Source: Crossiella sp. CA-258035 (GTDB taxonomy: Bacteria > Actinomycetota > Actinomycetes > Mycobacteriales > Pseudonocardiaceae). Taken from it: 64,000 nt of DNA. Position numbers and translations under genes: made by a program. The notes beneath the pieces are model-generated. The model was not told the origin of the DNA. It saw only the letters and a list, made by a program, of their open reading frames with translations, and ran no database searches. Location of the stretch: positions 715,001 through 779,000 of the forward strand of contig NZ_CP116413.1 of assembly GCF_030064675.1 (NCBI RefSeq), in the 5' to 3' direction. Positions 1 to 64,000 of the stretch are shown here, piece by piece (the stretch's first letter is position 1; each line of letters begins with the position of its first letter).

Positions 1-1264
1 GGAAGGCCAGCGGGGTGGCCACCGACCGGATCACCCGTTCCCGGCCCGGCCTGCCGCCGCTGGCCGCGACCAGGGACAGCGCCTGGCCTTCCAGCATGGT
101 CTGCCTGCGTTGCAGGTCCTCGGCGGAGTCGGCGGTGACCACCAGGTCCAGCCAGGCGCTGGGCTCGCTGACCGCCGCGCCCACCGCGCACAGGTCGGCC
201 GCGCCGCGCACCGGGGACAGCACCGGGCGCAGCTTGCGGTGCAGCCGCTCGGCCAGCTCCTCGCCGCCCTCGTCCAGCACGCCGAGTGCGCCCGCGCCCT
301 CCTGCTCGCGAAGCTGCGCGGCGAAGGCGTCCGCGGTGGCCGCCGGGCGCACCGTGATCGCGGCCTGCGGGGCGACCAGCCGCACGCCGAGCGCGCCCAG
401 CAGATCGCTTTCCACCCTCGGCCACCCGGCCCTGACCTCGCCGACGAGGATCTCCTTCGGCCCGGTCAGCACGACCGGCCCGTCCGGCCGCTCGGCCAGC
501 AGCGCCGCCCCGCGCAGCGCGGCCGCGGCGGTGGCGGCCAGCCCGCGGGCGGGCACCGAGCGCAGCCGCCGCGCGGAGACCCGGCCGCCGTCGCCGGTGG
601 CGAACCAGCAGCCGGGCGGGCCGTCCAGGGTGGCGGTGATCCGCTCGCAGCGGTCCACCAGGTCCTCGCAGAAGTCCAGCAGCGCCGCGTTGACCACGTT
701 GGTCGCCTCGCGCTCCACCAGGCCCAGCCCGCCCACCTCGTGCGAGAGGCAGACCCGCAGGTCGGGGAACTCCTCGGCGACCCGGCCGGCGATGGCCTGC
801 TCGTGCTCGGCGCTGCCGGAGGCGCCGGTGGCGGTGACGGTGAGCGTGCGGATGCCCTCGGCGTAGGCGGCGGCGACCTTGGCCAGCGCGTCCTCGAGGT
901 CCAGCGGGGCCATCTCCGCGCCGAAGATGTCGTGCCCGCCGGTGACCGTGGCCGTCCAGGTGATCAGCGAGCGGATCAGCTCGAACGGGTGGCCGCACTG
1001 CCGGGGCGCGCGCGGCAGCACCCGGATCGCGCCCACCGGCTGCACGCCCGCGCCGCGCCGCAGCGCCCGCTCCAGCAGCGCGGAGACGTCCCAGGTGACC
1101 GAGTCGACGATGGACGGCGAGGAGGCGGCCAGCCGCTTCAGCAACCCGCTGAGCTGGCGTCCGCCCCGGCCCGCGACCGCTTCGGTGCCGGTGGCCAGCA
1201 CCTGGCCCTCATGCGCGAGCGCACCGTGCGCACGGTTCACCCCGAGACGGACTCCGATGCGCAT
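1..1264 (-). CDS. Hydantoinase/oxoprolinase-family-like protein (partial, runs off left edge)
   Basis: About 421 codons are visible, reading leftward and open to the window edge, so the C-terminus is missing. The start used is ATG at 1264, which overlaps the 3' end of the upstream hyuB-like gene by 28 bp, suggesting coupled translation in one operon. The N-terminus (MRIGVRLGVNRAHGAL) resembles the Hydant_A_N fold of hydantoinase A and acetone carboxylase subunits. However, the usual D-x-GGT-x-TD phosphate-binding signature is replaced by R-L-G-V-N-R, so ATP binding may be altered. The rest is Ala/Gly/Leu-rich with no membrane segment. No function beyond membership of this cluster can be assigned. 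Coding is supported by continuous in-frame reading with sensible residue use, while the overlapping plus-strand frames look like shadows. Confidence 0.7.
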   Translation of the reverse strand, partial: MRIGVRLGVNRAHGALAHEGQVLATGTEAVAGRGGRQLSGLLKRLAASSPSIVDSVTWDVSALLERALRRGAGVQPVGAIRVLPRAPRQCGHPFELIRSLITWTATVTGGHDIFGAEMAPLDLEDALAKVAAAYAEGIRTLTVTATGASGSAEHEQAIAGRVAEEFPDLRVCLSHEVGGLGLVEREATNVVNAALLDFCEDLVDRCERITATLDGPPGCWFATGDGGRVSARRLRSVPARGLAATAAAALRGAALLAERPDGPVVLTGPKEILVGEVRAGWPRVESDLLGALGVRLVAPQAAITVRPAATADAFAAQLREQEGAGALGVLDEGGEELAERLHRKLRPVLSPVRGAADLCAVGAAVSEPSAWLDLVVTADSAEDLQRRQTMLEGQALSLVAASGGRPGRERVIRSVATPLAF

Positions 1265-2961
1265 TCCTGATCAGTACACCCGGAATGGGTGCGTTGTCGA
1301 ATAACGGTGCCGTACACCGCTTCTGCGTGCTCAGCGCTGAGATGACCGTCCAGCACATCGGCTCGAACCGCCTCCGGCGCGCGTTTTCCCGGGTCACCGA
1401 ATCCGCCGCCGCCACCGGTGACACAACGGACCACATCGCCCGCACGTAAATGCAAACCGTTGCATTTCAACATTCGCTGTTCATCGGGCCGGCCCGGATT
1501 GATCGTCACCTCCGGCGGCGCCGCCGGACTGCCGCCGAACAGTCCCCAGGCCGGGGTGACCGAGCGCTCGAACCAGAGCGAGACCGTGCAGTCGGCGAGC
1601 ACCTCGTACTCGCGCAGCACCCCGTTGCCGCCCCGCCACTGGCCCGCGCCGCCGGAGTCCGGCCGGATCTCGTAGCGGGTGATCCGCAGCGGGAACCGGC
1701 TCTCCAGCACCTCCACCGGCATGTCCCGCAGCGAGCCGTTCACGTTGTTGATCAGCGCGCTCTCCCCGTCGCTGCCCCGCCAGCCGCCCCAGCCGCCCAC
1801 GGTGGCCTCCTGGCTGACGTACTCGCGGCCGGTGCGCGGGTCGACCCCGGCGTACATCACGATCATCGAGTCGCCGTGGCTGGCCGCGGCCACCCGGTCC
1901 GGCAGCGCGGGGGCCAGCGCCCGCGCGACCAGGTCGATGAGCAGGCCGAGGTGGGAGAAGTACCACTGGCAGGCCGCGGGGGCCTGCGCGCCGAAGACCG
2001 AGCCGGGCCGGACCTGCACGGTCAGCGGCCGGAACGAGCCGCCGTTGCCCGGCACGTCCGGGCTGACCAGCAGCTTGTAGCCGACCCGGCAGGCGGAGAC
2101 GGTCTGCGCCGCGCCGCAGTTGACCGGGCCCACGGTCTGGTCGGCGGAGTCGCGCACGTCGAAGTCGATGGTCTCGCCGGAGACGGTGACGGTGAGCCGG
2201 ACCGGGACCGGGGTGGCCAGGTCGATGCCGTCGTTGTCCAGGAAGCCCTCTGCCTGGTACACGCCGTCCGGGATGGCCCTGATGACCTCGCGCTCCAGCC
2301 GCTCGGTCTGCGCGAAGATCTCGTCCCTGGCCGCGCGCACGGTGTCCAGGCCGAAGCGTTCGACGATCTCGGCCAGGCGGCGCTGGCCCATCTCGATGGT
2401 CGCGGTCATCGCGCGCAGGTCACCGGAGGTCGGGTAGGGGAAGCGCACGTTGGTGGTGATGGTGTCCACCACGCCGTGCACCTCGGCACCGCCGTCGAGC
2501 AGCTTCTGCGGGCCCAGCCGCAGGCCCTCCTGGAAGATGTTCACCGAGTCCATCGAGCCGCCGGGGTCCTTGGAGCCGACGTCGATCCAGTGCGCGCGGG
2601 TGGCGGTGAACCCGGCCAGTTCCTCACCGACGAACACCGGGCCGAACAGGGTGACGTCGTTGAGGTGGGTGCCCGCCAGGTAGGAGTCGTTGAGGATCCA
2701 CACGTCGCCGGGCCGCCAGACCTCCCGGCCGAAGCGCTCCTCGGTGGCCCTGGTGCAGATCTCCAAGTTCCCCAAGAAGATGGGCAACCCGGCGGACTGG
2801 CCGAGCACCTGGTGCTCGTCGTCGAGCAGCGCGACCACGCAGTCGCCGCACTCGTAGATCACCGGGGTGTAGGCGGAGCGGATGAGGGTGGCGTTCATGT
2901 CCTCCGCGGCCGCCGCCAGGGCGTTGCGGATGATCTCCACGGTCACCGGGTCCACGGTCAT
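1237..2961 (-). CDS. hyuB: Hydantoinase B / oxoprolinase family subunit
   Basis: A 574-residue cytoplasmic subunit of the HyuB family, which pairs with HyuA to hydrolyse cyclic amides such as hydantoins, N-methylhydantoin or 5-oxoproline in an ATP-dependent way. Family hallmarks are the N-terminal DPVTVEIIRNAL block, the GDVWILNDSYLAGTHLNDV block around residues 85-105, and a glycine-rich C-terminal GGGGGFGDP segment. Length is normal for HyuB. The start is the ATG at 2961, which overlaps the hyuA stop in an ATGA tetranucleotide, so the two subunits are translationally coupled. The open frame continues far upstream, but that extension only shadows hyuA. The exact substrate cannot be told from sequence. 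Confidence 0.93.
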   Translation of the reverse strand: MTVDPVTVEIIRNALAAAAEDMNATLIRSAYTPVIYECGDCVVALLDDEHQVLGQSAGLPIFLGNLEICTRATEERFGREVWRPGDVWILNDSYLAGTHLNDVTLFGPVFVGEELAGFTATRAHWIDVGSKDPGGSMDSVNIFQEGLRLGPQKLLDGGAEVHGVVDTITTNVRFPYPTSGDLRAMTATIEMGQRRLAEIVERFGLDTVRAARDEIFAQTERLEREVIRAIPDGVYQAEGFLDNDGIDLATPVPVRLTVTVSGETIDFDVRDSADQTVGPVNCGAAQTVSACRVGYKLLVSPDVPGNGGSFRPLTVQVRPGSVFGAQAPAACQWYFSHLGLLIDLVARALAPALPDRVAAASHGDSMIVMYAGVDPRTGREYVSQEATVGGWGGWRGSDGESALINNVNGSLRDMPVEVLESRFPLRITRYEIRPDSGGAGQWRGGNGVLREYEVLADCTVSLWFERSVTPAWGLFGGSPAAPPEVTINPGRPDEQRMLKCNGLHLRAGDVVRCVTGGGGGFGDPGKRAPEAVRADVLDGHLSAEHAEAVYGTVIRQRTHSGCTDQECASESVSG

Positions 2962-5012
2962 GACTGGTCCTCCCTGCGCACCACGAGCGAGCCGAGCGAG
3001 TCCACGGACAGGGTGAATCCCGGTGGCACCACGGTGGTCGCGGTGTCCTCCAGCACGATCGCCGGTCCGGCCAGCCGGTGCCCAGGGGCCAGTCCGGCAC
3101 GGTGCAGGATCGGCGTCTGGTGCCAGCCGCCGTCGAAGAAGACCGGTCGATGTTGTTGCGGCGCAAGAGGTTCGGTGGCTTCGGCCAGCCGTTCCGGCGC
3201 CGCGCGGCCGAGATCGCCTTGCACGGTGGTGCGCAGCGCGACGAACTCGATCGGCGCGCCGGGGTTGGCGTGGCCGTAGCGGGCCTGGTGCACCTGGGCG
3301 AACCGGGCCGAGATGGTGTCCAGGAACTCCGGCGACGTCGGCTCCTCCGCGCTGAGCAGTGGCACGGTGAGGGTGTACTCCTGTGCCGCGTAACGGATGT
3401 CGGCCGCGTGCGAGCTGCGCCGGGCGGCCTCGGGCACCCGTTCGGTGGCCAGCCAGTCCAGTCCGGTCTCCGCCATCGCGGTCAGCCGGGCGGACATGGC
3501 CGCGCCGTCCAGGTCGGCGTCCAGCCGGAAGTGCGGTTCCACCAGGTCGCGGCGGATCTCGGTCTGCAGCATGCCCCAGGCGGAGAACGCGCCGGGGAAG
3601 CGCGGCACCACCACCTCGCCGATGCCCAGCTCCCGCGCCAGGAACACCGCGTGCATCGGCCCGGCCCCGCCGAAGGCGACCAGGGTGAACTCGCGCGGCT
3701 CGATGCCGCGGGAGACGGTGATGGTGCGGATCGCCCCGGCCATGGTCGCGTTGGCCACCGCGCACACGCCCTCGGCCATCTCCGGCGTGCCCAGGTCGAA
3801 CTCCGCGCCCAGCTTGGCGATCGCGGCCTCGGCCAGTTCCGGTCGCAGGGTCAGCCCGGCGGCGAAGGCGCCCGGCTCGATCCGGCCGAGCACCAGGTTG
3901 GCGTCGGTGACAGTGGGCTCCACGCCGCCGTTGCCGTAACCGGCCGGTCCGGGAGCCGCGCCCGCCGAGTGCGGGCCGACCCGCAGGCCACCGGCCTCGG
4001 TCCAGGCCACCGAGCCGCCGCCCGCGCCGACGGTGTGGATGTCCACCGCGCTGAGCAGCATCGGCAGCCCATCCAGCTTGATCTCCGGGGTGATATCCGG
4101 TTCGCCATCGATGACCAGCGAGACGTCGAAGGAGGTGCCGCCCATGTCGATGTAGATCAGGTTGTCCCGGCCCAATGCCTTGGCCAGCGCGACCCCGCCC
4201 ATGGTGCCGCCGACCGGGCCGGAGAGCAGGGTCTGCAACGGGCGCTCGCGGGCGGACCCGGCGGAGATGATGCCGCCGGAGGACTGCATCACGTGCAGCG
4301 GCGCGGGCACGCCCTGATCGGCCAGGTCGCGGGCGAGGCCGCCGAGGTAGTCGCGCACCACCGGGCCGATGTATGCCTCCACCACCGCGGAGGAGGTGCG
4401 CTCGTACTCCCGCCACTCGTTCGCGCACTGGTGGGATAGCGAGAGGGCGAAGTCCGCGCCCAGCTCCGCGCGCAGGATCTCCGCCGCGCGCAGCTCGTGT
4501 GCCGGGTTGGCGTAGCTGAACAGGAAGGACACCGCGATCGCGCCGAAGCCCTCCGCGCGTGCCCTGGCCGCGGCCGCGCGCACCGCGTCCTCGTCCAGCG
4601 GAGTCAGCTCCGCGCCGGCCTGGTCGATCCGGCCGGGCACGCCGACGATGTCCCGCCGGGGGACCAGGGGCTCGGGTTTGCGGTACTGGAGGTCGTACAT
4701 GCGGAACCGGGGACCGCGCGCGATGTGGTAGACGTCGGCCGCGCCGGCACTCGCCAGCAACATCACCCGAATGCCGCGGCGCTGCAGGAGGGCGTTGAGT
4801 CCCTGGGTGGTGCCGTGCACCAGGAAGTCGATCCCGGACAGCGGATCGACCACCGCGCCCAGCGCGTCCAGCACCCCCGTGGCCAGGTCACCAGGGGTGG
4901 TCGGGCGCTTGCCGACCCGGTACCCCCCGGTCTGCTCGTCGTAGGCGACTACGTCGGTGAACGTGCCGCCGATGTCCATGGAGACCCGGAGACGACCCAT
5001 GCCGGTGACCAT
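2958..5012 (-). CDS. hyuA: Hydantoinase A / oxoprolinase family subunit
   Basis: A 684-residue ATP-dependent subunit with the typical N-terminal DIGGTFTDVVAYD phosphate-binding motif of Hydant_A_N. It continues into the hydantoinase A central domain (FIDMGGTSFDVSLV-type motif) and has the length expected for HyuA. It should form a complex with the overlapping hyuB product to open an amide ring. The start chosen is ATG at 5012 (MVTGMGRLRV); ATG at 5000 is equally possible, and an in-frame ATG at 5081 adds 23 residues unlike the family. A GGAG lies about 14 bases upstream of 5012, which is not ideal. First gene of a leftward operon with hyuB and the partial third gene. Confidence 0.93.
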   Translation of the reverse strand: MVTGMGRLRVSMDIGGTFTDVVAYDEQTGGYRVGKRPTTPGDLATGVLDALGAVVDPLSGIDFLVHGTTQGLNALLQRRGIRVMLLASAGAADVYHIARGPRFRMYDLQYRKPEPLVPRRDIVGVPGRIDQAGAELTPLDEDAVRAAAARARAEGFGAIAVSFLFSYANPAHELRAAEILRAELGADFALSLSHQCANEWREYERTSSAVVEAYIGPVVRDYLGGLARDLADQGVPAPLHVMQSSGGIISAGSARERPLQTLLSGPVGGTMGGVALAKALGRDNLIYIDMGGTSFDVSLVIDGEPDITPEIKLDGLPMLLSAVDIHTVGAGGGSVAWTEAGGLRVGPHSAGAAPGPAGYGNGGVEPTVTDANLVLGRIEPGAFAAGLTLRPELAEAAIAKLGAEFDLGTPEMAEGVCAVANATMAGAIRTITVSRGIEPREFTLVAFGGAGPMHAVFLARELGIGEVVVPRFPGAFSAWGMLQTEIRRDLVEPHFRLDADLDGAAMSARLTAMAETGLDWLATERVPEAARRSSHAADIRYAAQEYTLTVPLLSAEEPTSPEFLDTISARFAQVHQARYGHANPGAPIEFVALRTTVQGDLGRAAPERLAEATEPLAPQQHRPVFFDGGWHQTPILHRAGLAPGHRLAGPAIVLEDTATTVVPPGFTLSVDSLGSLVVRREDQS

Positions 5013-5250
5013 AGTGAGAGCGCGTTCTCCGGGGCTGTGCACTTGGACCAGGCAGGGGCGGCCGGGCAGTGCAGGCTGCATATGCGGGAACAGGAGAGGC
5101 TGATCGGCGCAAACATCCCATGACTAGCGGAGCGCACAGTCCCGACCACTCCAGGTGTGCTCATTGCCCAATCCGGGTCTCCCGCCGTTTCCCTACAGTT
5201 CGGCCAGTGTGCAGGCGCCTCGTCGCGAGGCAGGAGGAGGTCGGACCGTC

Positions 5251-5808
5251 ATGACCACCCTGGAGGACGTACCCGCGCCGAGTGTCGACTTCCAGGCGTG
5301 CCGGATCCTGTGCCTCGACCTGCCCTCGGACGTGCCACCGGCCAGAGTGGTGCACGAGCTCGACGGCGTGGCCCACCCGGTTGAGCCGTCCCGGCTGCTC
5401 GCGGTCGGCCACGCGCTCTGGTCGAGCTGGCTGAACAACCCGCACCACGAGCGGCCGGACGTGCTGCTCGGCTTCGACACCAGCGGCATCGTGCCCACGC
5501 TCGCGGTGGCGATGGCCTCCGGGCTGCCGTACCACCTGGCCTGGAAGCTGGACACCGAACGCCACGGCGTGCCGCGCAGGCGCAGCGCGGAGATCTTCAC
5601 CTACGGCAGGCTGCAGGGCCGCCGGGTGCTGGTGGTGGACTCCGCGCTGACCCACTGCCACGCGATCGGCAGCCTGATCTCGGTGCTGCGGGACGAGGCC
5701 GCGGACGTGGTCGGCGTCGCCGCGCTCACCGAGGACGCGGACAACCGCAGCCGTCAGCACATCGAGTCGACTGGCGTGCCGCTGGTCTCGCTGACCAGGA
5801 TGCGCTAA
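5251..5808 (+). CDS. Phosphoribosyltransferase-like protein (degenerate PRPP motif)
   Basis: A 185-residue soluble protein with the fold pattern of type I phosphoribosyltransferases: strand-loop DVLLGFDTSGIVPTLAVAMA around residues 70-89, and RVLVVDSALTHCHAIGSL at 126-143. The second block sits where PRTases carry the PRPP loop (usually VDDVxxTGGT), but the DD and TGG residues are replaced, so classical PRPP catalysis is doubtful. ATG at 5251 follows an AGGAGG ribosome site with good spacing; an upstream in-frame ATG (5155) lacks one. Divergent from hyuA. It may bind a nucleotide or act as a regulator; function not known. Confidence 0.7.
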   Translation: MTTLEDVPAPSVDFQACRILCLDLPSDVPPARVVHELDGVAHPVEPSRLLAVGHALWSSWLNNPHHERPDVLLGFDTSGIVPTLAVAMASGLPYHLAWKLDTERHGVPRRRSAEIFTYGRLQGRRVLVVDSALTHCHAIGSLISVLRDEAADVVGVAALTEDADNRSRQHIESTGVPLVSLTRMR

Positions 5809-5835
5809 GGCGCGCGCGTTCAGAACCGTGAATCG

Positions 5836-5878
5836 TTGACAGAGTTTTCCTTGTCCCGTCAGCATGTAAGCGCTTACT
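5836..5878 (+). promoter_or_regulatory. Promoter-like TTGACA with LacI-type operator palindrome
   Basis: TTGACA lies at 5836-5841. A perfect 12-bp palindrome GTAAGCGCTTAC at 5866-5877 lies just where a -10 region would fall. The 14-mer TGTAAGCGCTTACT differs from the LacI/CcpA-type consensus TGWAARCGYTWNCA only at the last base. It precedes the polysaccharide lyase gene, so substrate- or carbon-dependent repression is the obvious inference. No regulator gene is adjacent. Confidence 0.55.
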
Positions 5879-5923
5879 CAGGGTCCGCCGCCACCCCCTG
5901 ACGACGGAGACTGAGGAGAACAC

Positions 5924-6709
5924 GTGACCGACGCACGCGAATTCAGCCGCCGCACCGCGCTGTCCCTGCTCGGCGGCGCCGCCGCGGCCCTCGCCCTGCC
6001 CGGCGCGAGCGCGCTGGCCGCGCCGCTGGCCTGGCAGCAGCGCTGGGCCCCGGTGCCCAGCCGGGACGGGCTCGGCGCCTTCGAGGGCGTGGAGGACGAC
6101 CGGGCCAACTCGCACCCCGGCGCCAAGCACATCTACCCGCAGGGCGACACATACCGCTTCGACATGCACAAGCGGGACCGGGACACCTCGACCGACCGGC
6201 AGCGCAACGAGGTCCGCGGCATGCGCAGCGGCGGCGCGAGCGTGGACCTGTTCCAGGGGCAGACCTGGCGGTTCACCTACTCGATGTACATCCCCAGCTC
6301 GCTGAAGGCCACCACCAGCTTCACGCACATCATGCAGACCAAGATGCCCGGCCTGGGTTCCGCGCCGGTGACGGTGATGTCGTTGCGCCGCAGGGGCAGC
6401 CGCTCGACCATCGAGTTCAAGGTGACCGAGGGCGACGTGCTGGTGGGCGATGTGGACCTGGCTCCGTTGCAGAACAAGTGGATCGACACGGAGGTGGAGA
6501 TCAAGGTGGGCAACGGGAACGGCTCGGTGCGCTGGGTGGTGCGCGAGGGCGGCCGGACCGTGATCGACGCGCGCAAGTCCAATGTGGACACCTGGCTGGA
6601 TGACCGGCTGCGGCCCAAGTGGGGCATCTACCGCTCGCTGAACGACTCGGCGAACATCAACGACACCTACCTGCTGCTGCGCAACCTCAAGGCCTACCAA
6701 CAGGTTTGA
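5924..6709 (+). CDS. Tat-exported heparin-lyase-I-like polysaccharide lyase
   Basis: A 261-residue secreted protein. The N-terminus has a twin-arginine signal (SRRTALSLLGG, Arg9-Arg10) followed by an Ala-rich hydrophobic core and an ASALAAP-type cleavage region near residue 33. The mature part begins FEGVEDDRANSHPG and contains HIMQTKMPGLG and WIDTEVEIKV blocks that I associate with the jelly-roll heparin lyase I-like / PL20 families of actinobacteria. The likely job is beta-elimination of an acidic polysaccharide outside the cell; the substrate is not certain. GTG start at 5924 with GAGGAG five bases upstream. A LacI-type operator precedes it. Its 3' end overlaps the convergent propeller gene by 23 bp. 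Confidence 0.72.
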   Translation: MTDAREFSRRTALSLLGGAAAALALPGASALAAPLAWQQRWAPVPSRDGLGAFEGVEDDRANSHPGAKHIYPQGDTYRFDMHKRDRDTSTDRQRNEVRGMRSGGASVDLFQGQTWRFTYSMYIPSSLKATTSFTHIMQTKMPGLGSAPVTVMSLRRRGSRSTIEFKVTEGDVLVGDVDLAPLQNKWIDTEVEIKVGNGNGSVRWVVREGGRTVIDARKSNVDTWLDDRLRPKWGIYRSLNDSANINDTYLLLRNLKAYQQV

Positions 6710-7955
6710 CGTAGACGTCCGGGTAGGGACCCTCGCCGGAGCCGAGCTTGGCGTGCGAGGCGAAGGCGAGGGTCCGCCCGTCCGCGCTCAGCGCCGGGGT
6801 GAGCGAGAAGTCCTCGGCCTGCTTTCCGTTGGCGCGCAGGCTGATCCGGGTCAGCGTGCCGGTGCGCAGGTCCTTGACGAAGACGTCGTCGACGTTGTTG
6901 GTGTCGCCGGGCACCAGGTTCGACGCGATCGAGGCGAAGGCCAGCCTGCGGCCGTCCGCGCTGATCGTCGGCTGGTAGGGCTGGGCGTCCGCGGCCCGCC
7001 CGTCGCCGCTGGTGTTCACCCGGCGGATCTCCCCGGTGCGCAGGGTCTTCACGAAGATGTCCGGGGTGTCCTCGGTGTCGCCGGGCACCAGGTTGTCGCC
7101 CCAGGCCACGAAGAACACCTGGCCGCCGTCGGCGGTGATCGCGGGCATCAGCGTGTAGGAGCTGCTCTGCCCGCCGGTGGCGGTGGTGTTCGCCCTGGTG
7201 ACCGCGCCGGTGGCCCGGTCCTTGACGAACATGTCCACGCTGCCGTTGGTGTCGCCCGGCACCAGGTTGGTCGCGGCGGAGGGGAAGACCACGTACCGGC
7301 CGTCCGCGCTGACCGCGGTGCCGTGGTGCACCTGCCTGTCGCCCTGCGCGCCGTCCGCGGCCACGCTGACCCGCTCGATCCCGCCGGTGCGCAGGTCCCG
7401 CACGAACACGTCCTCCACGCCGTTGGTGTCGCCGGGCACCAGGTTGGTCGCGGCCGAGCGGAACACCACGAACCGGCCGTCCGCGCTGATCGAGGGCGCG
7501 CCGGCGGACTCCCGGTCGCCGCCGGTGCTCACCCCGGTGCTGCGGCCGGTGCGGCGGTCGGTGACCACCACGTCCGGCAGGCCGTTGACGTCGCCGGGCA
7601 CCAGGTCGGCAGCCTCGGTCAGGTAGGCGATGAGCCTGCCGTCCGCGCTGATCGCCGGAGTGTCGTAGGACGGGCCGTCGCCGCCGCTGACCAGCGAGGT
7701 CAGCCCGGTCCAGCTGTCCCGCACGAAGATGTCCCCGTGCCCGTTGCGGTCCCGCGGCACCAGGTTCGACGCGGTGGAGGCGAAGGCGACGAACCGGCCG
7801 TCCGCGCTCACCGCGGGCGTGCCGGAGGGGCCGTTGGCCGGGCCGCCGTGCCAGGCGCGGCTGACCACCTGTGCCGGTGTCGAGGCGGCGGCTGAGCTGG
7901 GCAGGAGGGCGGCCGCGGCGGCGACGGCGAGCACGACTGCGGTTCGAGCGGTCAT
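6687..7955 (-). CDS. Secreted TolB/PD40-type seven-bladed beta-propeller protein
   Basis: A 422-residue exported protein with an Ala-rich signal peptide (first ~25 residues). Seven repeats of a xISADGRxVAFxSxAxNLVPGDxNG unit, each closing with a D-(I/V)-FV-(R/K)-D-x-x-TG element, predict a seven-bladed propeller of the TolB/WD40-like PD40 class. Many repeats carry D-x-N-G-x-x-D segments that could bind calcium. No catalytic residues are evident, so it probably binds carbohydrate or protein at the cell surface. It converges on and overlaps the polysaccharide lyase gene, and both loci carry a similar operator-like palindrome, which suggests a shared physiological context. Confidence 0.8.
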   Translation of the reverse strand: MTARTAVVLAVAAAAALLPSSAAASTPAQVVSRAWHGGPANGPSGTPAVSADGRFVAFASTASNLVPRDRNGHGDIFVRDSWTGLTSLVSGGDGPSYDTPAISADGRLIAYLTEAADLVPGDVNGLPDVVVTDRRTGRSTGVSTGGDRESAGAPSISADGRFVVFRSAATNLVPGDTNGVEDVFVRDLRTGGIERVSVAADGAQGDRQVHHGTAVSADGRYVVFPSAATNLVPGDTNGSVDMFVKDRATGAVTRANTTATGGQSSSYTLMPAITADGGQVFFVAWGDNLVPGDTEDTPDIFVKTLRTGEIRRVNTSGDGRAADAQPYQPTISADGRRLAFASIASNLVPGDTNNVDDVFVKDLRTGTLTRISLRANGKQAEDFSLTPALSADGRTLAFASHAKLGSGEGPYPDVYVKPVGRP

Positions 7956-8008
7956 CCCGCCATGCGACCATCCCGGCCCGCCCGCGCGACAGGGCCGGTC
8001 GGCCGAAT

Positions 8009-8023
8009 TGGAAAGCGTTTACA
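8009..8023. promoter_or_regulatory. LacI-type operator-like site between divergent genes
   Basis: The 14-mer GGAAAGCGTTTACA (8010-8023) matches TGWAARCGYTWNCA at 13 of 14 positions. It lies in the gap between the propeller gene (start 7955, leftward) and the acetyltransferase gene (start 8097, rightward). It resembles the palindrome at 5865-5878, so one LacI-family regulator may act on both. This is inference from sequence likeness only. Confidence 0.45.
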
Positions 8024-8096
8024 TTCACTGGAGAGGCTGGCGTGTCCCACCCGGGGCTGGTCATACTCACCCATCCCGGAGGCTGGGGAGGCCTCG

Positions 8097-8573
8097 ATGG
8101 CAATGATGCGACTGACGGCGTACGAACGAGCCGACCGCGAGGACTGCCTGCGGCTGTTCGACAGCAACGTGCCGCTCTACTTCGCCGCCACCGAACGGCG
8201 CGAGTTCGCCCAGTTCCTGGACAAGCTGCCCGGGGTCTACCTGGTCGGCCGGATCAACGGCGCGCTGGTGGCCGCCGGCGGGCACGCGCCTGACCTGGCC
8301 CAGCCGGGCGTGTGGACGCTGTGCTGGGGCATGGTCGAGCGGCGCAGGCACCGGCAGGGCCTCGGCCGGGCGCTGCTGGAGGCCAGGCTGCGGATGATCG
8401 CGGCCGACCCGGACGCGGTCGCGGTCACGCTGAGCACCAGCCAGCACAGCACCGGCTTCTTCGAGCACCTGGGCTTCCGGGTGGCCAAGATCGTGCCGCA
8501 GGGCTTCGCCGAGCACATCGACCAGTACGACCTGCGGCTGGACCGGGCGGAGCTGATCGCCCGCTTCGGCTGA
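8097..8573 (+). CDS. GNAT-family N-acetyltransferase
   Basis: A 158-residue cytoplasmic acetyltransferase. The acetyl-CoA pyrophosphate-binding motif is RRRHRQGLGRALLEARL (about residues 82-98), followed by the C-terminal STGFFEHLGFRV block typical of GNAT proteins. Substrate unknown. ATG at 8097 is chosen because GGGAGG lies five bases upstream; ATG at 8103 is possible. The frame is open from 7962, but the extra residues show no family similarity. It is followed 23 bp later by an ABC ATPase gene. Confidence 0.88.
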   Translation: MAMMRLTAYERADREDCLRLFDSNVPLYFAATERREFAQFLDKLPGVYLVGRINGALVAAGGHAPDLAQPGVWTLCWGMVERRRHRQGLGRALLEARLRMIAADPDAVAVTLSTSQHSTGFFEHLGFRVAKIVPQGFAEHIDQYDLRLDRAELIARFG

Positions 8574-8596
8574 GCGAGTCCCGGTAGCGTGCGGAC

Positions 8597-9217
8597 ATGG
8601 CGGAGATCCTCGCGGAGGGCGTCGGCGTCCGGATCGCGGAGCGGTGGCTGTTCCGGGAGCTGGACCTGAGCGTGGCCGCCGGCGAGTGCGTGGCGCTGAC
8701 CGGCGCGAACGGCATCGGCAAGTCGACCCTGCTGCGCTGCGTGTACGGCATCCAGCCGGTCAGCGAGGGCCGGGTGCTGGTGGCCGGGGAGGCGCCGGAT
8801 GAGACCTCGGTGGAGTTCCGCCGCGCGGTCTCGGTGAAGCTGGACGACTCCGAGCTGTTCGCCGAGCTCAGCCCGCGCCAGCACATCGACCTGCTGCTCG
8901 GCTCCTTCGGGCGTCCGGCCAGCGCCGAGGACGTGCAGGAGCTGCTGGAGTACGCCGGGCTCGGACGCTGCGCGGACGTGGCCGCGGCGGCGCTGAGCGC
9001 GGGGCAGCGGCAGCGGTTGCTGCTGCTCGGCGCGATCGCCCGGCCGCACGAGGTGCTGCTGCTGGACGAGCCGGAGCGGGCGCTGGACGCCCAGGCCCGG
9101 CAGTGGGTGGCCGAGCTGGTCGGGCAGTGCACCGCGGAGGGCGTCGCGGTGGTGGTGGCCACGCACGACCCGGTGCTGCGGGCGGCTGTCGCGGACCGCG
9201 TGGTGGAGCTGACGTGA
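8597..9217 (+). CDS. ABC transporter ATP-binding protein
   Basis: A 206-residue single nucleotide-binding domain. Walker A GANGIGKST is at about 36-44, the signature LSAGQRQRLLLL at about 134-145, and Walker B VLLLDEPERALD follows. The short form with a degenerate post-signature resembles CcmA/heme-exporter-like and bacteriocin-type ATPases. The next gene, a multi-membrane DUF6297 protein, starts inside its stop codon (GTGA overlap), so the two very probably form one exporter. Substrate unknown. Confidence 0.93.
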   Translation: MAEILAEGVGVRIAERWLFRELDLSVAAGECVALTGANGIGKSTLLRCVYGIQPVSEGRVLVAGEAPDETSVEFRRAVSVKLDDSELFAELSPRQHIDLLLGSFGRPASAEDVQELLEYAGLGRCADVAAAALSAGQRQRLLLLGAIARPHEVLLLDEPERALDAQARQWVAELVGQCTAEGVAVVVATHDPVLRAAVADRVVELT

Positions 9218-10455
9218 CCCGGCTGCTCACCCGCCTCTGGCCGGACGAGCGCGCGCTGGGCGAGCTGTTCGCGGTGGCGCTGCTGGTCTACCCGTTCTTC
9301 GACCTGGCCGATGTCCGGCTCACCCTGGGCGTGACCACCGGCCCGGCCGCCGAGCCCGTGGTGCTGGCCGTGCTGTGCCTGGCCGCCGCGCTGGCCTGGC
9401 GCTCGCTGAGCAGGCGCGGCTTCCAGTGGGTCAGCCCGGCCCAGCTCACCTGGTCGGACTTCGGGCCGGGCGGCCGGGTGCGCACCCTGGGCCGCCGCCT
9501 GTGGGCGGACTGGGCGGCCCGGCTGGGCGGGCTGAGCTACCTGTGGGGGCTGCTCGCCCTGGTCGGCGGCCTGTCCGTGCCGGCCACGCTCGCGGGCACC
9601 GCGGTGCTGCTGAGCAGCGCCGGGCTGGCCGCGGTGCTGCTCTGGCGACTGCCCACCGAGCTGACCGGCGCGGTGGAGCTGGCGCTGCCCGCGGTGCTGG
9701 CCGCGCTGGCCGTGGTCGCGCTGTACGGCCTGCTCACCCCGGTGCTGCTGGCCGCGGTGGCCGGACTGTTCGGCACGCTGGCCGGGGCCGCGCTGATCGG
9801 CGCCAGACCCGCGGCCGCGCGGCTGGGCCGGGCCGAGCTGGTCGACCGCTGGGCGAACCGGGTCGTCCGCGGCACCGCCACCCGCTTCCTGGACGTGCTG
9901 ATGCTGCTGCCGGTCGGCGAACCGGTGTCCCGGCGGATCACCCTGCGCCGCCCGGTGCTGCTGCGCCTGGAGTTGCTCCGGCTGCTCGCCCGCCGCCGGT
10001 TCGCGGTGCCCGCGCTGCTGGTCGCCGGACTGGTCGCGGCCGGGGCGGCCTGGGGCCTTTCGCCGGTGTGGCTGTTCGGCCTCGGCGGCTACTTCGCGGT
10101 GCTGCCGTTCACCGGCGGCCTCGGCGAGCTGTACCGCAGCGCGGGCCTGCGCCGCTGGCTCGGCTTCGACCTGAAGGTGATCTGGCGGACCTGGGCCCTG
10201 CTGCTGACCGCGCTGGTCACGCTGTGGACCGCGGTCGCGCTGCTGCTGGCGCCCGCCGCCTTCACCCCGGCCCTGCTGCTGGTGGTCCCGCTGGTCGCGC
10301 TGGCCGTGCTGCGGACCGTGGCCAGGGACAACGCCAGCTACGACACCAGCACCGCCACCATCGAGCTCGGCGGCGGCCCGATCCCGGTGGCCTACCTGGC
10401 CAACACCTTCCGCGGCTTCCTGCTGCTGCTGTTCGGGCTGGTGCTGCTCGGCTAA
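9214..10455 (+). CDS. DUF6297-like multi-membrane ABC permease partner
   Basis: A 413-residue, very hydrophobic protein with roughly ten predicted membrane helices, rich in Leu, Ala and Val, and with short Arg-rich cytoplasmic loops. It fits the DUF6297 membrane proteins that sit beside ABC ATPases in actinobacteria. The GTG start at 9214 overlaps the ATPase stop. The segment ARDNASYDTSTATIELGGG near the C-terminus is the most polar stretch and may contact the ATPase. Its end meets the end of the convergent DUF3558 lipoprotein gene (4-bp overlap). Confidence 0.8.
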   Translation: MTRLLTRLWPDERALGELFAVALLVYPFFDLADVRLTLGVTTGPAAEPVVLAVLCLAAALAWRSLSRRGFQWVSPAQLTWSDFGPGGRVRTLGRRLWADWAARLGGLSYLWGLLALVGGLSVPATLAGTAVLLSSAGLAAVLLWRLPTELTGAVELALPAVLAALAVVALYGLLTPVLLAAVAGLFGTLAGAALIGARPAAARLGRAELVDRWANRVVRGTATRFLDVLMLLPVGEPVSRRITLRRPVLLRLELLRLLARRRFAVPALLVAGLVAAGAAWGLSPVWLFGLGGYFAVLPFTGGLGELYRSAGLRRWLGFDLKVIWRTWALLLTALVTLWTAVALLLAPAAFTPALLLVVPLVALAVLRTVARDNASYDTSTATIELGGGPIPVAYLANTFRGFLLLLFGLVLLG

Positions 10456-11027
10456 CGGGCCTTGTCCAGCTCGGTCGCGGCCGCGGTGGCCACGGTCAGC
10501 GCGGACTGCCTGGCCTGCTCCTCCGGCAGCGGCACGGAGTTCCCCGCGGTGTCCAGGTCGACGCCGCCGAGCGAGATCGAGACCGACACGTTCGCCTTGC
10601 GGAACTCCAGCTTCTCCGCGCCGTTGGCGAACTTCCGGTACGCCTCGTCACCCACGCCCGGCACCGAGCCCGCGTCACCGACGCCCAACGAGGTGCGCAT
10701 CAACTGGAAGGTGCGCGCCGCCAGCTCGGTGCCGGTCAGCCGGTCCTGACCGGCGGGCGTGCCGTAGTAGGTGGCGCTGACCGACAGGCTGCGCTGGTAG
10801 GGCTGGCCGCGGGCGGCCTCGGCCGCGGTGAACGACCAGTCGCAGGAGTTGCTCTTGCCCGGCACGCCGATGCCCGGCTTGCCGGTCGCGCCGCTGACCA
10901 CCGAGGTCGCCACCGGCCCGGGAACCAGGGCGCAGGCGTCCGGCGCCGCGCCGAACCGGTCAGCGGGCGGGTCGCCCCCGCACCCGGCCAGCACCAGCAC
11001 CAGCGGCACCACCCACGCGGCCCTCAT
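10452..11027 (-). CDS. DUF3558-like lipoprotein
   Basis: A 191-residue lipoprotein. The N-terminal hydrophobic stretch ends in a lipobox LVLAGC with Cys16 as the lipidated residue. The mature part has paired cysteines (CALVPGP and SCDWSF) and the layout of the DUF3558 family, which is common in Pseudonocardiales and found near ESX-type genes. It is coupled to the upstream WXG-like gene by an ATGA overlap at 11024-11027. Probably surface-anchored on the outer face of the membrane; function unknown. Confidence 0.82.
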   Translation of the reverse strand: MRAAWVVPLVLVLAGCGGDPPADRFGAAPDACALVPGPVATSVVSGATGKPGIGVPGKSNSCDWSFTAAEAARGQPYQRSLSVSATYYGTPAGQDRLTGTELAARTFQLMRTSLGVGDAGSVPGVGDEAYRKFANGAEKLEFRKANVSVSISLGGVDLDTAGNSVPLPEEQARQSALTVATAAATELDKAR

Positions 11028-11680
11028 GCCGGCCTCGGGCGGACTTCCCAGCCGCCCGCGTCGGTGGCCGAACCCGGGATCGCGCTGGGCACCTTGAGGT
11101 CAGCGGCCTTCTGGCGGAGGTCGACGCCGGTGCGCTTGTACTCCTGGGTCAGCGTGGCCGCGGTGTTGAGCAGGTCGCTCACGTTGCGCACGAAGTCCGC
11201 GATCGCGCTGGTGACCGCCTCGGCCACGCCGAGGAAGAACTCCTTGATGCCGGCGATGATCCCGCCGGTCAGCTGGATGATGATGGCCGCGCACTCCAGC
11301 AGGAAGCGGACGCCCTCGCAGTAGACCTTGGTCATCGTCTCCTGCGAGTCCTGCAGCAGGTCGGCCATCTCGCCCATGACCTTGGTGGCGGCCTCGAAGA
11401 CCTTCTCCAGGTGGTTGACGTAGATCTCGAAGGAGTCGTAGGCCGAACCGGACCAGTAGGCCTTGAGGTTGGACCGGCAACCGGTGATGTCGTCCAGGGC
11501 CTTGTCGATCATGACTTTGGCCTCCGGGTCCCAGTCCAGCGCGTGGCTGCTGACCACCTCGGGGTGGCCGAACCAGTCGCGGATGGTGTCCACCAGCTTG
11601 GCCACCGCGGCCTGGCCGACCTTCGCGCCGTACTCCCTGACCTGGGCCGCCTCGGCCTCCGGGAAAACCGGCAGAGTCAT
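11024..11680 (-). CDS. Large WXG100-superfamily-like protein
   Basis: A 218-residue mostly helical protein. The centre carries a WxG turn (YWSGSAYDSF, Trp76-Ser-Gly78) between two long helices, like the ESX substrates of the WXG100/LXG group. A hydrophobic segment around residues 130-150 (AAIIIQLTGGIIAGI) could insert in a membrane, as in PPE- or EspB-like proteins. It lies between a DUF3558 lipoprotein and a small WXG100-like gene, which suggests a secreted pair. No ESX core components are in the window. Confidence 0.7.
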   Translation of the reverse strand: MTLPVFPEAEAAQVREYGAKVGQAAVAKLVDTIRDWFGHPEVVSSHALDWDPEAKVMIDKALDDITGCRSNLKAYWSGSAYDSFEIYVNHLEKVFEAATKVMGEMADLLQDSQETMTKVYCEGVRFLLECAAIIIQLTGGIIAGIKEFFLGVAEAVTSAIADFVRNVSDLLNTAATLTQEYKRTGVDLRQKAADLKVPSAIPGSATDAGGWEVRPRPA

Positions 11681-11688
11681 CGCCGCCC

Positions 11689-12000
11689 CTACCTGATCTC
11701 GTAGCCGAACTTGCGGTAGAACTTCGCGTCCTTGCTCTCGTACTCGTTCGCCACCTGGCCGAGTCCCTTGCCTGCCTCGTCCAAGGCGATGAACCCTTTC
11801 TTGAGCGCTTTCAGCACGCTTTCCAGCGCCTGGTTGTAGTTGTCCGGCACACTCGCGAGCTTGCCGAGCAAACCGAGGTCATCGGGACTGAGCACTTTTC
11901 CGTGCAGCTTCTTGTGCGCGTTGTCCCAGGAGTCCGCGGCGTCCAGCAGGAACTTCACGTTGGCCCGCAGCGCGGCTGGCACCACCTGGTAGCCGGTCAT
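11689..12000 (-). CDS. Small WXG100-like protein
   Basis: A 103-residue helical protein with the size and helix-turn-helix-hairpin layout of ESX secretion substrates, although the central W-x-G is not conserved (the region reads SWDNAHKKLHGK). It ends in a charged KFYRKFGYEIR tail. The start, ATG at 12000, overlaps the stop of the upstream YbaB-like gene in ATGA. It likely dimerises with the 218-residue product just downstream, since ESX partners are usually adjacent. This is inferred from context. Confidence 0.65.
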   Translation of the reverse strand: MTGYQVVPAALRANVKFLLDAADSWDNAHKKLHGKVLSPDDLGLLGKLASVPDNYNQALESVLKALKKGFIALDEAGKGLGQVANEYESKDAKFYRKFGYEIR

Positions 12001-12281
12001 CCGAGCGCCTCCTCCCGTCGAGCCCTCGCCTTGTCCTCGGCCGCCCGCACCGCGGCCACCACGGCCCGGCCCAGCGCCCTGCCGTTGGTGTAGGCGAGCC
12101 CCTCGGGGTCCAGCTCGACCGACTGGAGCCCGCCGAGCGCGTTCACCACCACCTGGCCGAGCTGGTTGCCGATGTCCTGGCTGACCAGGGTGCTGGTCGC
12201 GGTGGCCGCCCATGCCTTGACCTGCGCCAGCCTGCGTTCGGCCGCCGCCAGGTCGTCCTGGATCTCGCGCAGTGACCGCAC
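11997..12281 (-). CDS. YbaB/EbfC-like protein
   Basis: A 94-residue protein with an N-terminal coiled coil (residues 1-30) followed by a VELDPEGL strand and a C-terminal amphipathic helix, as in the YbaB/EbfC fold. In actinobacteria, similar short YbaB-like proteins lie with ESX/WXG100 gene groups. It is coupled to the small WXG100-like gene by ATGA and lies 3 bp after another YbaB-like gene. The canonical role is nucleoid DNA binding; a role in secretion is only suggested by neighbours. Confidence 0.65.
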   Translation of the reverse strand: MRSLREIQDDLAAAERRLAQVKAWAATATSTLVSQDIGNQLGQVVVNALGGLQSVELDPEGLAYTNGRALGRAVVAAVRAAEDKARARREEALG

Positions 12282-12284
12282 CGC

Positions 12285-12620
12285 TCAGCCCTCGAAGGCG
12301 GGCAGCAGCTCGGCCAGCGCGGCCTGGTTCTGCGCCGCGGCCAGCGCCCGCGCCTCGCCGATCGCCGTGACGATCACCGGGCCGAGCCGCCGTGGATGGG
12401 CCGTGCGCAGGGCGCGGTCGTCGACGTCCAGCTCCAGCAGCTCGCCGACGCCGTTCACCACCGCCGTCACCGAACCGTCCGGTGCGGCCGCGGCCGCGCG
12501 GTGCCGGTGTCCTGCCGCCTCGGCGCGCGCGGCGGCGAGCCGTTGCCGAGTCTGTTCGAGCTCGCGCTCCACCGCGCTGAACCCGCCAAGGTCAATTTCT
12601 TCCACAGGTGCCCCCCGCAT
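12285..12620 (-). CDS. YbaB/EbfC-like protein
   Basis: A 111-residue paralogue-like neighbour of the preceding gene, with coiled coil residues 15-50, then a short beta hairpin GSVTAVVNGVGELLELDVD, then a C-terminal helix, matching the YbaB family. First gene of the leftward ESX-like operon (five genes down to the DUF3558 lipoprotein at 10452). The upstream 127 bp are AT-rich relative to the genes and hold the likely promoter, but no clear -35/-10 pair was picked out. Confidence 0.65.
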   Translation of the reverse strand: MRGAPVEEIDLGGFSAVERELEQTRQRLAAARAEAAGHRHRAAAAAPDGSVTAVVNGVGELLELDVDDRALRTAHPRRLGPVIVTAIGEARALAAAQNQAALAELLPAFEG

Positions 12621-12712
12621 TGATCTAATGGCACCCTATCGACGCACGTGCGGGGGCGCTTCGCGATCTTCGTGAATACACACGAAAGGACCGTGAATTA
12701 GCCTAGTTATTC

Positions 12713-12731
12713 AGTTGGCTATTTGCCAATT
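12713..12731 (-). terminator. Weak hairpin after the mannosyltransferase gene
   Basis: TTGGC (12715-12719) and GCCAA (12725-12729) form a 5-bp stem with a 5-base loop. It extends by two pairs if a G-U is allowed. It lies about 20-35 bases downstream of the leftward mannosyltransferase stop in AT-rich sequence. No U-tract follows, so the termination role is uncertain. Confidence 0.3.
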
Positions 12732-12747
12732 GATATTGAATTTTTCC

Positions 12748-14343
12748 CTAATTCCAGGAAGGTAGCCACACTTCGGCCTGCCAGCGCCACGGGGTCACCG
12801 AGTCGCCGTTGAGGATGGGCCACAGCCAGATGAAGTTGGCGATCACCAGGCCCACGTACAGCGCCACCACCAGCAGCCCGGTCTTGCGCCGTTCCGCCCC
12901 GGCATCCGCCCTGCCCAGCACCTCGCCCAGGATCAGCACCAGTCCCAGCACCATGAACGGGGCCATCGGGGTGGCGTAGAAGTAGTACATCTGGCGGTCC
13001 AGGTTGCTGAACCAGGGCAGCCAGCCCGCGCCGTAGCCGACCAGCACGGCGGCGTAGCGCCAGTCCAGCTTGCCGAAGGCGCGCCAGACCGCCCAGCCCA
13101 GCATCGGGAAGGCCAGCCACCACATGGCCGGGGTGCCGATCAGCTTCACGCCTGCCATGCAGTCGGTGCGGCCGCAGCCGGGCACCACGCCGTTGGACTC
13201 CAAGTAGTAGAGCATCGGCTTCAGGCCCATCGGCCAGGCCCAGGGCTTGGACTCGTACGGGTGCTTGTCGGTGGGGCTGAGGTTGTTGTGGAAGGTCAGC
13301 ACCTCGTTGTTGTTGTACAGCAGCGCGCGCAGCGCGTCCGGGATGAAGCCCCAGGTCCCGCCCTCGGGCAGGGCGCTGCCGACCAGGTGCCGGTCCACCC
13401 CGGTCTCGCTGGCGAACCAGGCCCACCAGGTGCCGAAGTAGACCAGCACCGGCAGCACGGCCAGCGAGGCGAAGGCCGGGAACAGGTCCCGCGCGATGGT
13501 GCCCCGCCACGGCCGCCGCACCCCGGCCGCGCGGCGGGCGGTGACATCCCAGAACACGCACAGCGCGGCGAAGGCGGCCACGAAGAACAGCGCCGACCAC
13601 TTCACCCCGACGCCCAGCCCGAGCAGCACCCCGCCGGCAAAGCGCCACCAGCGGAAACCCAGCCGCGGTCCGTAGTCGCTGACATTTGCCCAGCCCTCGC
13701 GGACCGCCACCGCCAGCCGGTTGCGCACGATGTCCCGGTCCACCAGCAGCGCGCCGAACCCGGCCACCACGAACAGGGTCAGGAAGATGTCCAGCATGCC
13801 GACCCTGGAGCCCACGTGGCTGACCCCGTCGGCGATCAGCAGCACCCCGGCCAGCGCGCCCAGCAGGGTGGAGCGGGTCAGCCGCCGGGCGATCCGCACG
13901 ATCAGGATCACGCACACCGTGCCGGCCACCGCCGCGGTGAACCGCCAGCCCAGGCCGTTGTAGCCGAAGAGCCACTCGCCGATCGCGATCAGCTGCTTGC
14001 CCAGCGGCGGGTGCACGATCAGCCGGAAGCCGGGGTTGTCCTCGTAGCCGCCGTTGTGCAGCACCTGCCAGGCCTGCGGCACGTAGTGCTTCTCGTCGAA
14101 GATCGGCGTGCCCTTGTCAGTGGGGTGCGCCAGGTTCCAGAACCGCACCAGCCCGGCGATCACCGCCAGCGACAGCGTCACCAGCCAGCCGCGCAGCCGG
14201 TCGCTCGGCATCGGCGGCCCGAGCCGCTCGGCCGGGTCGCGCAGCACCGCCCCACCAGGCGGTTCGGGCGGCGGCGCCTGTTCGGCTGCCAGCCAGCCCT
14301 CGTCGGTCGGACGGCCGGCGGCGGGCGGCACCAGAACACTCAC
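12748..14343 (-). CDS. Dolichyl-phosphate-mannose-protein mannosyltransferase family (PMT)
   Basis: A 531-residue polytopic membrane glycosyltransferase that transfers mannose from polyprenyl-phosphomannose to Ser/Thr of secreted proteins. The first outer loop carries the acidic FDEKHYVPQAW motif (residues ~80-90) typical of the catalytic Asp-Glu of the GT39 family, followed by ~10 membrane helices. The C-terminal half contains the MYYFYATPMAPFM segment conserved in bacterial PMTs. Length matches the family. ATG at 14343 is divergent from rsmI, with only 24 bp between starts, as in many actinobacteria. The proline-rich N-terminus is cytoplasmic. Confidence 0.93.
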   Translation of the reverse strand: MSVLVPPAAGRPTDEGWLAAEQAPPPEPPGGAVLRDPAERLGPPMPSDRLRGWLVTLSLAVIAGLVRFWNLAHPTDKGTPIFDEKHYVPQAWQVLHNGGYEDNPGFRLIVHPPLGKQLIAIGEWLFGYNGLGWRFTAAVAGTVCVILIVRIARRLTRSTLLGALAGVLLIADGVSHVGSRVGMLDIFLTLFVVAGFGALLVDRDIVRNRLAVAVREGWANVSDYGPRLGFRWWRFAGGVLLGLGVGVKWSALFFVAAFAALCVFWDVTARRAAGVRRPWRGTIARDLFPAFASLAVLPVLVYFGTWWAWFASETGVDRHLVGSALPEGGTWGFIPDALRALLYNNNEVLTFHNNLSPTDKHPYESKPWAWPMGLKPMLYYLESNGVVPGCGRTDCMAGVKLIGTPAMWWLAFPMLGWAVWRAFGKLDWRYAAVLVGYGAGWLPWFSNLDRQMYYFYATPMAPFMVLGLVLILGEVLGRADAGAERRKTGLLVVALYVGLVIANFIWLWPILNGDSVTPWRWQAEVWLPSWN

Positions 14344-14367
14344 GCTGCCGATCGTAGGGTGAGCCGC

Positions 14368-15222
14368 ATGAACGTCCCACCCGGATCGGGTCGATTGGTG
14401 CTCGCGGCCACGCCGCTCGGCGAGATCGGCGACGCCTCACCACGCCTGTCCGAGGCCCTGCGCAGCGCCGATGTCATCGCCGCCGAGGACACCCGCCGCC
14501 TGCGCAACCTGTGCGCCGCGCTCGGCGTCGAGCCCGCCGGGCGGGTGGTGAGCTTCTACGACCAGAACGAGGTGGGCCGCCTGCCCGGCCTGGTCGAGGC
14601 GGTCCGCGGCGGCGAGCGGGTCGTGCTGGTCACCGACGCTGGCATGCCCAGCGTCTCCGACCCCGGCTACCGGCTGGTCGCCGCCTGTGTGGCCGAGGAC
14701 CTGCCGGTGACCTGCCTGCCGGGGCCCTCCGCGGTGACCACCGCGCTGGCCGTCTCCGGACTGCCCTGCGAGCGGTTCTGCTTCGAGGGCTTCCCGCCGC
14801 GCAAGTCCGGCGAGCGGCGGCGCTGGTTCACCCAGCTGGCCAGCGAGCAGCGCACCGCGGTCTTCTTCGAGGCCCCGCACCGGCTGGCGGCCTGCCTGGC
14901 CGACGCGGCCGAGGTGCTCGGCGACGACCGCCTGGCCGCGGTCTGCCGCGAGCTGACCAAGACCTACGAGGAGATCCGCCGCGGCAGCCTGGCCGAGCTG
15001 GCCGAGTGGGCGGCGGAGGGGGTGCGCGGGGAGGTCACCGTGGTGCTCGCCGGGGTCTCCGCCGACCAGGACGAGGTCGAGGTGACCGCGCTGGTGGAGG
15101 TGGTGGAGGAGCGGGTGCGCGGCGGCGCGCGCCTCAAGGACGCCACCGCCGCGGTCGCCGCCAGCACCGGGGTCAGCCGCAAGGCCCTCTACGACGCGGT
15201 GCTGCTGGCCAGGAAGTCCTGA
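14368..15222 (+). CDS. rsmI: 16S rRNA (cytidine(1402)-2'-O)-methyltransferase RsmI
   Basis: A 284-residue tetrapyrrole-methylase-fold enzyme that uses SAM to methylate C1402 of 16S rRNA. Typical motifs in order: LVLAATPLGEIGDAS, AAEDTRRLRNL, LVTDAGMPSVSDPGYRLV, PGPSAVTTALAVSGLP and GFPPRKSGER. The C-terminal helical domain ends with an SRKALYDAVL recognition helix. ATG at 14368 is placed by the family N-terminus; the frame is open much further upstream but only mirrors the opposing gene. Its TGA is immediately adjacent to the stop of the convergent lipoprotein gene. Confidence 0.96.
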   Translation: MNVPPGSGRLVLAATPLGEIGDASPRLSEALRSADVIAAEDTRRLRNLCAALGVEPAGRVVSFYDQNEVGRLPGLVEAVRGGERVVLVTDAGMPSVSDPGYRLVAACVAEDLPVTCLPGPSAVTTALAVSGLPCERFCFEGFPPRKSGERRRWFTQLASEQRTAVFFEAPHRLAACLADAAEVLGDDRLAAVCRELTKTYEEIRRGSLAELAEWAAEGVRGEVTVVLAGVSADQDEVEVTALVEVVEERVRGGARLKDATAAVAASTGVSRKALYDAVLLARKS

Positions 15223-15597
15223 TCAGCCCAGGCAGACCTTGCGCACGTTGTCCAGGTTCTTGACCGTCTGCTTGGCCCAGTCGGCCAGGTTGACCACGCC
15301 GTCCACCTTCTCCTTGGCCAGCGAGGTGTAGTGGTCGGCCACCGTGGTCAGCGCGCCCTTGACGTCGGCCTCGGCCACGTTCTTGGTCAGGTCGATCAGC
15401 CGGTCGGCCTTCTCCTTGGCCTCGTTCCTGGTCTGCTGCGGGTCCGCCGGGTTCGGTTGCAGCGAGGCCAGGCTGATCGCCTCGGTGCAGACCTTGGCCT
15501 TGTCCGCGAACGCGCTCGCCTGCTGGCAGGCGCCGAGCAGGGCGATCGCGGGCACCGCGGTGAGCAGGAGCAGAGCCAGCCGAGGTGACCTGCGCAT
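15223..15597 (-). CDS. Small putative lipoprotein
   Basis: A 124-residue protein with a hydrophobic N-terminus and lipobox ALLGAC (Cys24). The mature part is a charged, helical domain rich in Lys, Asp and Ala with one further cysteine near the end (RKVCLG) that could pair with the one in KVCTEA. ATG at 15597 is chosen because GGAGGGG lies six bases upstream; an upstream in-frame ATG at 15618 has no such site. No family recognised. Probably anchored on the outer membrane leaflet face. Confidence 0.75.
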   Translation of the reverse strand: MRRSPRLALLLLTAVPAIALLGACQQASAFADKAKVCTEAISLASLQPNPADPQQTRNEAKEKADRLIDLTKNVAEADVKGALTTVADHYTSLAKEKVDGVVNLADWAKQTVKNLDNVRKVCLG

Positions 15598-15655
15598 CGG
15601 AACCCCTCCAGTGATCAACGTGTGAGTGTGCCGCCCAGGCTAGGGAGATCGGCGG

Positions 15656-16672
15656 TCACCGTGCGTCGGTCCCGGGATTGACGCCGATCTCCTCCGCTGG
15701 GTGGACAACCCCGCCCGCGTACAGCCGTCGGATCACGTCGTCGATGGAGGGCTCGACCACCGAGATGTCGTGCACCGCGGCCCGCTCGGCCACCGCGGCG
15801 ATCAGCGCGGGCGCGGTGATCCGGTCCCGCTGGAACACCAGGTGGTGCCGCCTGCCCTCGTTCTCCACCCTGGTCTGGGTCACCCCGGGCAGGCCGGTCA
15901 GCGGTTCGGTGGGCTGCTCCAGGTCGACCACCAGGGTGCGCTCGCCGACCGCCTCGGTGCGCAGGGTGGCCAGCGGCCCGTCGGCCAGCACCCGGCCGCG
16001 GTCGATGACCAGCAGCCTGCGGCAGAGCCGCTCGATGTCGTCCAGGTCGTGCGTGGTGAGCAGCAGGGTGACGCCGCGGGTGGCGTTGAGCTCGGCCAGG
16101 AACTCGCGCAGCCGCTCCTTGGACTCCAGGTCCAGCCCGATGGTCGGCTCGTCCAGCACCAGCAGTTCCGGCGCGTGCAGCAGCGCCGCGGTGACCTCCC
16201 CGCGCATCCGCTGCCCGAGCGAGAGCTGCCGCACCGGGGTGCGCAGGAAGTCACCCATGCTGAGCAGCTCCACGCACTCGGCCAGCCGGGCCGCGTGCTC
16301 AGCGGCAGGCACCCGGTAGATGTCGCGGAGCAGCGCGAAGCTGTCCGCCAGCGGCAGGTCCCACCACAGCTGGCTGCGCTGGCCGAAGACCACGCCGATC
16401 CGCGCGGCCAGCTCCACCCGCCGCCGGGACGGGTCCAGCCCGCAGGTGCGCACCCGGCCGCCGGTCGGGGTGAGGATGCCGGTGAGCATCTTGATCGTGG
16501 TGGACTTGCCCGCCCCGTTGGGACCCACGTAGCCCACCGCCTCGCCCCGGGCCACGGTGAAGGACACCGCGTCCACCGCGGTCACCTCCCGGCGCTCGCT
16601 GCGGAACCGGCTCAGCTTGTGGCGCACCGAGAAGGTGCGGGTCAGTTCCTCGGCCTCCAGGTGCGGGGTCAT
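15656..16672 (-). CDS. ABC-2-type exporter ATP-binding protein
   Basis: A 338-residue ATPase with Walker A GPNGAGKSTT, signature LSLGQRMRGE and Walker B LLVLDEPTIGLD, plus an 80-residue C-terminal extension typical of drug/lipid exporter ATPases. The Q-loop region VVFGQRSQLWWDLP is characteristic of the group that pairs with DUF990/ABC-2 permeases. ATG at 16672 overlaps the upstream permease stop (ATGA). With the two permease genes it forms a leftward three-gene operon encoding a heteromeric ABC-2 exporter; substrate unknown. Confidence 0.93.
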   Translation of the reverse strand: MTPHLEAEELTRTFSVRHKLSRFRSERREVTAVDAVSFTVARGEAVGYVGPNGAGKSTTIKMLTGILTPTGGRVRTCGLDPSRRRVELAARIGVVFGQRSQLWWDLPLADSFALLRDIYRVPAAEHAARLAECVELLSMGDFLRTPVRQLSLGQRMRGEVTAALLHAPELLVLDEPTIGLDLESKERLREFLAELNATRGVTLLLTTHDLDDIERLCRRLLVIDRGRVLADGPLATLRTEAVGERTLVVDLEQPTEPLTGLPGVTQTRVENEGRRHHLVFQRDRITAPALIAAVAERAAVHDISVVEPSIDDVIRRLYAGGVVHPAEEIGVNPGTDAR

Positions 16673-17469
16673 GATCCAGTCCCTCGGTAGTGTCTGACCG
16701 CGGCCCGCCACACCAGCGCGGCCAGCCCCAGCGCCAGCGCGGCCACCACCGGGCTGATCCAGCCCAGGAAGGCAGGCGTGCCAAGGGGATCGGGCTTGCC
16801 GAGCAGGGCGAGCGCGGGGAAGTAGGCGATGAAGGCGGCCGGGATGACGAAGGCCAGCGCGGTGCGCAGCCAGGCCGGGTAGATGGTGATCGGGTACGAG
16901 GCGAGGAAGTGCCCGCCGTAGGTGAGGCCGTTGGTCAGCTCCGCGCCCTCGATCAGCCAGAAGCACACCGAGGCGGCCATCACCCACACCGCGCTCATCA
17001 GCACCGCGCCCGCGATCGGCGAGACCACCAGCAGCAGTGCGGTGGGCCAGCCCCATTGAATGTCCACTGTGGACACCACGTAGGCCAGGATGCCGACGCC
17101 CAGGCAGATCCGGCCCAGTCGCCGGAGCTGGAAGTCCGAGACCATCAGCTGGCCGAGGCTGCCCAGCGGCCGGATCAGCAGCGAGTCGAACTTCCCGGTG
17201 CGCAGGTACTGCGGCAGCCGGTCCAGCTGGCCAACGGCCAGGTCAGCCAGGCCGAAGGAGGTGCTGGCCAGCGCGTACATCAGCAGCACCTCATCCCGGC
17301 TGAACCCGCCGAGGTCGGTGACCCTGGAGAAGATCGCCAGGATCGCCACCAGCTCGGTGGCCTGCGCCAGCGCGTCGCCGACGCAGGTCATCAGGAAGGA
17401 GACCCGGTAGGTCAGCTGGGAGCGGATCTGCGCGCCGATCAGCCTGCGGTACACCCCGAAGCTAGCCAC
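16669..17469 (-). CDS. ABC-2-type permease (DUF990-like)
   Basis: A 266-residue membrane protein with about six helices. It contains GQLDRLPQYLRTGKFDSLLIRPL, a motif of the DUF990/ABC-2 exporter permeases that lies in a cytoplasmic loop and probably contacts the ATPase. It overlaps the ATPase gene by 4 bp downstream and the other permease gene by 8 bp upstream. The two permeases share the motif G-x-D-x-L-x-x-P in equivalent position and are distant paralogues, so a heterodimeric channel is expected. Confidence 0.88.
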   Translation of the reverse strand: MASFGVYRRLIGAQIRSQLTYRVSFLMTCVGDALAQATELVAILAIFSRVTDLGGFSRDEVLLMYALASTSFGLADLAVGQLDRLPQYLRTGKFDSLLIRPLGSLGQLMVSDFQLRRLGRICLGVGILAYVVSTVDIQWGWPTALLLVVSPIAGAVLMSAVWVMAASVCFWLIEGAELTNGLTYGGHFLASYPITIYPAWLRTALAFVIPAAFIAYFPALALLGKPDPLGTPAFLGWISPVVAALALGLAALVWRAAVRHYRGTGS

Positions 17470-18283
17470 CCTGCACCACCACCTTGCGCACCGCGCCGCG
17501 CAGGGCCAGCCGACCGCCGAGGTAGAGGATGCCGAGCCAGACCAGCTGGTGCGCCAGCGGTGCCAGCGGCGGACCGGCCTCGGTGAACACGTCGATCGGG
17601 GCCTGCACCAGCGCGGGGAACGGGGTCAGCCAGAGCACGGTCTGCAACCAGTCCGGGAAGAAGGCCAGCGGCACGATCAGCCCGCCGAGGATCCCGGCGG
17701 ACATGCCGTAGAGGGAGACCGGGCCCCGGTTGTCCAGCAGCCAGAACGCGCTGAGCCCCAGCAGGAACCGGGCGCCGAAGCTGACCGCCACGCTCAGCCC
17801 GAGGCTCAGCGCGAACAGCGGCCAGGTCAGGCCGTGCGCGGGCCACAGGAACGGGAAGAACAGCGCGCCGAAGACCACCGGCGGCAGGAACCGGGTGAGG
17901 AAGGCGTACCCGGCCCGGCCGAGGTCCTCGGCGAGCAGGACCAGCTGCAGGTTCCACGGCCGGGACAGGTCCACCACGACGTCGCCGGTGCGCACCCGCT
18001 CGCCGATCTGGTGCTGGCCCCACAGCACGACCGTGGCCAGCAGGCCCTGGCCGAACCACACGTAGGTGGAGGAGCGGGCCGCGTCGTACCCGGCGACCTC
18101 GCGCCGCCCGTCGAGCACGGCGAAGAGCACGGAGACCCGGAGCAGCCCGAAGACCAGGTTGGTGCCTAGGCCGGCCAGGGTGGCCCCGCGGTAGGAGGAG
18201 TAGCGACGGAAGCCCGCGCCGATCATGCGCGCGTAGAGGGCGGCCGGAGAGCGCACGTCAGTCCACGCTACGGCGCGGGTCAA
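17462..18283 (-). CDS. ABC-2-type permease
   Basis: A 273-residue permease with about six membrane helices. GERVRTGDVVVDLSRPW is the loop equivalent to that in the neighbouring permease. The open frame starts at a TTG (18283); GTG at 18256 and ATG at 18226 are alternatives, and no strong ribosome site separates them, so the N-terminus is uncertain by up to 19 residues. First gene of the exporter operon. Confidence 0.85.
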   Translation of the reverse strand: MTRAVAWTDVRSPAALYARMIGAGFRRYSSYRGATLAGLGTNLVFGLLRVSVLFAVLDGRREVAGYDAARSSTYVWFGQGLLATVVLWGQHQIGERVRTGDVVVDLSRPWNLQLVLLAEDLGRAGYAFLTRFLPPVVFGALFFPFLWPAHGLTWPLFALSLGLSVAVSFGARFLLGLSAFWLLDNRGPVSLYGMSAGILGGLIVPLAFFPDWLQTVLWLTPFPALVQAPIDVFTEAGPPLAPLAHQLVWLGILYLGGRLALRGAVRKVVVQGG

Positions 18284-18289
18284 CCGGGT

Positions 18290-19294
18290 TTACGGGATCA
18301 GCACGATCTTGCCGACACCCCGGCCGCTGATCATCTTCTCCAGCGCGGCCCCGGCTTCCACCAGTGGCAGCTGCTCGGCGATCGGCACCTCCAGCTGGCC
18401 GCTGCGGACCAGCTCGAACACCGCGACCAGGGTCGCCCTGGCCTTCATGTCCGGCCGGATGCCGTAGAAGCTCGCCCGCCGCCCGTTGGCCGCGCCGAGC
18501 AGCCCGCGCAGCCGGTAGCCGAGGACGCGGCCGAGGAGCGGCAGGTACGGCAGGAACCGGTTGCCGGGCCGGTCGTAGGTGCTCGCGGAGCCGTAGCCGA
18601 CGACGATCCCGTTGCGCGCCAACAGGTTCCAGCTCCGCGCGTAGCTGCCCGCGCCCAGGTGGTCGAACACCACGTCCACCCCGCCCGGCGCCAGCTCGCG
18701 CACCCGCGCGACCACGTCGCCGCGGTAGTCGATCGGCTCGGCGCCCAGCTCGCGCACGGCCGGGTGCTTGGCCGCCGATGCGGTGCCCAGCACCCTGGCG
18801 CCCGCGTTGAGCGCGAGCTGGACCAGCAGCGAGCCCACCCCGCCGCTGGCGCCGTGCACCAGCACGGTCTGCCCGGCGCTGATCTTGGCCACCTGGTGCG
18901 CCAGCTGGTACGCGGTGATCCCGTTGAGCACCACGGCCGCTGCGACCGGACCGGCGATCTCCTCCGGCACCGGCACCAGCGACTTGGCCGGCACCTCGGC
19001 GAAGCTGCGCCAGCCACCGGTGACGGTCAGCGCGGCCACCCGCCTGCCCACCAGCTGCGCGGGCACGCCCTCGCCGACCTGCCGTACCTTGCCGACCAGT
19101 TCGTAGCCCGGGGTGAACGGGAACTTGGGCTGCGCGGGGTAGGTGCCGTGCAGCATGTGCACGTCCGCGAAGGCCACCCCGCTCGCCTCCACCTCGATCA
19201 GCGCCGATCCGGCCGCCGGGGCCGCCGCGATGCGTTCCCGCACCTCAACCGGCCCGCCCTTGGCAACCACCACGATCTCGCGAACCCGTGTCAC
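18290..19294 (-). CDS. MDR-superfamily quinone-oxidoreductase-like zinc-free alcohol dehydrogenase
   Basis: A 334-residue NAD(P)H-dependent oxidoreductase of the medium-chain family. It has an N-terminal GroES-like domain (FPFTPGYELVGKV) and a Rossmann domain with VLVHGASGGVGSLLVQLAL. Structural and catalytic zinc ligands are absent, which fits quinone reductase/enoyl reductase members. The second GTG (19294) is preferred because GGAGG lies seven bases upstream; the first GTG (19300) overlaps that site. It has a paralogue in the window at 33245-34297. Substrate unknown. Confidence 0.88.
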   Translation of the reverse strand: MTRVREIVVVAKGGPVEVRERIAAAPAAGSALIEVEASGVAFADVHMLHGTYPAQPKFPFTPGYELVGKVRQVGEGVPAQLVGRRVAALTVTGGWRSFAEVPAKSLVPVPEEIAGPVAAAVVLNGITAYQLAHQVAKISAGQTVLVHGASGGVGSLLVQLALNAGARVLGTASAAKHPAVRELGAEPIDYRGDVVARVRELAPGGVDVVFDHLGAGSYARSWNLLARNGIVVGYGSASTYDRPGNRFLPYLPLLGRVLGYRLRGLLGAANGRRASFYGIRPDMKARATLVAVFELVRSGQLEVPIAEQLPLVEAGAALEKMISGRGVGKIVLIP

Positions 19295-19344
19295 CGGCAC
19301 TCCTCCCAGTCAGCTGCCCCCAGCTTCCCACCTCGCGCCGGTGG

Positions 19345-20181
19345 TCAGCCCGCCGCGACGGGCGGCACCGAGGACCAGCCGCCGGGCAGCAGGTCCCAGT
19401 CCAGCCAGGGCACCGCGCCTGCCCGCTGCAACGCGGCCGCGGACAGCCACACCGCGGCGATGGTCAGCGCGGGCAGGATCAGGCTCAGCTCGACCTTGCC
19501 GCCGGTCTTCATCCGCAGGATCTTCGGCGGCGCCACCGGGAACCACAGCTTGCCCATGATCGGCACCGGCCACAGCATCGGACAGCCCTGCTCGGTGATC
19601 GCGTCCCCGATGTAGTGCGCCACGCAGCCCGCGATCACCGCGATGCCCAGCGCGGGGGCCTGTTCCGGCCCGGTCTGCGCCCAGGACCAGCACAGGATGG
19701 TCAGCAGCGCGGAGGAGCCGCTGATCGCCCAGGCGTCCCGCTTCGGGCACCACTTGTGCATCAGCCCGCGCACGGCCAGGCCGCAGAAGAAGAACAGCAG
19801 GATGGGCAGCGCCCAGCGGTTGGTCGCCTGCACCACCGCGGTGGTGCCGATACCGGCCAGCAGCGCGAAGACCACGGTGTGGGTCAGGCCGCGGTGCCCG
19901 CCGTCCCGGTTCGAGTCCTTCTTCGTCCGGGTTCCCCGGTACACGGCGTGACTGACCGTGTTGATCGCCTTGGAGGCGGCCTTGCTGATCGGCCCGAAGG
20001 TGCGGGACACGGTGGAGCCCGGGTGGTCCAGGTCCGGCAACAGCGCTGCTCCCGAGGCCATGATGGCCCCCACCACCACGGTCTGCGGGGTGAAGTGGCC
20101 GAGGTCGTAGGCGCCGAAGCCGACCACCACCGCCCCCCAGGCCGCGGTCCCACTGATCGCGTGCGTCGGCCCCGTCGACAT
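19345..20181 (-). CDS. YdjM/DUF457-type membrane metal-dependent hydrolase
   Basis: A 278-residue protein with about six membrane helices. Conserved polar signatures of the family are visible: THAISG near the N-terminus, [11 protein letters not shown] around residue 48, [10 protein letters not shown] around residue 95, and [17 protein letters not shown]. The His and Asp residues probably bind a metal at the membrane face. Usual length for the family. Physiological substrate unknown; in Escherichia coli the relative YdjM is SOS-regulated, but no LexA box was seen here. Divergent from icd. Confidence 0.85.
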
Positions 20182-20342
20182 CGTCCCCCCAGCGTTTCAC
20201 CCGATCCAGCGAGGGAAACCTATCGGGCCACACCGACAGCGGGTGTGACGGTGTTCCCTTTTCCCGAGGCCCGAAAGCGACTACCCCCCGCTTACCAGTA
20301 CGCTCGTCTTGCTTGCACCGTCGCGAGAGGAGAGCCCGTCGT

Positions 20343-21563
20343 ATGGGCAAGATCAAGGTTCACGGGACCGTCGTCGAGCTCGATGGCGACGAGATGACCC
20401 GCATCATCTGGCAGTTCATCAAGGACAAGCTGATTCACCCGTATCTCGACGTCAACCTCGAGTACTACGACCTCGGCATCGAGCACCGCGACGCCACCGA
20501 CGACCAGGTGACGATCGACTCGGCCAACGCCATCAAGAAGCACGGCGTCGGCGTGAAGTGCGCCACCATCACCCCCGACGAGGCCCGCGTCGAGGAGTTC
20601 GGCCTGAAGAAGATGTGGCGGAGCCCGAACGGGACCATCCGCAACATCCTCGGCGGCGTCGTCTTCCGCGAGCCGATCATCATCTCCAACATCCCCCGCC
20701 TGGTGCCCACCTGGACCAAGCCGATCATCATCGGCCGTCACGCCCACGGTGACCAGTACAAGGCCAGCGACTTCAAGGTCCCCGGCCCCGGCACCGTCAC
20801 CATCACCTACACCCCGGCCGACGGCTCCGAGCCGGTCGAGATCGAGGTGGCGCAGTTCCCCGAGGGCGGCGGCGTCGCCATGGGGATGTACAACTTCCGC
20901 AAGTCCATCGAGGACTTCGCCCGCGCCTCGCTGTCCTACGGGCTGCTGCGCAACTACCCGGTCTACATGTCGACCAAGAACACGATCCTCAAGGCCTACG
21001 ACGGCATGTTCAAGGACGTGTTCGAGGAGGTCTTCCAGGCCGAGTTCAAGGCCGAGTTCGACGCCAAGGGCCTGACCTACGAGCACCGCCTCATCGACGA
21101 CATGGTCGCCGCGGCCATGAAGTGGGAGGGCGGCTACGTCTGGGCGTGCAAGAACTACGACGGTGACGTGCAGTCCGACACCGTGGCGCAGGGCTTCGGC
21201 TCGCTGGGCCTGATGACCTCGGTGCTGATGACCCCGGACGGCAAGACCGTCGAGGCCGAGGCCGCGCACGGCACCGTGACCAGGCACTTCCGCCAGCACC
21301 AGGCCGGCAAGCCGACCTCCACGAACCCGATCGCCTCGATCTTCGCGTGGACCGGTGGCCTGAAGCACCGCGGCAAGCTGGACGGCACCCCCGAGGTCAC
21401 CGGCTTCGCCGAGACCCTGGAGCAGGTCATCATCAACACGGTCGAGAGCGGCCGGATGACCAAGGACCTGGCGCTGCTGATCAGCAAGGACCAGGAGTGG
21501 CAGACCACCGAGGACTTCCTCGCCACCCTGGACGAGAACCTGCAGAAGAAGATGGCCGGCTGA
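20343..21563 (+). CDS. icd: NADP-dependent isocitrate dehydrogenase (eukaryotic-like dimeric type)
   Basis: A 406-residue TCA-cycle enzyme converting isocitrate to 2-oxoglutarate, CO2 and NADPH. It belongs to the homodimeric ~45 kDa class: [16 protein letters not shown] at the N-terminus, the substrate-loop [12 protein letters not shown], the metal-binding [20 protein letters not shown] block, and the NADP-selective [14 protein letters not shown]. All expected catalytic residues are present. ATG at 20343 follows a GAGAGGAGAG ribosome site. A strong terminator follows at 21583-21620, so it is probably monocistronic. Confidence 0.98.
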
Positions 21564-21582
21564 TCTAGGCCGCCAACAGGCT

Positions 21583-21620
21583 CCGAGGGCCGTCTTCCCG
21601 CGCCGGAAGACGGCCCTCGG
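21583..21620 (+). terminator. Strong intrinsic-type hairpin after icd
   Basis: A perfect 16-bp GC-rich stem (21583-21598 with 21605-21620) and 6-base loop lies 20 bases after the icd stop. No T-run follows, as is usual in high-GC actinobacteria. Confidence 0.9.
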
Positions 21621-21765
21621 GCTGTCTGATCACTTCTTGTTGCCGCGACAAGCACGTTCGGGTGGCGCCACCGGCCGCCCGGGTGCACTTGCCGACCGGC
21701 CTCTTCGCAGCTCAGGGACGGCCCGCTATACCGGGTAGGGGTCCGTGAGCGCCTAGGAGGCCGCT

Positions 21766-22074
21766 GTGTTCATGATCCGTCCGGTGCTGCTGGTCGGCGC
21801 CGCCGCCGCTGGCCTGTTCGTGCTGTCCTTCGGCAGCGACGCCCAGGGCGACAAGCCGGCCGACGGCCAGCCCCGTTGCGAGTTCCAGGTCCAGGCTGAC
21901 CTGCTCAACGTCCGTTCCGGCCCCGGCCCCGAGCACAAGGTGGTCACCCGCCTGCGCAAGGACGCCCTCACCGGCGGCCACGGCGAGACCAAGGACGGCT
22001 TCCGCAAACTCGCCGACGACCGCTGGGCCGCCACCGAGTTCCTGAAACCGGACTCCCGCAACACCTGCCAGTGA
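21766..22074 (+). CDS. Secreted SH3b-domain protein
   Basis: A 102-residue exported protein: signal peptide (first ~24 residues, MFMIRPVLLVGAAAAGLFV), then a short bacterial SH3 domain with the diagnostic LNVRSGPGPEHKVVTRL. Two cysteines (PRCEF and NTCQ) flank the domain and could form a disulphide. It probably binds cell wall peptides. GTG at 21766 is preferred (AGGAGG five bases upstream); ATG at 21772 is possible. It stands alone between icd and a convergent LmeA-like gene. Confidence 0.8.
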   Translation: MFMIRPVLLVGAAAAGLFVLSFGSDAQGDKPADGQPRCEFQVQADLLNVRSGPGPEHKVVTRLRKDALTGGHGETKDGFRKLADDRWAATEFLKPDSRNTCQ

Positions 22075-22089
22075 CTCCGCCTCGCCCAG

Positions 22090-22713
22090 TCACCGCCCCC
22101 CGGTCACCACCCCGTTTGCCCCCAGCTCCACCCGCGGCCGATCCCCGTCCAGCTCCACCCCCCGCACCGCCACCCCGGACACCCCACCCGGCAACGGCGC
22201 GCGCCGAACGGGCACCAGCTCCCGCACCTGGTCAAGGGCCACCGGATCGCCATCCACACTGGCACTCTCCGGCCCCACCACCACCTGGTCCCCCTCGATC
22301 CGCACCCCCAGCACCACCTCGACCCGCCGCCCGTCCACCACCCCGTCGAACCGGTTCCCCACCCCCGCCCGCAACCCCGTCACCGCGGGCAGGCTGACGA
22401 ACCAGGACACCGACTCGGCCCGGTGCTCCCCCGGATCCACCCGCCGCGCCACCACCCGCACCGGGTTGCCCGCCGAGTCAGTCCCGTCCACCTCCACCAC
22501 CTCGAACCAGCTCCCCGCCGAGTCCACCCCCGGCACCCCCTCCACCCGAACCTCCCCAGCCAGCCCCGCCACCAACGACCGAACCTCCGCCGCCACCACC
22601 TCGGCGGAGGACCCCCCAGCCCACAACAACGGCGCGACCAAATACGCCACCAACGCCACCCCAGCCACGAACCCCGCGACCCGCCCCACACTGACCCGCC
22701 GCCCGGCGTCCAT
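22090..22713 (-). CDS. DUF2993/LmeA-like membrane-anchored protein
   Basis: A 207-residue protein with one N-terminal membrane helix (GRVAGFVAGVALVAYLVAPLLW) and an external beta-rich domain rich in Val and Gly, with the AEVRSLVAGLAGEVRVEGVP layout of DUF2993 (LmeA-type lipid-binding) proteins. Family assignment is moderate. ATG at 22713 has GGGAGG ten bases upstream. An in-frame extension reaches 22992, inside a tandem TetR-type operator, so the mRNA may begin there and be controlled by the regulator at 23535. Confidence 0.6.
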   Translation of the reverse strand: MDAGRRVSVGRVAGFVAGVALVAYLVAPLLWAGGSSAEVVAAEVRSLVAGLAGEVRVEGVPGVDSAGSWFEVVEVDGTDSAGNPVRVVARRVDPGEHRAESVSWFVSLPAVTGLRAGVGNRFDGVVDGRRVEVVLGVRIEGDQVVVGPESASVDGDPVALDQVRELVPVRRAPLPGGVSGVAVRGVELDGDRPRVELGANGVVTGGR

Positions 22714-22977
22714 GAGTACCGCTCCTCCCAGTGATCTTGAGACCACCTTGCCGGGGCGGGGAGCGAGGTACCTCGGCCGTTGAGCCGGAGATGCTGGGGC
22801 GGGGTCGGTCGATCGGTCAGCGGGGAATGTGTTGGCGCGGCTGCGGATCGGTGGCGGTGCCGCCCCGGCTCGCGCACGCCGCCTCCTCGCCGTCCTGCCG
22901 CTGTTGTGCCGGCTGCCTCCGCAGCCACCAATCGCTTCTCTCGCCGGTCTTGGTCGCCCATCACCGCCACGGTCCTG

Positions 22978-23012
22978 AATATGACCGGTCATCTCAATAT
23001 GACCGGTCGTCT
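22978..23012. promoter_or_regulatory. Tandem pair of TetR-type operators
   Basis: AATATGACCGGTCAT (22978-22992) and AATATGACCGGTCGTCT (22996-23012) repeat at an 18-bp step. Both share the GACCGGTC core with the operators at 23511-23528 and 25145-25162. Read leftward they have the same CATATT end as the dehydrogenase promoter but no clear -35, so they may act on the LmeA-like gene or extend repression of the regulator locus. Confidence 0.6.
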
Positions 23013-23129
23013 CGCCTGCCTGGGGGCGGAGTGGTGGGGGAGCTTGGCCGCTTGCCGCGTTGCGCAGGGAGCCGTGCGATCGCTGACCGGGCTTCGTTGC
23101 GCGACCGCCTCTGTGCTGTGTGCAGGCCC

Positions 23130-23500
23130 CGCAACCCGCCTAACCGCACCATCCACCCGCCAGCCGAGCCGCGAGCCAACCGCCCGCCCGCCCGCCGCTC
23201 CGTGGCTTGCCATCCGCCCGCCGCTCGACCGCCCGTCATCCGCTCACCCGCCATCCGCCGCCCACTGCCCGCCGTCTGCCGCCTGCGCCCACCGCCACCC
23301 GGTCCTCGCCATCCGCCGCCCGCTCCCCGCCTATCGCCGCCTCTGTCCGCCTGCCACCGCCCCTGCCCGCCCGCCGCCGCCCATCTGCCTCTGTCCGCCT
23401 GCCGCACCCGCCTGCCGTCACCCGCCACGCCGCTCCGCCCAGCCCCCACCCCACCCCGCCAGCACCCACCCCACCACCCCGCCACCCCTCCCACCAGCCT
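23130..23500. repeat. C-rich (plus strand) low-complexity degenerate repeats, no gene
   Basis: Together with 22714-23130 this is an 820-bp stretch without a credible gene. It is almost free of G runs on the plus strand and built from degenerate CCGCC units. Imperfect tandem copies are visible: a 15-mer at 23249-23263 and 23307-23321, and a 17-mer at 23339-23355 and 23387-23403. Frames through it give only Gly/Arg- or Pro/Ala-rich low-complexity peptides. Confidence 0.6.
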
Positions 23501-23530
23501 TGACACCCCCAAGACGACCGGTCATATTTA
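23500..23530 (+). promoter_or_regulatory. Promoter and operator of the TetR gene (predicted leaderless)
   Basis: TTGACA (23500-23505), 17-bp spacer, CATATT (23523-23528), then six bases to the ATG at 23535. The start point should thus coincide with the ATG, giving a leaderless mRNA. The operator AAGACGACCGGTCATATT (23511-23528) fills the spacer and -10, consistent with autorepression. Confidence 0.75.
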
Positions 23531-23534
23531 CCCC

Positions 23535-24119
23535 ATGCCACGCCCCAGCGTCCGCGAACTCATCGTCGAGACCGCCCTCTCCGAGTTCCACCGCAAAGGC
23601 TTCTCCGCCTGCTCCGTCGAGGCCATCACCCGCGCCGCGGGCGTCCCCAAGGGCTCCTTCTACAACCACTTCCGCAGCAAGGAAGAACTCGGCGTCGAGG
23701 TGATCGGCCGGTATGCCGGCAATCCCGACTGGTACCGCGACCCGAAGTCCGACGCGCCGCCGCTGGAGCGGCTGCGGGCGCGGTTGGTGGTGATGCGGGA
23801 TGTCATGGCGGACAACGAGTTCACCAAGGGCTGCCTGATCGGCAACATGGGTTCCGAGCAGGCTGACCACAGCGCGTCGATCCGGGCCGAGGTGGACGCC
23901 AGCCTCGCCTCCTGGTCGGACGTGATCGCCCAGACCATCCGGGAGGGGCAGGCCGACGGCACCGCCAGGGCCGGGCTGGACCCGGACCGGACGGCCCGTT
24001 TTGTGCTGAACGCGTGGCAGGGCACGTTGCTGCGGGCGAAGGCGGTCAAGTCGGAGCAGCCGTTCGACGACTTCTTCGCCATGGTGTTCGACGACCTGCT
24101 CGCCCCGAGCCGGGGCTAG
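23535..24119 (+). CDS. TetR/AcrR-family transcriptional regulator
   Basis: A 194-residue repressor. The N-terminal HTH contains GFSACSVEAITRAAGVPKGSFYNHFRSKEEL, typical of the LmrA/YxaF-like TetR subgroup; the C-terminal half (residues ~75-190) is the ligand-binding helical domain with a KGCLIGNMG segment conserved in this subgroup. It is convergent with the zinc alcohol dehydrogenase gene (4-bp overlap of ends). Identical operator cores lie in its own promoter, in the dehydrogenase promoter and in a tandem site at 22978-23012. It probably represses all three until a small electrophile or aldehyde binds. Confidence 0.92.
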   Translation: MPRPSVRELIVETALSEFHRKGFSACSVEAITRAAGVPKGSFYNHFRSKEELGVEVIGRYAGNPDWYRDPKSDAPPLERLRARLVVMRDVMADNEFTKGCLIGNMGSEQADHSASIRAEVDASLASWSDVIAQTIREGQADGTARAGLDPDRTARFVLNAWQGTLLRAKAVKSEQPFDDFFAMVFDDLLAPSRG

Positions 24120-25138
24120 GCGGTCAGGTCCAGCACCACGCGGAACCGGGCCTTGCCGGAGAGCATGTGCTGGTAGGCCTTGGCCGTCTCGCTCAGCGGC
24201 AGCACCTCGGTCATCGCGCGGACGCCGCTGCGCGCGCTGAACCGCAGGTTGTCCTCGTTCTCGATCGACGAACCGGTCAAGCTGCCGCTGATCCGCCGCA
24301 TGCCGAAGATCAGGTCCGCGGTCCGCGCCGTGATCGGGTCCGGCGCGGCGCCGACCACGATCAGTTCGCCGCGCGGGGCGAGGCCGGTGACCAGCGGTGA
24401 CATCGAGGCACCACTGGAAGCGGTGGCGATGATCGCCGCCGCGCCGCCGAGCCGCTGCAGGGCCTCGCCGGGGTCCTCGGCGCGGCTGTCGATGTAGTGC
24501 TCCGCGCCCAGTTCGGCGGCCAGGGCCGCCTTGTCCGTGCCGCGGGCGATCGCGGCGACCCGGTAGCCGAGCGCGCGGGCGTGCTGAAGTCCCAGGTGAC
24601 CAAGGCCGCCGATGCCCTGCACCGCGACCAGCGCGCCGGGCCGGGCGTCGAGGCGGGCCAGCGCGCTGTAGGTGGTCAGGCCGGCACACAGCAGCGGCGC
24701 GGCCTCCACGGCTGACAACTCCGCCGGGATCCGGGCCAGTCCGGAGGCCCGCGCGTAGACCACCTCGGCGTAGCCGCCGTCCGCGCTCAGCCCGGTCCGC
24801 GGCTGGTCCGCGCAGGTCACGAAGTCACCCCTGCGGCAGGACTCGCACTCGCCGCAGTGCCCGCCGAGGAAGCCCACGCCGACCCGCTCGCCGACCCGCC
24901 AGCTGCGCACCCCGGCGCCGACCGCCTCGATCACGCCGACCACCTCGTGCCCCGGCACGATCGGCTCCGCCCTGGTCCCCTCGACCGCCAGCGCGTCGGT
25001 GTGGCAGACCCCGCAGGCTTGCGCGCGCAGCCGCACCTCGCCGGGACCTGGCTCCCGCACCTCCCGGTTGACCAGCGCGAACTCTTGGGAGCCGAGCGCG
25101 GTGACGGCTCGGTAGGTGGTGCTGGGTGCGGTCGCCAT
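24116..25138 (-). CDS. Zinc-dependent alcohol dehydrogenase (AdhP-like)
   Basis: A 340-residue MDR enzyme oxidising alcohols or reducing aldehydes with NAD(H). Catalytic zinc ligands are visible in ACGVCHTD and GHEVVG; the structural zinc lobe is CGECESCRRGDFVTC; the Rossmann glycine motif is VQGIGGLGHLGLQHA. Length and motif order fit AdhP-type enzymes. ATG at 25138 lies six bases after a CATATT -10, so translation is probably from a leaderless mRNA. An upstream in-frame TTG (25174) is part of the -35 and is rejected. Regulated by the adjacent TetR protein by inference. Confidence 0.95.
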   Translation of the reverse strand: MATAPSTTYRAVTALGSQEFALVNREVREPGPGEVRLRAQACGVCHTDALAVEGTRAEPIVPGHEVVGVIEAVGAGVRSWRVGERVGVGFLGGHCGECESCRRGDFVTCADQPRTGLSADGGYAEVVYARASGLARIPAELSAVEAAPLLCAGLTTYSALARLDARPGALVAVQGIGGLGHLGLQHARALGYRVAAIARGTDKAALAAELGAEHYIDSRAEDPGEALQRLGGAAAIIATASSGASMSPLVTGLAPRGELIVVGAAPDPITARTADLIFGMRRISGSLTGSSIENEDNLRFSARSGVRAMTEVLPLSETAKAYQHMLSGKARFRVVLDLTA

Positions 25139-25144
25139 GCCCTC

Positions 25145-25174
25145 AATATGACCGGTCGTCTTAAACGCTGTCAA
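25145..25174 (-). promoter_or_regulatory. Promoter and TetR operator of the alcohol dehydrogenase gene
   Basis: On the minus strand: TTGACA (25174-25169), 18-bp spacer, CATATT (25150-25145), then six bases to ATG at 25138. The operator AAGACGACCGGTCATATT (25162-25145) is identical over 18 bases to that before the TetR gene, and its position covers the spacer and -10. Confidence 0.78.
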
Positions 25175-25289
25175 GGCGACGCGGACGGCCCCGACGACCC
25201 CTTGACCACCCGCCGACCCACCGCCGCGAGCACCGCGTCAGGCCAGCGTCCGCCGACCGCGCCCCGGACGAGCCGCGGCCCGCCCGGCC

Positions 25290-25739
25290 TCAGCGCGCCC
25301 TGCCCTCCTTGAGCATCGCCACCGACTTCGCGATCCGCCGCGCCCTGGTCTCCTCGGTCTTCGCGCCGTCCACGTTGAGCACGTGCCAGCGCTGGTTGCT
25401 GTAGGAGATGCCGTGGAAGAACTCGGCCGCGGCCGGCTCGGCGGCCAGCGCGGCGGCGAAGTCCTCGGGCAGCTCCACGGTGCGCGGCGCGCTGTCCAGC
25501 GCCACCGTCACCTCGACCTGATCACCAGCGGCGACCCCGGCCGCGGTGCGGTTCTCCGCGCTCAGCGGCAGCCAGAACTCCCCGCCCATCGCCGCCACCG
25601 TGCTGCGGTAGGTGTGCCCGCCGACGGTGACCAGCACGGCGGGCCGCTTGCCCGCCCCCAGCGCCTCCACCACCTCATCGGGGACCTGGAGCCCGGTCGC
25701 GGTCTTGCCGCCGAGCACGACCGTGGTCGAGAACTTCAT
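25290..25739 (-). CDS. DUF1905 / YdeI-OmpD-associated-like protein
   Basis: A 149-residue soluble protein. An N-terminal beta-barrel DUF1905 domain (KFSTTVVLGGKTATGLQVPDEVVEAL, then VTVGGHTYRSTVA) is followed by a C-terminal YdeI/OmdA segment with ISYSNQRWHVLNVDGAKTEETRARRI. Biochemical role not known in the family. ATG at 25739 carries AAAGGA upstream; the frame opens at 25787, but those residues are not family-like. Divergent from the PrnB-like gene with only 35 bp between starts. Confidence 0.85.
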   Translation of the reverse strand: MKFSTTVVLGGKTATGLQVPDEVVEALGAGKRPAVLVTVGGHTYRSTVAAMGGEFWLPLSAENRTAAGVAAGDQVEVTVALDSAPRTVELPEDFAAALAAEPAAAEFFHGISYSNQRWHVLNVDGAKTEETRARRIAKSVAMLKEGRAR

Positions 25740-25774
25740 CGCGGTGTCCTTTCTCCTGTGGTACCAACGCGATC

Positions 25775-26908
25775 GTGACCACCGCAACGGATCGACTGGA
25801 TCAGTGGATCCGGACGGAGTTCGCCGACCTCAACACCGAGCTGGAGCAGCGGTACTTCGCCGCCCGCACCGAGATCCTGCTCGGTGACCCTGACATCGAC
25901 CGCCTGAAGCACACGATCGTGACCCGCGGCGCCGCGCTGATCGCCGAGCTGGACCCGGTGGACAGCTACGACCTGCTCGGCCTGGTCGGCTTCTACCTGG
26001 GCGCCTGCCGCCGCCACGAGACCGGCACGGACGCGGAACTGGTCCCCGCGCACGCCGCGGCCAACCGGATCGGCCTGGCCCTCGGCGTCGCGCCGCGGTA
26101 CGTCTTCGCGCACCAGTCGCTGCACAACCTGGCCGGTCGCGCGGGCTACCGCACCTTCACCACGCTGCCGGACGAACGCGTCTTCATCGAGTACAACGGT
26201 CTGTCCGTGCTGGCCTACCAGCGCGCCGCCACCGCGCTGCGCCGCATCCCGACCCTGGGCGTCGGCAACCCGCTGGCCGGCTACCTGCTGGCCGAGGCGC
26301 ACAGCGCGCTGCTGGACGTGCTGCGGTTCAACCAGAGCCTGGCCAAGGAACTGGACGTGGACCGGTTCTTCTTCAACATCCGCCCGTACTTCAAGTCCTA
26401 CCGGGTCAACGGCATCGACTACCGCGGCGCCAACGCCGGTGACTTCGCCGCGGTGAACGAGATCGACCTGCTGCTGGGCCTGTGCCGCCCCCAGGACCCG
26501 TTCTACCAGCAAATCCTCAGCGAGAAGGCGCCGTACCTGCCGCCGGAGGACCAGCCGCTGCTGCGTGCCGCGATGACCCAGCAGCCGCTGCTGACCGCCT
26601 TCCTCCGCGAGTCCGCCGCGCCGATGCCCGCCCAGCTGCGCGCCAACACCGAGCTCTTCCTCGACGTCTGCCGGGCGCACGCGGCCGCCTACACCTATCA
26701 CCACCACCAGCTGGTCAAACCGTTCCTGGAGGTCCCGGCCCAGCACGCCCCGCCCAGTCGCCAGGACGGCCTGACCGCCAGCGGCCCACCGCTGGCGGTG
26801 GTCATCGAGGGCCTGGCCCGGCTCGCGGACCTGCGCGCGGCCAGGGACCGCCCAGGCCTGAGCACCGCCCGCGCCGACCTGGACCTGCTGCGCGAGCGCT
26901 GCGGCTAA
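25775..26908 (+). CDS. PrnB-like (DUF1864) haem-dependent dioxygenase-fold protein
   Basis: A 377-residue all-helical protein related to monodechloroaminopyrrolnitrin synthase PrnB, a member of the tryptophan/indoleamine dioxygenase superfamily. Family features are the N-terminal DPDIDRLKHTIVTRGAALIA, the central NRIGLALGVAPRYVFAHQSLHN block and a C-terminal YTYHHHQLVKPFL. In PrnB the proximal haem ligand is a histidine near residue 313, and the histidine cluster here (~308-310) sits in the right place. No other pyrrolnitrin genes or halogenase are nearby, so the substrate is probably different. GTG start at 25775. Confidence 0.75.
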   Translation: MTTATDRLDQWIRTEFADLNTELEQRYFAARTEILLGDPDIDRLKHTIVTRGAALIAELDPVDSYDLLGLVGFYLGACRRHETGTDAELVPAHAAANRIGLALGVAPRYVFAHQSLHNLAGRAGYRTFTTLPDERVFIEYNGLSVLAYQRAATALRRIPTLGVGNPLAGYLLAEAHSALLDVLRFNQSLAKELDVDRFFFNIRPYFKSYRVNGIDYRGANAGDFAAVNEIDLLLGLCRPQDPFYQQILSEKAPYLPPEDQPLLRAAMTQQPLLTAFLRESAAPMPAQLRANTELFLDVCRAHAAAYTYHHHQLVKPFLEVPAQHAPPSRQDGLTASGPPLAVVIEGLARLADLRAARDRPGLSTARADLDLLRERCG

Positions 26909-27786
26909 CGCGCCTCGGCGGGCACCAGGTCGCGGAACCGGGCCGCGTTCACGTGCGCGCTGTCGCCGGAACAGTTGTTGAACACCACGAACGTGGTCTC
27001 CGCCCGCGCCGCCAGGTCCCGCACCCGCTCGGCCCAGTCCGCCAGCTCGGTGTCGTCGTAGCGGTACCGGTACCGCGCCAGCTTGTCGCCCCACTCCCAC
27101 TCAGGGCTCCGCCCGTGCAACCGCAGCACGGCTTCCGGCGCGGTCACCGCCGTCACCGGAGGCACCGAGCCGGGCAGGCCCTGCGTCATGTCCACGCACA
27201 CGTACGCGATCCCGTGCCTGGCAAGGAAGTCCAGCGTGCCGTCCCGCTCCTCCTCGCTCAGCCAGGCCGGATTCCGAAACTCGGCGCACATCCGCAACGG
27301 CGCCACCCGCCGCGCGCACTCGGCCAGGTAGGCCCGCGCCCGCTCGCCCGGCCGGAAGTAGGGCGGGAACTGGAACAGCAGCAGACCCAGCTTTCCGGCT
27401 GCCACCAACGGATCCAGCTCATCGAGGAACCGCTGCCACACCTGGTCGAACAGCTCCGGTTCCAGGTCGCCCGGCCGCACCTCGCGCGGACCGGCCGGCC
27501 GCAGCTCCGGCGGCAGCATGGCCACCGGTGTCCGGTGCCGGGTCAGCAGGCTGAAAGCCTTGACGTTGAAGACAAATCCGTCCGGCGTGCGCTCCGCCCA
27601 AGCCTTGGTGACCGAAGTTCGAGGCAGTCCGTAGTAGGTCGAGTTGACCTCCACGAAGTCGAAACGCTCCGCGTAGCAACGCAACCGCTGCTCCGGCGTG
27701 TACACCCCCGGCGGGTACCAGCCCGTCGCGATCAGCGAGGAGTCGGACCAGCCCGCCGTACCAACCCGTATGGCTCCCACCCGCAA
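26905..27786 (-). CDS. DUF72 (YecE-like) TIM-barrel protein
   Basis: A 293-residue protein of the DUF72 family. The N-terminal VGTAGWSD, VNSTYYGLP, FNVKAF, LLFQFPPYF and AEFRNPAW blocks, in order, follow the strands of a TIM-like barrel, and VFNNCSGDSAHVNA near the C-terminus is the family end motif. No reaction has been firmly assigned to the family. Start at TTG 27786 or GTG 27780; the ribosome site is weak. Its stop overlaps that of the convergent PrnB-like gene. Confidence 0.92.
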   Translation of the reverse strand: MRVGAIRVGTAGWSDSSLIATGWYPPGVYTPEQRLRCYAERFDFVEVNSTYYGLPRTSVTKAWAERTPDGFVFNVKAFSLLTRHRTPVAMLPPELRPAGPREVRPGDLEPELFDQVWQRFLDELDPLVAAGKLGLLLFQFPPYFRPGERARAYLAECARRVAPLRMCAEFRNPAWLSEEERDGTLDFLARHGIAYVCVDMTQGLPGSVPPVTAVTAPEAVLRLHGRSPEWEWGDKLARYRYRYDDTELADWAERVRDLAARAETTFVVFNNCSGDSAHVNAARFRDLVPAEAR

Positions 27787-27923
27787 CGGCTGCCCCGCTG
27801 GGCCGCGCCCGAAACGAGGCCAGATGGCGGCTCTACCTATTTAATTCGCCTGCTCTTGACCGTGCCGAGCGCCACCGGTCACGCTCCGTATCGTCTTGCT
27901 ACTCGCAAGTAGGGAAGGTCTCC

Positions 27924-28781
27924 ATGGCTCGGTTCCTGCTCGTGGCCGGTCTGGTCGCGACGATGGCACTGCCCGCCGCGTCGTCCCTCGCAACGGCCGC
28001 GCCGACCGCCGTCCAGCGCTACGTGGCCCTGGGCGACTCCTTCGCCTCCGTCGGCACCATCACCAACATCCACCTCGACCCCGTGGGCTGCGCGCGGTCC
28101 AAGGACAACTACCCGGCCCAGCTGGCCGCCCGCCTCAAGCCCAAGACCTTCGTCGACCGCAGCTGCGGCGCCGCCAAGACCCCCGACATGACCGCGCCCC
28201 AGACCGTCCCCCTCGGCGTCAACCCGCCGCAGTTCGACTCCCTCACCCCCGACACCGACCTGGTCACCCTGTCCATCGGCGGCAACGACATCGGCTTCGG
28301 CGAGATCGTGCTGACCTGCGCCACCCTGAGCGTCACCGACCCCGGCGGCGCGCCCTGCAAGAAGCACTTCACCAAGGACGGCGACGAGATCAACCGCCGC
28401 ATCGCCGACCTGGGCCCCAAGGTCACCAAGGTGCTGGAGGGCATCAAGTCCAGGTCTCCCAAGGCCCGCATCGCGGTGGTCGGCTACCTGCGCATCCTGC
28501 CGCCCACCAAGGGCTGCTGGCCCCTCGTGCCCATCGCCGCGGGCGACGTGGCCTACTTCGAGCAGGTGCAGGCCCACCTGAACACCAGCATCGGCAGCTG
28601 GTCGGCCAAGGTCGGCGCCACCTTCGTCAACCCGGGCCTGGTGACCGGGCACGACGTGTGCCAGCTGCCGGGCGTGAAGTGGGTGGAGGGCCTGATCCCG
28701 ACCTCGCTGTCGGTCCCGGTGCACCCCAACGCCAAGGGCCAGGAGTACGTGGCCGGCCTGACCGCCGCCGCCCTGCGCTGA
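27924..28781 (+). CDS. Secreted SGNH/GDSL hydrolase
   Basis: A 285-residue exported esterase/lipase. Signal peptide about residues 1-26, then block I VALGDSFASVG with the nucleophile Ser, block III GGNDIGFG with the oxyanion Gly/Asn, and block V VPVHPNAKG with the catalytic His preceded by a Pro-Val. Six cysteines in pairs suggest disulphides, as in Streptomyces lipase relatives of the SGNH family. ATG at 27924 has GGGAAGG upstream. A bidirectional hairpin separates it from the convergent STAND gene. Confidence 0.92.
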   Translation: MARFLLVAGLVATMALPAASSLATAAPTAVQRYVALGDSFASVGTITNIHLDPVGCARSKDNYPAQLAARLKPKTFVDRSCGAAKTPDMTAPQTVPLGVNPPQFDSLTPDTDLVTLSIGGNDIGFGEIVLTCATLSVTDPGGAPCKKHFTKDGDEINRRIADLGPKVTKVLEGIKSRSPKARIAVVGYLRILPPTKGCWPLVPIAAGDVAYFEQVQAHLNTSIGSWSAKVGATFVNPGLVTGHDVCQLPGVKWVEGLIPTSLSVPVHPNAKGQEYVAGLTAAALR

Positions 28782-28789
28782 CCCGCGTC

Positions 28790-28828
28790 GCGGCTGCTCG
28801 CCCCGCTCAGTCCGAGGCGAGCAGCCGC
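28790..28828. terminator. Bidirectional hairpin between convergent genes
   Basis: A perfect 13-bp stem (28790-28802 with 28816-28828) and a 13-base loop lies 9 bp after the GDSL hydrolase stop. The right arm is within the last codons of the opposing STAND gene, so it could end both transcripts. Confidence 0.75.
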
Positions 28829-30912
28829 CGCACCCGCTCAGCTTCCTGCCCGCGCCGCTGCTTCTGGAACAATTCCAGCGCTTGCACCCGCACCGCCTGC
28901 GCCTGCGCCGGATCCACCTCGGCCAGCGCGTCGCCCAGGCGGTCGAGCACATCCGCCTCGGTGGCGGCATCTGTCCGCTGGCGGCACAGCTCCAGCGCCT
29001 CCCGGTAGAGCCGGACCGCCTCGTCCAGGTCGCCGGTGCGGTGCGCCAGGTAGCCCAGGCTGAGCAGGCAGCGGGGGATGCCGCGCAGGTTGTCGTCCCG
29101 CTGGCAGCGGGCCAGCGCGTCGAGGCAGTGCGCCCGCGCGGTGTCCAGGTCCCCGAGCTGCGCGGTGTACCAGCCGACCTCGTTGAGCGCGTGCGCGCCG
29201 CTGACTGCCTGGAGTTCCTCGTACAGCGCCAGCGCAGCCTGCGAATGCGTCAGCGCCTGCTGGTAGTCCTTCAGCTGCGCCCAGGCCGAGGCCACCGCGC
29301 GGTGCGTGTGCGCCTGCCCGAGCCGGTCGTCGGCTGCCTCGGCGGCCGCCAGCCCCAGTTGCAGCTGTCGCAGCGCCTCATCGTGCTGCCCGAGCTGCGT
29401 GCAGGCCCGCCCCAGGTGCCGGTGCGCCTGGATGCGGGAGCGCCAGTCGGTCAGGTTCGCCGCCGCCGCGGTCCCGGCCTGCCACATGGTGTGGTTGTCG
29501 CGCAGGTAGCCCTGGCTCAGGTTGTACGAGGTCAGGGTCCAGGCCAGCTGCCACACGGCCGCGTGCCAGCCCAGCTCCACCGCCAGCTGCTGGGCCGCCA
29601 TCAGGTTGGCGTGCTCGGCGGCGAACCACTCCTTGGCCTCGGCTGCGGTCTCCGGCAGCACGGGCGCGCAGCCCTCTCGCAGGGCGGGCAGCTCGATCGG
29701 CATGTGGTGCCGGTCGATCAGCACATCCGCGCCGTGCGCCATGTGGCAGTAGAAGTCGAGCAGCCGCCGCCGGGCCAGCTCCCAGTCCTGCTCGGGCAGG
29801 TGCTGCCGGGCCACCTCACCGGCGTACAACCGCACCAGGTCGTGCATCCGGTACCGCTCGTGCTCGCACTGCACCAGCGACACGTCCACCAACTCGTCGA
29901 GCAGCCGCTCGACCTCGGCCTCCGGCAACCCGGCCAGGCTGGCCGCGGCCGCGACGCTGATGTCCTGCCCCGGCGCCAGCCCCAGCAACGCGAACACCCT
30001 GGCTTCAGCGTCCGGCAACGCCTGGTAAGAGCAGGACAGCACGGTCTGCACGGAGTGCGACTTGCCGCCGTCCAGGGCAATCAGCCGCCGGCTCTCCTCC
30101 CGCAGCTTCTTCGCCATCCGGGCCAGCGACACTCTGCTGTGCAGCTGCGCGGCCACAATGCTCAACGCCAGCGGCAGCCCGGCACACCACCGCAGCAGCT
30201 CCGCAGTCGCCTCCGGCTCAGCTGCCAGTTGCGCCGCATCCAGCCGCCGGGCCAGCAGCGCCCGCGCCGCCTCGTCATCAAGAACGGTGACTTCCAGCGG
30301 GTGGAAGGGCGTGCTCACCTGCAAGCCAGCCAGCCGATCCCGGCTAGTGATCAACACGGTGCAGGTCGGATTCCCTGGCAGCAGGTCAACGACCTGTTCG
30401 CCGTCCCTGGCGTTGTCCAGCACGACGAGCATCCGCCGCCCGTGCAGCTCACTCCGGTACAACCCGATCAGGGCGTGCTCTTCCGCCGGAATCCGTTCCG
30501 GGGGAATGTTCAGGGCGTTCAGGAATCCGCGCACCGCCTCCTGCGGGGACATCGGCTCCTCGCGCGGATGGAAGCCCCGCAGGTTCACGAACAGCTGCCC
30601 GTCCGGGAACCGGTACGCGTTCTGGTGCGCCCAGTGCACCGCCAGCCAGGTCTTGCCAACGCCCCCGGCGCCGTTCAACGCCGAGATGGCCACCGTGGCG
30701 CCTTCAGCCGCCGCGCCGTCAAGCGCGCTGGTCAGCGCCGCCAGCTCCGCTTCCCGGCCGGTGAACGCGCTGGGTGCAGGCGGCAGTTGCTGCGGCCGCG
30801 GCCACTCCCGATCGGCCGCGAACCAGACCCCGCCGTGGATGACCCCGGCTTGCACCGACGGCCCGTGCACCGGCCCGTTGACGGTGTTGCGAACCTCGCG
30901 GGCGGCTGACAT
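28807..30912 (-). CDS. STAND NTPase (NB-ARC + TPR) with amyloid-like N-terminal motif
   Basis: A 701-residue signalling ATPase. Residues 9-31 (reading NTVNGPVHGPSV then QAGVIHGGVWF) form a short motif resembling the bacterial amyloid signalling sequences found on NLR-like proteins. Then come the NB-ARC domain with Walker A GAGGVGKT (81-88), Walker B MLVVLDN, ITSRDRLAGL sensor, a winged-helix region with RYRMHDLVRLYA, and at least five TPRs from about residue 440 to the end. No DNA-binding domain is seen, unlike AfsR/SARP regulators. ATG at 30912. The sensor role and any effector partner are inferred; the adjacent genes are hydrolases. Confidence 0.85.
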   Translation of the reverse strand: MSAAREVRNTVNGPVHGPSVQAGVIHGGVWFAADREWPRPQQLPPAPSAFTGREAELAALTSALDGAAAEGATVAISALNGAGGVGKTWLAVHWAHQNAYRFPDGQLFVNLRGFHPREEPMSPQEAVRGFLNALNIPPERIPAEEHALIGLYRSELHGRRMLVVLDNARDGEQVVDLLPGNPTCTVLITSRDRLAGLQVSTPFHPLEVTVLDDEAARALLARRLDAAQLAAEPEATAELLRWCAGLPLALSIVAAQLHSRVSLARMAKKLREESRRLIALDGGKSHSVQTVLSCSYQALPDAEARVFALLGLAPGQDISVAAAASLAGLPEAEVERLLDELVDVSLVQCEHERYRMHDLVRLYAGEVARQHLPEQDWELARRRLLDFYCHMAHGADVLIDRHHMPIELPALREGCAPVLPETAAEAKEWFAAEHANLMAAQQLAVELGWHAAVWQLAWTLTSYNLSQGYLRDNHTMWQAGTAAAANLTDWRSRIQAHRHLGRACTQLGQHDEALRQLQLGLAAAEAADDRLGQAHTHRAVASAWAQLKDYQQALTHSQAALALYEELQAVSGAHALNEVGWYTAQLGDLDTARAHCLDALARCQRDDNLRGIPRCLLSLGYLAHRTGDLDEAVRLYREALELCRQRTDAATEADVLDRLGDALAEVDPAQAQAVRVQALELFQKQRRGQEAERVRRLLASD

Positions 30913-30983
30913 GGCGCACAGTTTGCCCGACTGGCAACCACTATCGAAGGAACTCGCCAGTGTTGTCGCCGCCCGCTCACCCG

Positions 30984-31901
30984 CTACTTCGTGTACACCG
31001 CGTCGCTCCCGTACAGCTCCCGGGTGAAGCTGGAGATGTAGGAGGCCGAGTCGGCCGCGCCCAGGTTGTACGTCAGGAACACCCCATACCCCTCGCTCAC
31101 CGTGCGCCGGGCGAGGCTGGCCGCGGTGCCGGTGGCGGTGCGGCCGATCTCCACGGCCGCGGGGGAGAGGCGCTGCTTGGGCAGGGAGATGTTCGGCACG
31201 CCCCAGGTGCCGTAGTACGGGTTCCAGGCGTAGCTGAACTTCGGGTCGATGTTCACCCCGCCGTAGGAGAGCCGGGTGGCCGACGGGCCGATGTTGTACA
31301 GCGAGATGATCTTGTTGGGCAGGGTGTTCCGCAGCGCGGTGACCAGGTGCACGAACGAGCTGGCGTTGGGCTGGCCGGTGCCGTTCTCGCCGTACTTGGC
31401 GTACTCGTCGTCGAAGTCGATGCCGTCGAGCCCGTACCTGGTGACCGCGTCGGAGAGCTGCTTGGCGAAGGCCTCGGCCGCCGCCTTGGTGGGGAAGTTG
31501 GCGAAGCCCGCGCCCTGGTGGTTGCCGAGCACGGACAGCACCACCTTGATGCCCTTGGCCTGCAACGGGCGGATCTGGGTCGCCGCGTTGTCCAGCACCC
31601 GGCGCACGTTGTCGTTGAAGTGCAGGTACGCCGCCTTCTTCGCCGGGTCGTAGTTGATGTTGGCGGCGAAGGTGATGCCGATGTCGAAGACGTTCGCGCC
31701 GCCCTTGGCCAGCGTGTACTTGCCGACGTTGAGCATGCTGTGGTTGTTGACCTCGACGTAGGCCACGGAGACCGGCCCGTTCTTGGCCCGTGGCGCCGGG
31801 CTGCCCGCGGCGGCGGGGGTGGTCACGCCGACCGCGAGGGTGGCCGCGGCCAGTGCTGCGAGCGCGGCCGACCGCGCGGTGATCCGACCGAACTTGACCA
31901 T
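30984..31901 (-). CDS. Secreted endo-beta-N-acetylglucosaminidase (Endo H-like, GH18)
   Basis: A 305-residue exported enzyme cleaving the chitobiose core of N-linked high-mannose glycans (EC 3.2.1.96). Signal peptide about residues 1-33, then a GH18 barrel with the catalytic motif YGLDGIDFDDEYAKYG, whose Glu (about 166) is the acid. The motif and length closely resemble Streptomyces Endo H. ATG at 31901. It may act on host- or fungus-derived glycoproteins in soil. Confidence 0.94.
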   Translation of the reverse strand: MVKFGRITARSAALAALAAATLAVGVTTPAAAGSPAPRAKNGPVSVAYVEVNNHSMLNVGKYTLAKGGANVFDIGITFAANINYDPAKKAAYLHFNDNVRRVLDNAATQIRPLQAKGIKVVLSVLGNHQGAGFANFPTKAAAEAFAKQLSDAVTRYGLDGIDFDDEYAKYGENGTGQPNASSFVHLVTALRNTLPNKIISLYNIGPSATRLSYGGVNIDPKFSYAWNPYYGTWGVPNISLPKQRLSPAAVEIGRTATGTAASLARRTVSEGYGVFLTYNLGAADSASYISSFTRELYGSDAVYTK

Positions 31902-31956
31902 CGTTGATCAAACTCCCGTCGTCTGAGCTGCTGGAATCGTGTGCTGGTCCAGACAA

Positions 31957-32607
31957 CTATCGGCCGCGGGGGCGGACGGGTCCATCCGCCGAAGTGCGGG
32001 CGCCTGCCTGGACCGCGGCCAGGCGACGGTGCTCCAGCACGGCCGCGACCAGGAAGCCGCCGGTGCCTGCGACGGCCAGCGCCCAGAACAGGCCGGGCGC
32101 GCCGAGGAAGAGCGCGGCCGAGGAGATCAGGGTGAGGTAGCTGCCGAGCACGTAGTGCAGGACGTTGCGGCGCACCGCGCCCTCGCCCAGGTACAGCAGG
32201 CCGACCACAAATCCGGCCCCGGCCGGCCACAGCATCGAGTGCACGTTCGGCATGCCCGGCAGCGCGTGCAGCCCGTTGATGGTCAGCGCCAGCCCAGCCA
32301 TGCCGATCACCCAGGCCGCGCCGATCAGCTTGCCGGAGAACGCTTCCGGCCCGCTCAGGCCCTTCTGGGCGCGCAACGCGGCGAGGGTGGCGAAGACCGT
32401 GCCCGCGGCGAGCCCGGCGATCAGCAGGACCGTCGGCAGCCATGCGGGCAGGGCGATCAGCGGGTTGTCGCCCTTGCTGAGCGCGGAGGCGCCGTGCCCG
32501 AACAGGTAGGCGAAGGCGAAACCGAGGTAGGCGGCGCGGCTGTCGACCTCGCCGGTACGGGCGGGGAGGCGGGGCGCCATCGGGGCGGCGAAGGTTGCGG
32601 TGGTCAT
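31957..32607 (-). CDS. Unrecognised multi-membrane protein
   Basis: A 216-residue protein with six predicted membrane helices after a short N-terminal tail (MTTATFAAPMAPRLP), and a basic C-terminus (LEHRRLAAVQAGARTS). No known family recognised. Charged residues within helices are few, and no cofactor motif is visible. ATG at 32607 overlaps the stop of the upstream TetR gene (ATGA), so it is the last gene of an MDR-TetR-membrane protein operon and is probably under that regulator's control. Confidence 0.75.
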   Translation of the reverse strand: MTTATFAAPMAPRLPARTGEVDSRAAYLGFAFAYLFGHGASALSKGDNPLIALPAWLPTVLLIAGLAAGTVFATLAALRAQKGLSGPEAFSGKLIGAAWVIGMAGLALTINGLHALPGMPNVHSMLWPAGAGFVVGLLYLGEGAVRRNVLHYVLGSYLTLISSAALFLGAPGLFWALAVAGTGGFLVAAVLEHRRLAAVQAGARTSADGPVRPRGR

Positions 32608-33248
32608 GGCTGTGGCCTTCCGTTCCTGAGGTGGCACAAGGGGATGGTGATCCGCTGGGTGATGTCGGCAGGCCAGGGGAATGGCGTGCACACGGCGCGC
32701 TGGTGGGCGAGCCCGTGCAGGCCGAGCCACAGCGCGATCGCGTCGGCCGCCGGTTCAGTGCTGTCGCCGTGGCCCTCGATCACGCAGTCGCGCAGGAGCC
32801 CGCCGATGAGCTCCAGCGACGCCGCGCCCAGGGCGACCACCATGTCGATGGTGAGCCCGCCGCAGCCGAGCACGGGCTTCCACGCGCCGTCGAACATGAG
32901 GCGGTAGCGCTCCGGGTGGTCGCGGGCGAAGCCCAGGTAGGCCGCGCAGACCGAGAGCAGCCGGCGCCGGGAGCCCGCACCGGCCCGTTCGGCGGCGCAC
33001 CGGAGGCGGTCGGCCAGCTCGGCGAAGGCTTGCCGCACCACGGCGACCATCAGGGCCGGCTGGTCGGGGAAGTGCGGGTAGATCGACGGTGCGGCGATGC
33101 CGGTGCGGCGGGCCACGGCGCGCAGGGTCACCGCCCGCTCGTCACCGCCGTCGTCGACCAGTTCGGTGGCCGCGGCCAGGATCTCCGCGCGCAGCAGCGC
33201 GCCCTCGCCCCGGCGGTTCCTGGTGTGCGGGCGGATGGAGCTGGTCAC
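32604..33248 (-). CDS. TetR/AcrR-family regulator (paralogue of 34405-35046)
   Basis: A 214-residue repressor with the HTH GGDERAVTLRAVARRTGIAAPSIYPHFPD and a TetR C-terminal domain ending ADAIALWLGLHGLAHQRAV. The same unusual C-terminal block and HTH occur in the second TetR protein 1.1 kb away, showing duplication. GTG at 33248 overlaps the stop of the MDR gene. A longer frame to 33890 is only a shadow of that gene. Likely target: operators at 34323-34382. Confidence 0.92.
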   Translation of the reverse strand: MTSSIRPHTRNRRGEGALLRAEILAAATELVDDGGDERAVTLRAVARRTGIAAPSIYPHFPDQPALMVAVVRQAFAELADRLRCAAERAGAGSRRRLLSVCAAYLGFARDHPERYRLMFDGAWKPVLGCGGLTIDMVVALGAASLELIGGLLRDCVIEGHGDSTEPAADAIALWLGLHGLAHQRAVCTPFPWPADITQRITIPLCHLRNGRPQP

Positions 33249-34297
33249 GGGTGCGGCTGCGCGACGATGACCACCTTGCCCAGCACCGTGCGCGACTCCG
33301 CCAGCGCCAGCGCCGCACCGGCCTCCGTCAGCGGGAACCGCCCGGCGATCTGCGCGGTGAGCACGCCGTCGGCCAGCAGTCGCAGCACCTGCGTGAGGTC
33401 CTCGGCCAGCCGGGCGCGGAAGTCGGCCAGGCGGCGCCTGCCCGCCCAGAAGTTGTAGAACGTCGCGTTCTTGCCGTTGGGCAACAGGTTCCACAACGCC
33501 AGCCGCCCGAACGACTTCAGCACCGGCAACCGCGAGTTCCCGTCCTCGTCCTTGGTGGCCGCGGTGCCGTAGGAGACAAGGGTGCCGCCCCGGCGCAACA
33601 ACCGCCACGACTCCGCCAGCCCCGCCCCGCCCACGTGGTCGAACACCGCGTGCACGCCCTCCGGCGCGATCTCGCGGATCCGCTGGTACATGTCCGGATC
33701 GCGGTAGTCGACCGGGATCGCGCCCAGCTCCCGCACCGAGTCGTGGTGCTGAAGTGAGGCGGTCCCGATCACCCTGATCCCGGCATGCCGGGCCAGCTGC
33801 ACCAGCGTGGACCCAACCCCGCCATTGGCGCCCAGCACCACGATCGTGCCGCCGGCGGGCACCTTGGCGGAGCGGTGCAGCATCTGCCACGCGGTGATCC
33901 CGTTGACCACCACCGTTTCCGCGGCGGCGGAATCCACCCCGTCCGGCACCGGCACCAGATCAGCAGCCTCCAGCACCAGCGAACTGGCCCACCCCCCGAT
34001 CTTGGTCACCGCCGCAAACCGCCGCCCAACCAGCGCGTCGTCCACTCCCGGCCCAACCGCGGTGACCGTCCCGACCACGTCATACCCCGGCACGAACGGA
34101 AACGGCGGCTGGTCGTAGTACTTCCCCCGCCGCATCTGTTGCTCGGCGAACGAGACCCCGGTCGCGTCCATCCGCAACACAACCTGCCCCACGCCCGGCG
34201 CAGGCAGCTCCGAGGTACGCACCTGGAGCCCACTGGAGTCGACCTTGCCAGGCAGAACAACCTGGGTGACCTGGGTGGCGACAGTGCTGGTGATCAT
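33245..34297 (-). CDS. MDR-superfamily quinone-oxidoreductase-like protein
   Basis: A 350-residue NAD(P)H-dependent oxidoreductase with GroES-like domain (FPFVPGYDVVGTV) and Rossmann motif IVVLGANGGVGSTLVQLAR. Zinc ligands are missing, as in its paralogue at 18290-19294, with which it shares most blocks, including the GVxFA(D/E) and V-NGITA(Y/W)Q segments. ATG at 34297 has GGAGGAG upstream; an upstream frame start at 34345 lies in the operator. First gene of an operon divergent from the second TetR gene. Confidence 0.9.
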   Translation of the reverse strand: MITSTVATQVTQVVLPGKVDSSGLQVRTSELPAPGVGQVVLRMDATGVSFAEQQMRRGKYYDQPPFPFVPGYDVVGTVTAVGPGVDDALVGRRFAAVTKIGGWASSLVLEAADLVPVPDGVDSAAAETVVVNGITAWQMLHRSAKVPAGGTIVVLGANGGVGSTLVQLARHAGIRVIGTASLQHHDSVRELGAIPVDYRDPDMYQRIREIAPEGVHAVFDHVGGAGLAESWRLLRRGGTLVSYGTAATKDEDGNSRLPVLKSFGRLALWNLLPNGKNATFYNFWAGRRRLADFRARLAEDLTQVLRLLADGVLTAQIAGRFPLTEAGAALALAESRTVLGKVVIVAQPHP

Positions 34298-34322
34298 GGC
34301 GTGCTCTCCTCCGACGCTCGAA

Positions 34323-34382
34323 CTTACACCCGTAAGGCTACGCACGTTATCTAGCTCAATGCAAGAGCTAACACCCGTAAGC
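34323..34382. promoter_or_regulatory. Two copies of a TetR-type operator in the divergent promoter
   Basis: CTTACACCCGTAAG (34323-34336) and GCTAACACCCGTAAGC (34367-34382) share the core AACACCCGTAAG with one difference and have inverted half-sites (CTTAC/GTAAG). A further GTAAG half-site lies at 34391-34395. They sit between divergent MDR and TetR genes, and one or both twin TetR proteins presumably bind them. Confidence 0.65.
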
Positions 34383-34404
34383 CTTTCCTTGTAAGCTAAC
34401 GCCC

Positions 34405-35046
34405 ATGGAAGACGCCAAGGCCGCGCCCAAGCCCACCCGCGCCCGCAACCGCCGCGGCGAAGGCGCCCGCCTGCGAGAGGAGATCGTCACCGCCGCAGTC
34501 GCCCTGCTCGACGAAACCGGCGACGAAAGCGCCGTCACCCTGCGCGCGGTGGCCCGCCAGGCAGGCATCGCCGCCCCATCGATCTACCGCCACTTCCCCG
34601 ACCAGCCGAGCATCATGCTGGCCGTAGTTCAACAGGCCTTCGCCGAACTCGAAGCCCGCCTCCGCACCGCCAGAGACGCCGCCCCCCAACACCCCCAAGC
34701 CCGCCTGACCACCGTCTGCACCGCCTACCTGGACTTCGCCCAACAACACCCCGGCCGCTACCGCACCATGTTCGGCGGCCTGTGGATGCCCGACCTGGCC
34801 AACAGCGCCCTGACCGAGTCCGACATGACCGACCTCGGCCAAGCGGCCATGCACCTACTCGCCGAGGCCCTGGCGGACTGCGTCACCACGGGCCTGTCCA
34901 CCAGCACTGATCCGGCCGCGGACGCGGTCGCCCTGTGGCTGGGACTGCACGGCCTCGCGCACCAACGCGCGGTGACCGTGGTCTTCCCGGGGCCGGCGGA
35001 CATCGCCGACCGCATGATCACCGCCCTCGCGCACCTGCGCGGTTAG
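34405..35046 (+). CDS. TetR/AcrR-family regulator (paralogue of 32604-33248)
   Basis: A 213-residue repressor with HTH SAVTLRAVARQAGIAAPSIYRHFPDQ. The ligand domain ends AVALWLGLHGLAHQRAVTVVFPGPADI, close to the other TetR protein. ATG at 34405 lies just after the operator pair. Having two related repressors flank one oxidoreductase gene suggests a duplicated local circuit, perhaps with different ligands. It is the last clearly chromosomal gene before the accessory region. Confidence 0.92.
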   Translation: MEDAKAAPKPTRARNRRGEGARLREEIVTAAVALLDETGDESAVTLRAVARQAGIAAPSIYRHFPDQPSIMLAVVQQAFAELEARLRTARDAAPQHPQARLTTVCTAYLDFAQQHPGRYRTMFGGLWMPDLANSALTESDMTDLGQAAMHLLAEALADCVTTGLSTSTDPAADAVALWLGLHGLAHQRAVTVVFPGPADIADRMITALAHLRG

Positions 35047-35505
35047 CCCCTGAGTTGGAGGGATGTCGCGCCCAACGGCGCGGTTGGAATGTTCTGCAGA
35101 AGAGCGGACAGTCGACGAGACCATCTGTCCTGCAAGTGCAGCCAACGCTGGCGTACGAGGGACTAGCTGCACACCTATCCACTCCCTTCTTGTGTGTCCC
35201 CTCCTGCACGACCAGTGCGAACCTGAGCCAGCCTCCCCTGTCGCCGTGGGGGCGCTGGTGCAGACCGAATAGGTCTCAGGGCTGAACGCCTAGGTGTGTC
35301 GCCACACAGTTCGGCGCTCAACGCGGTTCGCATACCTCATGCCAAACGGACGGCAACGGCTAGCGGCGTCAGTCCGCGCGGCCGAGATGCGGATGGTCCG
35401 ACATCGAGCTCGAAGCACCTATCTCCGAGATGTACTTGCTAGACTCGAAGATCGTTGCTACGATCTCGTTGTTGCAGTCGAACAACCTCGAGAGGTCCGG
35501 GTATC
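35047..35505. other. 459-bp junction region without a confident gene
   Basis: Base composition falls from the >70% GC of the TetR gene toward the lower GC of the following unit. Short frames are present (35294-35509; and a 40-residue stretch at about 35398-35528 reading SDIELEAPISEMYLLDSKIV), but neither has a convincing start. The latter looks protein-like and ends just inside the next gene, so a decayed or frameshifted N-terminal region is possible. Confidence 0.5.
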
Positions 35506-35991
35506 GTGAGAGATCGGCAGACCTGTGAGCGAGAGGGCCGGATCCGTGACTACTATGCTGCGACACTCGATCAGCACAGGCGCGGTGAGTTGCTCGTCGC
35601 TCGAGAGAATAGTTTCGACGGCACGGCAGTGCGGGCGGATATGCGAACGATTGATCGCCACAATGTCATTCGTCTGTGGGAGTTCAAGATTCGCGCCAGT
35701 TACGACGCTCTCGGTCAAATAATCGTTTATGTTTCGATGGCGCGTCGTGCGGAAGGCTACAATCGGCAGATCCGTGGTGTAATCGCTGCATTTGAATTTC
35801 AATCTGAGATAGTTGACGCTATTGAGAGGATGAACTTAGGTATCGAACTAGTCTCGCTGCCGCCGGTGCTTGCTTTCGCTGGCAATGTCCCCGACGGTAT
35901 AGAAAAAATCACGATTCCTGAAATTCCCGACATGTCTGCATTTATTGGTTTTGATGCTGCCGACGACAGTCAAGCGGAGGATCAACTATGA
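35506..35991 (+). CDS. Putative PD-(D/E)XK-type nuclease-like protein
   Basis: A 161-residue protein with a motif set like small PD-(D/E)XK nucleases: RADMRTID (Asp45), LWEFKIRA (Glu59-x-Lys61), then DALGQIIVYV with Gln71, the common helix after the active site. It could cut DNA, but this is motif-based inference. GTG at 35506 is used (AGAGG upstream); the frame opens at 35455. It overlaps the following DndB-like gene in ATGA, so they act together. Lower GC than the chromosome suggests transfer. Confidence 0.55.
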   Translation: MRDRQTCEREGRIRDYYAATLDQHRRGELLVARENSFDGTAVRADMRTIDRHNVIRLWEFKIRASYDALGQIIVYVSMARRAEGYNRQIRGVIAAFEFQSEIVDAIERMNLGIELVSLPPVLAFAGNVPDGIEKITIPEIPDMSAFIGFDAADDSQAEDQL

Positions 35992-37499
35992 GTACCCCGT
36001 TCATCGCCCAGAAGCAATTGATCAGCACCTCTGATATCCCTGAGGATCCGGCTTTCGGTGGACTGCGCATTGTCAGGATCGGTTCGGATGAAGAGGCGCG
36101 CGCCAACATTGAGAACCGCCGATACCGTTTCCAGCACGAACTCGAAAAGCGGCACGTCATGCGCGGCATGCTGTGCCTGAAGGGGGCTGAGCCTCACTAC
36201 CGTATATGCGTCTCGCTCCATCCGAGCTTGGGTCAATTTACCGATATCGTGCGGTACAATCCTTCTGACCCTCCGCGCGCGGTTGACTACGAGGCCATAG
36301 GAATGAGGGCAGCACACGAGAAGACCCAAAGCGATTTCAAAGGTGCCAAGGCTACTAACCGGGCCGACTTCAAGCGCTACATCCTCGAGGCTATTCACGG
36401 TGAGCGAGTTGCTTACCTGCCGACCGTCACGGGGTGGCAGTCTGTCGAGGAGTTTGAGGAAGACCCCCAGCCAATCTTCGTTGTCTTCGATGAAGTGAAC
36501 TCGGCGGTCCTTTACGGAGAGTTTTACCTGCCTAAAAGGCCAGTTATGCAGGCAGACGGGCAGACCCAGACGGCCGCACTGTTCGAGGCGGCCCAGAGTG
36601 GTGTCGCGCTGAAGAGTGGTGCTCTCAATACATTTTTTGTGACCCTCGAGATTGAGCTCAAAGTAGATGTTGATGCGGCCGCTCAAAGCTTCGCGGACCG
36701 AAATGGACGCGGTACCAAGAAGAACGCTAATTTGGTGGCTACTTACGACACCTCGTCCGCGCTCTCTCGGCTGCGTAATAGTGCCATCAAGGGGACGATC
36801 TTTGAAGGCCGTGTCGCGGACGGACGCAGCACTGGTGCGACGCTGACCGCCGTCCAGAATATCGTAGATGCTTCTACGCTTGAGCAAATGCTTCTGAACG
36901 TGATCTCACACGGAAACCGTAAACGCGAGCACTTGAAACATCACCATATCCCGTTCGTTCTGCCGTACTGCCGCGAATTCCTCCAGATGCTGGAGCACCA
37001 GTTTGGTGCAGCTTGGAGTGATACCACTCAGCCTGACACCTATCGGCGGCTGTATGTCCACGGTTGGGCCTTTGCTCTCAAGGCGCTTGCGCTGGCCTAC
37101 AACCAGGCGCGCCGTGAAAAGCTCGGCCCGATCATGGAGGTGATGTTGCAAGAAAAGACAACCGATCATGATACGGTCGATGACCTTGAAAAAAGATTTT
37201 CCGACGCCCTAGTCAAACTCGAATCAGAGGCGCTAACTCCGAAAGTTTCGCTTGAGCAGCTCAAGCAGCGTCTGGCTGAGATTGATTGGAGGCGGGACCG
37301 TAGACACTGGATCCAGATCACTGGTTTCTTGCAGGACAAGAACGGCACAAAAAAGACAGTTAAGCTCAAGACAACCGGTGAGCAGGTAGTCGCTGCGGCC
37401 GCGTCAAATACGCCGGCCCATATCAGCCAGGTCGAAAACAAGATTCTTTCAGAAAACTGGCGAGACCTCACCAAGCATGAATCCGAACCAATCGAATGA
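35988..37499 (+). CDS. DndB / DGQHR-domain-like protein
   Basis: A 503-residue protein with the layout of the DGQHR/DndB family: a degenerate DGQTQ signature at 190-194 (classical DGQHR has His-Arg), followed by the FADRNGRGTKKN block at 235-246 and ATYDTSSALSRL, both characteristic. Classical DndB regulates phosphorothioate modification with DndACDE, none of which is here. Partnered by ATGA overlap with a nuclease-like protein, it may be part of a DNA-recognition or restriction system. ATG at 35988 has GGAGG upstream. Lower GC than the flanks. Confidence 0.72.
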   Translation: MSTPFIAQKQLISTSDIPEDPAFGGLRIVRIGSDEEARANIENRRYRFQHELEKRHVMRGMLCLKGAEPHYRICVSLHPSLGQFTDIVRYNPSDPPRAVDYEAIGMRAAHEKTQSDFKGAKATNRADFKRYILEAIHGERVAYLPTVTGWQSVEEFEEDPQPIFVVFDEVNSAVLYGEFYLPKRPVMQADGQTQTAALFEAAQSGVALKSGALNTFFVTLEIELKVDVDAAAQSFADRNGRGTKKNANLVATYDTSSALSRLRNSAIKGTIFEGRVADGRSTGATLTAVQNIVDASTLEQMLLNVISHGNRKREHLKHHHIPFVLPYCREFLQMLEHQFGAAWSDTTQPDTYRRLYVHGWAFALKALALAYNQARREKLGPIMEVMLQEKTTDHDTVDDLEKRFSDALVKLESEALTPKVSLEQLKQRLAEIDWRRDRRHWIQITGFLQDKNGTKKTVKLKTTGEQVVAAAASNTPAHISQVENKILSENWRDLTKHESEPIE

Positions 37500-37623
37500 T
37501 CCTCTGCGTTTAATTGGTCAACTGCTCGCCTGGGAGCATCGGACTAAGCGTCGTTTGGAGAGGCGTAAAGACTGCAGGAAGCCGCAATAAAGAAACTGTT
37601 CTCGCGATTGACCTGCAAGTTCG

Positions 37624-37683
37624 CTATTCACACGGCCCGTGCGGTTGATGTCACACCATCAAGCCTATGGGCCGTGTGAATAG
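37624..37683. other. Long hairpin beside the tRNA fragment (tRNA terminator or cruciform)
   Basis: A perfect 15-bp inverted repeat (37624-37638 with 37669-37683) encloses a second shorter stem (TTGATG 37645-37650 with CATCAA 37657-37662). It begins four bases past the CCA end of the tRNA fragment on the minus strand, where a tRNA gene's terminator would be. Confidence 0.7.
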
Positions 37684-37686
37684 TGC

Positions 37687-37714
37687 TGGTGTCCGAGGGG
37701 GGACTCGATCCCCT
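37687..37714 (-). other. 3' end of a tRNA gene: candidate attachment-site core
   Basis: Read on the minus strand this is a T-arm (GGGG stem, loop ATCGAGT, CCCC), acceptor strand CTCGGAC, discriminator A and CCA. No matching 5' acceptor strand (GTCCGAG), D-arm or anticodon arm lies upstream (higher coordinates), so it is only the 3' part. Such fragments mark one junction of elements that integrate into tRNA genes. Loop position 54 is A rather than T, so the copy may have decayed. Confidence 0.6.
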
Positions 37715-37807
37715 TTCCGTCGCATCCCTGCTACATCTGACGTATGCGTGCTTGAGCGCGCTTGAACCCTCCGACCCGACGCCTCCGCGCAGGTCAGGCT
37801 GCCGCCC

Positions 37808-38305
37808 GTGGCGGTGGTCGTCGTGACCGGCACGGTGATCGCGCCTCTTGTCCCTCCGAGCACCCCGTCCCGGCCCAGCACCCGCGCCGGCAGTTCGACC
37901 TCCTGCCTGGCACCGGGCAGCGGCACTCTGCCGTTGGCGAACGGTCCGATCGCGCGCACTACCTGCGCGGTGTACGGGCTCTCCGCGCTGGACCACCACG
38001 GACGGATCACCGATCTCGTCGTCCTGCGAGCACTCGGTTGGGCACCAGCAACACGACTGCGCGTACGGCACCTCGGCGATGTGCTGATCATCGAACCCAA
38101 CGCCGAGGGCACCTTCAGCGTGACCGCTCAAAACCACCTCCGGTTGCCAGCCGCCGCGCGCCACCGCCACGGGCTGGCCACCGGCAACCGGGTCTTGCTG
38201 GTCGCCGATCAGGCAGGCGGGCATCTGCTCGTGTGCCCGCCCGCGGTGCTGGACGACTTGTTCGCCGACCTGTTCGCTGCCGCTCTTGGCGGTGATCACC
38301 GATGA
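37808..38305 (+). CDS. AbrB/MazE/SpoVT-like DNA-binding protein
   Basis: A 165-residue protein. The C-terminal half (residues ~100-140) has the swapped-hairpin AbrB-like element FSVTAQNHLRLPAAARHRHG followed by GLATGNRVLLVAD. The N-terminal half shares the GRITDxxxLRALGW block with the paralogue at 45161-45643. It is the first gene of an operon with a DUF2637-like protein and an integrase (ATGA overlaps), and probably regulates integrase or transfer expression. GTG at 37808 has no clear ribosome site; the N-terminus is uncertain. Confidence 0.7.
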   Translation: MAVVVVTGTVIAPLVPPSTPSRPSTRAGSSTSCLAPGSGTLPLANGPIARTTCAVYGLSALDHHGRITDLVVLRALGWAPATRLRVRHLGDVLIIEPNAEGTFSVTAQNHLRLPAAARHRHGLATGNRVLLVADQAGGHLLVCPPAVLDDLFADLFAAALGGDHR

Positions 38306-39222
38306 ACACCGAAGACCAGCTCCTCCGCGATGCCCACGAGGCCAGCCGGATCCGAGCACACCAGACCCACCCGGACGTGATCGCGCTCCAGGTCGAACGT
38401 ATCCGACGGCAGGTCGACCGGCTCATGTGGACCGGCATCGTGCTCGGGCTGGCCTTCACCATGGCCAACGTCGCGCACTTCGCCGCCCACGGCGCCCCAC
38501 GGTTCTCCCTGCCCTGGTTCACCGCCTGGCTGTTGGACCCCATGGTCAGCCTGGTGCTGATCGCGATCCTACGCGCCGAGCAGGTCACCGCCCAGTACCA
38601 ACTCCGGACCGGGCCGTGGGTGCGCCGGGCGAAGTGGGCGATGCTGGCCGCGACCTACGCCATGAACACCTGGTCGGCCTGGGCCAGCGGGGACGGCAAG
38701 GCGGTGCTGCTGCACTCGGTGCCTCCGCTGGTGATCTTCCTGGCAGCCGAGGCGATCACCGACTTGCGGGACAAGCTCACGACCGCGGTCACCCGCGCCT
38801 GCAGCACCCCCGCCTCCCAGCCGAACACCCCGTTCACCGCCGCCGAGTCCAGGTCGGTGAACGCCAACACCGCCGTGGCCGCGAACTCCACGGGGACCGT
38901 TCATGAACAGCCCGCTGTCGGCGTTCATGAACGCCGCGCAGGTGTGAACCGCAACGCCGACAAGGCCACTGGCCGTGGCGGCCGCCGGGTGAGCTTCGCG
39001 GAGTACCTGGCTCGCGCGCAGCAGACGCGCACCGCCGACACCGTGGTCACCCCGGCCTGGGTGCGGCATGTGACCGGTTGCTCGCGCGGCCTGTCCTCGC
39101 AGCTGGCTGCGGCCATGAACGCCGACACCGGGCCGTCGGTGAACGTCGCCACCGTGTTCACGGGCGACGAGCCGGCCAGCACGCCCGTGAACGGCGCCTC
39201 TCACCTGGTGGTGACGCCATGA
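38302..39222 (+). CDS. DUF2637-like membrane protein (plasmid spread/regulatory)
   Basis: A 306-residue protein with four predicted membrane helices in residues 40-160 and a hydrophilic C-terminal half containing a possible HTH near VTPAWVRHVTGCSRGLSSQLAAA. Similar membrane-HTH proteins (DUF2637) are found in actinobacterial plasmids and integrative elements, often as Spd-like spread genes. ATG at 38302 overlaps the AbrB-like stop, and the TGA overlaps the integrase start. The role in mycelial spread or regulation is by analogy. Confidence 0.65.
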   Translation: MNTEDQLLRDAHEASRIRAHQTHPDVIALQVERIRRQVDRLMWTGIVLGLAFTMANVAHFAAHGAPRFSLPWFTAWLLDPMVSLVLIAILRAEQVTAQYQLRTGPWVRRAKWAMLAATYAMNTWSAWASGDGKAVLLHSVPPLVIFLAAEAITDLRDKLTTAVTRACSTPASQPNTPFTAAESRSVNANTAVAANSTGTVHEQPAVGVHERRAGVNRNADKATGRGGRRVSFAEYLARAQQTRTADTVVTPAWVRHVTGCSRGLSSQLAAAMNADTGPSVNVATVFTGDEPASTPVNGASHLVVTP

Positions 39223-40247
39223 CCACGGTCGTACCTGGCACGCCGAGTGCCGTCGAGCTGGAGGCCGCGCGGCTGCTGCTGGAACGCCTGGGCGTCACAC
39301 CGGAGGACCTACTCGCCGTGCCGCAGCAGCGGCCGCCGGTGCCGACCTTCGCCGAGTACATCCCGGAAGTGGTGGAGGCGGTCAGCAAGGGCACCCGCCG
39401 CGTGTACGGAAGCTACTGGAACCGCATCCGCGCCAACTGGGGCGATCGCCATCTCGATGAACCCACTGCCTCGGAGGTGAAGCAGCTCGCTGAGCACGTC
39501 CAGGCCACTGCCAAGGTCCGGCGCAACGGCCGTGGTGGTCGTGGAGCCGCCGAGCACTTCATCGCCGCCCTGCGCTGCCTGTACAAGCACGCCGAGAACG
39601 ACCAGCTGATCACCGAGGCCCACAACCCGGCGCGCAAGGTCGACAAACCCCGCCGCCTGCCCTCTACCCGGTGCGCGATCCCCAGCAACGGCCTGGCCGA
39701 GATCAACCACGTCGTCGCCACCACCGGCAACGACCCGGAGCTGGACACCCTGATCCTGAGGCTGCACACCGAAACAGCCTGCCGCCGCGGCGGTGCGCTC
39801 GCGTTGCGCCCCAAGGATCTCGACCCCAAACAGTGCCTGATCCTGTTGCGGGAGAAAGGAGGCACGGCCCGATGGCAGCCGGTCTCCCCAACCCTCATGC
39901 GCGGCCTGCTCCGCCACGCGAAGGAACGCGGCGCCGGAGCTGACGATCAGCTTCTCCGCTACCGCGACGGCAGACCCATCACCACCCGCCGCTACGACCA
40001 CCTCTGGAGCCGGATCGGCAAACATCTGCAGTGGGTCGCGGCCCAGCAGCTGTCCACGCATTGGTTGCGCCACACCACCTTGACCTGGGTCGAGCGCAAC
40101 TTCGGCTACGGCATCGCCCGCGCCTTCGCCGGCCACAACGACCAGAGCGGCGACCCGGGCACCACCACGACCTATATCCGGGCCAACCTCCAGGAGATCG
40201 CCAAGGCGCTCGCCGCGCTTACCGGAGAACCCCACCCGCTGGCGTGA
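39219..40247 (+). CDS. Tyrosine recombinase / integrase 1
   Basis: A 342-residue phage-integrase-family recombinase. An N-terminal SAM-like core-binding domain (residues ~45-140) precedes the catalytic domain, with Arg in ETACRRGGAL (~189), HWLRHT (His ~281, Arg ~284) and the Tyr nucleophile in TTTTYIRAN (~319). It is the third gene of the AbrB-like/DUF2637-like operon. It is closely similar to integrase 2 at 44154-45164, including a 42-bp identical DNA block. It lies about 1.5 kb from the tRNA fragment and is a good candidate for excision/integration there. A 14-bp hairpin follows. Confidence 0.94.
   Translation: MTTVVPGTPSAVELEAARLLLERLGVTPEDLLAVPQQRPPVPTFAEYIPEVVEAVSKGTRRVYGSYWNRIRANWGDRHLDEPTASEVKQLAEHVQATAKVRRNGRGGRGAAEHFIAALRCLYKHAENDQLITEAHNPARKVDKPRRLPSTRCAIPSNGLAEINHVVATTGNDPELDTLILRLHTETACRRGGALALRPKDLDPKQCLILLREKGGTARWQPVSPTLMRGLLRHAKERGAGADDQLLRYRDGRPITTRRYDHLWSRIGKHLQWVAAQQLSTHWLRHTTLTWVERNFGYGIARAFAGHNDQSGDPGTTTTYIRANLQEIAKALAALTGEPHPLA
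40095..40136 (+). repeat. 42-bp exact inverted repeat, copy 1 (in integrase 1)
   Basis: This block, coding from RNFGYGIARAFAGH, is identical on the opposite strand at 44274-44315 in integrase 2. The two copies enclose 4.1 kb carrying three cargo genes. Identity over 42 bases indicates recent common origin or gene conversion and offers a site for inversion by homologous recombination. Confidence 0.9.
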
Positions 40248-40302
40248 GCATCGGCTGAGGCCTGGCGGCTGGCACGGCCAGCCGAGAGCGTCAGTAGCTG
40301 AC

Positions 40303-40338
40303 GAGAGGCCCACCTGATTTCCACCAGGTGGGCCTCTC
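40303..40338 (+). terminator. Hairpin after integrase 1
   Basis: A perfect 14-bp stem (40303-40316 with 40325-40338) and an 8-base loop, 55 bases after the integrase 1 stop. It probably ends the AbrB-like/DUF2637/integrase operon and insulates the cargo genes. Confidence 0.85.
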
Positions 40339-40461
40339 TCCGGCTATGCTGGGGGGTGGACTGGCTCGGCGGTCGCGCCGCGGGGCTACCGAACTCACTC
40401 GTCACGCCCAAGCCCCGCGCCACAGGGGCTGTTCGGCGACCGCACAGTTCGGGAGATTCCG

Positions 40462-41388
40462 TTGACCAGCTACAGCATTCTGCCCACCGGGCCCCGCTAC
40501 ACCGTTTTGGCCACCTGGCCCGGCGAACCGGCCGACACCAGCACCAAGGTCACCACCCTCAACGACAGCAAGTTGGCCGAGCAGCTGGCGCCGACGCTGA
40601 CACAGCTGTCGGAGGACGCGTGGGATGCCGCGGCCTGGCTGGACACCTCGCCGTCCCTGGAGACGGCGATCTCCCAGGTGATCGAACAGCTGCGCAGCCC
40701 AGCGGAGTCGATGAGTCCGATAGACCTGACCGCCGAACCCGCTGCTCGGCATGGCGATCAGTGGAGCTTCTTCGACGCCAAGGACCTGCTGGCCCATGAG
40801 CTGCCCGAGATCATGAACGCGATGACCCGGCCCCAGCGCCTGACCATCGCCGACGAGCTCGCCACCGACGCGGCCGCCCGAGCCGAGGCGCTCCAGCTTC
40901 TCCCCACCGGGCTTGATCCCGACGATCCGGCATCACGCATCTGGCAGATGTGCGAGGTGACCCGCTCCGAACGCAACGGCCAGACCGGCCCGCTGCCCGA
41001 AGGTGCCGCGGGCTGGCTCGTGCGCAGCTGGGGACCGTACCTGGTGTCCCCGGCCATGCGGTGGGGCGCGCGTGACCGACTGGTGCGGATCGAGCAGCTC
41101 GCGGCCGCTTGCCTGGCCCACGGAGGAGTGGGAGATGTTGAAGATGACCCGCTGCAGGCTCGTCTTGTGATGCCGCGCCCTCCGGGCAACATTGATGCCG
41201 AGGCCTACTACGTGACGGTGCACGAGGGCCGATTCAACTCGTGGGACACCGACCCGTTCCACCCGATGACCGTCAGCCGCAAAGCTTCTGGGGAGACGCA
41301 GATCCTCGGCAAACTCGATGCCACCGACGACGACGGCTTTGCCGAGCTACTCGGAGAGTGGACGCGGATGGTCCCGTTCAATCGATGA
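40462..41388 (+). CDS. Protein of unknown function (cargo gene 1)
   Basis: A 308-residue soluble protein, acidic, with no recognised family. The N-terminus (SYSILPTGPRYTVLATWPG) and C-terminus (KLDATDDDGFAELLGEWTRMV) look beta-rich, while the centre is helical. Start at TTG 40462 with GGGAG six bases upstream. It is the first gene after the integrase 1 terminator and precedes the Hsp70-like gene by 187 bp. There is no membrane segment or signal peptide. Confidence 0.75.
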   Translation: MTSYSILPTGPRYTVLATWPGEPADTSTKVTTLNDSKLAEQLAPTLTQLSEDAWDAAAWLDTSPSLETAISQVIEQLRSPAESMSPIDLTAEPAARHGDQWSFFDAKDLLAHELPEIMNAMTRPQRLTIADELATDAAARAEALQLLPTGLDPDDPASRIWQMCEVTRSERNGQTGPLPEGAAGWLVRSWGPYLVSPAMRWGARDRLVRIEQLAAACLAHGGVGDVEDDPLQARLVMPRPPGNIDAEAYYVTVHEGRFNSWDTDPFHPMTVSRKASGETQILGKLDATDDDGFAELLGEWTRMVPFNR

Positions 41389-41575
41389 TCAGCAGGGGCA
41401 GCCGGCTGCGGCGCGTTGAAGGCATAGGATAACGCGGTGTAGTTGCTCAAGATCATCACACCTGGTCAAGCTAACTTGCTGACACCATCGAATTACATCG
41501 CCAACGCAAAGTGGAAGTGCACCTCGGCGTCGGACTAGACGTATCGCATCCCCTCCCCATCTCAGGACGGATGCT

Positions 41576-43327
41576 GTGAGTCACCCTGAAACGCACTTAG
41601 TCAACGCTTCCCTCGACTTCGGAACCCATGCCACCGGCTACGGCTGGTGCGAGCACGGCGTCGACGATCCGGCGTTGCGGAAGATCCGCACGTTCGACCA
41701 GTGGCCGAACCAACCGGTTCCGTCGGTCAAGACGTTGACCGCACTTCTGCTCGACCGTGACGGCGATGTGATCGCGTGGGGCCACGACGCGCTGCGCAGG
41801 TGGAACGAGCACCGGGCCGACCGCCGCGACAAGGGCTGGCGCTACCACCACGGTTTCAAAATGCATCTAGCCAAGGATGCGCCCAGATTGCGCACGTCCT
41901 GGGCCGCGTATGACGAATCGGAGGAACCGGTCGAGAACTTGATCACCAAGTTCTTGCGATGCATGCTCCGACACGTGCTGGCTGATCTTGCCGCCAGCGG
42001 ATACCAGGAGTCAGATATCCGTTGGTGCATCACGGTTCCGGCCATCTGGAACGACCATCAGAAGGTCGTGATGCGCAAGTGCGCCGAGCGTGCGGGATTC
42101 CCTACGGAGGACGGCCGCCTGATCCTGGCTTACGAGCCCGAGGCCGCCGCACAGCACGCTCGGGTCAGCAACATCATGATCACCGACAGCCTCGGAGGAG
42201 CTAGGGACGTTCTCACTGCACCCGGCCGTCGCGTCGTTGTCGCGGACTGCGGTGGTGGCACCGCTGACATGACCTCGTTTCAGGTGGAGCCGGATGGCAG
42301 CCTGGTCGAGGTCGGCCGGGTTTCGGGTGACGCCCGCGGGTCGCACTACGTGAACGAAGCGTTGCTGAAGAACGTGCTTGTGCCACGGCTGGGTGGTGAG
42401 AAGTTGTACAAGAAGCTGGTCGAGCAGTGTCCGGAAGGAGTTGAGGATCTGCTCGCGGCCTGGGAGCGGGCCAAGCTGAACGTCGTGGTGGACCAGGCGC
42501 GTCCCGTCTACCTACCCATCCCGTTCGGGCTGGCGAAGAAGATGCCGCCTCGCGTTAAACGCGCCTTGGCCGAGGCACAAGATGGCAACGACACCAACAT
42601 CGTCGTCACGGTGGAGGAAATCAAGGCTGCCTTCGAGACGGTCGTCCATCGGATCTGCGAACTCGTCTCCGAGCAGGTCGACATGGTGGAGGCCGATGCA
42701 GGCGAGGGTGGCGGTCCAGTCGTTGTCCTACTCGTCGGCGGATTCGCTGCATCCGAGTACCTTCGGAGACGACTGATCGATCACATCAAGGATCTGGCGA
42801 TCGTCGTCGTACCTCCCGATCCTCAGGTGGCAGTGCTCTCCGGCGCCGTGCACTTCGCTTGCCGGCCGGACATCCGGGCGCGCCGGGCACGCCGAACCTA
42901 TGGGATCGCCATGCGGTGTGATTTTGAGGAGGGCATCGACGACGAGGCCAGGCGGTGCCCGCCCGAACCTGGAGAGGACCACGCGGACAAATGTGTCGAT
43001 CGATTCGTGGCTCTCGTCGAGAAGGGAACACTCGTACCCACCGACGCGGAAGTCTGGCAGGACGGATATCCGATCAAGGGTGATCAGACAGAGGTGGCGG
43101 TCGAATTCTACGGTGCCGACGACGGCTTGCCGCGCAACGTGGATGACCCGAACTGTAAATATCTAGGTAAGGTGCTGATCAAACTTGGGAAAGCGATGCG
43201 GTTGAGCATGAAAGGGCGAGCCATCCGCGTGCTCATGAAGTTTGGCGAGACAGAGATCAAGGTCCGGGTCGTCGTCCTGGCGACCGGAGTCGAACTCCCT
43301 TACACGCTAGAGTTGGCCGCTTCGTGA
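41576..43327 (+). CDS. HSPA12-like Hsp70-family ATPase
   Basis: A 583-residue actin-fold ATPase. The phosphate 1 motif ASLDFGTHATGYG is near residues 11-23, the connect/phosphate 2 motif VVVADCGGGTADMTSF is at about 219-234, and the adenosine motif VVVLLVGGFAASEYLRRRL is near 380. The layout resembles eukaryotic HSPA12A/B and their bacterial relatives rather than DnaK; a canonical substrate-binding domain and C-terminal lid are absent. GTG start at 41576. Its last bases overlap the GTG of the coiled-coil partner, so they are cotranslated. GC is lower than in neighbouring transfer genes. Confidence 0.88.
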   Translation: MSHPETHLVNASLDFGTHATGYGWCEHGVDDPALRKIRTFDQWPNQPVPSVKTLTALLLDRDGDVIAWGHDALRRWNEHRADRRDKGWRYHHGFKMHLAKDAPRLRTSWAAYDESEEPVENLITKFLRCMLRHVLADLAASGYQESDIRWCITVPAIWNDHQKVVMRKCAERAGFPTEDGRLILAYEPEAAAQHARVSNIMITDSLGGARDVLTAPGRRVVVADCGGGTADMTSFQVEPDGSLVEVGRVSGDARGSHYVNEALLKNVLVPRLGGEKLYKKLVEQCPEGVEDLLAAWERAKLNVVVDQARPVYLPIPFGLAKKMPPRVKRALAEAQDGNDTNIVVTVEEIKAAFETVVHRICELVSEQVDMVEADAGEGGGPVVVLLVGGFAASEYLRRRLIDHIKDLAIVVVPPDPQVAVLSGAVHFACRPDIRARRARRTYGIAMRCDFEEGIDDEARRCPPEPGEDHADKCVDRFVALVEKGTLVPTDAEVWQDGYPIKGDQTEVAVEFYGADDGLPRNVDDPNCKYLGKVLIKLGKAMRLSMKGRAIRVLMKFGETEIKVRVVVLATGVELPYTLELAAS

Positions 43328-44043
43328 CTTGGGCTGGCGTGCCGAAAGGTGAGCCGACAGCCGTGTTCTCAGGCCAGGATTCGGGCGTCACCCCCGTGTG
43401 TGTACGGTGCCGTGGCGAGGGTCTGTCCAATCTGCTGGCTGAACTATTGGAGCTGAAGGCGGAGAATGTCCGCCTTGCCAAAAATCTCGAAGACACCTTG
43501 AAAGTAAACCGGCGGCTTCGTGATCGGCTGTCGCTCAGCGCATCGCGTCACGCTCAAGCGGGAGACAGGGGTGCTACGTTGAAAAGCTCGACGCACTCTG
43601 TGCTCGCGGATCGCTACCAAGACCTCATTGCTCAAGACGTCTACCATCTCCTTCTTGAACATCTAGGCGTTTCTGTTGTGCGCGACGCTCCGATACGCCT
43701 GGCGCGGGAAATAAGCACGATGTGTCGCTATCTCTTCATCGACGGAAGTCGGGAGGCGGGTCTGATGTGTGGCAAAATGGGAATGGATCCCGCTCGCTTC
43801 CTGGTCCCGATGAGGGATATTGCCGAAAAGGTCACAGAACTCCGTGCTCAAGCGCACGGCGTCGAATGGAGTTTTGAAGCCGTATCCGGACGCCTGCTGA
43901 GTCCTGACATCCAGCAGCCGTGGGGGCAATGCGATCCACGGGTCGAAGTGGAGTTCGTGGTCATGCCTGGATATCGGGCAGACGGCCGGGTTTACGCGAA
44001 ACAGCAGGTATTTACAAAACAGCGATATTGGCAGTCCTTGTAG
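43324..44043 (+). CDS. Coiled-coil protein partnered with the Hsp70-like ATPase
   Basis: A 239-residue protein of unknown family. A CVRCRGEG segment (possible half zinc knuckle) near residue 26 is followed by a coiled coil at about 35-75 (LLAELLELKAENVRLAKNL, leucine heptads). After a linker comes a mostly helical C-terminal domain with DVYHLLLEHLGVSVVRDAPIRL and a final beta-like part. GTG at 43324 overlaps the Hsp70 stop (GTGA), which indicates a functional pair. It may be a co-chaperone, adaptor or effector; none of these is proven. Confidence 0.72.
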   Translation: MTWAGVPKGEPTAVFSGQDSGVTPVCVRCRGEGLSNLLAELLELKAENVRLAKNLEDTLKVNRRLRDRLSLSASRHAQAGDRGATLKSSTHSVLADRYQDLIAQDVYHLLLEHLGVSVVRDAPIRLAREISTMCRYLFIDGSREAGLMCGKMGMDPARFLVPMRDIAEKVTELRAQAHGVEWSFEAVSGRLLSPDIQQPWGQCDPRVEVEFVVMPGYRADGRVYAKQQVFTKQRYWQSL

Positions 44044-44153
44044 AATTGGCTAATGTGGCGATGGTGGCTGATTTCTTGTTGCTACACACCACGATCACCT
44101 GCTGTCGGGACACCCATGGCAAACGTGGAGAGCTTGCGCGTCAGCAGCCGGTC

Positions 44154-45164
44154 CTACCCAGGCGGCTGGGCGAGGGGGTGGGGTTCTCCGGTGAGGGCGG
44201 CCAGCGCGGTGGCGACTTCGTGGAGTTCGGCTTGGATGTAGGTCGTGGTGGTGCCGGCGTCGCTCTTGCCGAAGTGGCCGGCGAAGGCGCGGGCGATGCC
44301 GTAGCCGAAGTTGCGTTCCACGTACGTGAGCGTGGTGTGGCGGATCCAGTGGGTGGTGACCTGCTGGGTGGCGACCCAGGGCAGGTGCTTGCCCATGCGA
44401 AGCCAGAAGTGGTCGTAGCGGCGGGTGGTGATCGGCTTGCCGTTGCGGTAGCGGAGAAGCTGGCCATCCGGATCGGCGCCGCGCTGCTGACCGTGGGCGA
44501 CCAAGGTGTCCATCATGGTCGGGGACACCGGTTGCCAGCGGACGGTCAATCCCTTCTCCCGTAAGCGGATCAGGCACTGCTGCGGGTCGAGGTCCTTCGG
44601 ACGTAGAGCCAGGGCGCCCCCGCGGCGGCAGGCGGTTTCGGTGTGCAGGCGCAGCACGGTCAGGTCCAGCTCGGGGTCGTTGCCGGTGGAGCCGGCAGTC
44701 TTGTTGATCTCGGCGAGCCGGTCCGCGGGCAGCGCGCGGCGGGTGCTGGCCAGCCGCCGGGGCTTGGCCACGCGCATGGCGGGGTTGTCCCACTCGCGGA
44801 TGAGGCCGTCATTCACGGCGTGCCGGTACAGGCAGCGGGCCGCAGAGACCAGGTGCTCGGCCGCACTGCGCCCGCCGCGGGAGTTCTTGCGCACCACCGC
44901 CTCATGTCTGGTGTGCTCGGCGAGCTGCTTGAGCTCCAGCGCGGTCAGCTGATCCAGCGGCCGCTCGCCCCAGGCCTCGGCGATCCGCCGCCAGTACGGT
45001 CCGTAGGCCTCGCGGGTGCTGGGGGAGACGGCGTTGGCGACGCGGGCCAAGTAGTCGCGGATGAGCGGCATCGGGGTGTCCGTGGTGGGCGCGGCCAGCA
45101 GTTGTTCCGGGCTGACGCCGAGCCGGGCCAGGAGCAGTCGGGCCGCTTCGATCTCCGCGCTCAC
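44154..45164 (-). CDS. Tyrosine recombinase / integrase 2 (inverted paralogue)
   Basis: A 336-residue integrase with the same domain order as integrase 1: Arg in ETACRRGGAL, HWIRHT and Tyr in TTTTYIQAE. Large blocks are identical in protein (e.g. TETACRRGGALALRPKDLDP). It is opposite in direction to integrase 1. GTG at 45164 overlaps the stop of the second AbrB-like gene, repeating the operon order of the first module without the DUF2637-like gene. Confidence 0.94.
   Translation of the reverse strand: MSAEIEAARLLLARLGVSPEQLLAAPTTDTPMPLIRDYLARVANAVSPSTREAYGPYWRRIAEAWGERPLDQLTALELKQLAEHTRHEAVVRKNSRGGRSAAEHLVSAARCLYRHAVNDGLIREWDNPAMRVAKPRRLASTRRALPADRLAEINKTAGSTGNDPELDLTVLRLHTETACRRGGALALRPKDLDPQQCLIRLREKGLTVRWQPVSPTMMDTLVAHGQQRGADPDGQLLRYRNGKPITTRRYDHFWLRMGKHLPWVATQQVTTHWIRHTTLTYVERNFGYGIARAFAGHFGKSDAGTTTTYIQAELHEVATALAALTGEPHPLAQPPG
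44274..44315 (-). repeat. 42-bp exact inverted repeat, copy 2 (in integrase 2)
   Basis: Reverse complement of 40095-40136 without mismatch. See copy 1. A second shared block in both integrases codes for ITTRRYDH and is nearly identical over about 24 bases. Confidence 0.9.
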
Positions 45165-45643
45165 CGCTGGGCCACCGGCGGTGGGCCGCCGTGGTTGGCG
45201 GCCAGGATCGAGCTGACCGCGGCCGGGGTGTAGGCCACGAGCAGGCCGTGTCCGGTCAGCGCCACGACGAGCAGGCGGTCACCGGTGGCCAGTCCGCACT
45301 GGTGCCGCACGGAGGCGGGCAACCGCAGGTGGCCTTGGCGGGTCAGGGTGTGCGCGCCGCGGCGGCCGGTCACGACAATCACCGCCGCGTCGGTCACCGA
45401 GATCGAGATTGAGCGCCCGGGTTCCCAGCCGAGTGCGCGCAGCGGCGATCGGTCGGCCAGCCGCCCGCGCTGGTCGATGGGCGTGACGAGGTAGAGCAGC
45501 GCGCCGACGCGGGTGCGGGTATTGACCGGCGCCACGGGCAATCCGCTGCGCAGTGGCCGCCTGGCCGAGGACGGCGAGTTCACCGCCGCGGCCAGCACCC
45601 TGGGCAAGTCGGCCTGGCTGTCGCGGCGCAGCTCCGAGGTCAT
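45161..45643 (-). CDS. AbrB/MazE/SpoVT-like DNA-binding protein (paralogue)
   Basis: A 160-residue protein with the AbrB-like LTRQGHLRLPASVRHQCGLATGDRLLVVAL element at about residues 105-135 and the shared DRSPLRALGWEPG block. It is related to the product of 37808-38305, and like it lies directly upstream of an integrase. ATG at 45643. It may auto-regulate its integrase module; possible cross-talk between the two modules is inference. Confidence 0.72.
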   Translation of the reverse strand: MTSELRRDSQADLPRVLAAAVNSPSSARRPLRSGLPVAPVNTRTRVGALLYLVTPIDQRGRLADRSPLRALGWEPGRSISISVTDAAVIVVTGRRGAHTLTRQGHLRLPASVRHQCGLATGDRLLVVALTGHGLLVAYTPAAVSSILAANHGGPPPVAQR

Positions 45644-45767
45644 GGCCCACCCGCCGGGCCGGGCCAACAGGCGACGTGGCAGCCGCGCCTGCCTACACCT
45701 GCGGGCAGGTTGCACGGGGCAGCAGCCCGTACGCGGGGCACGGCTGCGCGCCAGCCGGGGTGGGCGC

Positions 45768-46679
45768 TCACGCAGCCCACCCCGCGGTCCGGTCCAACCA
45801 CGCGGTGCGCCTGCGCTGAGTCAACGCGGCACCGAACACCGGTAGGCCCGCCGGGACGGCGACCTTGAGGAGGTTGTCCGGCACCTCCGGCACGGTGAAG
45901 ATCACTACGTCTCGGTGGGCGGTCAGCGCGATCGGTGTCCCGGCCGCCTGAGCTCGGTGGGCGGCGTCGCGTTCGGCTAACCCGGCGCCGGTGTACACCT
46001 GCTGGCCGCGGACCCGGGCGGTCAGGGCGACACCGCGGCCGATCGGCCGGAGCCCGGCCGCCTGCCCGAGACGCAGCACCGAGGAGGTCAAGTCGAGCAG
46101 CCTGCCCGCGGATCGGGTGGGCTTGATGACCACCACGGCGTACCCGCCTGGCCGAAGAAGGAGCAACGACCACGCCAGCGCACCGGCGAGCATCCGGAAG
46201 GCGTTATCCGAAGCGGACTCGCCTGGCGGGTCTCCGGCTGGTGTGCCCGGGTGGCATCCGCGGAGGCTGGTCAGCATCAGGTCGACCTGGCCCGCCAGGC
46301 TCGCCGCCTCCGCCACCTCCAGCAGGTCGAGGTCACCCAGCAACACGGTGCCGGGGCGTGGGGCGCCGTTGCGGCGTGCCGTGCCGATGTTGAGGCGGGC
46401 CACGCGCCGCCAGCGCGGGTCAGTAGTCAATCCGATCGCTCGCCGGCTGGCGTAGAGGGCTTCGGTCACCACGGTGCCCGCGCCGCAGGCGGGGTCCAAG
46501 ACGAGATCGCCAGGACGGGTGAAGGTGGCGATGGCGTGTGCGGCGATCTTGGGCGGCACCTGGTCGCGGTCGAACTGGGTGGCCGGGTTGTAGCCGCCGC
46601 GCCGGTGTTGCGTGGCGATCGAGTGCTGGCCGGTCCACCACACCGGCGAGATCCCCGGCCCCGAGGAGGGCGCTGTCAT
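45768..46679 (-). CDS. DNA methyltransferase-like protein lacking the catalytic motif
   Basis: A 303-residue protein with the SAM-binding motif LVLDPACGAGTVVTEAL (about 60-75) and an N-terminal YNPATQFDRDQVPPKIAAHAI segment typical of beta-class N4/N6 DNA methyltransferases. The expected (S/D/N)PP(Y/W) catalytic motif is replaced by TSLRGCHPG at about residue 136, so activity is doubtful. ATG at 46679 overlaps the stop of the upstream paralogue. It may bind SAM or DNA as a regulator, or modify another substrate. Confidence 0.65.
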   Translation of the reverse strand: MTAPSSGPGISPVWWTGQHSIATQHRRGGYNPATQFDRDQVPPKIAAHAIATFTRPGDLVLDPACGAGTVVTEALYASRRAIGLTTDPRWRRVARLNIGTARRNGAPRPGTVLLGDLDLLEVAEAASLAGQVDLMLTSLRGCHPGTPAGDPPGESASDNAFRMLAGALAWSLLLLRPGGYAVVVIKPTRSAGRLLDLTSSVLRLGQAAGLRPIGRGVALTARVRGQQVYTGAGLAERDAAHRAQAAGTPIALTAHRDVVIFTVPEVPDNLLKVAVPAGLPVFGAALTQRRRTAWLDRTAGWAA

Positions 46680-47587
46680 CGGAGGTCTCCCGGTCGCGCC
46701 GTAGTGGTGGCCGAGGTCGGAGCGGTGCTGAAGATCAGCAGATCGGCGAAGGAGGACGCCCCATCAGCGGCATCCTCGGCAGGATCGCCACCGGGGTTCC
46801 TGGCGCTCGTGCGGAGCAGCGCGAGGTGATCGAGATAGTCGAGGCCGGACTCCGCAGTGGCGCGGACCACCGCCCGAGTCGGATCGTGGAACCCCCCGGA
46901 GATGTGGTCACTGTGGGTGATAACGGCGAGGACGCCGCCCTCGGCAAGGCGGCTTGCCCAGCGCCGCAGTCCACGGTGATCCCCGGCAGCCGGGGAGACG
47001 GCGGTGATGATCAGCTCGAACACATCCGGCCGCGGCAGGACTCCCGCGGTCGCAGGCCGGGCCGACGCGCCGTCGTGCTGACCGTGGGCGTCGGCCCCAG
47101 CGACCGGGACGGCGGGCCAGCTTCCGGCCAACCCCGCACTCGATTCACCGTCAGGCGGATGGGATGTGAGGCCGGGTTCGTCGTGTGTCCGGACGGTCCG
47201 GCCGAGCCGGAAGACGGCCCAGCAGGCATCCAGCAGGTGGTCGTACTCCTGGCCCGTGGGCACCACGGGGAGGCCGATCGGACCGGTGCTCGCCGGTGGT
47301 CTGCCGGTGCGCGGCGGCGCGAGCAGAAGCACCCGGTGGCCGGGGCGGGTGTAGGTGGTGACGATCTTGACGACCATGGTCAGCAACCAGTCGCCTGGAC
47401 CGGTGCCCGGGGTGGAGTTGGGGGCAGGCCACACCGTGGCGAGGCGCGCGGTCGACGAGTCGGGCGCGCGCCGAAACAGGGGGCGCCGGAGTTGTTCTTG
47501 GTGGCGGAGTTCGCCGAGTTGACCAGGCGACGTGCCGACGCCGATGGCATCGATGGAGGACAAGCCGGGACTGCGGTGTGAATCCAT
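46676..47587 (-). CDS. Degenerate methyltransferase-like paralogue
   Basis: A 303-residue protein, the same length as the next gene's product and alignable with it by eye. IVTTYTRPGHRVLLLAPPRTG corresponds to the motif I region (AIATFTRPGDLVLDPACGAG), but the acidic and glycine residues for SAM are lost. LAEGGVLAVITHSDHISGGF corresponds to LRPGGYAVVVIKPTRSAG. It is probably a non-catalytic partner. ATG at 47587 has GGAG seven bases upstream; a longer frame to 47797 is less likely. Confidence 0.6.
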   Translation of the reverse strand: MDSHRSPGLSSIDAIGVGTSPGQLGELRHQEQLRRPLFRRAPDSSTARLATVWPAPNSTPGTGPGDWLLTMVVKIVTTYTRPGHRVLLLAPPRTGRPPASTGPIGLPVVPTGQEYDHLLDACWAVFRLGRTVRTHDEPGLTSHPPDGESSAGLAGSWPAVPVAGADAHGQHDGASARPATAGVLPRPDVFELIITAVSPAAGDHRGLRRWASRLAEGGVLAVITHSDHISGGFHDPTRAVVRATAESGLDYLDHLALLRTSARNPGGDPAEDAADGASSFADLLIFSTAPTSATTTARPGDLR

Positions 47588-47830
47588 GAAGGGCTCCACG
47601 GGAGGTAGGGCGTACTGCTGGATGCCCCTTAACTCCGATTCTGCTCCCGCTATTGGACACCAAGCCGCGCATTCCTTCCATGGGAGTCGGCAGGCCGCAA
47701 TGACGCCTTCGGTGTAGTTCGGCTGGCAGCGGTTCCCGGTGGCGACTGAGTCCGTCGAAAAGCTCTCTGGAAGATCTTTTCGATGAGGTGGAGACACGTC
47801 TTGCCGGTAGGCGAAGCCGCGTTCTCCTCG

Positions 47831-48014
47831 GCTACTAGTCCGACCCTAGTTCATCGACATAGTCCCAGCTGAGACGCTACTAGCAGCCGCTGTCGATCTC
47901 GCGGACGAGTACGAATCCGCTAGGGCAGGCGAGCCCAAGAATGTCCCAAATCTAGTAGTGAAATAGTATCTTCAGAAAGATCAACATAGTAGCGGCCAAG
48001 TATTTAGCTAGTAG
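47831..48014. repeat. Cluster of GCTACTAG/CTAGTAG repeats in a 484-bp spacer
   Basis: The gap 47588-48071 holds no gene. Between 47831 and 48014 lie GCTACTAG at 47831 and 47876, and the inverse form CTAGTAG at 47952 and 48008, with a shortened TAGTAGC at 47987. This part is locally AT-rich. It lies between divergent operons, so operators for an element regulator, iterons, or a transfer origin are all possible. Confidence 0.45.
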
Positions 48015-48071
48015 TTCCCGTGTCGTACTGGCGTCCTCGTCAACCGCCTTCGACGCCGTGGGAGCTACGTC

Positions 48072-48998
48072 ATGGCACACCAGTTCAACACTCGCCGACC
48101 CAGCGGCGACCCCTATCCGGACAATGCGCTCGACGTCGCGCGTGGGGCTTTCCGCTGGCTGGTCACCGGACCTCGTCCGGTCTCGATCAACGGCCGGTTG
48201 TTTCCCGGTCTCCCGGATCGCCGGCTGCCCCTGGATGAGCTGCGGGACCGGCTGCTGGAGCGTCGTTGCCGACCGGCCACCCGGGATGCGGTCTGGGCGC
48301 ACCTGGTCCTGCGCGCCCGGACCGAGGGCGCGACCTGGACGGTGGCCGCGGTCGGGGTCGCGCTGCCCGCGTTGACCTCGGTCACCGCCCAGCTGACCGA
48401 CCGCTTCGCCGCCGACCCGGCCGACATCGCCGCCGAGGTGCTGCGCGGGTTCCTTGCCGCGCTGACCACGATCGATCTCCGGCGACCGAAGATCATGCTG
48501 CGGCTGCGGTGGGCGGCCTTCCGGGCCGGACACGCCGCGCTCGCCGAGGCTCTCGCCGCCCCGACCCCGGTGCCCTCGGGGTTCTTCTCCCAGGCGCCGC
48601 ACCCTCCGTGGGGACACCCCGACCTGGTCCTGGCGCGGGCGGTAGAGGAAGGGGTGCTGACCCGCACCGAGGCCGCGGTGATCGGGTCGACCCGGCTGGA
48701 GGAGATGCCGATTGCCGACTGGGCGGCCCAGCACCGGATCAAGCTGTGGGCGGCCTACAAGATGCGCCAGCGCGCCGAACACCGCCTGCGCGCCCACCTC
48801 TGCGAGGACGGCGCAGCCGCCCCGGTCCCCGCCCGCACACCGCGGCCCAAGCAGTCGCCCTCGGTAACCGGCACGGCGCGGCGGTCCGGTCGCAAAGTCC
48901 GAGGCGGGATGTCCAAGACCGGCCCGGATTGCGGAGTTCAGGAGTGCGAGACCACTCGGCCCGCACCGGACCGCTCGGAGGTGCCCCCATGTGCCTGA
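48072..48998 (+). CDS. Sigma-factor-like / HTH regulatory protein of the transfer operon
   Basis: A 308-residue soluble protein. The middle (residues ~85-170) is helical, with LLERRCRPATRDAVWAHLVL and VLRGFLAALTTIDLRRPK segments resembling sigma region 2. The later segment GVLTRTEAAVIGSTRLEEMP followed by WAAYKMRQRAEHRLRAHL resembles a region 4 HTH. It ends in a basic, disordered tail. Resemblance is weak, so it is a candidate regulator only. Its end overlaps the pilin gene by 10 bp, making it the first gene of the rightward transfer operon. Confidence 0.55.
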   Translation: MAHQFNTRRPSGDPYPDNALDVARGAFRWLVTGPRPVSINGRLFPGLPDRRLPLDELRDRLLERRCRPATRDAVWAHLVLRARTEGATWTVAAVGVALPALTSVTAQLTDRFAADPADIAAEVLRGFLAALTTIDLRRPKIMLRLRWAAFRAGHAALAEALAAPTPVPSGFFSQAPHPPWGHPDLVLARAVEEGVLTRTEAAVIGSTRLEEMPIADWAAQHRIKLWAAYKMRQRAEHRLRAHLCEDGAAAPVPARTPRPKQSPSVTGTARRSGRKVRGGMSKTGPDCGVQECETTRPAPDRSEVPPCA

Positions 48999-49489
48999 CC
49001 CCGCCACGCGCCACTCGGCGCTCGCGCCCGGCGGCCCGGCCGTGTCCGCGCACCGGCGCCTCCAGCACCACCGCAACCGCGGCCCACGACCCCGCCCCTC
49101 TCCGCAGTCATCGGAGCAATGAGTACCGCGGGGGTCGAATCCGCGCCCTGGGCCGTGGGCTTTGTCGCGGCCTTCTGTTGCTGGCCTTGACCACCGTGAC
49201 GGTGCTGGGTGCGGGCTCGGCGGTGCAGGCCGCACCGGCTGAGGTGCTGGCTCTGGCCAAGTCGCTGGATGAGGTGCTGAGCAACCTCCAGCTGTGGCTG
49301 CTGGGCATCTTCGCCGGGCTGGCCACGCTGTTCCTGATCGTCGGCGGCGGCCGCTGCATCGTCTCCGGGGGAGACCCCGGCGAGTACGCCAAGGGCAAGC
49401 TGGCGATGAAGTGCGCGGGCCTGGGCTACGTGGTGGCCCTGGTCGCACCGCTGGTCGTGGAAGTCCTCAAGAAGATCGTCGGGGCCTGA
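48989..49489 (+). CDS. VirB2/TrbC-like pilin
   Basis: A 166-residue small membrane protein. A basic N-terminal region is followed by a signal-like hydrophobic segment ending in AVQAAPAEV (about residue 85), then two membrane helices (LWLLGIFAGLATLFLIVGGG and LGYVVALVAPLVVEVL), the usual pilin layout. ATG at 48989 has GGAGG eight bases upstream. It is followed directly by the VirB6-like gene. It probably forms the transfer channel or pseudo-pilus across the membrane. Confidence 0.7.
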   Translation: MCLTPPRATRRSRPAARPCPRTGASSTTATAAHDPAPLRSHRSNEYRGGRIRALGRGLCRGLLLLALTTVTVLGAGSAVQAAPAEVLALAKSLDEVLSNLQLWLLGIFAGLATLFLIVGGGRCIVSGGDPGEYAKGKLAMKCAGLGYVVALVAPLVVEVLKKIVGA

Positions 49490-49491
49490 CC

Positions 49492-51402
49492 GTGGGCACC
49501 GGCAGGAGCAGCGGGACCGGCGCCGCGCCTCTGCGGTGCGGGCTCCGGGCCTGGGCTGGGTGGCTGCTGGCGGGAAGCCTGGGCCTGATCATGGCCGCCG
49601 CGATCGCGGTCACCGCCGCGGCCCAGCCCACCCCGCCGTCCCCAGCGCCGTCGATACCGTCCACCGCGCCCAGCACGGCGCCGCCGAGCGGGTCCAGCAC
49701 CGCATCGGCGCCGTGCACGGGGCCCAACTGCATCCCCCAGCCCACCACCCCGGCGCGACCGCCCGGCCAGCCCGGCGGCGGATCCGGCGGAATGGGCAAG
49801 CTGGTGTGCAGCCTGTGGGACTCCGAGACCTGGTCGACCTGCCTGGACACGTTGCTGACCGACCTGTTCCGGGACATGGCCATCGGCGCGCTCAACCCCC
49901 TGCTGGAGCTGCTGGGCAGCACCCTGCTGGCCACCCCGACCCCGGCGTCGCTGCCGCGGATCGGCGAGCTGTGGCAGGCCTCCTGGGAGATCGTGCTGGC
50001 CTGCTACGGCCTGATCGTCATCTTCGCCGGGCTGCAGCTGATGGCCTACCAGAGCGTGCAGACCCGCGCCTCGGCGCAGGAGATCCTGCCGCGGCTGTTC
50101 ACCGGGTTCCTGGCCAGCGCGCTGTCGCTGTTCGTGGCGGTCAAGGCGATCGATCTGGCCAACGCCCTGTCCGCGGCGGTGATGGGGGAGGGGGTCAACC
50201 CCGCCCAGGCCGCCGACGCGCTCAAGCAGCTGCTGCTGGGCCCGTCGATCGTGATGAGCATCGTCAACGCCCTGCTGCTGGTCGCAGTAGCTATCGGCGT
50301 GGTCGTGCTGGTGCTGACCTACCTCGTGCGGGTTGCCCTGACGGTGATCCTCATCGCGGCGGCGCCGTTGCTGCTGATGGGCCACGCCCTGTCGATCTCC
50401 GAGGGGATCGCCCGCTGGTGGTGGAAGGCCTTCGGCGGCTGCCTGGCCGTACAGCTGGCCCAGTCGATGACCCTGATCACCGCACTGCGGGTGGTGCTGG
50501 CCCCGGGATTCACCCCCTTCGGCCCCAGCACCGGCGGGCTGATCAACCTGCTGGTCGCGCTCGCCCTGCTCTACATCCTGTGCAAGATCCCGTTCTGGAT
50601 CCTCGGGCCGCTGCGCCTGAGCCAAGGCCGCTCCCTGGTTGGCGGGGTGCTGCGCGCCTACGTCATGGGCAAGGCCTTCGGCCTGCTCGGCAACCGCCGT
50701 TCCCGCCCCGCCCCCTCCGCTCGTCCACATCCGGCCCCTGCCGGGCCGCGGGCGCGAAGCGGGAGCGAGCCGCCGTGGCCGATGGCCATCCGCGAATGGG
50801 GCGGCCTGGCCGGCATCGGCGGCCCCGAGGCCATCGCGCGGCGCCTGCGCGAACACCACGCCGCCGAACTGGCCCGCAAGCAGCCGCCCAGCCGGGTCAC
50901 CGCCGTGCGGTTCCAGCAGCACACCCCGCAGAGACCCACCCACGACCTGGCACCGCGCCACGCCTCGGAGGCCCCCGCCATGACCGAGTTCCGCACCCCC
51001 ACGCCCGACCCGCCCACCGCGGCGGTCCCGATCTCGCGCCGACCCGGCACCGTCCCACACCCGGCGTTCCGCACCGCGGCAGCACCGATCCCCGCGCCCG
51101 TGCGGGTGCCGGTCGCCGCGGTGCCCGCCCATCTGCGGTTCCAGGCCGCCACCGCCGAGCCGACCATCCCGCCTCGCGTGGCTGGATCCGCGCCCGCGAG
51201 CCCGGTGTTCCAGGCGCCGGTGGGGGAGCCGGTGGGACGCCGTGCCCGCTCGCACACCCCCGCCCCGCCCCAGTTCCGCCCGCCCACTCCGCCCGCCCCG
51301 GCGCCGCCGGTCTCGCCGGAGCGCGGCGCTGCCGCCGCCCCGCCGGTGCTGTTCCAACCCCCGCGACCCCAGCGGCCGACTCGACCTGGAGGCTCGTCGT
51401 GA
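49492..51402 (+). CDS. VirB6/TrbL-like conjugal transfer membrane protein
   Basis: A 636-residue protein. An N-terminal membrane helix and a Pro/Ser/Thr-rich external segment (residues ~45-100) precede a core of about six helices (residues ~150-400) like TrbL/VirB6 channel proteins. The cytoplasmic C-terminal ~230 residues are Pro/Arg/Ala-rich and repetitive (RFQQHTPQRP, VRFQ/FRTP-type elements), probably disordered and used for docking. GTG at 49492. The GTGA overlap with the PrgI-like gene shows coupled translation. Confidence 0.78.
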   Translation: MGTGRSSGTGAAPLRCGLRAWAGWLLAGSLGLIMAAAIAVTAAAQPTPPSPAPSIPSTAPSTAPPSGSSTASAPCTGPNCIPQPTTPARPPGQPGGGSGGMGKLVCSLWDSETWSTCLDTLLTDLFRDMAIGALNPLLELLGSTLLATPTPASLPRIGELWQASWEIVLACYGLIVIFAGLQLMAYQSVQTRASAQEILPRLFTGFLASALSLFVAVKAIDLANALSAAVMGEGVNPAQAADALKQLLLGPSIVMSIVNALLLVAVAIGVVVLVLTYLVRVALTVILIAAAPLLLMGHALSISEGIARWWWKAFGGCLAVQLAQSMTLITALRVVLAPGFTPFGPSTGGLINLLVALALLYILCKIPFWILGPLRLSQGRSLVGGVLRAYVMGKAFGLLGNRRSRPAPSARPHPAPAGPRARSGSEPPWPMAIREWGGLAGIGGPEAIARRLREHHAAELARKQPPSRVTAVRFQQHTPQRPTHDLAPRHASEAPAMTEFRTPTPDPPTAAVPISRRPGTVPHPAFRTAAAPIPAPVRVPVAAVPAHLRFQAATAEPTIPPRVAGSAPASPVFQAPVGEPVGRRARSHTPAPPQFRPPTPPAPAPPVSPERGAAAAPPVLFQPPRPQRPTRPGGSS

Positions 51403-52487
51403 ACGCGCCCATCCGCATCCCCGCCGATGTCGACCGCCCGGACCGCATCCTCGGCCCGCTCACCGGCCGTCAACTGGTCATCCTGGCCAGCGTCGGCGCC
51501 GTGCTCTACGCCGCCTACCTGGCCACCCGGTCCTTCCTGCCCCTGGGCGTCTTCGCCCTGGCCGCGATGCCGATCGCCGCGGCCGCCGTCGTGCTCGCCC
51601 TGGGCCAGCGCGACGGGATCAGCCTGGACCGACTCGCCGCGGCCGCGCTGCGCCAGGCACTGCGCCCCCGGCATCGGGTCACCGCCCCCGAAGGCATCCC
51701 CGAGGCGCCGCCATGGCTTGCCCAGCACGCCACCACCACCGGCGATGCCCACCGGGTCTCCCCGGTGCCGCTGGAGCTCCCGGCCCAGGCTGTCACCCAC
51801 GCCGGGGTGGTCGACCTCGGCGTGGACGGGCTGGCCGTGCTGGCGGTGTGCTCCACGGTCAACTTCGGGCTGCGCACCGCCGCCGAGCAACAGGCCCTCG
51901 TCGCCGTCTACGCCCGCCTGCTCAACAGCCTCACCGCGCCGGTGCAGATCCTGGTGCGCACCCAGCGCCTGGACCTGTCCACCCCGATCGCCGAACTCCG
52001 CGCCGCCGCCCCCACCCTGCCGCACCCGGCCCTGGAACAGGCCGCCTGCGAGCACGCCGACTACCTCACCCAGCTCGCCCGCACCACCGACCTGCTGCGC
52101 CGCCAAGTCCTGCTCGTCATCCGCGAACCCCTCCACACCCCCGGCACAGCGCCCGCGGGCATCGCGCTGCTGGCGCCCTTTCGCCGGAGCAAGGCGGCCG
52201 AGCCAGGGGAGGGGGCGCTCCGAGCGGCGGAGACCCGGCTGGCCCAGCGAGTGCAGGAGGCCATGGCGCTGCTGGCCCCGGCCGGCATCACCGTCACGCC
52301 GCTGGAACCCGGCGCGGCCACCAGCGTGCTGGCCGCGGCCTGCAACCCCGACTCGCTCATCCCGCCCGGCACGGTCATGGCCGCCGCCGACGAGGTGATC
52401 ACCACCACGGGCAGGGACAGCTGGAACCCGGCCGCGTTCGGCACCCCGCCCACCGTCGACCACGAGCCCCACGGAGGCCGGTCATGA
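51399..52487 (+). CDS. PrgI-family type IV secretion protein
   Basis: A 362-residue protein. The N-terminal ~90 residues are a PrgI-like domain: IRIPADVDRPDRILGPLTGRQ, then two membrane helices (LVILASVGAVLYAAYLATRS; FALAAMPIAAAAVVLALG). The remaining cytoplasmic part resembles the N-terminal domain of VirB4-type ATPases in related Gram-positive systems. GTG at 51399 with GGAGG six bases upstream. It overlaps the genes on both sides. It probably anchors VirB4 to the membrane. Confidence 0.85.
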   Translation: MNAPIRIPADVDRPDRILGPLTGRQLVILASVGAVLYAAYLATRSFLPLGVFALAAMPIAAAAVVLALGQRDGISLDRLAAAALRQALRPRHRVTAPEGIPEAPPWLAQHATTTGDAHRVSPVPLELPAQAVTHAGVVDLGVDGLAVLAVCSTVNFGLRTAAEQQALVAVYARLLNSLTAPVQILVRTQRLDLSTPIAELRAAAPTLPHPALEQAACEHADYLTQLARTTDLLRRQVLLVIREPLHTPGTAPAGIALLAPFRRSKAAEPGEGALRAAETRLAQRVQEAMALLAPAGITVTPLEPGAATSVLAAACNPDSLIPPGTVMAAADEVITTTGRDSWNPAAFGTPPTVDHEPHGGRS

Positions 52488-54340
52488 AGCCTGCCCACGC
52501 CGAGGGCTCCGGGGTGTTCACCCCGGATGCGATCACCATCGGCGCCCGGCACCTGGAGGTCGGCGGCGAGCAGGTGGCCTCCTTCGCCGTCACCGGCTAC
52601 CCGCGCGAGGTCCACCCCGGCTGGCTCCAGCCGCTGCTGACCTACCCCGGCCGCCTGGACGTCTCCCTGCACGTCGAACCCATCGACCCGGTCACCGCCG
52701 CCAGCCGACTGAAAAAGCGGATCACCCAGCTTGGCTCCACCCCGGCAGCCCAGCAGGACCGCCAGGCCGCCATCGCCCTCGGCGACGCCGAAGACCTCGC
52801 CGACCGGGTGGCCCGCAGCCAGGACAAGCTGTTCCGCTTCGGCCTCTACCTCACCGTGCACGCCCACACCCCGCACGAGCTGGCCACCGAGGTCGCCGCC
52901 GTGCGGGCGCTGGCCGCCTCGCTGCTACTGGATGCCAAACCCGCCAGCTACCGCAGCCTGCAAGGCTGGGTCACCACCCTGCCCCTCGGCTTGGATCAGC
53001 TGCAGCTGCGGCGCACCTTCGACACCACCGCCCTGGCCGCCGGCTTCCCCTTCACCAGCCCCGACCTGCCCGCACCCAACCCGGCCTCGGCCGGAGTGCC
53101 CACCGGCGTGCTCTACGGGTTCAACCTCGGCTCCCAGGGCCTGGTCCACCACGACCGCTTCGCCTGCGACAACCACAACTCCGTTATCCTGGGCTGCTCC
53201 GGCGCCGGGAAGTCCTACCTGGTCAAGCTCGAAGCGCTGCGCTCGCTCTACCGCGGCGTCCAGGTCCTCATCGTCGACCCCGAAGACGAATACGCCCGCC
53301 TGGCCGCCGCCATCGGCGGCACCCACCTCCGCCTGGGCGCGGAGGGCATCCACCTCAACCCCCTGGACCTGCCGGTGCACACCCGCCCGGACGGGCGCCG
53401 CACCGCCCCGCGGGATGCCCTGGTGCGGCAGTCGCTGTTCCTGCACACCGTGGTGGCCCTACTGCTCGGCACCGAGCTCGACGCCACCGAACGCCTTTGC
53501 CTGGACCGCGCCATCGCCGCCACCTACGCCACGGCCGGGATCACCGCCGACCCCCGCACCTGGCTGCGCCCGGCACCGCTGCTGACTGATCTGGCCGCCA
53601 CGCTGGGCCGCTCCCGGGAGGCCGCCGCGGCGGGGCTGGCCGGACGGTTGCAGCCCTACACCACCGGCGCGTACTCCGGCCTGTTCGCCGGGCCCACCAC
53701 GCTGCGCCCCGAAGGCCACCTGGTGGTGCTCTCGCTGCGGGAGCTGGCCGAGGAACTCAAACCCCTGGGCACCCTCCTGGCCCTGGATGCGGTGTGGCGG
53801 CAGGTCTCCAACACCGCGATCCGCCGACCCCGGCTGGTCGTGGTCGACGAAGCCTGGCTGCTGATGCGCCAACCCGCCGGGGCGGAGTTCCTCTTCCGCA
53901 TGGCCAAAGCCGGCCGCAAGCACTGGGCTGGGCTCACCGTGGCCACCCAGGACGCCGCCGACGTCCTGGGCTCGGAGATCGGCAAGGCCGTCATCGCCAA
54001 CGCCGCCACCCAGATCCTGCTCCGCCAGGCCCCCCAAGCGATCGAGGAGATCGGCCACGCCTTCACCCTCTCCGCCGGGGAACGCCAGTTCCTGCTTTCG
54101 GCCGCCCAGGGCCAGGGCCTGCTGGCCACCGGCACCCACCGGGTCGCCTTCCAAGCCCTGGCCTCCCCGGCCGAGCACACCCTGATCACCACCAACCCGG
54201 CCGAGCTCGCCGAGCACACCACCGGCAACCCGCTGGCCGACGAGAACGCCTTCGTCGACCTCGGCGACACCGACCCGCCAGACCTGGCGGGTGAACCCGG
54301 CGTCGAGGACACCGCGCTGGTCGAACTCGACGCCGCCTAA
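52484..54340 (+). CDS. VirB4-like type IV secretion ATPase
   Basis: A 618-residue hexameric motor ATPase energising assembly and transfer. Walker A GCSGAGKSYLVK is near residues 237-248, and Walker B LVVVDEAWLLM near 450-460. The arginine-finger/GLTVATQDAADVL region and a C-terminal helical part follow, in canonical VirB4/TraE order. It lacks membrane segments; the PrgI-like neighbour probably supplies them. ATG at 52484 overlaps the upstream stop. Confidence 0.93.
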   Translation: MKPAHAEGSGVFTPDAITIGARHLEVGGEQVASFAVTGYPREVHPGWLQPLLTYPGRLDVSLHVEPIDPVTAASRLKKRITQLGSTPAAQQDRQAAIALGDAEDLADRVARSQDKLFRFGLYLTVHAHTPHELATEVAAVRALAASLLLDAKPASYRSLQGWVTTLPLGLDQLQLRRTFDTTALAAGFPFTSPDLPAPNPASAGVPTGVLYGFNLGSQGLVHHDRFACDNHNSVILGCSGAGKSYLVKLEALRSLYRGVQVLIVDPEDEYARLAAAIGGTHLRLGAEGIHLNPLDLPVHTRPDGRRTAPRDALVRQSLFLHTVVALLLGTELDATERLCLDRAIAATYATAGITADPRTWLRPAPLLTDLAATLGRSREAAAAGLAGRLQPYTTGAYSGLFAGPTTLRPEGHLVVLSLRELAEELKPLGTLLALDAVWRQVSNTAIRRPRLVVVDEAWLLMRQPAGAEFLFRMAKAGRKHWAGLTVATQDAADVLGSEIGKAVIANAATQILLRQAPQAIEEIGHAFTLSAGERQFLLSAAQGQGLLATGTHRVAFQALASPAEHTLITTNPAELAEHTTGNPLADENAFVDLGDTDPPDLAGEPGVEDTALVELDAA

Positions 54341-54387
54341 CCCTCGGACCTGCCTGCCCAGCACCCGATTGCACCTAGAGGACACCT

Positions 54388-55230
54388 ATGTCTGCACCAT
54401 CGCCCACACCGCGCCCGGCGTCTCGCCCTGCCCGGCTGCTGACCCAGAACCGGGAACTGCGCCGCATCGGCGTCTGGAACTGGTCGCTGCCGGCCTGGGC
54501 CGGGCGCCTGCCGGATGGCCGCACCTACAACACTTGCCCCAGCGCCGGTGTCTGCGCACAGGTCTGCTACGCCCGCAAAGGCAGCTACACCTGGCCGGTC
54601 GTGCGCGCCAAACACCAGGCGAACCTGCAGTTCGTTCTTGACGATCTGCCCGGCTGGCAAACGGCCATGATCGCCGAACTGCGTGCCGCTCGATTCCGGG
54701 ACACCTGGATCAGAATCCACGACAGCGGCGACTTCTTCTCTGACGACTACCTCCAGGCATGGCTGGAAATCTGCCGCGCGCACCCCGGTGTGCGGTTCTA
54801 CGCCTACACCAAAGAGATCGCCCGATTCCGGCGGCTCGTCCAACCCCACCCACCCCCCAACTTCCGGTGGGTCTACTCCTACGGCGGCACCCAGGATGCC
54901 GCGATCGATCCTGGCACCGACCGGGTCGCCGACGTCTTCCCCGACAAGGCCGCCCTGGCCGAGGCGGGATGGTCCTCCCAAAACACCAGCGACCTAATCG
55001 CGGTCCTGGGCCCGCGACTGGTCGGCATCCCCGCCAACCAGTTCCCGCCCTTCCTTACACGGCTGGCCGGTCGGCGCTTCTCCCAGTGGCAGGCCGCAAC
55101 CGACGCCGACCGCGCACAGCGCCGCTGCCTGCGGCCCCTCCGGCTCGCCGGCACCAGCTCCGTCCACCAGGACCCGCATCCCGCGGCCGTGCCAAACCCG
55201 GGCGAGGCGGGACAGCCCGATGCGGCCTGA
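54388..55230 (+). CDS. GP88-family protein (mycobacteriophage gene product 88-like)
   Basis: A 280-residue soluble protein of a family first seen in mycobacteriophages. Its hallmark is a cysteine cluster C50-PSAGV-C56-AQV-C60-YARKG, followed by RIHDSGDFFSDDYLQAW and FYAYTKEI blocks, with further conserved cysteines downstream. The cluster could hold an iron-sulphur centre or zinc; the C-x5-C-x3-C-Y spacing is not that of classical radical SAM enzymes. Function unknown. It is placed inside the transfer operon between VirB4 and the coupling protein (47-57 bp gaps). GAGGAC upstream of ATG 54388. Confidence 0.8.
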   Translation: MSAPSPTPRPASRPARLLTQNRELRRIGVWNWSLPAWAGRLPDGRTYNTCPSAGVCAQVCYARKGSYTWPVVRAKHQANLQFVLDDLPGWQTAMIAELRAARFRDTWIRIHDSGDFFSDDYLQAWLEICRAHPGVRFYAYTKEIARFRRLVQPHPPPNFRWVYSYGGTQDAAIDPGTDRVADVFPDKAALAEAGWSSQNTSDLIAVLGPRLVGIPANQFPPFLTRLAGRRFSQWQAATDADRAQRRCLRPLRLAGTSSVHQDPHPAAVPNPGEAGQPDAA

Positions 55231-55287
55231 ACACCACGCCCATCCCGCAGCCCGCCGCAGTGCCGGCCGCCGACGTCGGGAGGTTCC

Positions 55288-57777
55288 ATGTCCTGGCCCA
55301 CCACCACATTCCGCACCGCACTCGACTCCGAGGCCGTGGCCTCCCCGATCGCGGACTACCTGCGTGACCCGCTCGGCGTGATCCAGAAAGTGCTGGCCCA
55401 CCTCGGCGACCTCGCCCTCACCTGGGGCCCGGCCACCGGAGCGTTCCTCATCGTCACCGCTGCGACCGCGGTTCTTGCCAGGCGCCAGTGGCGCCACCGC
55501 ACCCATGCCCGCCAGGCCGCACAGGCGCGGCTGATCACCGTGCTGGCCCCGCCCGAGGTTGAGCCCACCGGCGCGATCACCTTGTGGGCCAACCTCATCG
55601 GCCTGCTCCGCCCCGCCTGGAAACGACTCCTGCACGGCCAACCGCACCTGTGCTTCGAGTACGAGTTCACCGTCCACGGCCTGCAGATCAGGCTGTGGGT
55701 CCCCGGCCCCGTGCCACCCGGGCTCATCGAGCGCGCGATCGAAGCCGCCTGGCCCGGCGCGCGCACCCACACCACACCAGCAGCACCGCCGCACCACCTC
55801 AGCCACGTCGAGGCCCTGGGTGGCGAACTACGCCTGGCCCGCCCCGAGGCCCTGCCCATCCGCACCGACTTCACCACCGACCCACTCCGCGCCCTGCTCA
55901 ACGCACCGACCAGCCTCGGCCCGCACGAACACATCCGCGTGCAGATCCTGGCCCGCCCCGTCACCGGGCGCCGCCTCGCACAGGCCCGCCGCGCCGCCCG
56001 CGCCCTCCACGCCCCCCACCGGGTCCGCCTGATCAGCAGCCTGCTCGACCTGTTCACCCCCCACATCCACACCCGCACCGCACGCACCAGCCCAGCGACG
56101 CCGCGCCGGGACCGGCAAACCAACCTGGACCACACCGCCCAGGACCGGGCGATCGTGGCCAAAGCCCAGCAGCCGCAATACGAAACCCGCATCCGCTACC
56201 TCGCGGCCACCACCCTGACCGCCGAACCCACCCGGCAAGAACGGCCGGAGGTCCAGGCCGTGCTCCGTGGGCGCTGCCACGCCCTCGCCGCCGCCTTCGC
56301 CGCCTTCACCGAACACAACCACTACCGCCGCACCCGGCTCCGCCAGCCGCTGGCCGCGATGGCCGCGCGGCGGCTGGGCCGCGGGGACCTGCTCTCGGTG
56401 CCCGAACTCGCCGCCCTGGCCCACCTGCCCCTGGACGAGGCCGCCCCCGGACTGCACCGCGCCGGTGCCCGCGCCGTCCCACCGCCGCCAGGGATCGCCA
56501 CCATCGGGCCGCAGGTCAAACCGATCGGAGCCAGCGACGCCGGTCACGCCCGCCCGGTCGGCCTGCACGTCGCCGACGCCCGCCACCACCTGCACATCCT
56601 CGGCAAGACCGGCTCCGGCAAATCAGAGCTGATCGCCAACCTCGTGCTCGATGACGCCGCAGCCGGGCGCGGCGCGGTAGTCATCGACCCCAAAGGCGAC
56701 CTGGTCAACGACCTGCTCGCCCGGCTACCGGAGCAGGTGGGGGAGAAGGTGGTGCTCTTCGACGCCGACAGCCCCACCCGCCCGCCAGTGCTCAACCCGT
56801 TGCAGGGCAACGACCCCGCCCGCACCGTGGACAACCTGGTGTCGATCTTCGCCCGGATCTACGCCTCCTCCTGGGGACCCCGCACCGAGGACATCCTCCG
56901 CGCGAGCCTGCTCACCCTCACCGCCCAACCCGGCACCCCGACCCTGCTGGAGGTGCCGAAACTGCTGACCGAGCCCGCCTTCCGCGCCCGCGCCACCGAA
57001 CACCTCCGCGACGAAGTCCTGCGCGGCTTCTGGGCCGGGTTCAACACCCTGTCCGATCCCGCCCGCGCCCACGTCATCGCCCCGCTGATGAACAAACTCC
57101 GCGGCCTGCTGCTGCGCCCGTTCGTCCGCAACGCCCTCGCCGGAGGACCATCCACAGTGGACATGAACACAGTCCTCGACGGCGGGATCTGCCTGGTACG
57201 CATAGCAAAAGACGCACTCGGGGCCGACACCACCAGCATGGTCGGCTCCCTCATCCTCGCCGCCACCTGGCAGGCGGCCACCCGCCGCGCGCGCATCCCG
57301 CAGCACCGGCGCCGCGACTGCGCCCTCTACGTCGATGAGTGCCACAACTTCCTCAACCTGCCCTACGAACTGGAAGACCTGCTTGCTGAAGCCCGCGGCT
57401 ACCGCATGGGGATGGTCCTGGCCCACCAACACCTCGACCAGCTCACCAAGAACCTGCACGCCGGGATCTCGGCCAACGCCCGCTCCAAGATCTTCTTCAC
57501 CGCCAGCCCCGAAGACGCCTGCCACCTCGCCCGCCACACCCACCCGCGCCTGACCGAACACGACCTGGCCCACCTCGGTGCCTTCCACATCGCCGCCCGC
57601 CTGGTCCTCGACGGCGAGGACACCCACCCCTTCACCGCCCGCACCCGCAAGCTGCCCCCCGCCATCCCCGGCCGCGCCCGCACCATCCGCACCGCCGCCC
57701 AGGTCAACAACCGCCGACCACCGCAGGCACCCGCATCCCTTCTCCGCCCAGGCCCGGACCCGCGGCGGGCCGCGTGA
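55288..57777 (+). CDS. VirD4/TraG-like type IV coupling protein
   Basis: An 829-residue DNA-pumping ATPase that brings the relaxosome to the secretion channel. One N-terminal membrane helix (residues ~45-65) precedes a long arginine-rich region. Walker A GKTGSGKSELIANLVL is at about residue 438, followed by VVIDPKGDLVNDLL typical of VirD4/TraG/TraD. Walker B CALYVDECHNF is near 680, and the C-terminal ATPase part contains VLAHQHLDQL. ATG at 55288 has GGGAGG upstream. No relaxase is adjacent. Confidence 0.92.
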   Translation: MSWPTTTFRTALDSEAVASPIADYLRDPLGVIQKVLAHLGDLALTWGPATGAFLIVTAATAVLARRQWRHRTHARQAAQARLITVLAPPEVEPTGAITLWANLIGLLRPAWKRLLHGQPHLCFEYEFTVHGLQIRLWVPGPVPPGLIERAIEAAWPGARTHTTPAAPPHHLSHVEALGGELRLARPEALPIRTDFTTDPLRALLNAPTSLGPHEHIRVQILARPVTGRRLAQARRAARALHAPHRVRLISSLLDLFTPHIHTRTARTSPATPRRDRQTNLDHTAQDRAIVAKAQQPQYETRIRYLAATTLTAEPTRQERPEVQAVLRGRCHALAAAFAAFTEHNHYRRTRLRQPLAAMAARRLGRGDLLSVPELAALAHLPLDEAAPGLHRAGARAVPPPPGIATIGPQVKPIGASDAGHARPVGLHVADARHHLHILGKTGSGKSELIANLVLDDAAAGRGAVVIDPKGDLVNDLLARLPEQVGEKVVLFDADSPTRPPVLNPLQGNDPARTVDNLVSIFARIYASSWGPRTEDILRASLLTLTAQPGTPTLLEVPKLLTEPAFRARATEHLRDEVLRGFWAGFNTLSDPARAHVIAPLMNKLRGLLLRPFVRNALAGGPSTVDMNTVLDGGICLVRIAKDALGADTTSMVGSLILAATWQAATRRARIPQHRRRDCALYVDECHNFLNLPYELEDLLAEARGYRMGMVLAHQHLDQLTKNLHAGISANARSKIFFTASPEDACHLARHTHPRLTEHDLAHLGAFHIAARLVLDGEDTHPFTARTRKLPPAIPGRARTIRTAAQVNNRRPPQAPASLLRPGPDPRRAA

Positions 57778-57809
57778 GCACCGAACACCGAACACCGAAA
57801 GGACCATTG

Positions 57810-58838
57810 ATGATCACCAACCCGACACCCCAGCGGAAACTCCGCGGGCACCTGCCACAGCGCCTCACCCAGCGCGCCGCGGCCACTGGCGAGCACTACG
57901 CGCGGCTGGCCGCACGGCTCACCCCCCGAGACCGGTGGCTGGCCCGCATCCTGCACGAGCACCGCGTGCTCACCACCCACCAGATCCAGCAGTTGGCCTT
58001 CCCGTCCCCGCGCGCGGCCAACCACCGCCTCCGCCAGCTCTACCTCTGGCGCATCCTGGACCGCTTCCAGCCCTACATCACCAGCGGCACCCTCCCGATG
58101 CACTACATCCTCGACACCGCCGGCGCGACCACCCTGGCCCACGAGGACGGCCTGAAACCGGAGACCATCGGCTACCGCCACGCCACCGCCATCGGCATCG
58201 CAAGCTCCCTGCGCCTGGCACACACCGTCGGCGTCAACGGCTTCTTCACCGCCCTCACCGCCCACGCTCGCCGCCCCGGTCCCGGCGAACTGACCGCCTG
58301 GTGGTCAGAGGCCCGCTGCGCGCAGCACTTCGGCGACATCGTGCGCCCCGACGCCTACGGCCGCTGGCGGGAGAACGAACGCGAGATCGAGTTCTTCCTG
58401 GAGTACGACTTCGGCACCGAAACCCTCACCCGCCTGGCCAACAAGCTCACCGGCTACGCCCGCCTGGCCGCCACCACCGCCATCTGCACCCCGGTGCTGT
58501 TCCACTTCCCCACTCCCCGGCGGGAAGCCGCTGCCCGTCGAACACTGGCCGAGGCCGCCGCCCAGCTCGTCCATCCGCCGCTGGTGCCGATCGCCACGAC
58601 CGCGGTGCCGCAGCCCGGCACCGCGGAGACGAGCCCGGCCGCTGCTCGGTGGCTGCTCGTTCCCGAGACCGCGCACCCGCGGCGCCAGCGGCTGATCGAC
58701 CTGGCCGACTTCTGGCCCACGACCATGCTCGCACCACAACCCGCCGCACCGACCACTCCGAGCCCGGCCCCGCCAGCGACCGGGCTGGCACCGCCACGAC
58801 CGATGCCCCCGCCAGACGTCCCCGGAGGCGGGCCGTGA
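57810..58838 (+). CDS. Replication-relaxation family protein
   Basis: A 342-residue protein matching the Replic_Relax family: winged-helix-like N-terminus (DRWLARILHEHRVLTTHQI, then RLRQLYLWRILDRF) and a C-terminal PD-(D/E)XK-like core (REIEFFLEYDFGTETLTRL). The family is common in actinobacterial plasmids and integrative elements; roles in nicking or replication have been proposed but not settled. ATG at 57810 follows AAAGGA; GTG at 57774, overlapping the coupling-protein stop, is an alternative. The C-terminal tail is proline-rich. Confidence 0.85.
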   Translation: MITNPTPQRKLRGHLPQRLTQRAAATGEHYARLAARLTPRDRWLARILHEHRVLTTHQIQQLAFPSPRAANHRLRQLYLWRILDRFQPYITSGTLPMHYILDTAGATTLAHEDGLKPETIGYRHATAIGIASSLRLAHTVGVNGFFTALTAHARRPGPGELTAWWSEARCAQHFGDIVRPDAYGRWRENEREIEFFLEYDFGTETLTRLANKLTGYARLAATTAICTPVLFHFPTPRREAAARRTLAEAAAQLVHPPLVPIATTAVPQPGTAETSPAAARWLLVPETAHPRRQRLIDLADFWPTTMLAPQPAAPTTPSPAPPATGLAPPRPMPPPDVPGGGP

Positions 58839-59797
58839 AGCTCGTCCTTATCGCCCTGGCCGCGGTGGTCTCGGTTCCGCTCGCCCTCGCCGCCTTCCTC
58901 ACCCACCTCGCCACCGCGGTCACCGGCACCACCACCGGCCACCCCAGCGCCGCCGCGCTTGGCGACATCCCCGGCCACTACCTCACCCTCTACCGGAGCG
59001 CGTCCAACCTGTGCCCGGGACTGAACTGGAGCATCCTGGCCGCCATCGGCAAGATCGAAACCGACCACGGCCGCTCCACCCTCCCAGGGGTCCACAGCGG
59101 ACAGAACCACGCCGGTGCCGGCGGGCCGATGCAGTTCCTGGCCTCCACCTTCACCTCTGTCACTGCCCGCCACCGCTTGCCCCCGGGCGGGGAAACCCCG
59201 CCGTCGCGGTACAACCCGCACGATGCCATCCACGCCGCCGCCCACTACCTCTGCGACTCCGGCGCCCGCGACGGACGAGACCTCTACCGGGCGATCTTCA
59301 CCTACAACCGAGCCGACTGGTACGTCCGCAATGTCCTCGACCAAGCCGCCCGGTACGCCGAAGCCGCCACGACCGGAACCGGAACCTGCGCCGAGATCCA
59401 GGCGCCGAACCCCGCGGCGCAGGCGGCGATTCGGTTCGCCTGCCAACAGCTCGGCCAGCCCTACGTCTGGGGCGGGGACGGCGGTGCCGAAGGCGGGTAC
59501 GACTGCTCCGGCCTGACCAAGGCCGCCTACGCCAGCGCTGGAATGCACCTGCCCCGCACTGCCCACACCCAGTTCCACGCCGGGCCGCGAGTCCCCGCCG
59601 GACAGCCTCTACAACCGGGCGACCTCGTATTCTACGGCAATCCCAGCACCAAGATCCGCCACGTGGCGCTGTACCTGGGCAACGACAAGATGATCAACGC
59701 CCCGACCTTCGGCCAACCGGTCCAGATCGACAACTACCGCTACAAGGGTGATGACTACGCGGGGGCCACACGCCCAGCGGGCCGCAATTTGCTGTAG
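58835..59797 (+). CDS. Bifunctional lytic transglycosylase - NlpC/P60 endopeptidase (VirB1-like)
   Basis: A 320-residue cell wall hydrolase. An N-terminal membrane anchor/signal (residues 1-30) is followed by a transglycosylase SLT-like domain (AAIGKIETDHG with catalytic Glu at about 74; AGGPMQFLASTF). The C-terminal NlpC/P60 domain has the catalytic triad Cys (~224, YDCSGLTKA), His (~276, IRHVALYLG) and a polar third residue. It likely opens peptidoglycan for the transfer channel. GTG at 58835 with GGAGG upstream. Last gene of the transfer operon seen. Confidence 0.93.
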   Translation: MKLVLIALAAVVSVPLALAAFLTHLATAVTGTTTGHPSAAALGDIPGHYLTLYRSASNLCPGLNWSILAAIGKIETDHGRSTLPGVHSGQNHAGAGGPMQFLASTFTSVTARHRLPPGGETPPSRYNPHDAIHAAAHYLCDSGARDGRDLYRAIFTYNRADWYVRNVLDQAARYAEAATTGTGTCAEIQAPNPAAQAAIRFACQQLGQPYVWGGDGGAEGGYDCSGLTKAAYASAGMHLPRTAHTQFHAGPRVPAGQPLQPGDLVFYGNPSTKIRHVALYLGNDKMINAPTFGQPVQIDNYRYKGDDYAGATRPAGRNLL

Positions 59798-59964
59798 TTT
59801 CCGCCAACACCCCGCGGCCAAGCACTACTCCGCGCCCTGAACAACCCCAAGGCCCGGCCCCACCTCCAGGTCGCCGCCACCCGAGGCAACAAAGCCAGCG
59901 ATCAACAAAGACGGAAGAACAAGGGGCCAACGTGATCAGCGGTGACGGTGTGATCGGCTGGTGG

Positions 59965-60498
59965 CTACAGCCGTGCAGCGTGAGTCTCATGCGCCGCAGC
60001 GCGCAAAGACACCAGGTGGTCCCGAAACGGAATCCACCGGTCTTCCGAGTCGCTGCGCCTGGCGGTCAGCTGGCCATCGGGCTCGACGTCCAGGCTCAGG
60101 CCGAATACAAAGCCAGAGGACAAGACCTCTCCCTGGCTAAGGAACTGCCCTGGCCGATAAGAGGTGTGACTCCACACCCGTCCGTCGGTGGTGAGCATGT
60201 CGACCAACGTGTTCGGGGTCGCGCTGGGCGGCGACTTGATCCCAGGAAAGCCACCGGAGCCGCGGTGTCGGTAAAGGACGTACCCATTGGGCGTGTATAC
60301 GTCCGCCCTGATCATCCGTTTCTCGAGCAGCAGCTTTGTCGGATGCAGATGACGGCTGAGGTAGTCAAGTGCTGCCTGAAGTGCGATCTCGTACTCCTCG
60401 GCGGACCGCCTGCCGCTCGCAGCGCGCTGTTCGGCCTGCGCCCTCTCCTCCGAAGCTTTGCTGCTCCGGTTGTGGCTGACCTCATCGTCGAACCCCAT
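59965..60498 (-). CDS. Hypothetical protein
   Basis: A 177-residue hydrophilic protein with no recognised family. An N-terminal helical region rich in Glu, Arg and Ala (residues ~5-45, possible coiled coil) precedes a beta-rich part with VLYRHRGSGGFPGIK and SGFVFGLSLDVEPDGQL. The start is ATG at 60498, preceded by GGAGG; the frame is open to 60600. It is convergent with the transfer operon and separated from the HNH gene by a 421-bp divergent spacer. Confidence 0.6.
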   Translation of the reverse strand: MGFDDEVSHNRSSKASEERAQAEQRAASGRRSAEEYEIALQAALDYLSRHLHPTKLLLEKRMIRADVYTPNGYVLYRHRGSGGFPGIKSPPSATPNTLVDMLTTDGRVWSHTSYRPGQFLSQGEVLSSGFVFGLSLDVEPDGQLTARRSDSEDRWIPFRDHLVSLRAAAHETHAARL

Positions 60499-60919
60499 CG
60501 AGCCTCCATTGCCTGGGACCGAGATCAGAGTGCACGTGAACACTACCTGCTCATGCCTGCCGCCGCGATGGCCGAAGGCCCGCGTTGTCGTGCTCGCCAA
60601 AATATCGCCGCAGCATGACCACTACTTGCAGACTGATGGTCAAGTACGGCGGAAGGAAACGACACCAGAGGCGATCAGTCACCAGGGAAGTCGCAGGAAG
60701 AACAGGTCCAAATGATCATCTCGATGCGGAAGAGGCAGTGGCGGATCTATTGATCATGCACTGCGGAAAGACGCTCAGGTCATGCGCTGTACGTAACCAG
60801 GTAGGTTGGGATATTCCCGAGTAGCCCGAGGAAGTCAACGAGCCCGGGTTCCAATCGGCGGTTGATCCTCGGCGAGCTGCGCTGTTCGGGCTAGAGCGGG
60901 GTCGCCCTATCATCACGGT
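60499..60919. other. 421-bp divergent spacer
   Basis: Upstream region of both the hypothetical gene (leftward) and the HNH gene (rightward). Mixed base composition, somewhat lower GC than the transfer operon. No repeat, RNA or credible gene seen; short frames of 79-128 codons on both strands lack family-like features. Confidence 0.5.
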
Positions 60920-61492
60920 ATGCCGCAGGACCGACCGCCGATTCCCGCCGAGCTGCGCCGAGCTGTGCTGATCGAGGCTGGGCACCGATGCGCGATCCCA
61001 ACCTGCCGACAGTACCCGGTTGAGGTGGATCACATCGTAGATTGGGCAAAGGTGCGGTGTCACGAGTTCGACAACCTGATCGCCTTGTGTCCCACTTGTC
61101 ACGCCCGCAAGACCGGCGGCGACATCGATGCCAAGTCGATGAAGCAGTACAAGATCAACCTCGGTGTACTGACCGGTCGCTACAGCGACCTCGAACTACG
61201 GTTGTTGCGTTGGCTAGTGGACTATGTACCGGGCCGCAATCGTCCGATGCTGCCGGATGGCATGATCTGGACGGTCGGCGATCTGCTACTCGACGGCATG
61301 ATCCAACTCGGCGACGATGGTCGGTTACTTCCGTCCGGCTATCCAGACGGAACCCAGCAGAAAGGCATTCGCACCTTTAACGCTGAGCGCGCCGCAGAGC
61401 GGAACGCCAAATTTGTGTCGCTGACAGAGAAGGGTCGAGAACTGGTTGACCGTTGGTTCGGCGCCAAGCCTATCGACATGATTCCGAAGTGA
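60920..61492 (+). CDS. HNH endonuclease
   Basis: A 190-residue protein. The N-terminal HNH domain has zinc cysteines C24, C29, C57 and C60 and the active site in VEVDHIVDW (His38), DNLIALCPTC (Asn52) and HARKTGG (His61). The rest (residues 80-190) is a helical and possibly winged-helix region ending KFVSLTEKGRELVDRWFG, which may bind DNA. It could be a stand-alone restriction-type or defence nuclease in the accessory part of the element. ATG at 60920. Confidence 0.88.
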   Translation: MPQDRPPIPAELRRAVLIEAGHRCAIPTCRQYPVEVDHIVDWAKVRCHEFDNLIALCPTCHARKTGGDIDAKSMKQYKINLGVLTGRYSDLELRLLRWLVDYVPGRNRPMLPDGMIWTVGDLLLDGMIQLGDDGRLLPSGYPDGTQQKGIRTFNAERAAERNAKFVSLTEKGRELVDRWFGAKPIDMIPK

Positions 61493-61562
61493 TTCGCGCG
61501 TGACACTATCGGAATGACATCCGTTGCGATTAGTCAAGCGGCGCGGACACCATCCGCTTGTT

Positions 61563-61835
61563 CTATTCGCTGCTCCCGGCGTCGAGAAGCTTGTACAGGT
61601 TAGTGCGATCCATGCCGATCGCGCGCGCGATATGCACTTTGGGGATGCTGGCAGCGATCGCAGATTCGATCTCGGCGCGCCTGTCCTGTCGGGCCGTGTC
61701 CAGCTCCGTTCGCACCTGGGTTCTCCGGGCCTGGAGTGCTGCCTCTTGCTCGCGGATGTCCTGCAGCTCCTGCTGGAGTTCGACGACCTTGGCGTTGCTG
61801 GCCACGACGCGTTGGAGGTGCTGGTCGTTGTCCAT
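61563..61835 (-). CDS. Small coiled-coil / HTH protein
   Basis: A 90-residue protein. A long coiled coil (residues ~15-60, rich in Gln, Glu and Arg) is joined to a C-terminal resolvase-like HTH (IPKVHIARAIGMDRTNLYKLL). It probably binds DNA as a dimer. ATG at 61835 has GGGAGGA nine bases upstream; the longer frame to 62045 is unlikely. Faces the HNH gene (convergent, 71 bp gap). Confidence 0.7.
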   Translation of the reverse strand: MDNDQHLQRVVASNAKVVELQQELQDIREQEAALQARRTQVRTELDTARQDRRAEIESAIAASIPKVHIARAIGMDRTNLYKLLDAGSSE

Positions 61836-62019
61836 CGGCGTGGTCCTCCCGGATGGTTGCTGGCGCGCACTGCGCGTCGGTGCCGGCCACCGACCGGCAC
61901 AATGTGTTGTACCAGACTGTGGAGGACCACACCGTTGGTCGACACACGCGGGAGGGGTGCCGAGGCCGGAGGCCGCGGTGAACCCGAACAGCAGTTCGCG
62001 CGGGATCGGCCCGCGGCAG

Positions 62020-62802
62020 CTAGGCGGGGTCTGTCCAGTCACCAATCCAGACCTGGCGGCCCGCGTCGGCGAGTTCGCTCTGGAGCTGCCGCCAGCCCGG
62101 CATCCACTGGTGCATTCGCCGCTGCCATGAGGGTCCGTGCGCGCGGCCGCCGGGCCGGGCGGCGTGGCTTAGCTCGTGCACTAACACGTAGTCGATCAGG
62201 TGCATGGGCAGGCCGAAGACCGTCCAGTGCAAGGTGACAACGTGCGTGCGCGGATCGTAGATTCCCCAGCGACGGCGGCCGAGGTCGCGCACGCCGTAGC
62301 GCAGGCCCTGGATGCGGGCGTCGAGCTCGTAGCGGCGGCCCTGCCGCAGGATCCAGGCCAGGCCGGTCTGCTGGTACAGGCCGATGATCGCCTGCTGGAT
62401 GCGTTCCGGTGCCTCTCGTCGGGCGTAGAGCACGCCGTTGGTCAGCACCGTCGGCAGTGGCTGCCCGTTAGGCGGCGGCACCCCGGGGCCGAGGAGTTCG
62501 AGCCGGTAGCGCTGGCCGAGTAGCTCGAACTCGGTGCCGTCGATGAACGTCTTGACCGGATGGGCTGGTGCCCGTCGCACGGCGGTGCTGGCCTTGTCGG
62601 TGATCCACTTCCGGTGGTCGGAGACGAACTGGGCGAGCCGTTGGGGTGTCGCGGAGGGCGGGACCAGGATGGCCACCGTGCCTCCGGGCTTGACCTGGAC
62701 GCACAGGGTGCGGCGTCGGGGACGAAGCACGATCGTGGTCTGCCACTCAGCGGGCAGACCGAGTTCAGCGACCGCGACCGCGTAGTCGTGGTGGCTGGTC
62801 AT
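62020..62802 (-). CDS. YgjP-like (DUF45) zinc metallopeptidase
   Basis: A 260-residue cytoplasmic protein of the YgjP/WLM-like metallopeptidase family. The zinc motif HELSHA in LVHELSHAARPGGRAHG (about residue 215), followed by WQRRMHQWMPGW, fits DUF45. The N-terminal half carries KPGGTVAILVPPSATPQRLAQFV, typical of the family. ATG at 62802 overlaps the DprA-like stop (ATGA). Family members are often linked to type I restriction loci; no such genes are in the visible part. Confidence 0.9.
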   Translation of the reverse strand: MTSHHDYAVAVAELGLPAEWQTTIVLRPRRRTLCVQVKPGGTVAILVPPSATPQRLAQFVSDHRKWITDKASTAVRRAPAHPVKTFIDGTEFELLGQRYRLELLGPGVPPPNGQPLPTVLTNGVLYARREAPERIQQAIIGLYQQTGLAWILRQGRRYELDARIQGLRYGVRDLGRRRWGIYDPRTHVVTLHWTVFGLPMHLIDYVLVHELSHAARPGGRAHGPSWQRRMHQWMPGWRQLQSELADAGRQVWIGDWTDPA

Positions 62803-63683
62803 CGCCTCTCCTGAAGGTGGGTGATGTCCTCGGCGGTGGTGATCGGTAGGGCGTATCCGGCGCGCAGCAACGCGTTGGCTGCGGCCGCGGAGCCAGGGCC
62901 GGAGGGCCCCGGTACGGCATAGAGCGGCCGTTTCAGGAGGTAGGCGGCGGCCGCGGTGGCCAGTGCGCCGCCACGCCGCCGGGCTTCGGTGATCACCGTG
63001 GCGGCGGAGAGGGCGGCCAGCAGGCGGCACCGGGCATGTGCGCGCAACCGGGTCGGCCTCGCCCCAACCGGGTACTCGCTGACCAGCAAGCCACCGGCTT
63101 CGACGATGTCGGCGAACAGCGCGGCGTGCTGGTGCGGGTGGACTTGGTCGATGCCGCAGGCGAGCACCGCCACCACCGCGCCGTGCGCGGCCAGGCCGCT
63201 GCGGTGGGCGAGTTCGTCGATCCCGAGTGCGGCGCCGCTGACGATGGTCACACCGGTGCGAGCGAGGTCGTGGGCGAGGTCGGCGGTGACGTAGGTGCCG
63301 CGTGGTGTTGGTGCCCGTGATCCGGTGATCGTGACGGCGCGGGCGGTGAGCTCAGCCAGGCTCGCCGGACCGCGGACCCAGAGGCCGAGGGGTTCGCCGA
63401 GGCCGTGGCGGGACAGTGCGGCCAGGCGCGCGGTGGGCCACTGCGCGTCGCCGGGGGCGAGAAGCCGGGCGGTGCCGGTGTCCAGGGCGCGGAGGTCGTG
63501 CCCGATCTGGGCGTCGGGCTGGGCGATCTCGGTGAGCACCGCGCGCGGGGCGCTGCCCTCGCGGATGTGCTCGACCGCCGTGGCGGGCCCATGGGCGGCA
63601 ACGTAGGTGCGCACGGCGCAGGCCGGCGGATCGGTGGCGCGCAGCAGGAACAAGCGGGCACGCACATCCTCGGTGGTGGTCAT
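62799..63683 (-). CDS. DprA/Smf-like DNA-processing protein
   Basis: A 294-residue protein with the Rossmann-like core of DprA: TITGSRAPTPRGTYVTADLAHDL, TIVSGAALGIDELAH, VVAVLACGIDQVHPHQHAALF, and TEARRRGGALATAAAAYLLKRPLYAVPG. DprA binds single-stranded DNA and loads RecA in transformation. On a conjugative element it may protect or process incoming DNA. The N-terminal part (residues 1-95) is shorter and different from chromosomal DprA, so it is probably an element-borne paralogue. ATG at 63683 with AAGGAG upstream. Confidence 0.9.
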   Translation of the reverse strand: MTTTEDVRARLFLLRATDPPACAVRTYVAAHGPATAVEHIREGSAPRAVLTEIAQPDAQIGHDLRALDTGTARLLAPGDAQWPTARLAALSRHGLGEPLGLWVRGPASLAELTARAVTITGSRAPTPRGTYVTADLAHDLARTGVTIVSGAALGIDELAHRSGLAAHGAVVAVLACGIDQVHPHQHAALFADIVEAGGLLVSEYPVGARPTRLRAHARCRLLAALSAATVITEARRRGGALATAAAAYLLKRPLYAVPGPSGPGSAAAANALLRAGYALPITTAEDITHLQERR

Positions 63684-64000
63684 GGACAACTCCTTGGTGC
63701 AGAAGGCGATCAGGTCGATTGCCTGCAAGTGCTCAGAGCGCTGCCTGTGTGGCGATCGGCATGGCGCGACCGGATTCGGGGCCAACTCGGTGTGGTGGGC
63801 TCAGCGCAGCTCGACGGCCGCGTCGAAGCTCGGCGCGACGGCTTGGCGCGCCGGTGCGCGCCAGACCCGCGCGAACTCGCCGCAAGCTGTGCCGGGTGCT
63901 ACCCGGCGACCCCGCCACCTGGCGGTGGCTGCCAGAGGCCGGAGAGGTCGGCCACGACGCCGGTGTCGGCCGTTCTGGCTACTTGGCAACGTCTTCGACC
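63684..64000. other. Right-end region without a confident gene
   Basis: Upstream of the DprA-like gene. Two short leftward frames (63733-63918; 63801-63989) are Arg/Ala-rich and not convincing. At the very edge (63980-64000, minus strand) a frame reads VEDVAK then stop, possibly the C-terminus of a gene that begins beyond the window. Confidence 0.4.

Follow-up and report, generated by a model that had tools for sequence, protein, structure and literature searches.

A variable cargo slot between two facing integrase genes in a predicted conjugative element at tRNA-Leu(GAG) of Crossiella

We describe here a pair of tyrosine integrase genes that face each other across a short run of cargo genes in the soil bacterium Crossiella sp. 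CA-258035 (contig NZ_CP116413.1, positions 715,001 to 779,000; this stretch of 64,000 nucleotides is referred to as the window, and coordinates are counted from its first letter). Integrase 1 (39222..40247, plus strand; Pfam Phage_integrase 2.6e-11) is of the attachment-site-proximal type and integrase 2 (44154..45164, minus strand; Phage_integrase 1.5e-8) is of the internal type. The initial annotation had taken them for facing paralogues, and alignment at the DNA level bears this out, with full-length similarity and 72% identity over 1,001 nt. Each is associated with an AbrB/MazE-like gene, at 37808..38305 on the plus strand (AbrB1; Pfam MazE_antitoxin 2.5e-4) and at 45161..45715 on the minus strand (AbrB2), with weak domain matches that lie below the Pfam cut-off. 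AbrB1 is homologous to AbrB2 and to AbrB genes at related loci, where homologues of AbrB2 adjoin integrase 2. An AbrB-like gene was said to lie directly upstream of each integrase, but this is true for module 2 only, because in module 1 a gene at 38302..39222 (plus strand), encoding a predicted 306-aa and possibly membrane-spanning protein and conserved in Crossiella elements, intervenes. There are indeed only three genes between the integrases, all on the plus strand: the unknown gene C1 (40462..41388), a gene for a remote Hsp70/actin-fold ATPase (41576..43327; Pfam HSP70 0.02, below the cut-off), and the gene for a small protein that we regard as its partner (43324..44043).

No further copy of the integrase subfamily was found in the 9.17-Mb genome, where the next match after these two is 24% identical. 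The residues R, K, H, R, H and Y, which we take to be the tyrosine integrase catalytic set, are invariant in 20 aligned sequences and intact in integrase 2 as well. Both genes are under purifying selection (dN/dS of 0.28 for integrase 1 against its G002 orthologue and 0.23 for integrase 2, with a range of 0.12–0.28 over both integrases in the comparisons), and integrase 2 is therefore likely to be in use, perhaps together with integrase 1. A strong hairpin, probably a terminator, lies 3' of integrase 1 (40295..40346, plus strand; inverted repeat I12), and the 110 nt following the integrase 1 stop codon have a folding z of -4.5. Terminator-like hairpins with z below -2 follow eight of 12 paired proximal integrases, 12 of 27 single proximal ones, and three of 11 distal ones. 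We considered these hairpins as attC-like sites and rejected them, as their sequences differ and they look like terminators.

The annotated span of 39219–45643 contains both integrases, but it excludes AbrB1, the attachment core and, on the right, the conjugation genes, and is better viewed as part of one end of a conjugative-type element of 87,074 bp. The left core, attL (37689..37705, minus strand), is a 17 bp copy of the 3' end of tRNA-Leu(GAG), found by searching the genome for an exact 16-base pattern (control 0); its partner lies at an intact tRNA-Leu at 124763 on the window scale, corresponding to genome position 839763, with both 17-bp copies located. Reading from the left core, the gene order is AbrB1, the small gene, integrase 1, cargo, integrase 2 (reversed), AbrB2, a DNA methylase, conjugation genes, other genes, and tRNA-Leu. 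A palindromic arm, GTCGCA-N4-TGCTAC (37719..37734, plus strand), adjoins the core, and palindromes of this type do so in 37 of 52 distinct outer-side sequences (shuffling gives an expectation of 7.7). On the chromosomal side, a hairpin (37624..37683; inverted repeat I8) resembles the sequence downstream of the intact tRNA-Leu in G310, a genome of the same species (79% match to C48). Homology of the right flank to the unoccupied site in G310 begins with the first base of that core and extends for 8.3 kb at 97%.

Beyond AbrB2 lie the DNA-methylase-like gene of the N6/N4 type (45768..46679, minus strand; Pfam N6_N4_Mtase 7.3e-8), which marks cargo-bearing pairs, and a gene without an assigned function that has relatives in some other elements (46676..47797, minus strand). 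The conjugation block follows on the plus strand (48072..58838), and includes a VirB4/TraG-like ATPase (51242–54340; P-loop_TraG 1.7e-17), a GP88 family gene (54388–55230), a TrwB/TraD-like coupling protein (55288–57777; TrwB_AAD_bind 5.3e-10), and a predicted Replic_Relax relaxase-like gene (57774–58838; 1.1e-47). The element thus has the features expected of an integrative and conjugative element (ICE): a VirB4-type ATPase, coupling protein and relaxase-like gene, all predicted from domains, an integrase with intact catalytic residues, and direct-repeat cores with an intact tRNA-Leu(GAG) at the second. AICEs, the actinomycete elements of the TraB/FtsK type, use an FtsK/TraB translocase and a Rep protein in place of type IV secretion; in the Crossiella element type IV ATPases are present and the FtsK_SpoIIIE match is only 0.027, with 10 further genes scanned in the rest of the element. 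Actinobacterial type IV secretion ICEs have been described with an integrase, a VirB4-like ATPase and a coupling protein, and AICEs with insertion at tRNA 3' ends and tandem insertion at one tRNA, in the available part of Ghinet et al. 2011 (PMC3218068). The ICEs there were called with TrwC (MOBF) relaxases, whereas the Crossiella element has Replic_Relax instead, and the facing integrase pair with its cargo slot does not figure in that part of the account.

The paired layout recurs, and we identified 20 non-redundant convergent integrase pairs; the sample is not random, since loci L085–L159 were fetched by similarity to the integrase alignment, and genes in the fetched loci were called with a GC-based ORF picker. 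In 16 of the 20 pairs a single partner, integrase 1, has the core upstream; in four neither partner does and in none do both, and tRNA-Leu(GAG) is upstream of exactly one partner in 12 of 20. All 12 tRNA-proximal partners have the core, a figure that is partly definitional because the core is the tRNA end, and an upstream core is absent from 11 of 11 full-length distal partners, one of which had less than 1.2 kb of sequence to inspect. Methylase relatives adjoin integrase 2 in nine of the 20 pairs, including that of the window, and in all nine the integrases are 1.1–7.3 kb apart; seven of the 20 are empty, with 129–291 bp between matched integrases, and all seven lack the methylase. The internal order is the same in G002 and G310. 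Independent occurrence of the integrases without any relationship to cargo had been named as an observation that would count against the annotated layout. Unpaired tRNA-proximal integrases are common (28 of 111 rows, with two of these rows making up a tandem pair at L112), integrase 2 is missing from many integrase-1 loci, and integrase-2-type genes also occur without integrase 1 inside the 10 kb fetched, but convergent pairs recur too. The proximal integrases of pairs form no clade of their own (11 changes, compared to 11.5 when shuffled), such that the pairs have been assembled more than once or have often been lost.

How the second integrase was acquired is open to more than one account. 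The initial annotation offered two nested elements as an alternative, and as a description of the present state this does not hold, because a single pair of cores encloses the whole unit and its order recurs in G002 and G310, although a fusion could still be the origin of integrase 2. Specifically, an AbrB–integrase-1 island and an ICE carrying integrase 2 could have come to lie side by side at tRNA-Leu and fused after the intervening site decayed, a possibility that we take seriously while regarding it as doubtful. The two integrase types differ in their tree distribution, integrase-1-only islands exist, and stacking at this tRNA is evident, with three cores in succession in both G002 and G310 C23, and with two elements at one tRNA in G002. 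However, a core remnant between the integrases is seen in none of the 20 pairs at up to three mismatches and in one at four; it is seen in seven at five mismatches, where chance matches are likely. The order is moreover identical in both insertion polarities. A fusion, if there was one, is old, and long-range neighboring integrases are co-directional rather than convergent in 22 of 23 cases among the matches listed, with five candidates scored per genome. Such long-distance pairs in the same direction are best read as stacked elements. We also note that tandem pairs exist, as in L112, L126 and others.

The interior of the slot is where related elements differ. In all three comparisons of cargo-bearing related elements (the window with the right-hand G002 element, G310 with the left-hand G002 element, and G017 with L090) the cargo is unrelated and both flanks are homologous; homology ends no more than about 55 bp from the stop codons, and the cargo likewise begins at most about 55 bp from that of integrase 2. 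In the window, the exchanged segment (41380..44144) is not homologous to the 1,502 bp containing a TIR/ThsB gene at the same position in the right-hand G002 element. Just one pair of homologous cargo genes was found among 33 called cargo ORFs in 10 slots, and cargo GC is below that of the integrase/AbrB flanks in eight of the 10. The proposal that this is mobile-element DNA with cargo held between two integrase modules is upheld, and the cargo behaves as a replaceable unit. No recent cargo donor was found.

The cargo appears often to consist of defense or conflict genes, as judged from homology. In relatives it includes Gabija, a Thoeris-type TIR protein, and EACC1 plus caspase, the last being the cargo of the G310 element, and variable defense-type genes between conserved flanks are what is expected of a defense hotspot. 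Among 17 of the 33 cargo ORFs scanned with PADLOC, 11 match at E 1e-5 or better, only four of them at E below 1e-50; matches at E 1e-5 or better occur in eight of nine slots scanned, a count that excludes two doubtful L088 ORFs without a PADLOC match (gene calls there are unreliable and overlap integrase 2 on the opposite strand, in a slot of about 1.1 kb). In a small control set of 10 flanking ORFs there was a single match (9e-8). The exceptional slot is that of the window, whose three cargo genes have zero PADLOC matches. C1 is found in 14 of 390 family genomes, lies 3' of integrase 1 in G002 and G001 also, and elsewhere occurs in genomes without a nearby integrase (five contexts mapped); its predicted structure has a mean pLDDT of 41. 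The Hsp70-like protein has Hsp70s as its best solved-structure matches (E about 0.01) and relatives in G075 and G056 at 39–40% identity. Its partner has a tblastn match of 31% (E 6e-9) in L006; the two-gene pair recurs in G056, and the partner was not found adjoining the G075 relative.

Other routes of cargo replacement can be considered. One is that integrase 2 captures cargo in the manner of an integron, inserting or replacing it at a site close to the 3' end of the integrase-2 gene, which would account for both the closeness of the cargo start to the integrase-2 stop codon and the existence of empty pairs. We nonetheless think it unlikely, as no repeated site was found flanking the window cargo, no common motif follows the stop codons as judged by eye, the hairpins following integrase 1 look like terminators, and the seven empty pairs lack the methylase. 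Moreover, the integrases score just 47.3 and 40.0 bits against NCBIfam NF040815 (archaeal XerA/integron integrases), which has a cut-off of 220. A broader version, with integrase 1 serving the tRNA site and integrase 2 acting as a dedicated exchanger of defense cargo in the slot that it faces, is distinctly unlikely in our estimation; if true, the platform would be one mobile element with a built-in exchanger of immune-system cassettes, distinct from integrons.

The initial annotation drew attention to a 42-bp inverted repeat shared by the integrases, and it is real: positions 40095–40136 (plus strand) are identical to the reverse complement of 44274–44315. It is ordinary, though, because comparable runs join integrases from different elements, with longest exact runs of 50, 45, 41 and 40 nt among 110 integrase1–integrase2 pairs, and it sits in the conserved catalytic stretch that is the best-conserved part of both genes. 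As a recombination site it was rejected, since similar runs occur between genera. Homologous recombination between the two copies is nevertheless plausible. The mean exact run is longer within an element than between elements (30.4 vs 20.4 nt; permutation p 0.00015), and in L090 the copies are 92–95% alike over four consecutive windows of 60 nt, in which the identity of integrase 1 to its L049 orthologue is 72–82%. Such conversion-like tracts, which are weaker in G310 and in the window amount to a single 60-nt window at the 42-bp stretch (88% between copies vs 80%), suggest that the integrase genes do recombine.

These same tracts, the p value above, and inverted repeats roughly 1 kb long that include an exact run of 42 bp could be invoked for a segment in which the integrase genes recombine to flip the cargo between them. 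We regard that model as highly unlikely, given that runs as long occur between elements of different genera and that each integrase keeps its own type outside the tracts; neither inversion nor independent movement was seen. The same cargo is not present in two orientations among element pairs, which share almost none for comparison; orientation can be compared for one gene alone among the 33 cargo ORFs, and this gene, C1, keeps its orientation. The other proposal, a self-mobile composite cassette moving as a unit from integrase to integrase, has the layout of a composite element in its favor. Tyrosine integrases require attachment sites, however, and the core adjoins one partner only, with cores at both outer ends in 0 of 20 pairs; the integrase-2 side runs on into conserved element genes; and tRNA-type cores around the cargo were rejected, as none with up to three mismatches lies between the integrases in the 20 pairs. 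We give this model very little credence.

We favor the interpretation that the locus is an exchangeable cargo slot in a family of two-integrase ICEs, here inserted at the 3' end of tRNA-Leu(GAG), and assign it a probability of about 0.7. It builds on observed features: the cores, a tRNA that is unoccupied in another genome of the species, a gene order kept in several genomes, and cargo that is replaced while its flanks are conserved. Integrase 1 would insert and excise the element at tRNA-Leu, and the two integrase genes would delimit a site, lying where two genes end, at which insertions are tolerated. Exchange of cargo would proceed chiefly by homologous recombination in the conserved flanks that the integrases provide, as we infer from the break positions and conversion-like tracts, and the occasion could arise when related elements, able to stack at one tRNA, are in one cell. 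Cargo for defense or conflict would benefit both element and host.

Defense genes are known to sit in mobile-element hotspots. An integron similarly has a tyrosine recombinase adjoining variable cargo, although no cassette-flanking sites were found here and the attachment site is at a tRNA. Gamma-Mobile-Trio islands likewise pair a tyrosine recombinase element with defense cargo, but their gene set, with the GmtY/X/Z trio, and their host group probably differ from those of the Crossiella element. In the available part of PMC9122126, P2-like phages and P4-like satellites have variation hotspots with anti-phage systems in mobile elements, as here, but these are another element class and the Crossiella slot is flanked by two paralogous integrases. 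The accessible portion of PMC7159879 describes a two-gene EACC1-caspase system, which corresponds to the G310 cargo, and Hsp70 in GTPase-centered conflict systems; unlike these, the three-gene cargo of the window offers the Hsp70-like pair neither a GTPase nor a tubulin as partner.

In the open-licence literature we found no description of a facing integrase pair with a cargo slot, and the hotspots described are mainly enterobacterial or pseudomonad, within the portions of the literature surveyed. The arrangement raises the question of why an element keeps two functional-looking integrases when only one is at the attachment site. It also marks out a slot that can be searched for in actinobacterial ICEs, with a facing pair of AbrB-linked integrases adjoining tRNA-Leu(GAG). 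Conflict systems not yet described could be sought by their position in such slots, and the Hsp70-like pair and C1 are candidate conflict genes of this kind.

The two integrase genes of the window form a convergent pair, in which integrase 1 (39222-40247, + strand) lies proximal to the attachment site and integrase 2 (44154-45164, - strand) is internal and of the distal type. The initial annotation had described them as paralogues sharing a 42-bp exact inverted match, each directly downstream of an AbrB-like gene, and enclosing three genes. DNA alignment bears out the paralogy (both are full-length, with 72% identity across 1,001 nt), sequence comparison confirms that the 42-bp match is exact, and the enclosed genes are indeed three: C1 (40462-41388, + strand), an Hsp70/actin-like ATPase, and a 239-aa protein. 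The AbrB adjacency stands only in part, as a 306-aa gene intervenes between AbrB1 and integrase 1 in the first module. We found no description of a facing integrase pair with a cargo slot in the open-licence literature, the comparison covering parts of PMC3218068 (section 9 among them), PMC9513070, and PMC7159879.

The arrangement recurs. A survey of 150 relatives, 75 named loci and additional regions yielded 132 integrase matches and, once two duplicate loci were removed, 20 convergent pairs. A nearby tRNA-Leu is upstream of exactly one partner in 12 of the 20 pairs, and an upstream core, the 17-bp copy of the tRNA-Leu(GAG) 3' end, is at exactly one partner in 16; both partners lack one in L046, L113, L142, and L148, three of which have little sequence on one or both sides. 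With three or fewer mismatches allowed, none of the 20 pairs has a core between its integrases (one has at four, seven at five). Counting full-length genes, the core is present upstream of 12/12 tRNA-proximal paired integrases (partly by definition), 0/11 distal ones, 25/28 proximal ones lacking a convergent partner, 4/12 belonging to pairs that have no tRNA close by, and 9/48 of the remainder. A family search of 390 genomes, 134 of them with a match, provided neighbour orientations: among the matches listed, whose cases are not independent of one another, of 16 neighbours no more than 10 kb apart on the same contig, 13 are convergent, two tandem, and one divergent, and 22 of 23 spaced 10-200 kb apart are co-directional, with none convergent. 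Convergent pairs spaced ~21 and ~24 kb occur in the L118 and L114 genomes. Unlike the facing pairs, integrases at L122:11096, L135:11213, L138:11212, and L137:6576 point at a core ~90-210 bp past the end of the integrase match. Integrases of this family are broken or fragmentary in several genomes (L054, L057, and L200), which suggests decay of some islands.

In a 111-sequence tree, rooted for drawing only and with many weak deep forks and bootstrap values not settled, the proximal integrases fall in several groups containing few distal ones, and most distal integrases lie elsewhere; the split requires eight changes versus a shuffled mean of 10.6, with 2/500 shuffles as low. The distal integrases of L045, L047, and L052 are among or near proximal groups, and paired proximal integrases are scattered among single ones (11 changes versus 11.5 on average after shuffling). 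The dN/dS values, from three comparisons per type, are 0.17-0.28 for integrase 1 and 0.12-0.23 for integrase 2, which places both under purifying selection.

ARAGORN found no tRNA inside the 64-kb window (G000:C1:715001-779000), and the 3' end of tRNA-Leu(GAG) is copied at 37689-37705. The exact core pattern occurs in the 9.17-Mb single-contig genome at 752689 (window 37689), 839763, 3556112, and 4574484 (reversed control, zero), with those at 839763 and 4574484 held in intact tRNA-Leu(GAG) genes. No tRNA was found beside the core at 3556112 (L221), an orphan that has an element end arm and is likely the remnant of another element. From 37689 to the tRNA-Leu the window element spans 87,074 bp, with conjugation genes at 48072-58838. 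In the same-species genome G310 the corresponding chromosomal tRNA-Leu is free of this element; the right flanks become homologous (97% over 8.3 kb) precisely where the core starts, and on the left the two chromosomes align at 94-96% as far as window 35047, beyond which ~2.7 kb of other DNA separates the end of the match from the G310 tRNA. Between conserved chromosome and core, window 35455-37499 holds a DndB-like low-GC gene (55% versus 70% GC for the window) and a small ORF, and because G310 has different genes there, variation on the tRNA-Leu side is not confined to the element.

G310 has its own related element of 72,377 bp at a different tRNA-Leu (contig C23, cores 92039 and 164416), and the relative G002 has two stacked elements of 62,953 and 54,537 bp (cores 6314845, 6377798, and 6432335). 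The window element and the right G002 element have their AbrB1 end distant from the tRNA, whereas this end adjoins the tRNA in G310 and is on the tRNA side, beside the shared core, in the left G002 element; within the mapped extent, gene order counted from AbrB1 is identical in the four. The core at L217 (G002:C1:6377798) is shared by both G002 elements, which meet there head to head with opposite polarities, and past the far core at L216 (G002:C1:6314845) starts an arm resembling that of a third element. Of 52 distinct sequences from the outer side, 37 have a palindromic arm next to the core, against 7.7 expected from shuffling. The window element shares 93% identity with the G310 element over a 7.9-kb internal stretch (window-scale 72076-80000, in L189, G000:C1:775001-795000) that includes a gene for a T2SSE-type secretion ATPase, versus 65-76% in the conjugation and integrase parts, and the elements therefore read as mosaics.

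The slots between facing integrases hold varied genes. A DNA-methylase-like gene (45768-46679 in the window) adjoins integrase 2 in nine pairs (the window, L049, L050, L051, L088, L090, L096, L123, and L185), all with integrases 1.1-7.3 kb apart; the spacing in the 11 pairs without it is below 300 bp in seven, 0.9-1.2 kb in three, and 9.3 kb in one. Among 33 ORFs called across 10 slots, the single homologous pair is C1, in the window and L051. Cargo includes a ThsB-type TIR (L051, 2e-81), Gabija GajA and GajB (L096, 1e-175 and 5e-106), RmrA with another integrase domain (L113, 5e-142 for the former), a caspase with EACC1 (L185, 2e-7 and Pfam 9e-28), KAP/QatA-like and NB-ARC proteins (L050, 4e-15 for the former), an OloA-like protein with DUF4238 (L123, 4e-8 for the former), DUF4062-TPR and nucleotidyltransferase proteins (L090, 5e-6 each), and a STAND-type NTPase with a DEDDh exonuclease (L049). 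PADLOC matched 11 of 17 ORFs scanned at 1e-5 or better, four of them below 1e-50, and one of 10 flanking control ORFs from L045, L047, and L049 (9e-8). It gave no match to the window cargo, in which C1 has no family and the ATPase is a remote Hsp70/actin-like one. The Hsp70-like gene is again adjacent to the gene for the 239-aa protein in G056 (L006:1462-3956, with no integrase 1 match in its 4.7 kb), a recurrence that suggests a two-gene system. Cargo GC is below that of the integrase/AbrB flanks in eight of 10 slots. Defence-like cargo is also found behind unpaired integrases, as in L058:5897-15000, where a tRNA-Leu/AbrB/integrase island lacking a convergent partner precedes a NERD-kinase gene and a type I restriction-like set.

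Comparison of related elements places the breaks in homology close to stop codons. Between the window and the right G002 element, homology (79%) extends from 37683 to 41379, at the C1 stop codon, and resumes at 44145, which is 9 bp past the stop codon of integrase 2, around unrelated middles of 2,765 and 1,502 bp. Between G310 and the left G002 element it stops ~20-55 bp short of the integrase-2 stop codon and resumes ~45-50 bp past that of integrase 1, and between G017 and L090 it stops 6 bp short of the integrase-1 stop codon and resumes ~26 bp inside integrase 2. Such a pattern would result from exchange through conserved flanks; site-specific exchange near the gene ends is a possible alternative.

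The 42-bp repeat is not special, given cross-element runs of similar length: the longest exact runs within 11 elements are 42, 26, 25, 35, 26, 35, 20, 41, 23, 35, and 26 nt, and those of 110 cross-element integrase pairs average 20.4 nt, with top values of 50, 45, 41, and 40. The within-element mean (30.4 nt) is above the re-pairing expectation (p 0.00015), and shared codon usage could be part of the cause. In L090 (integrases at 9995-11023, +, and 14445-15485, -), the copies are 92-95% alike in four successive 60-nt windows where integrase 1 and its L049 orthologue are 72-82% alike, a tract likely reflecting gene conversion between inverted copies. The partner is closer than the integrase-1 orthologue in six such windows in G310 and, in the window element, in one at the 42-bp stretch (88% versus 80%); the same comparison found no conversion-like tracts in the left G002 element. 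These tracts suggest that the integrase genes can exchange sequence.

Judging from adjacency, integrase 1 most likely carries out recombination between attP and the 3' end of tRNA-Leu. Its transcript probably terminates at the strong hairpin that follows the gene (folding z -4.5), which would leave the stretch between the two gene ends tolerant of insertions. With exchange through the conserved integrase genes, related elements stacked at one tRNA could trade cargo.
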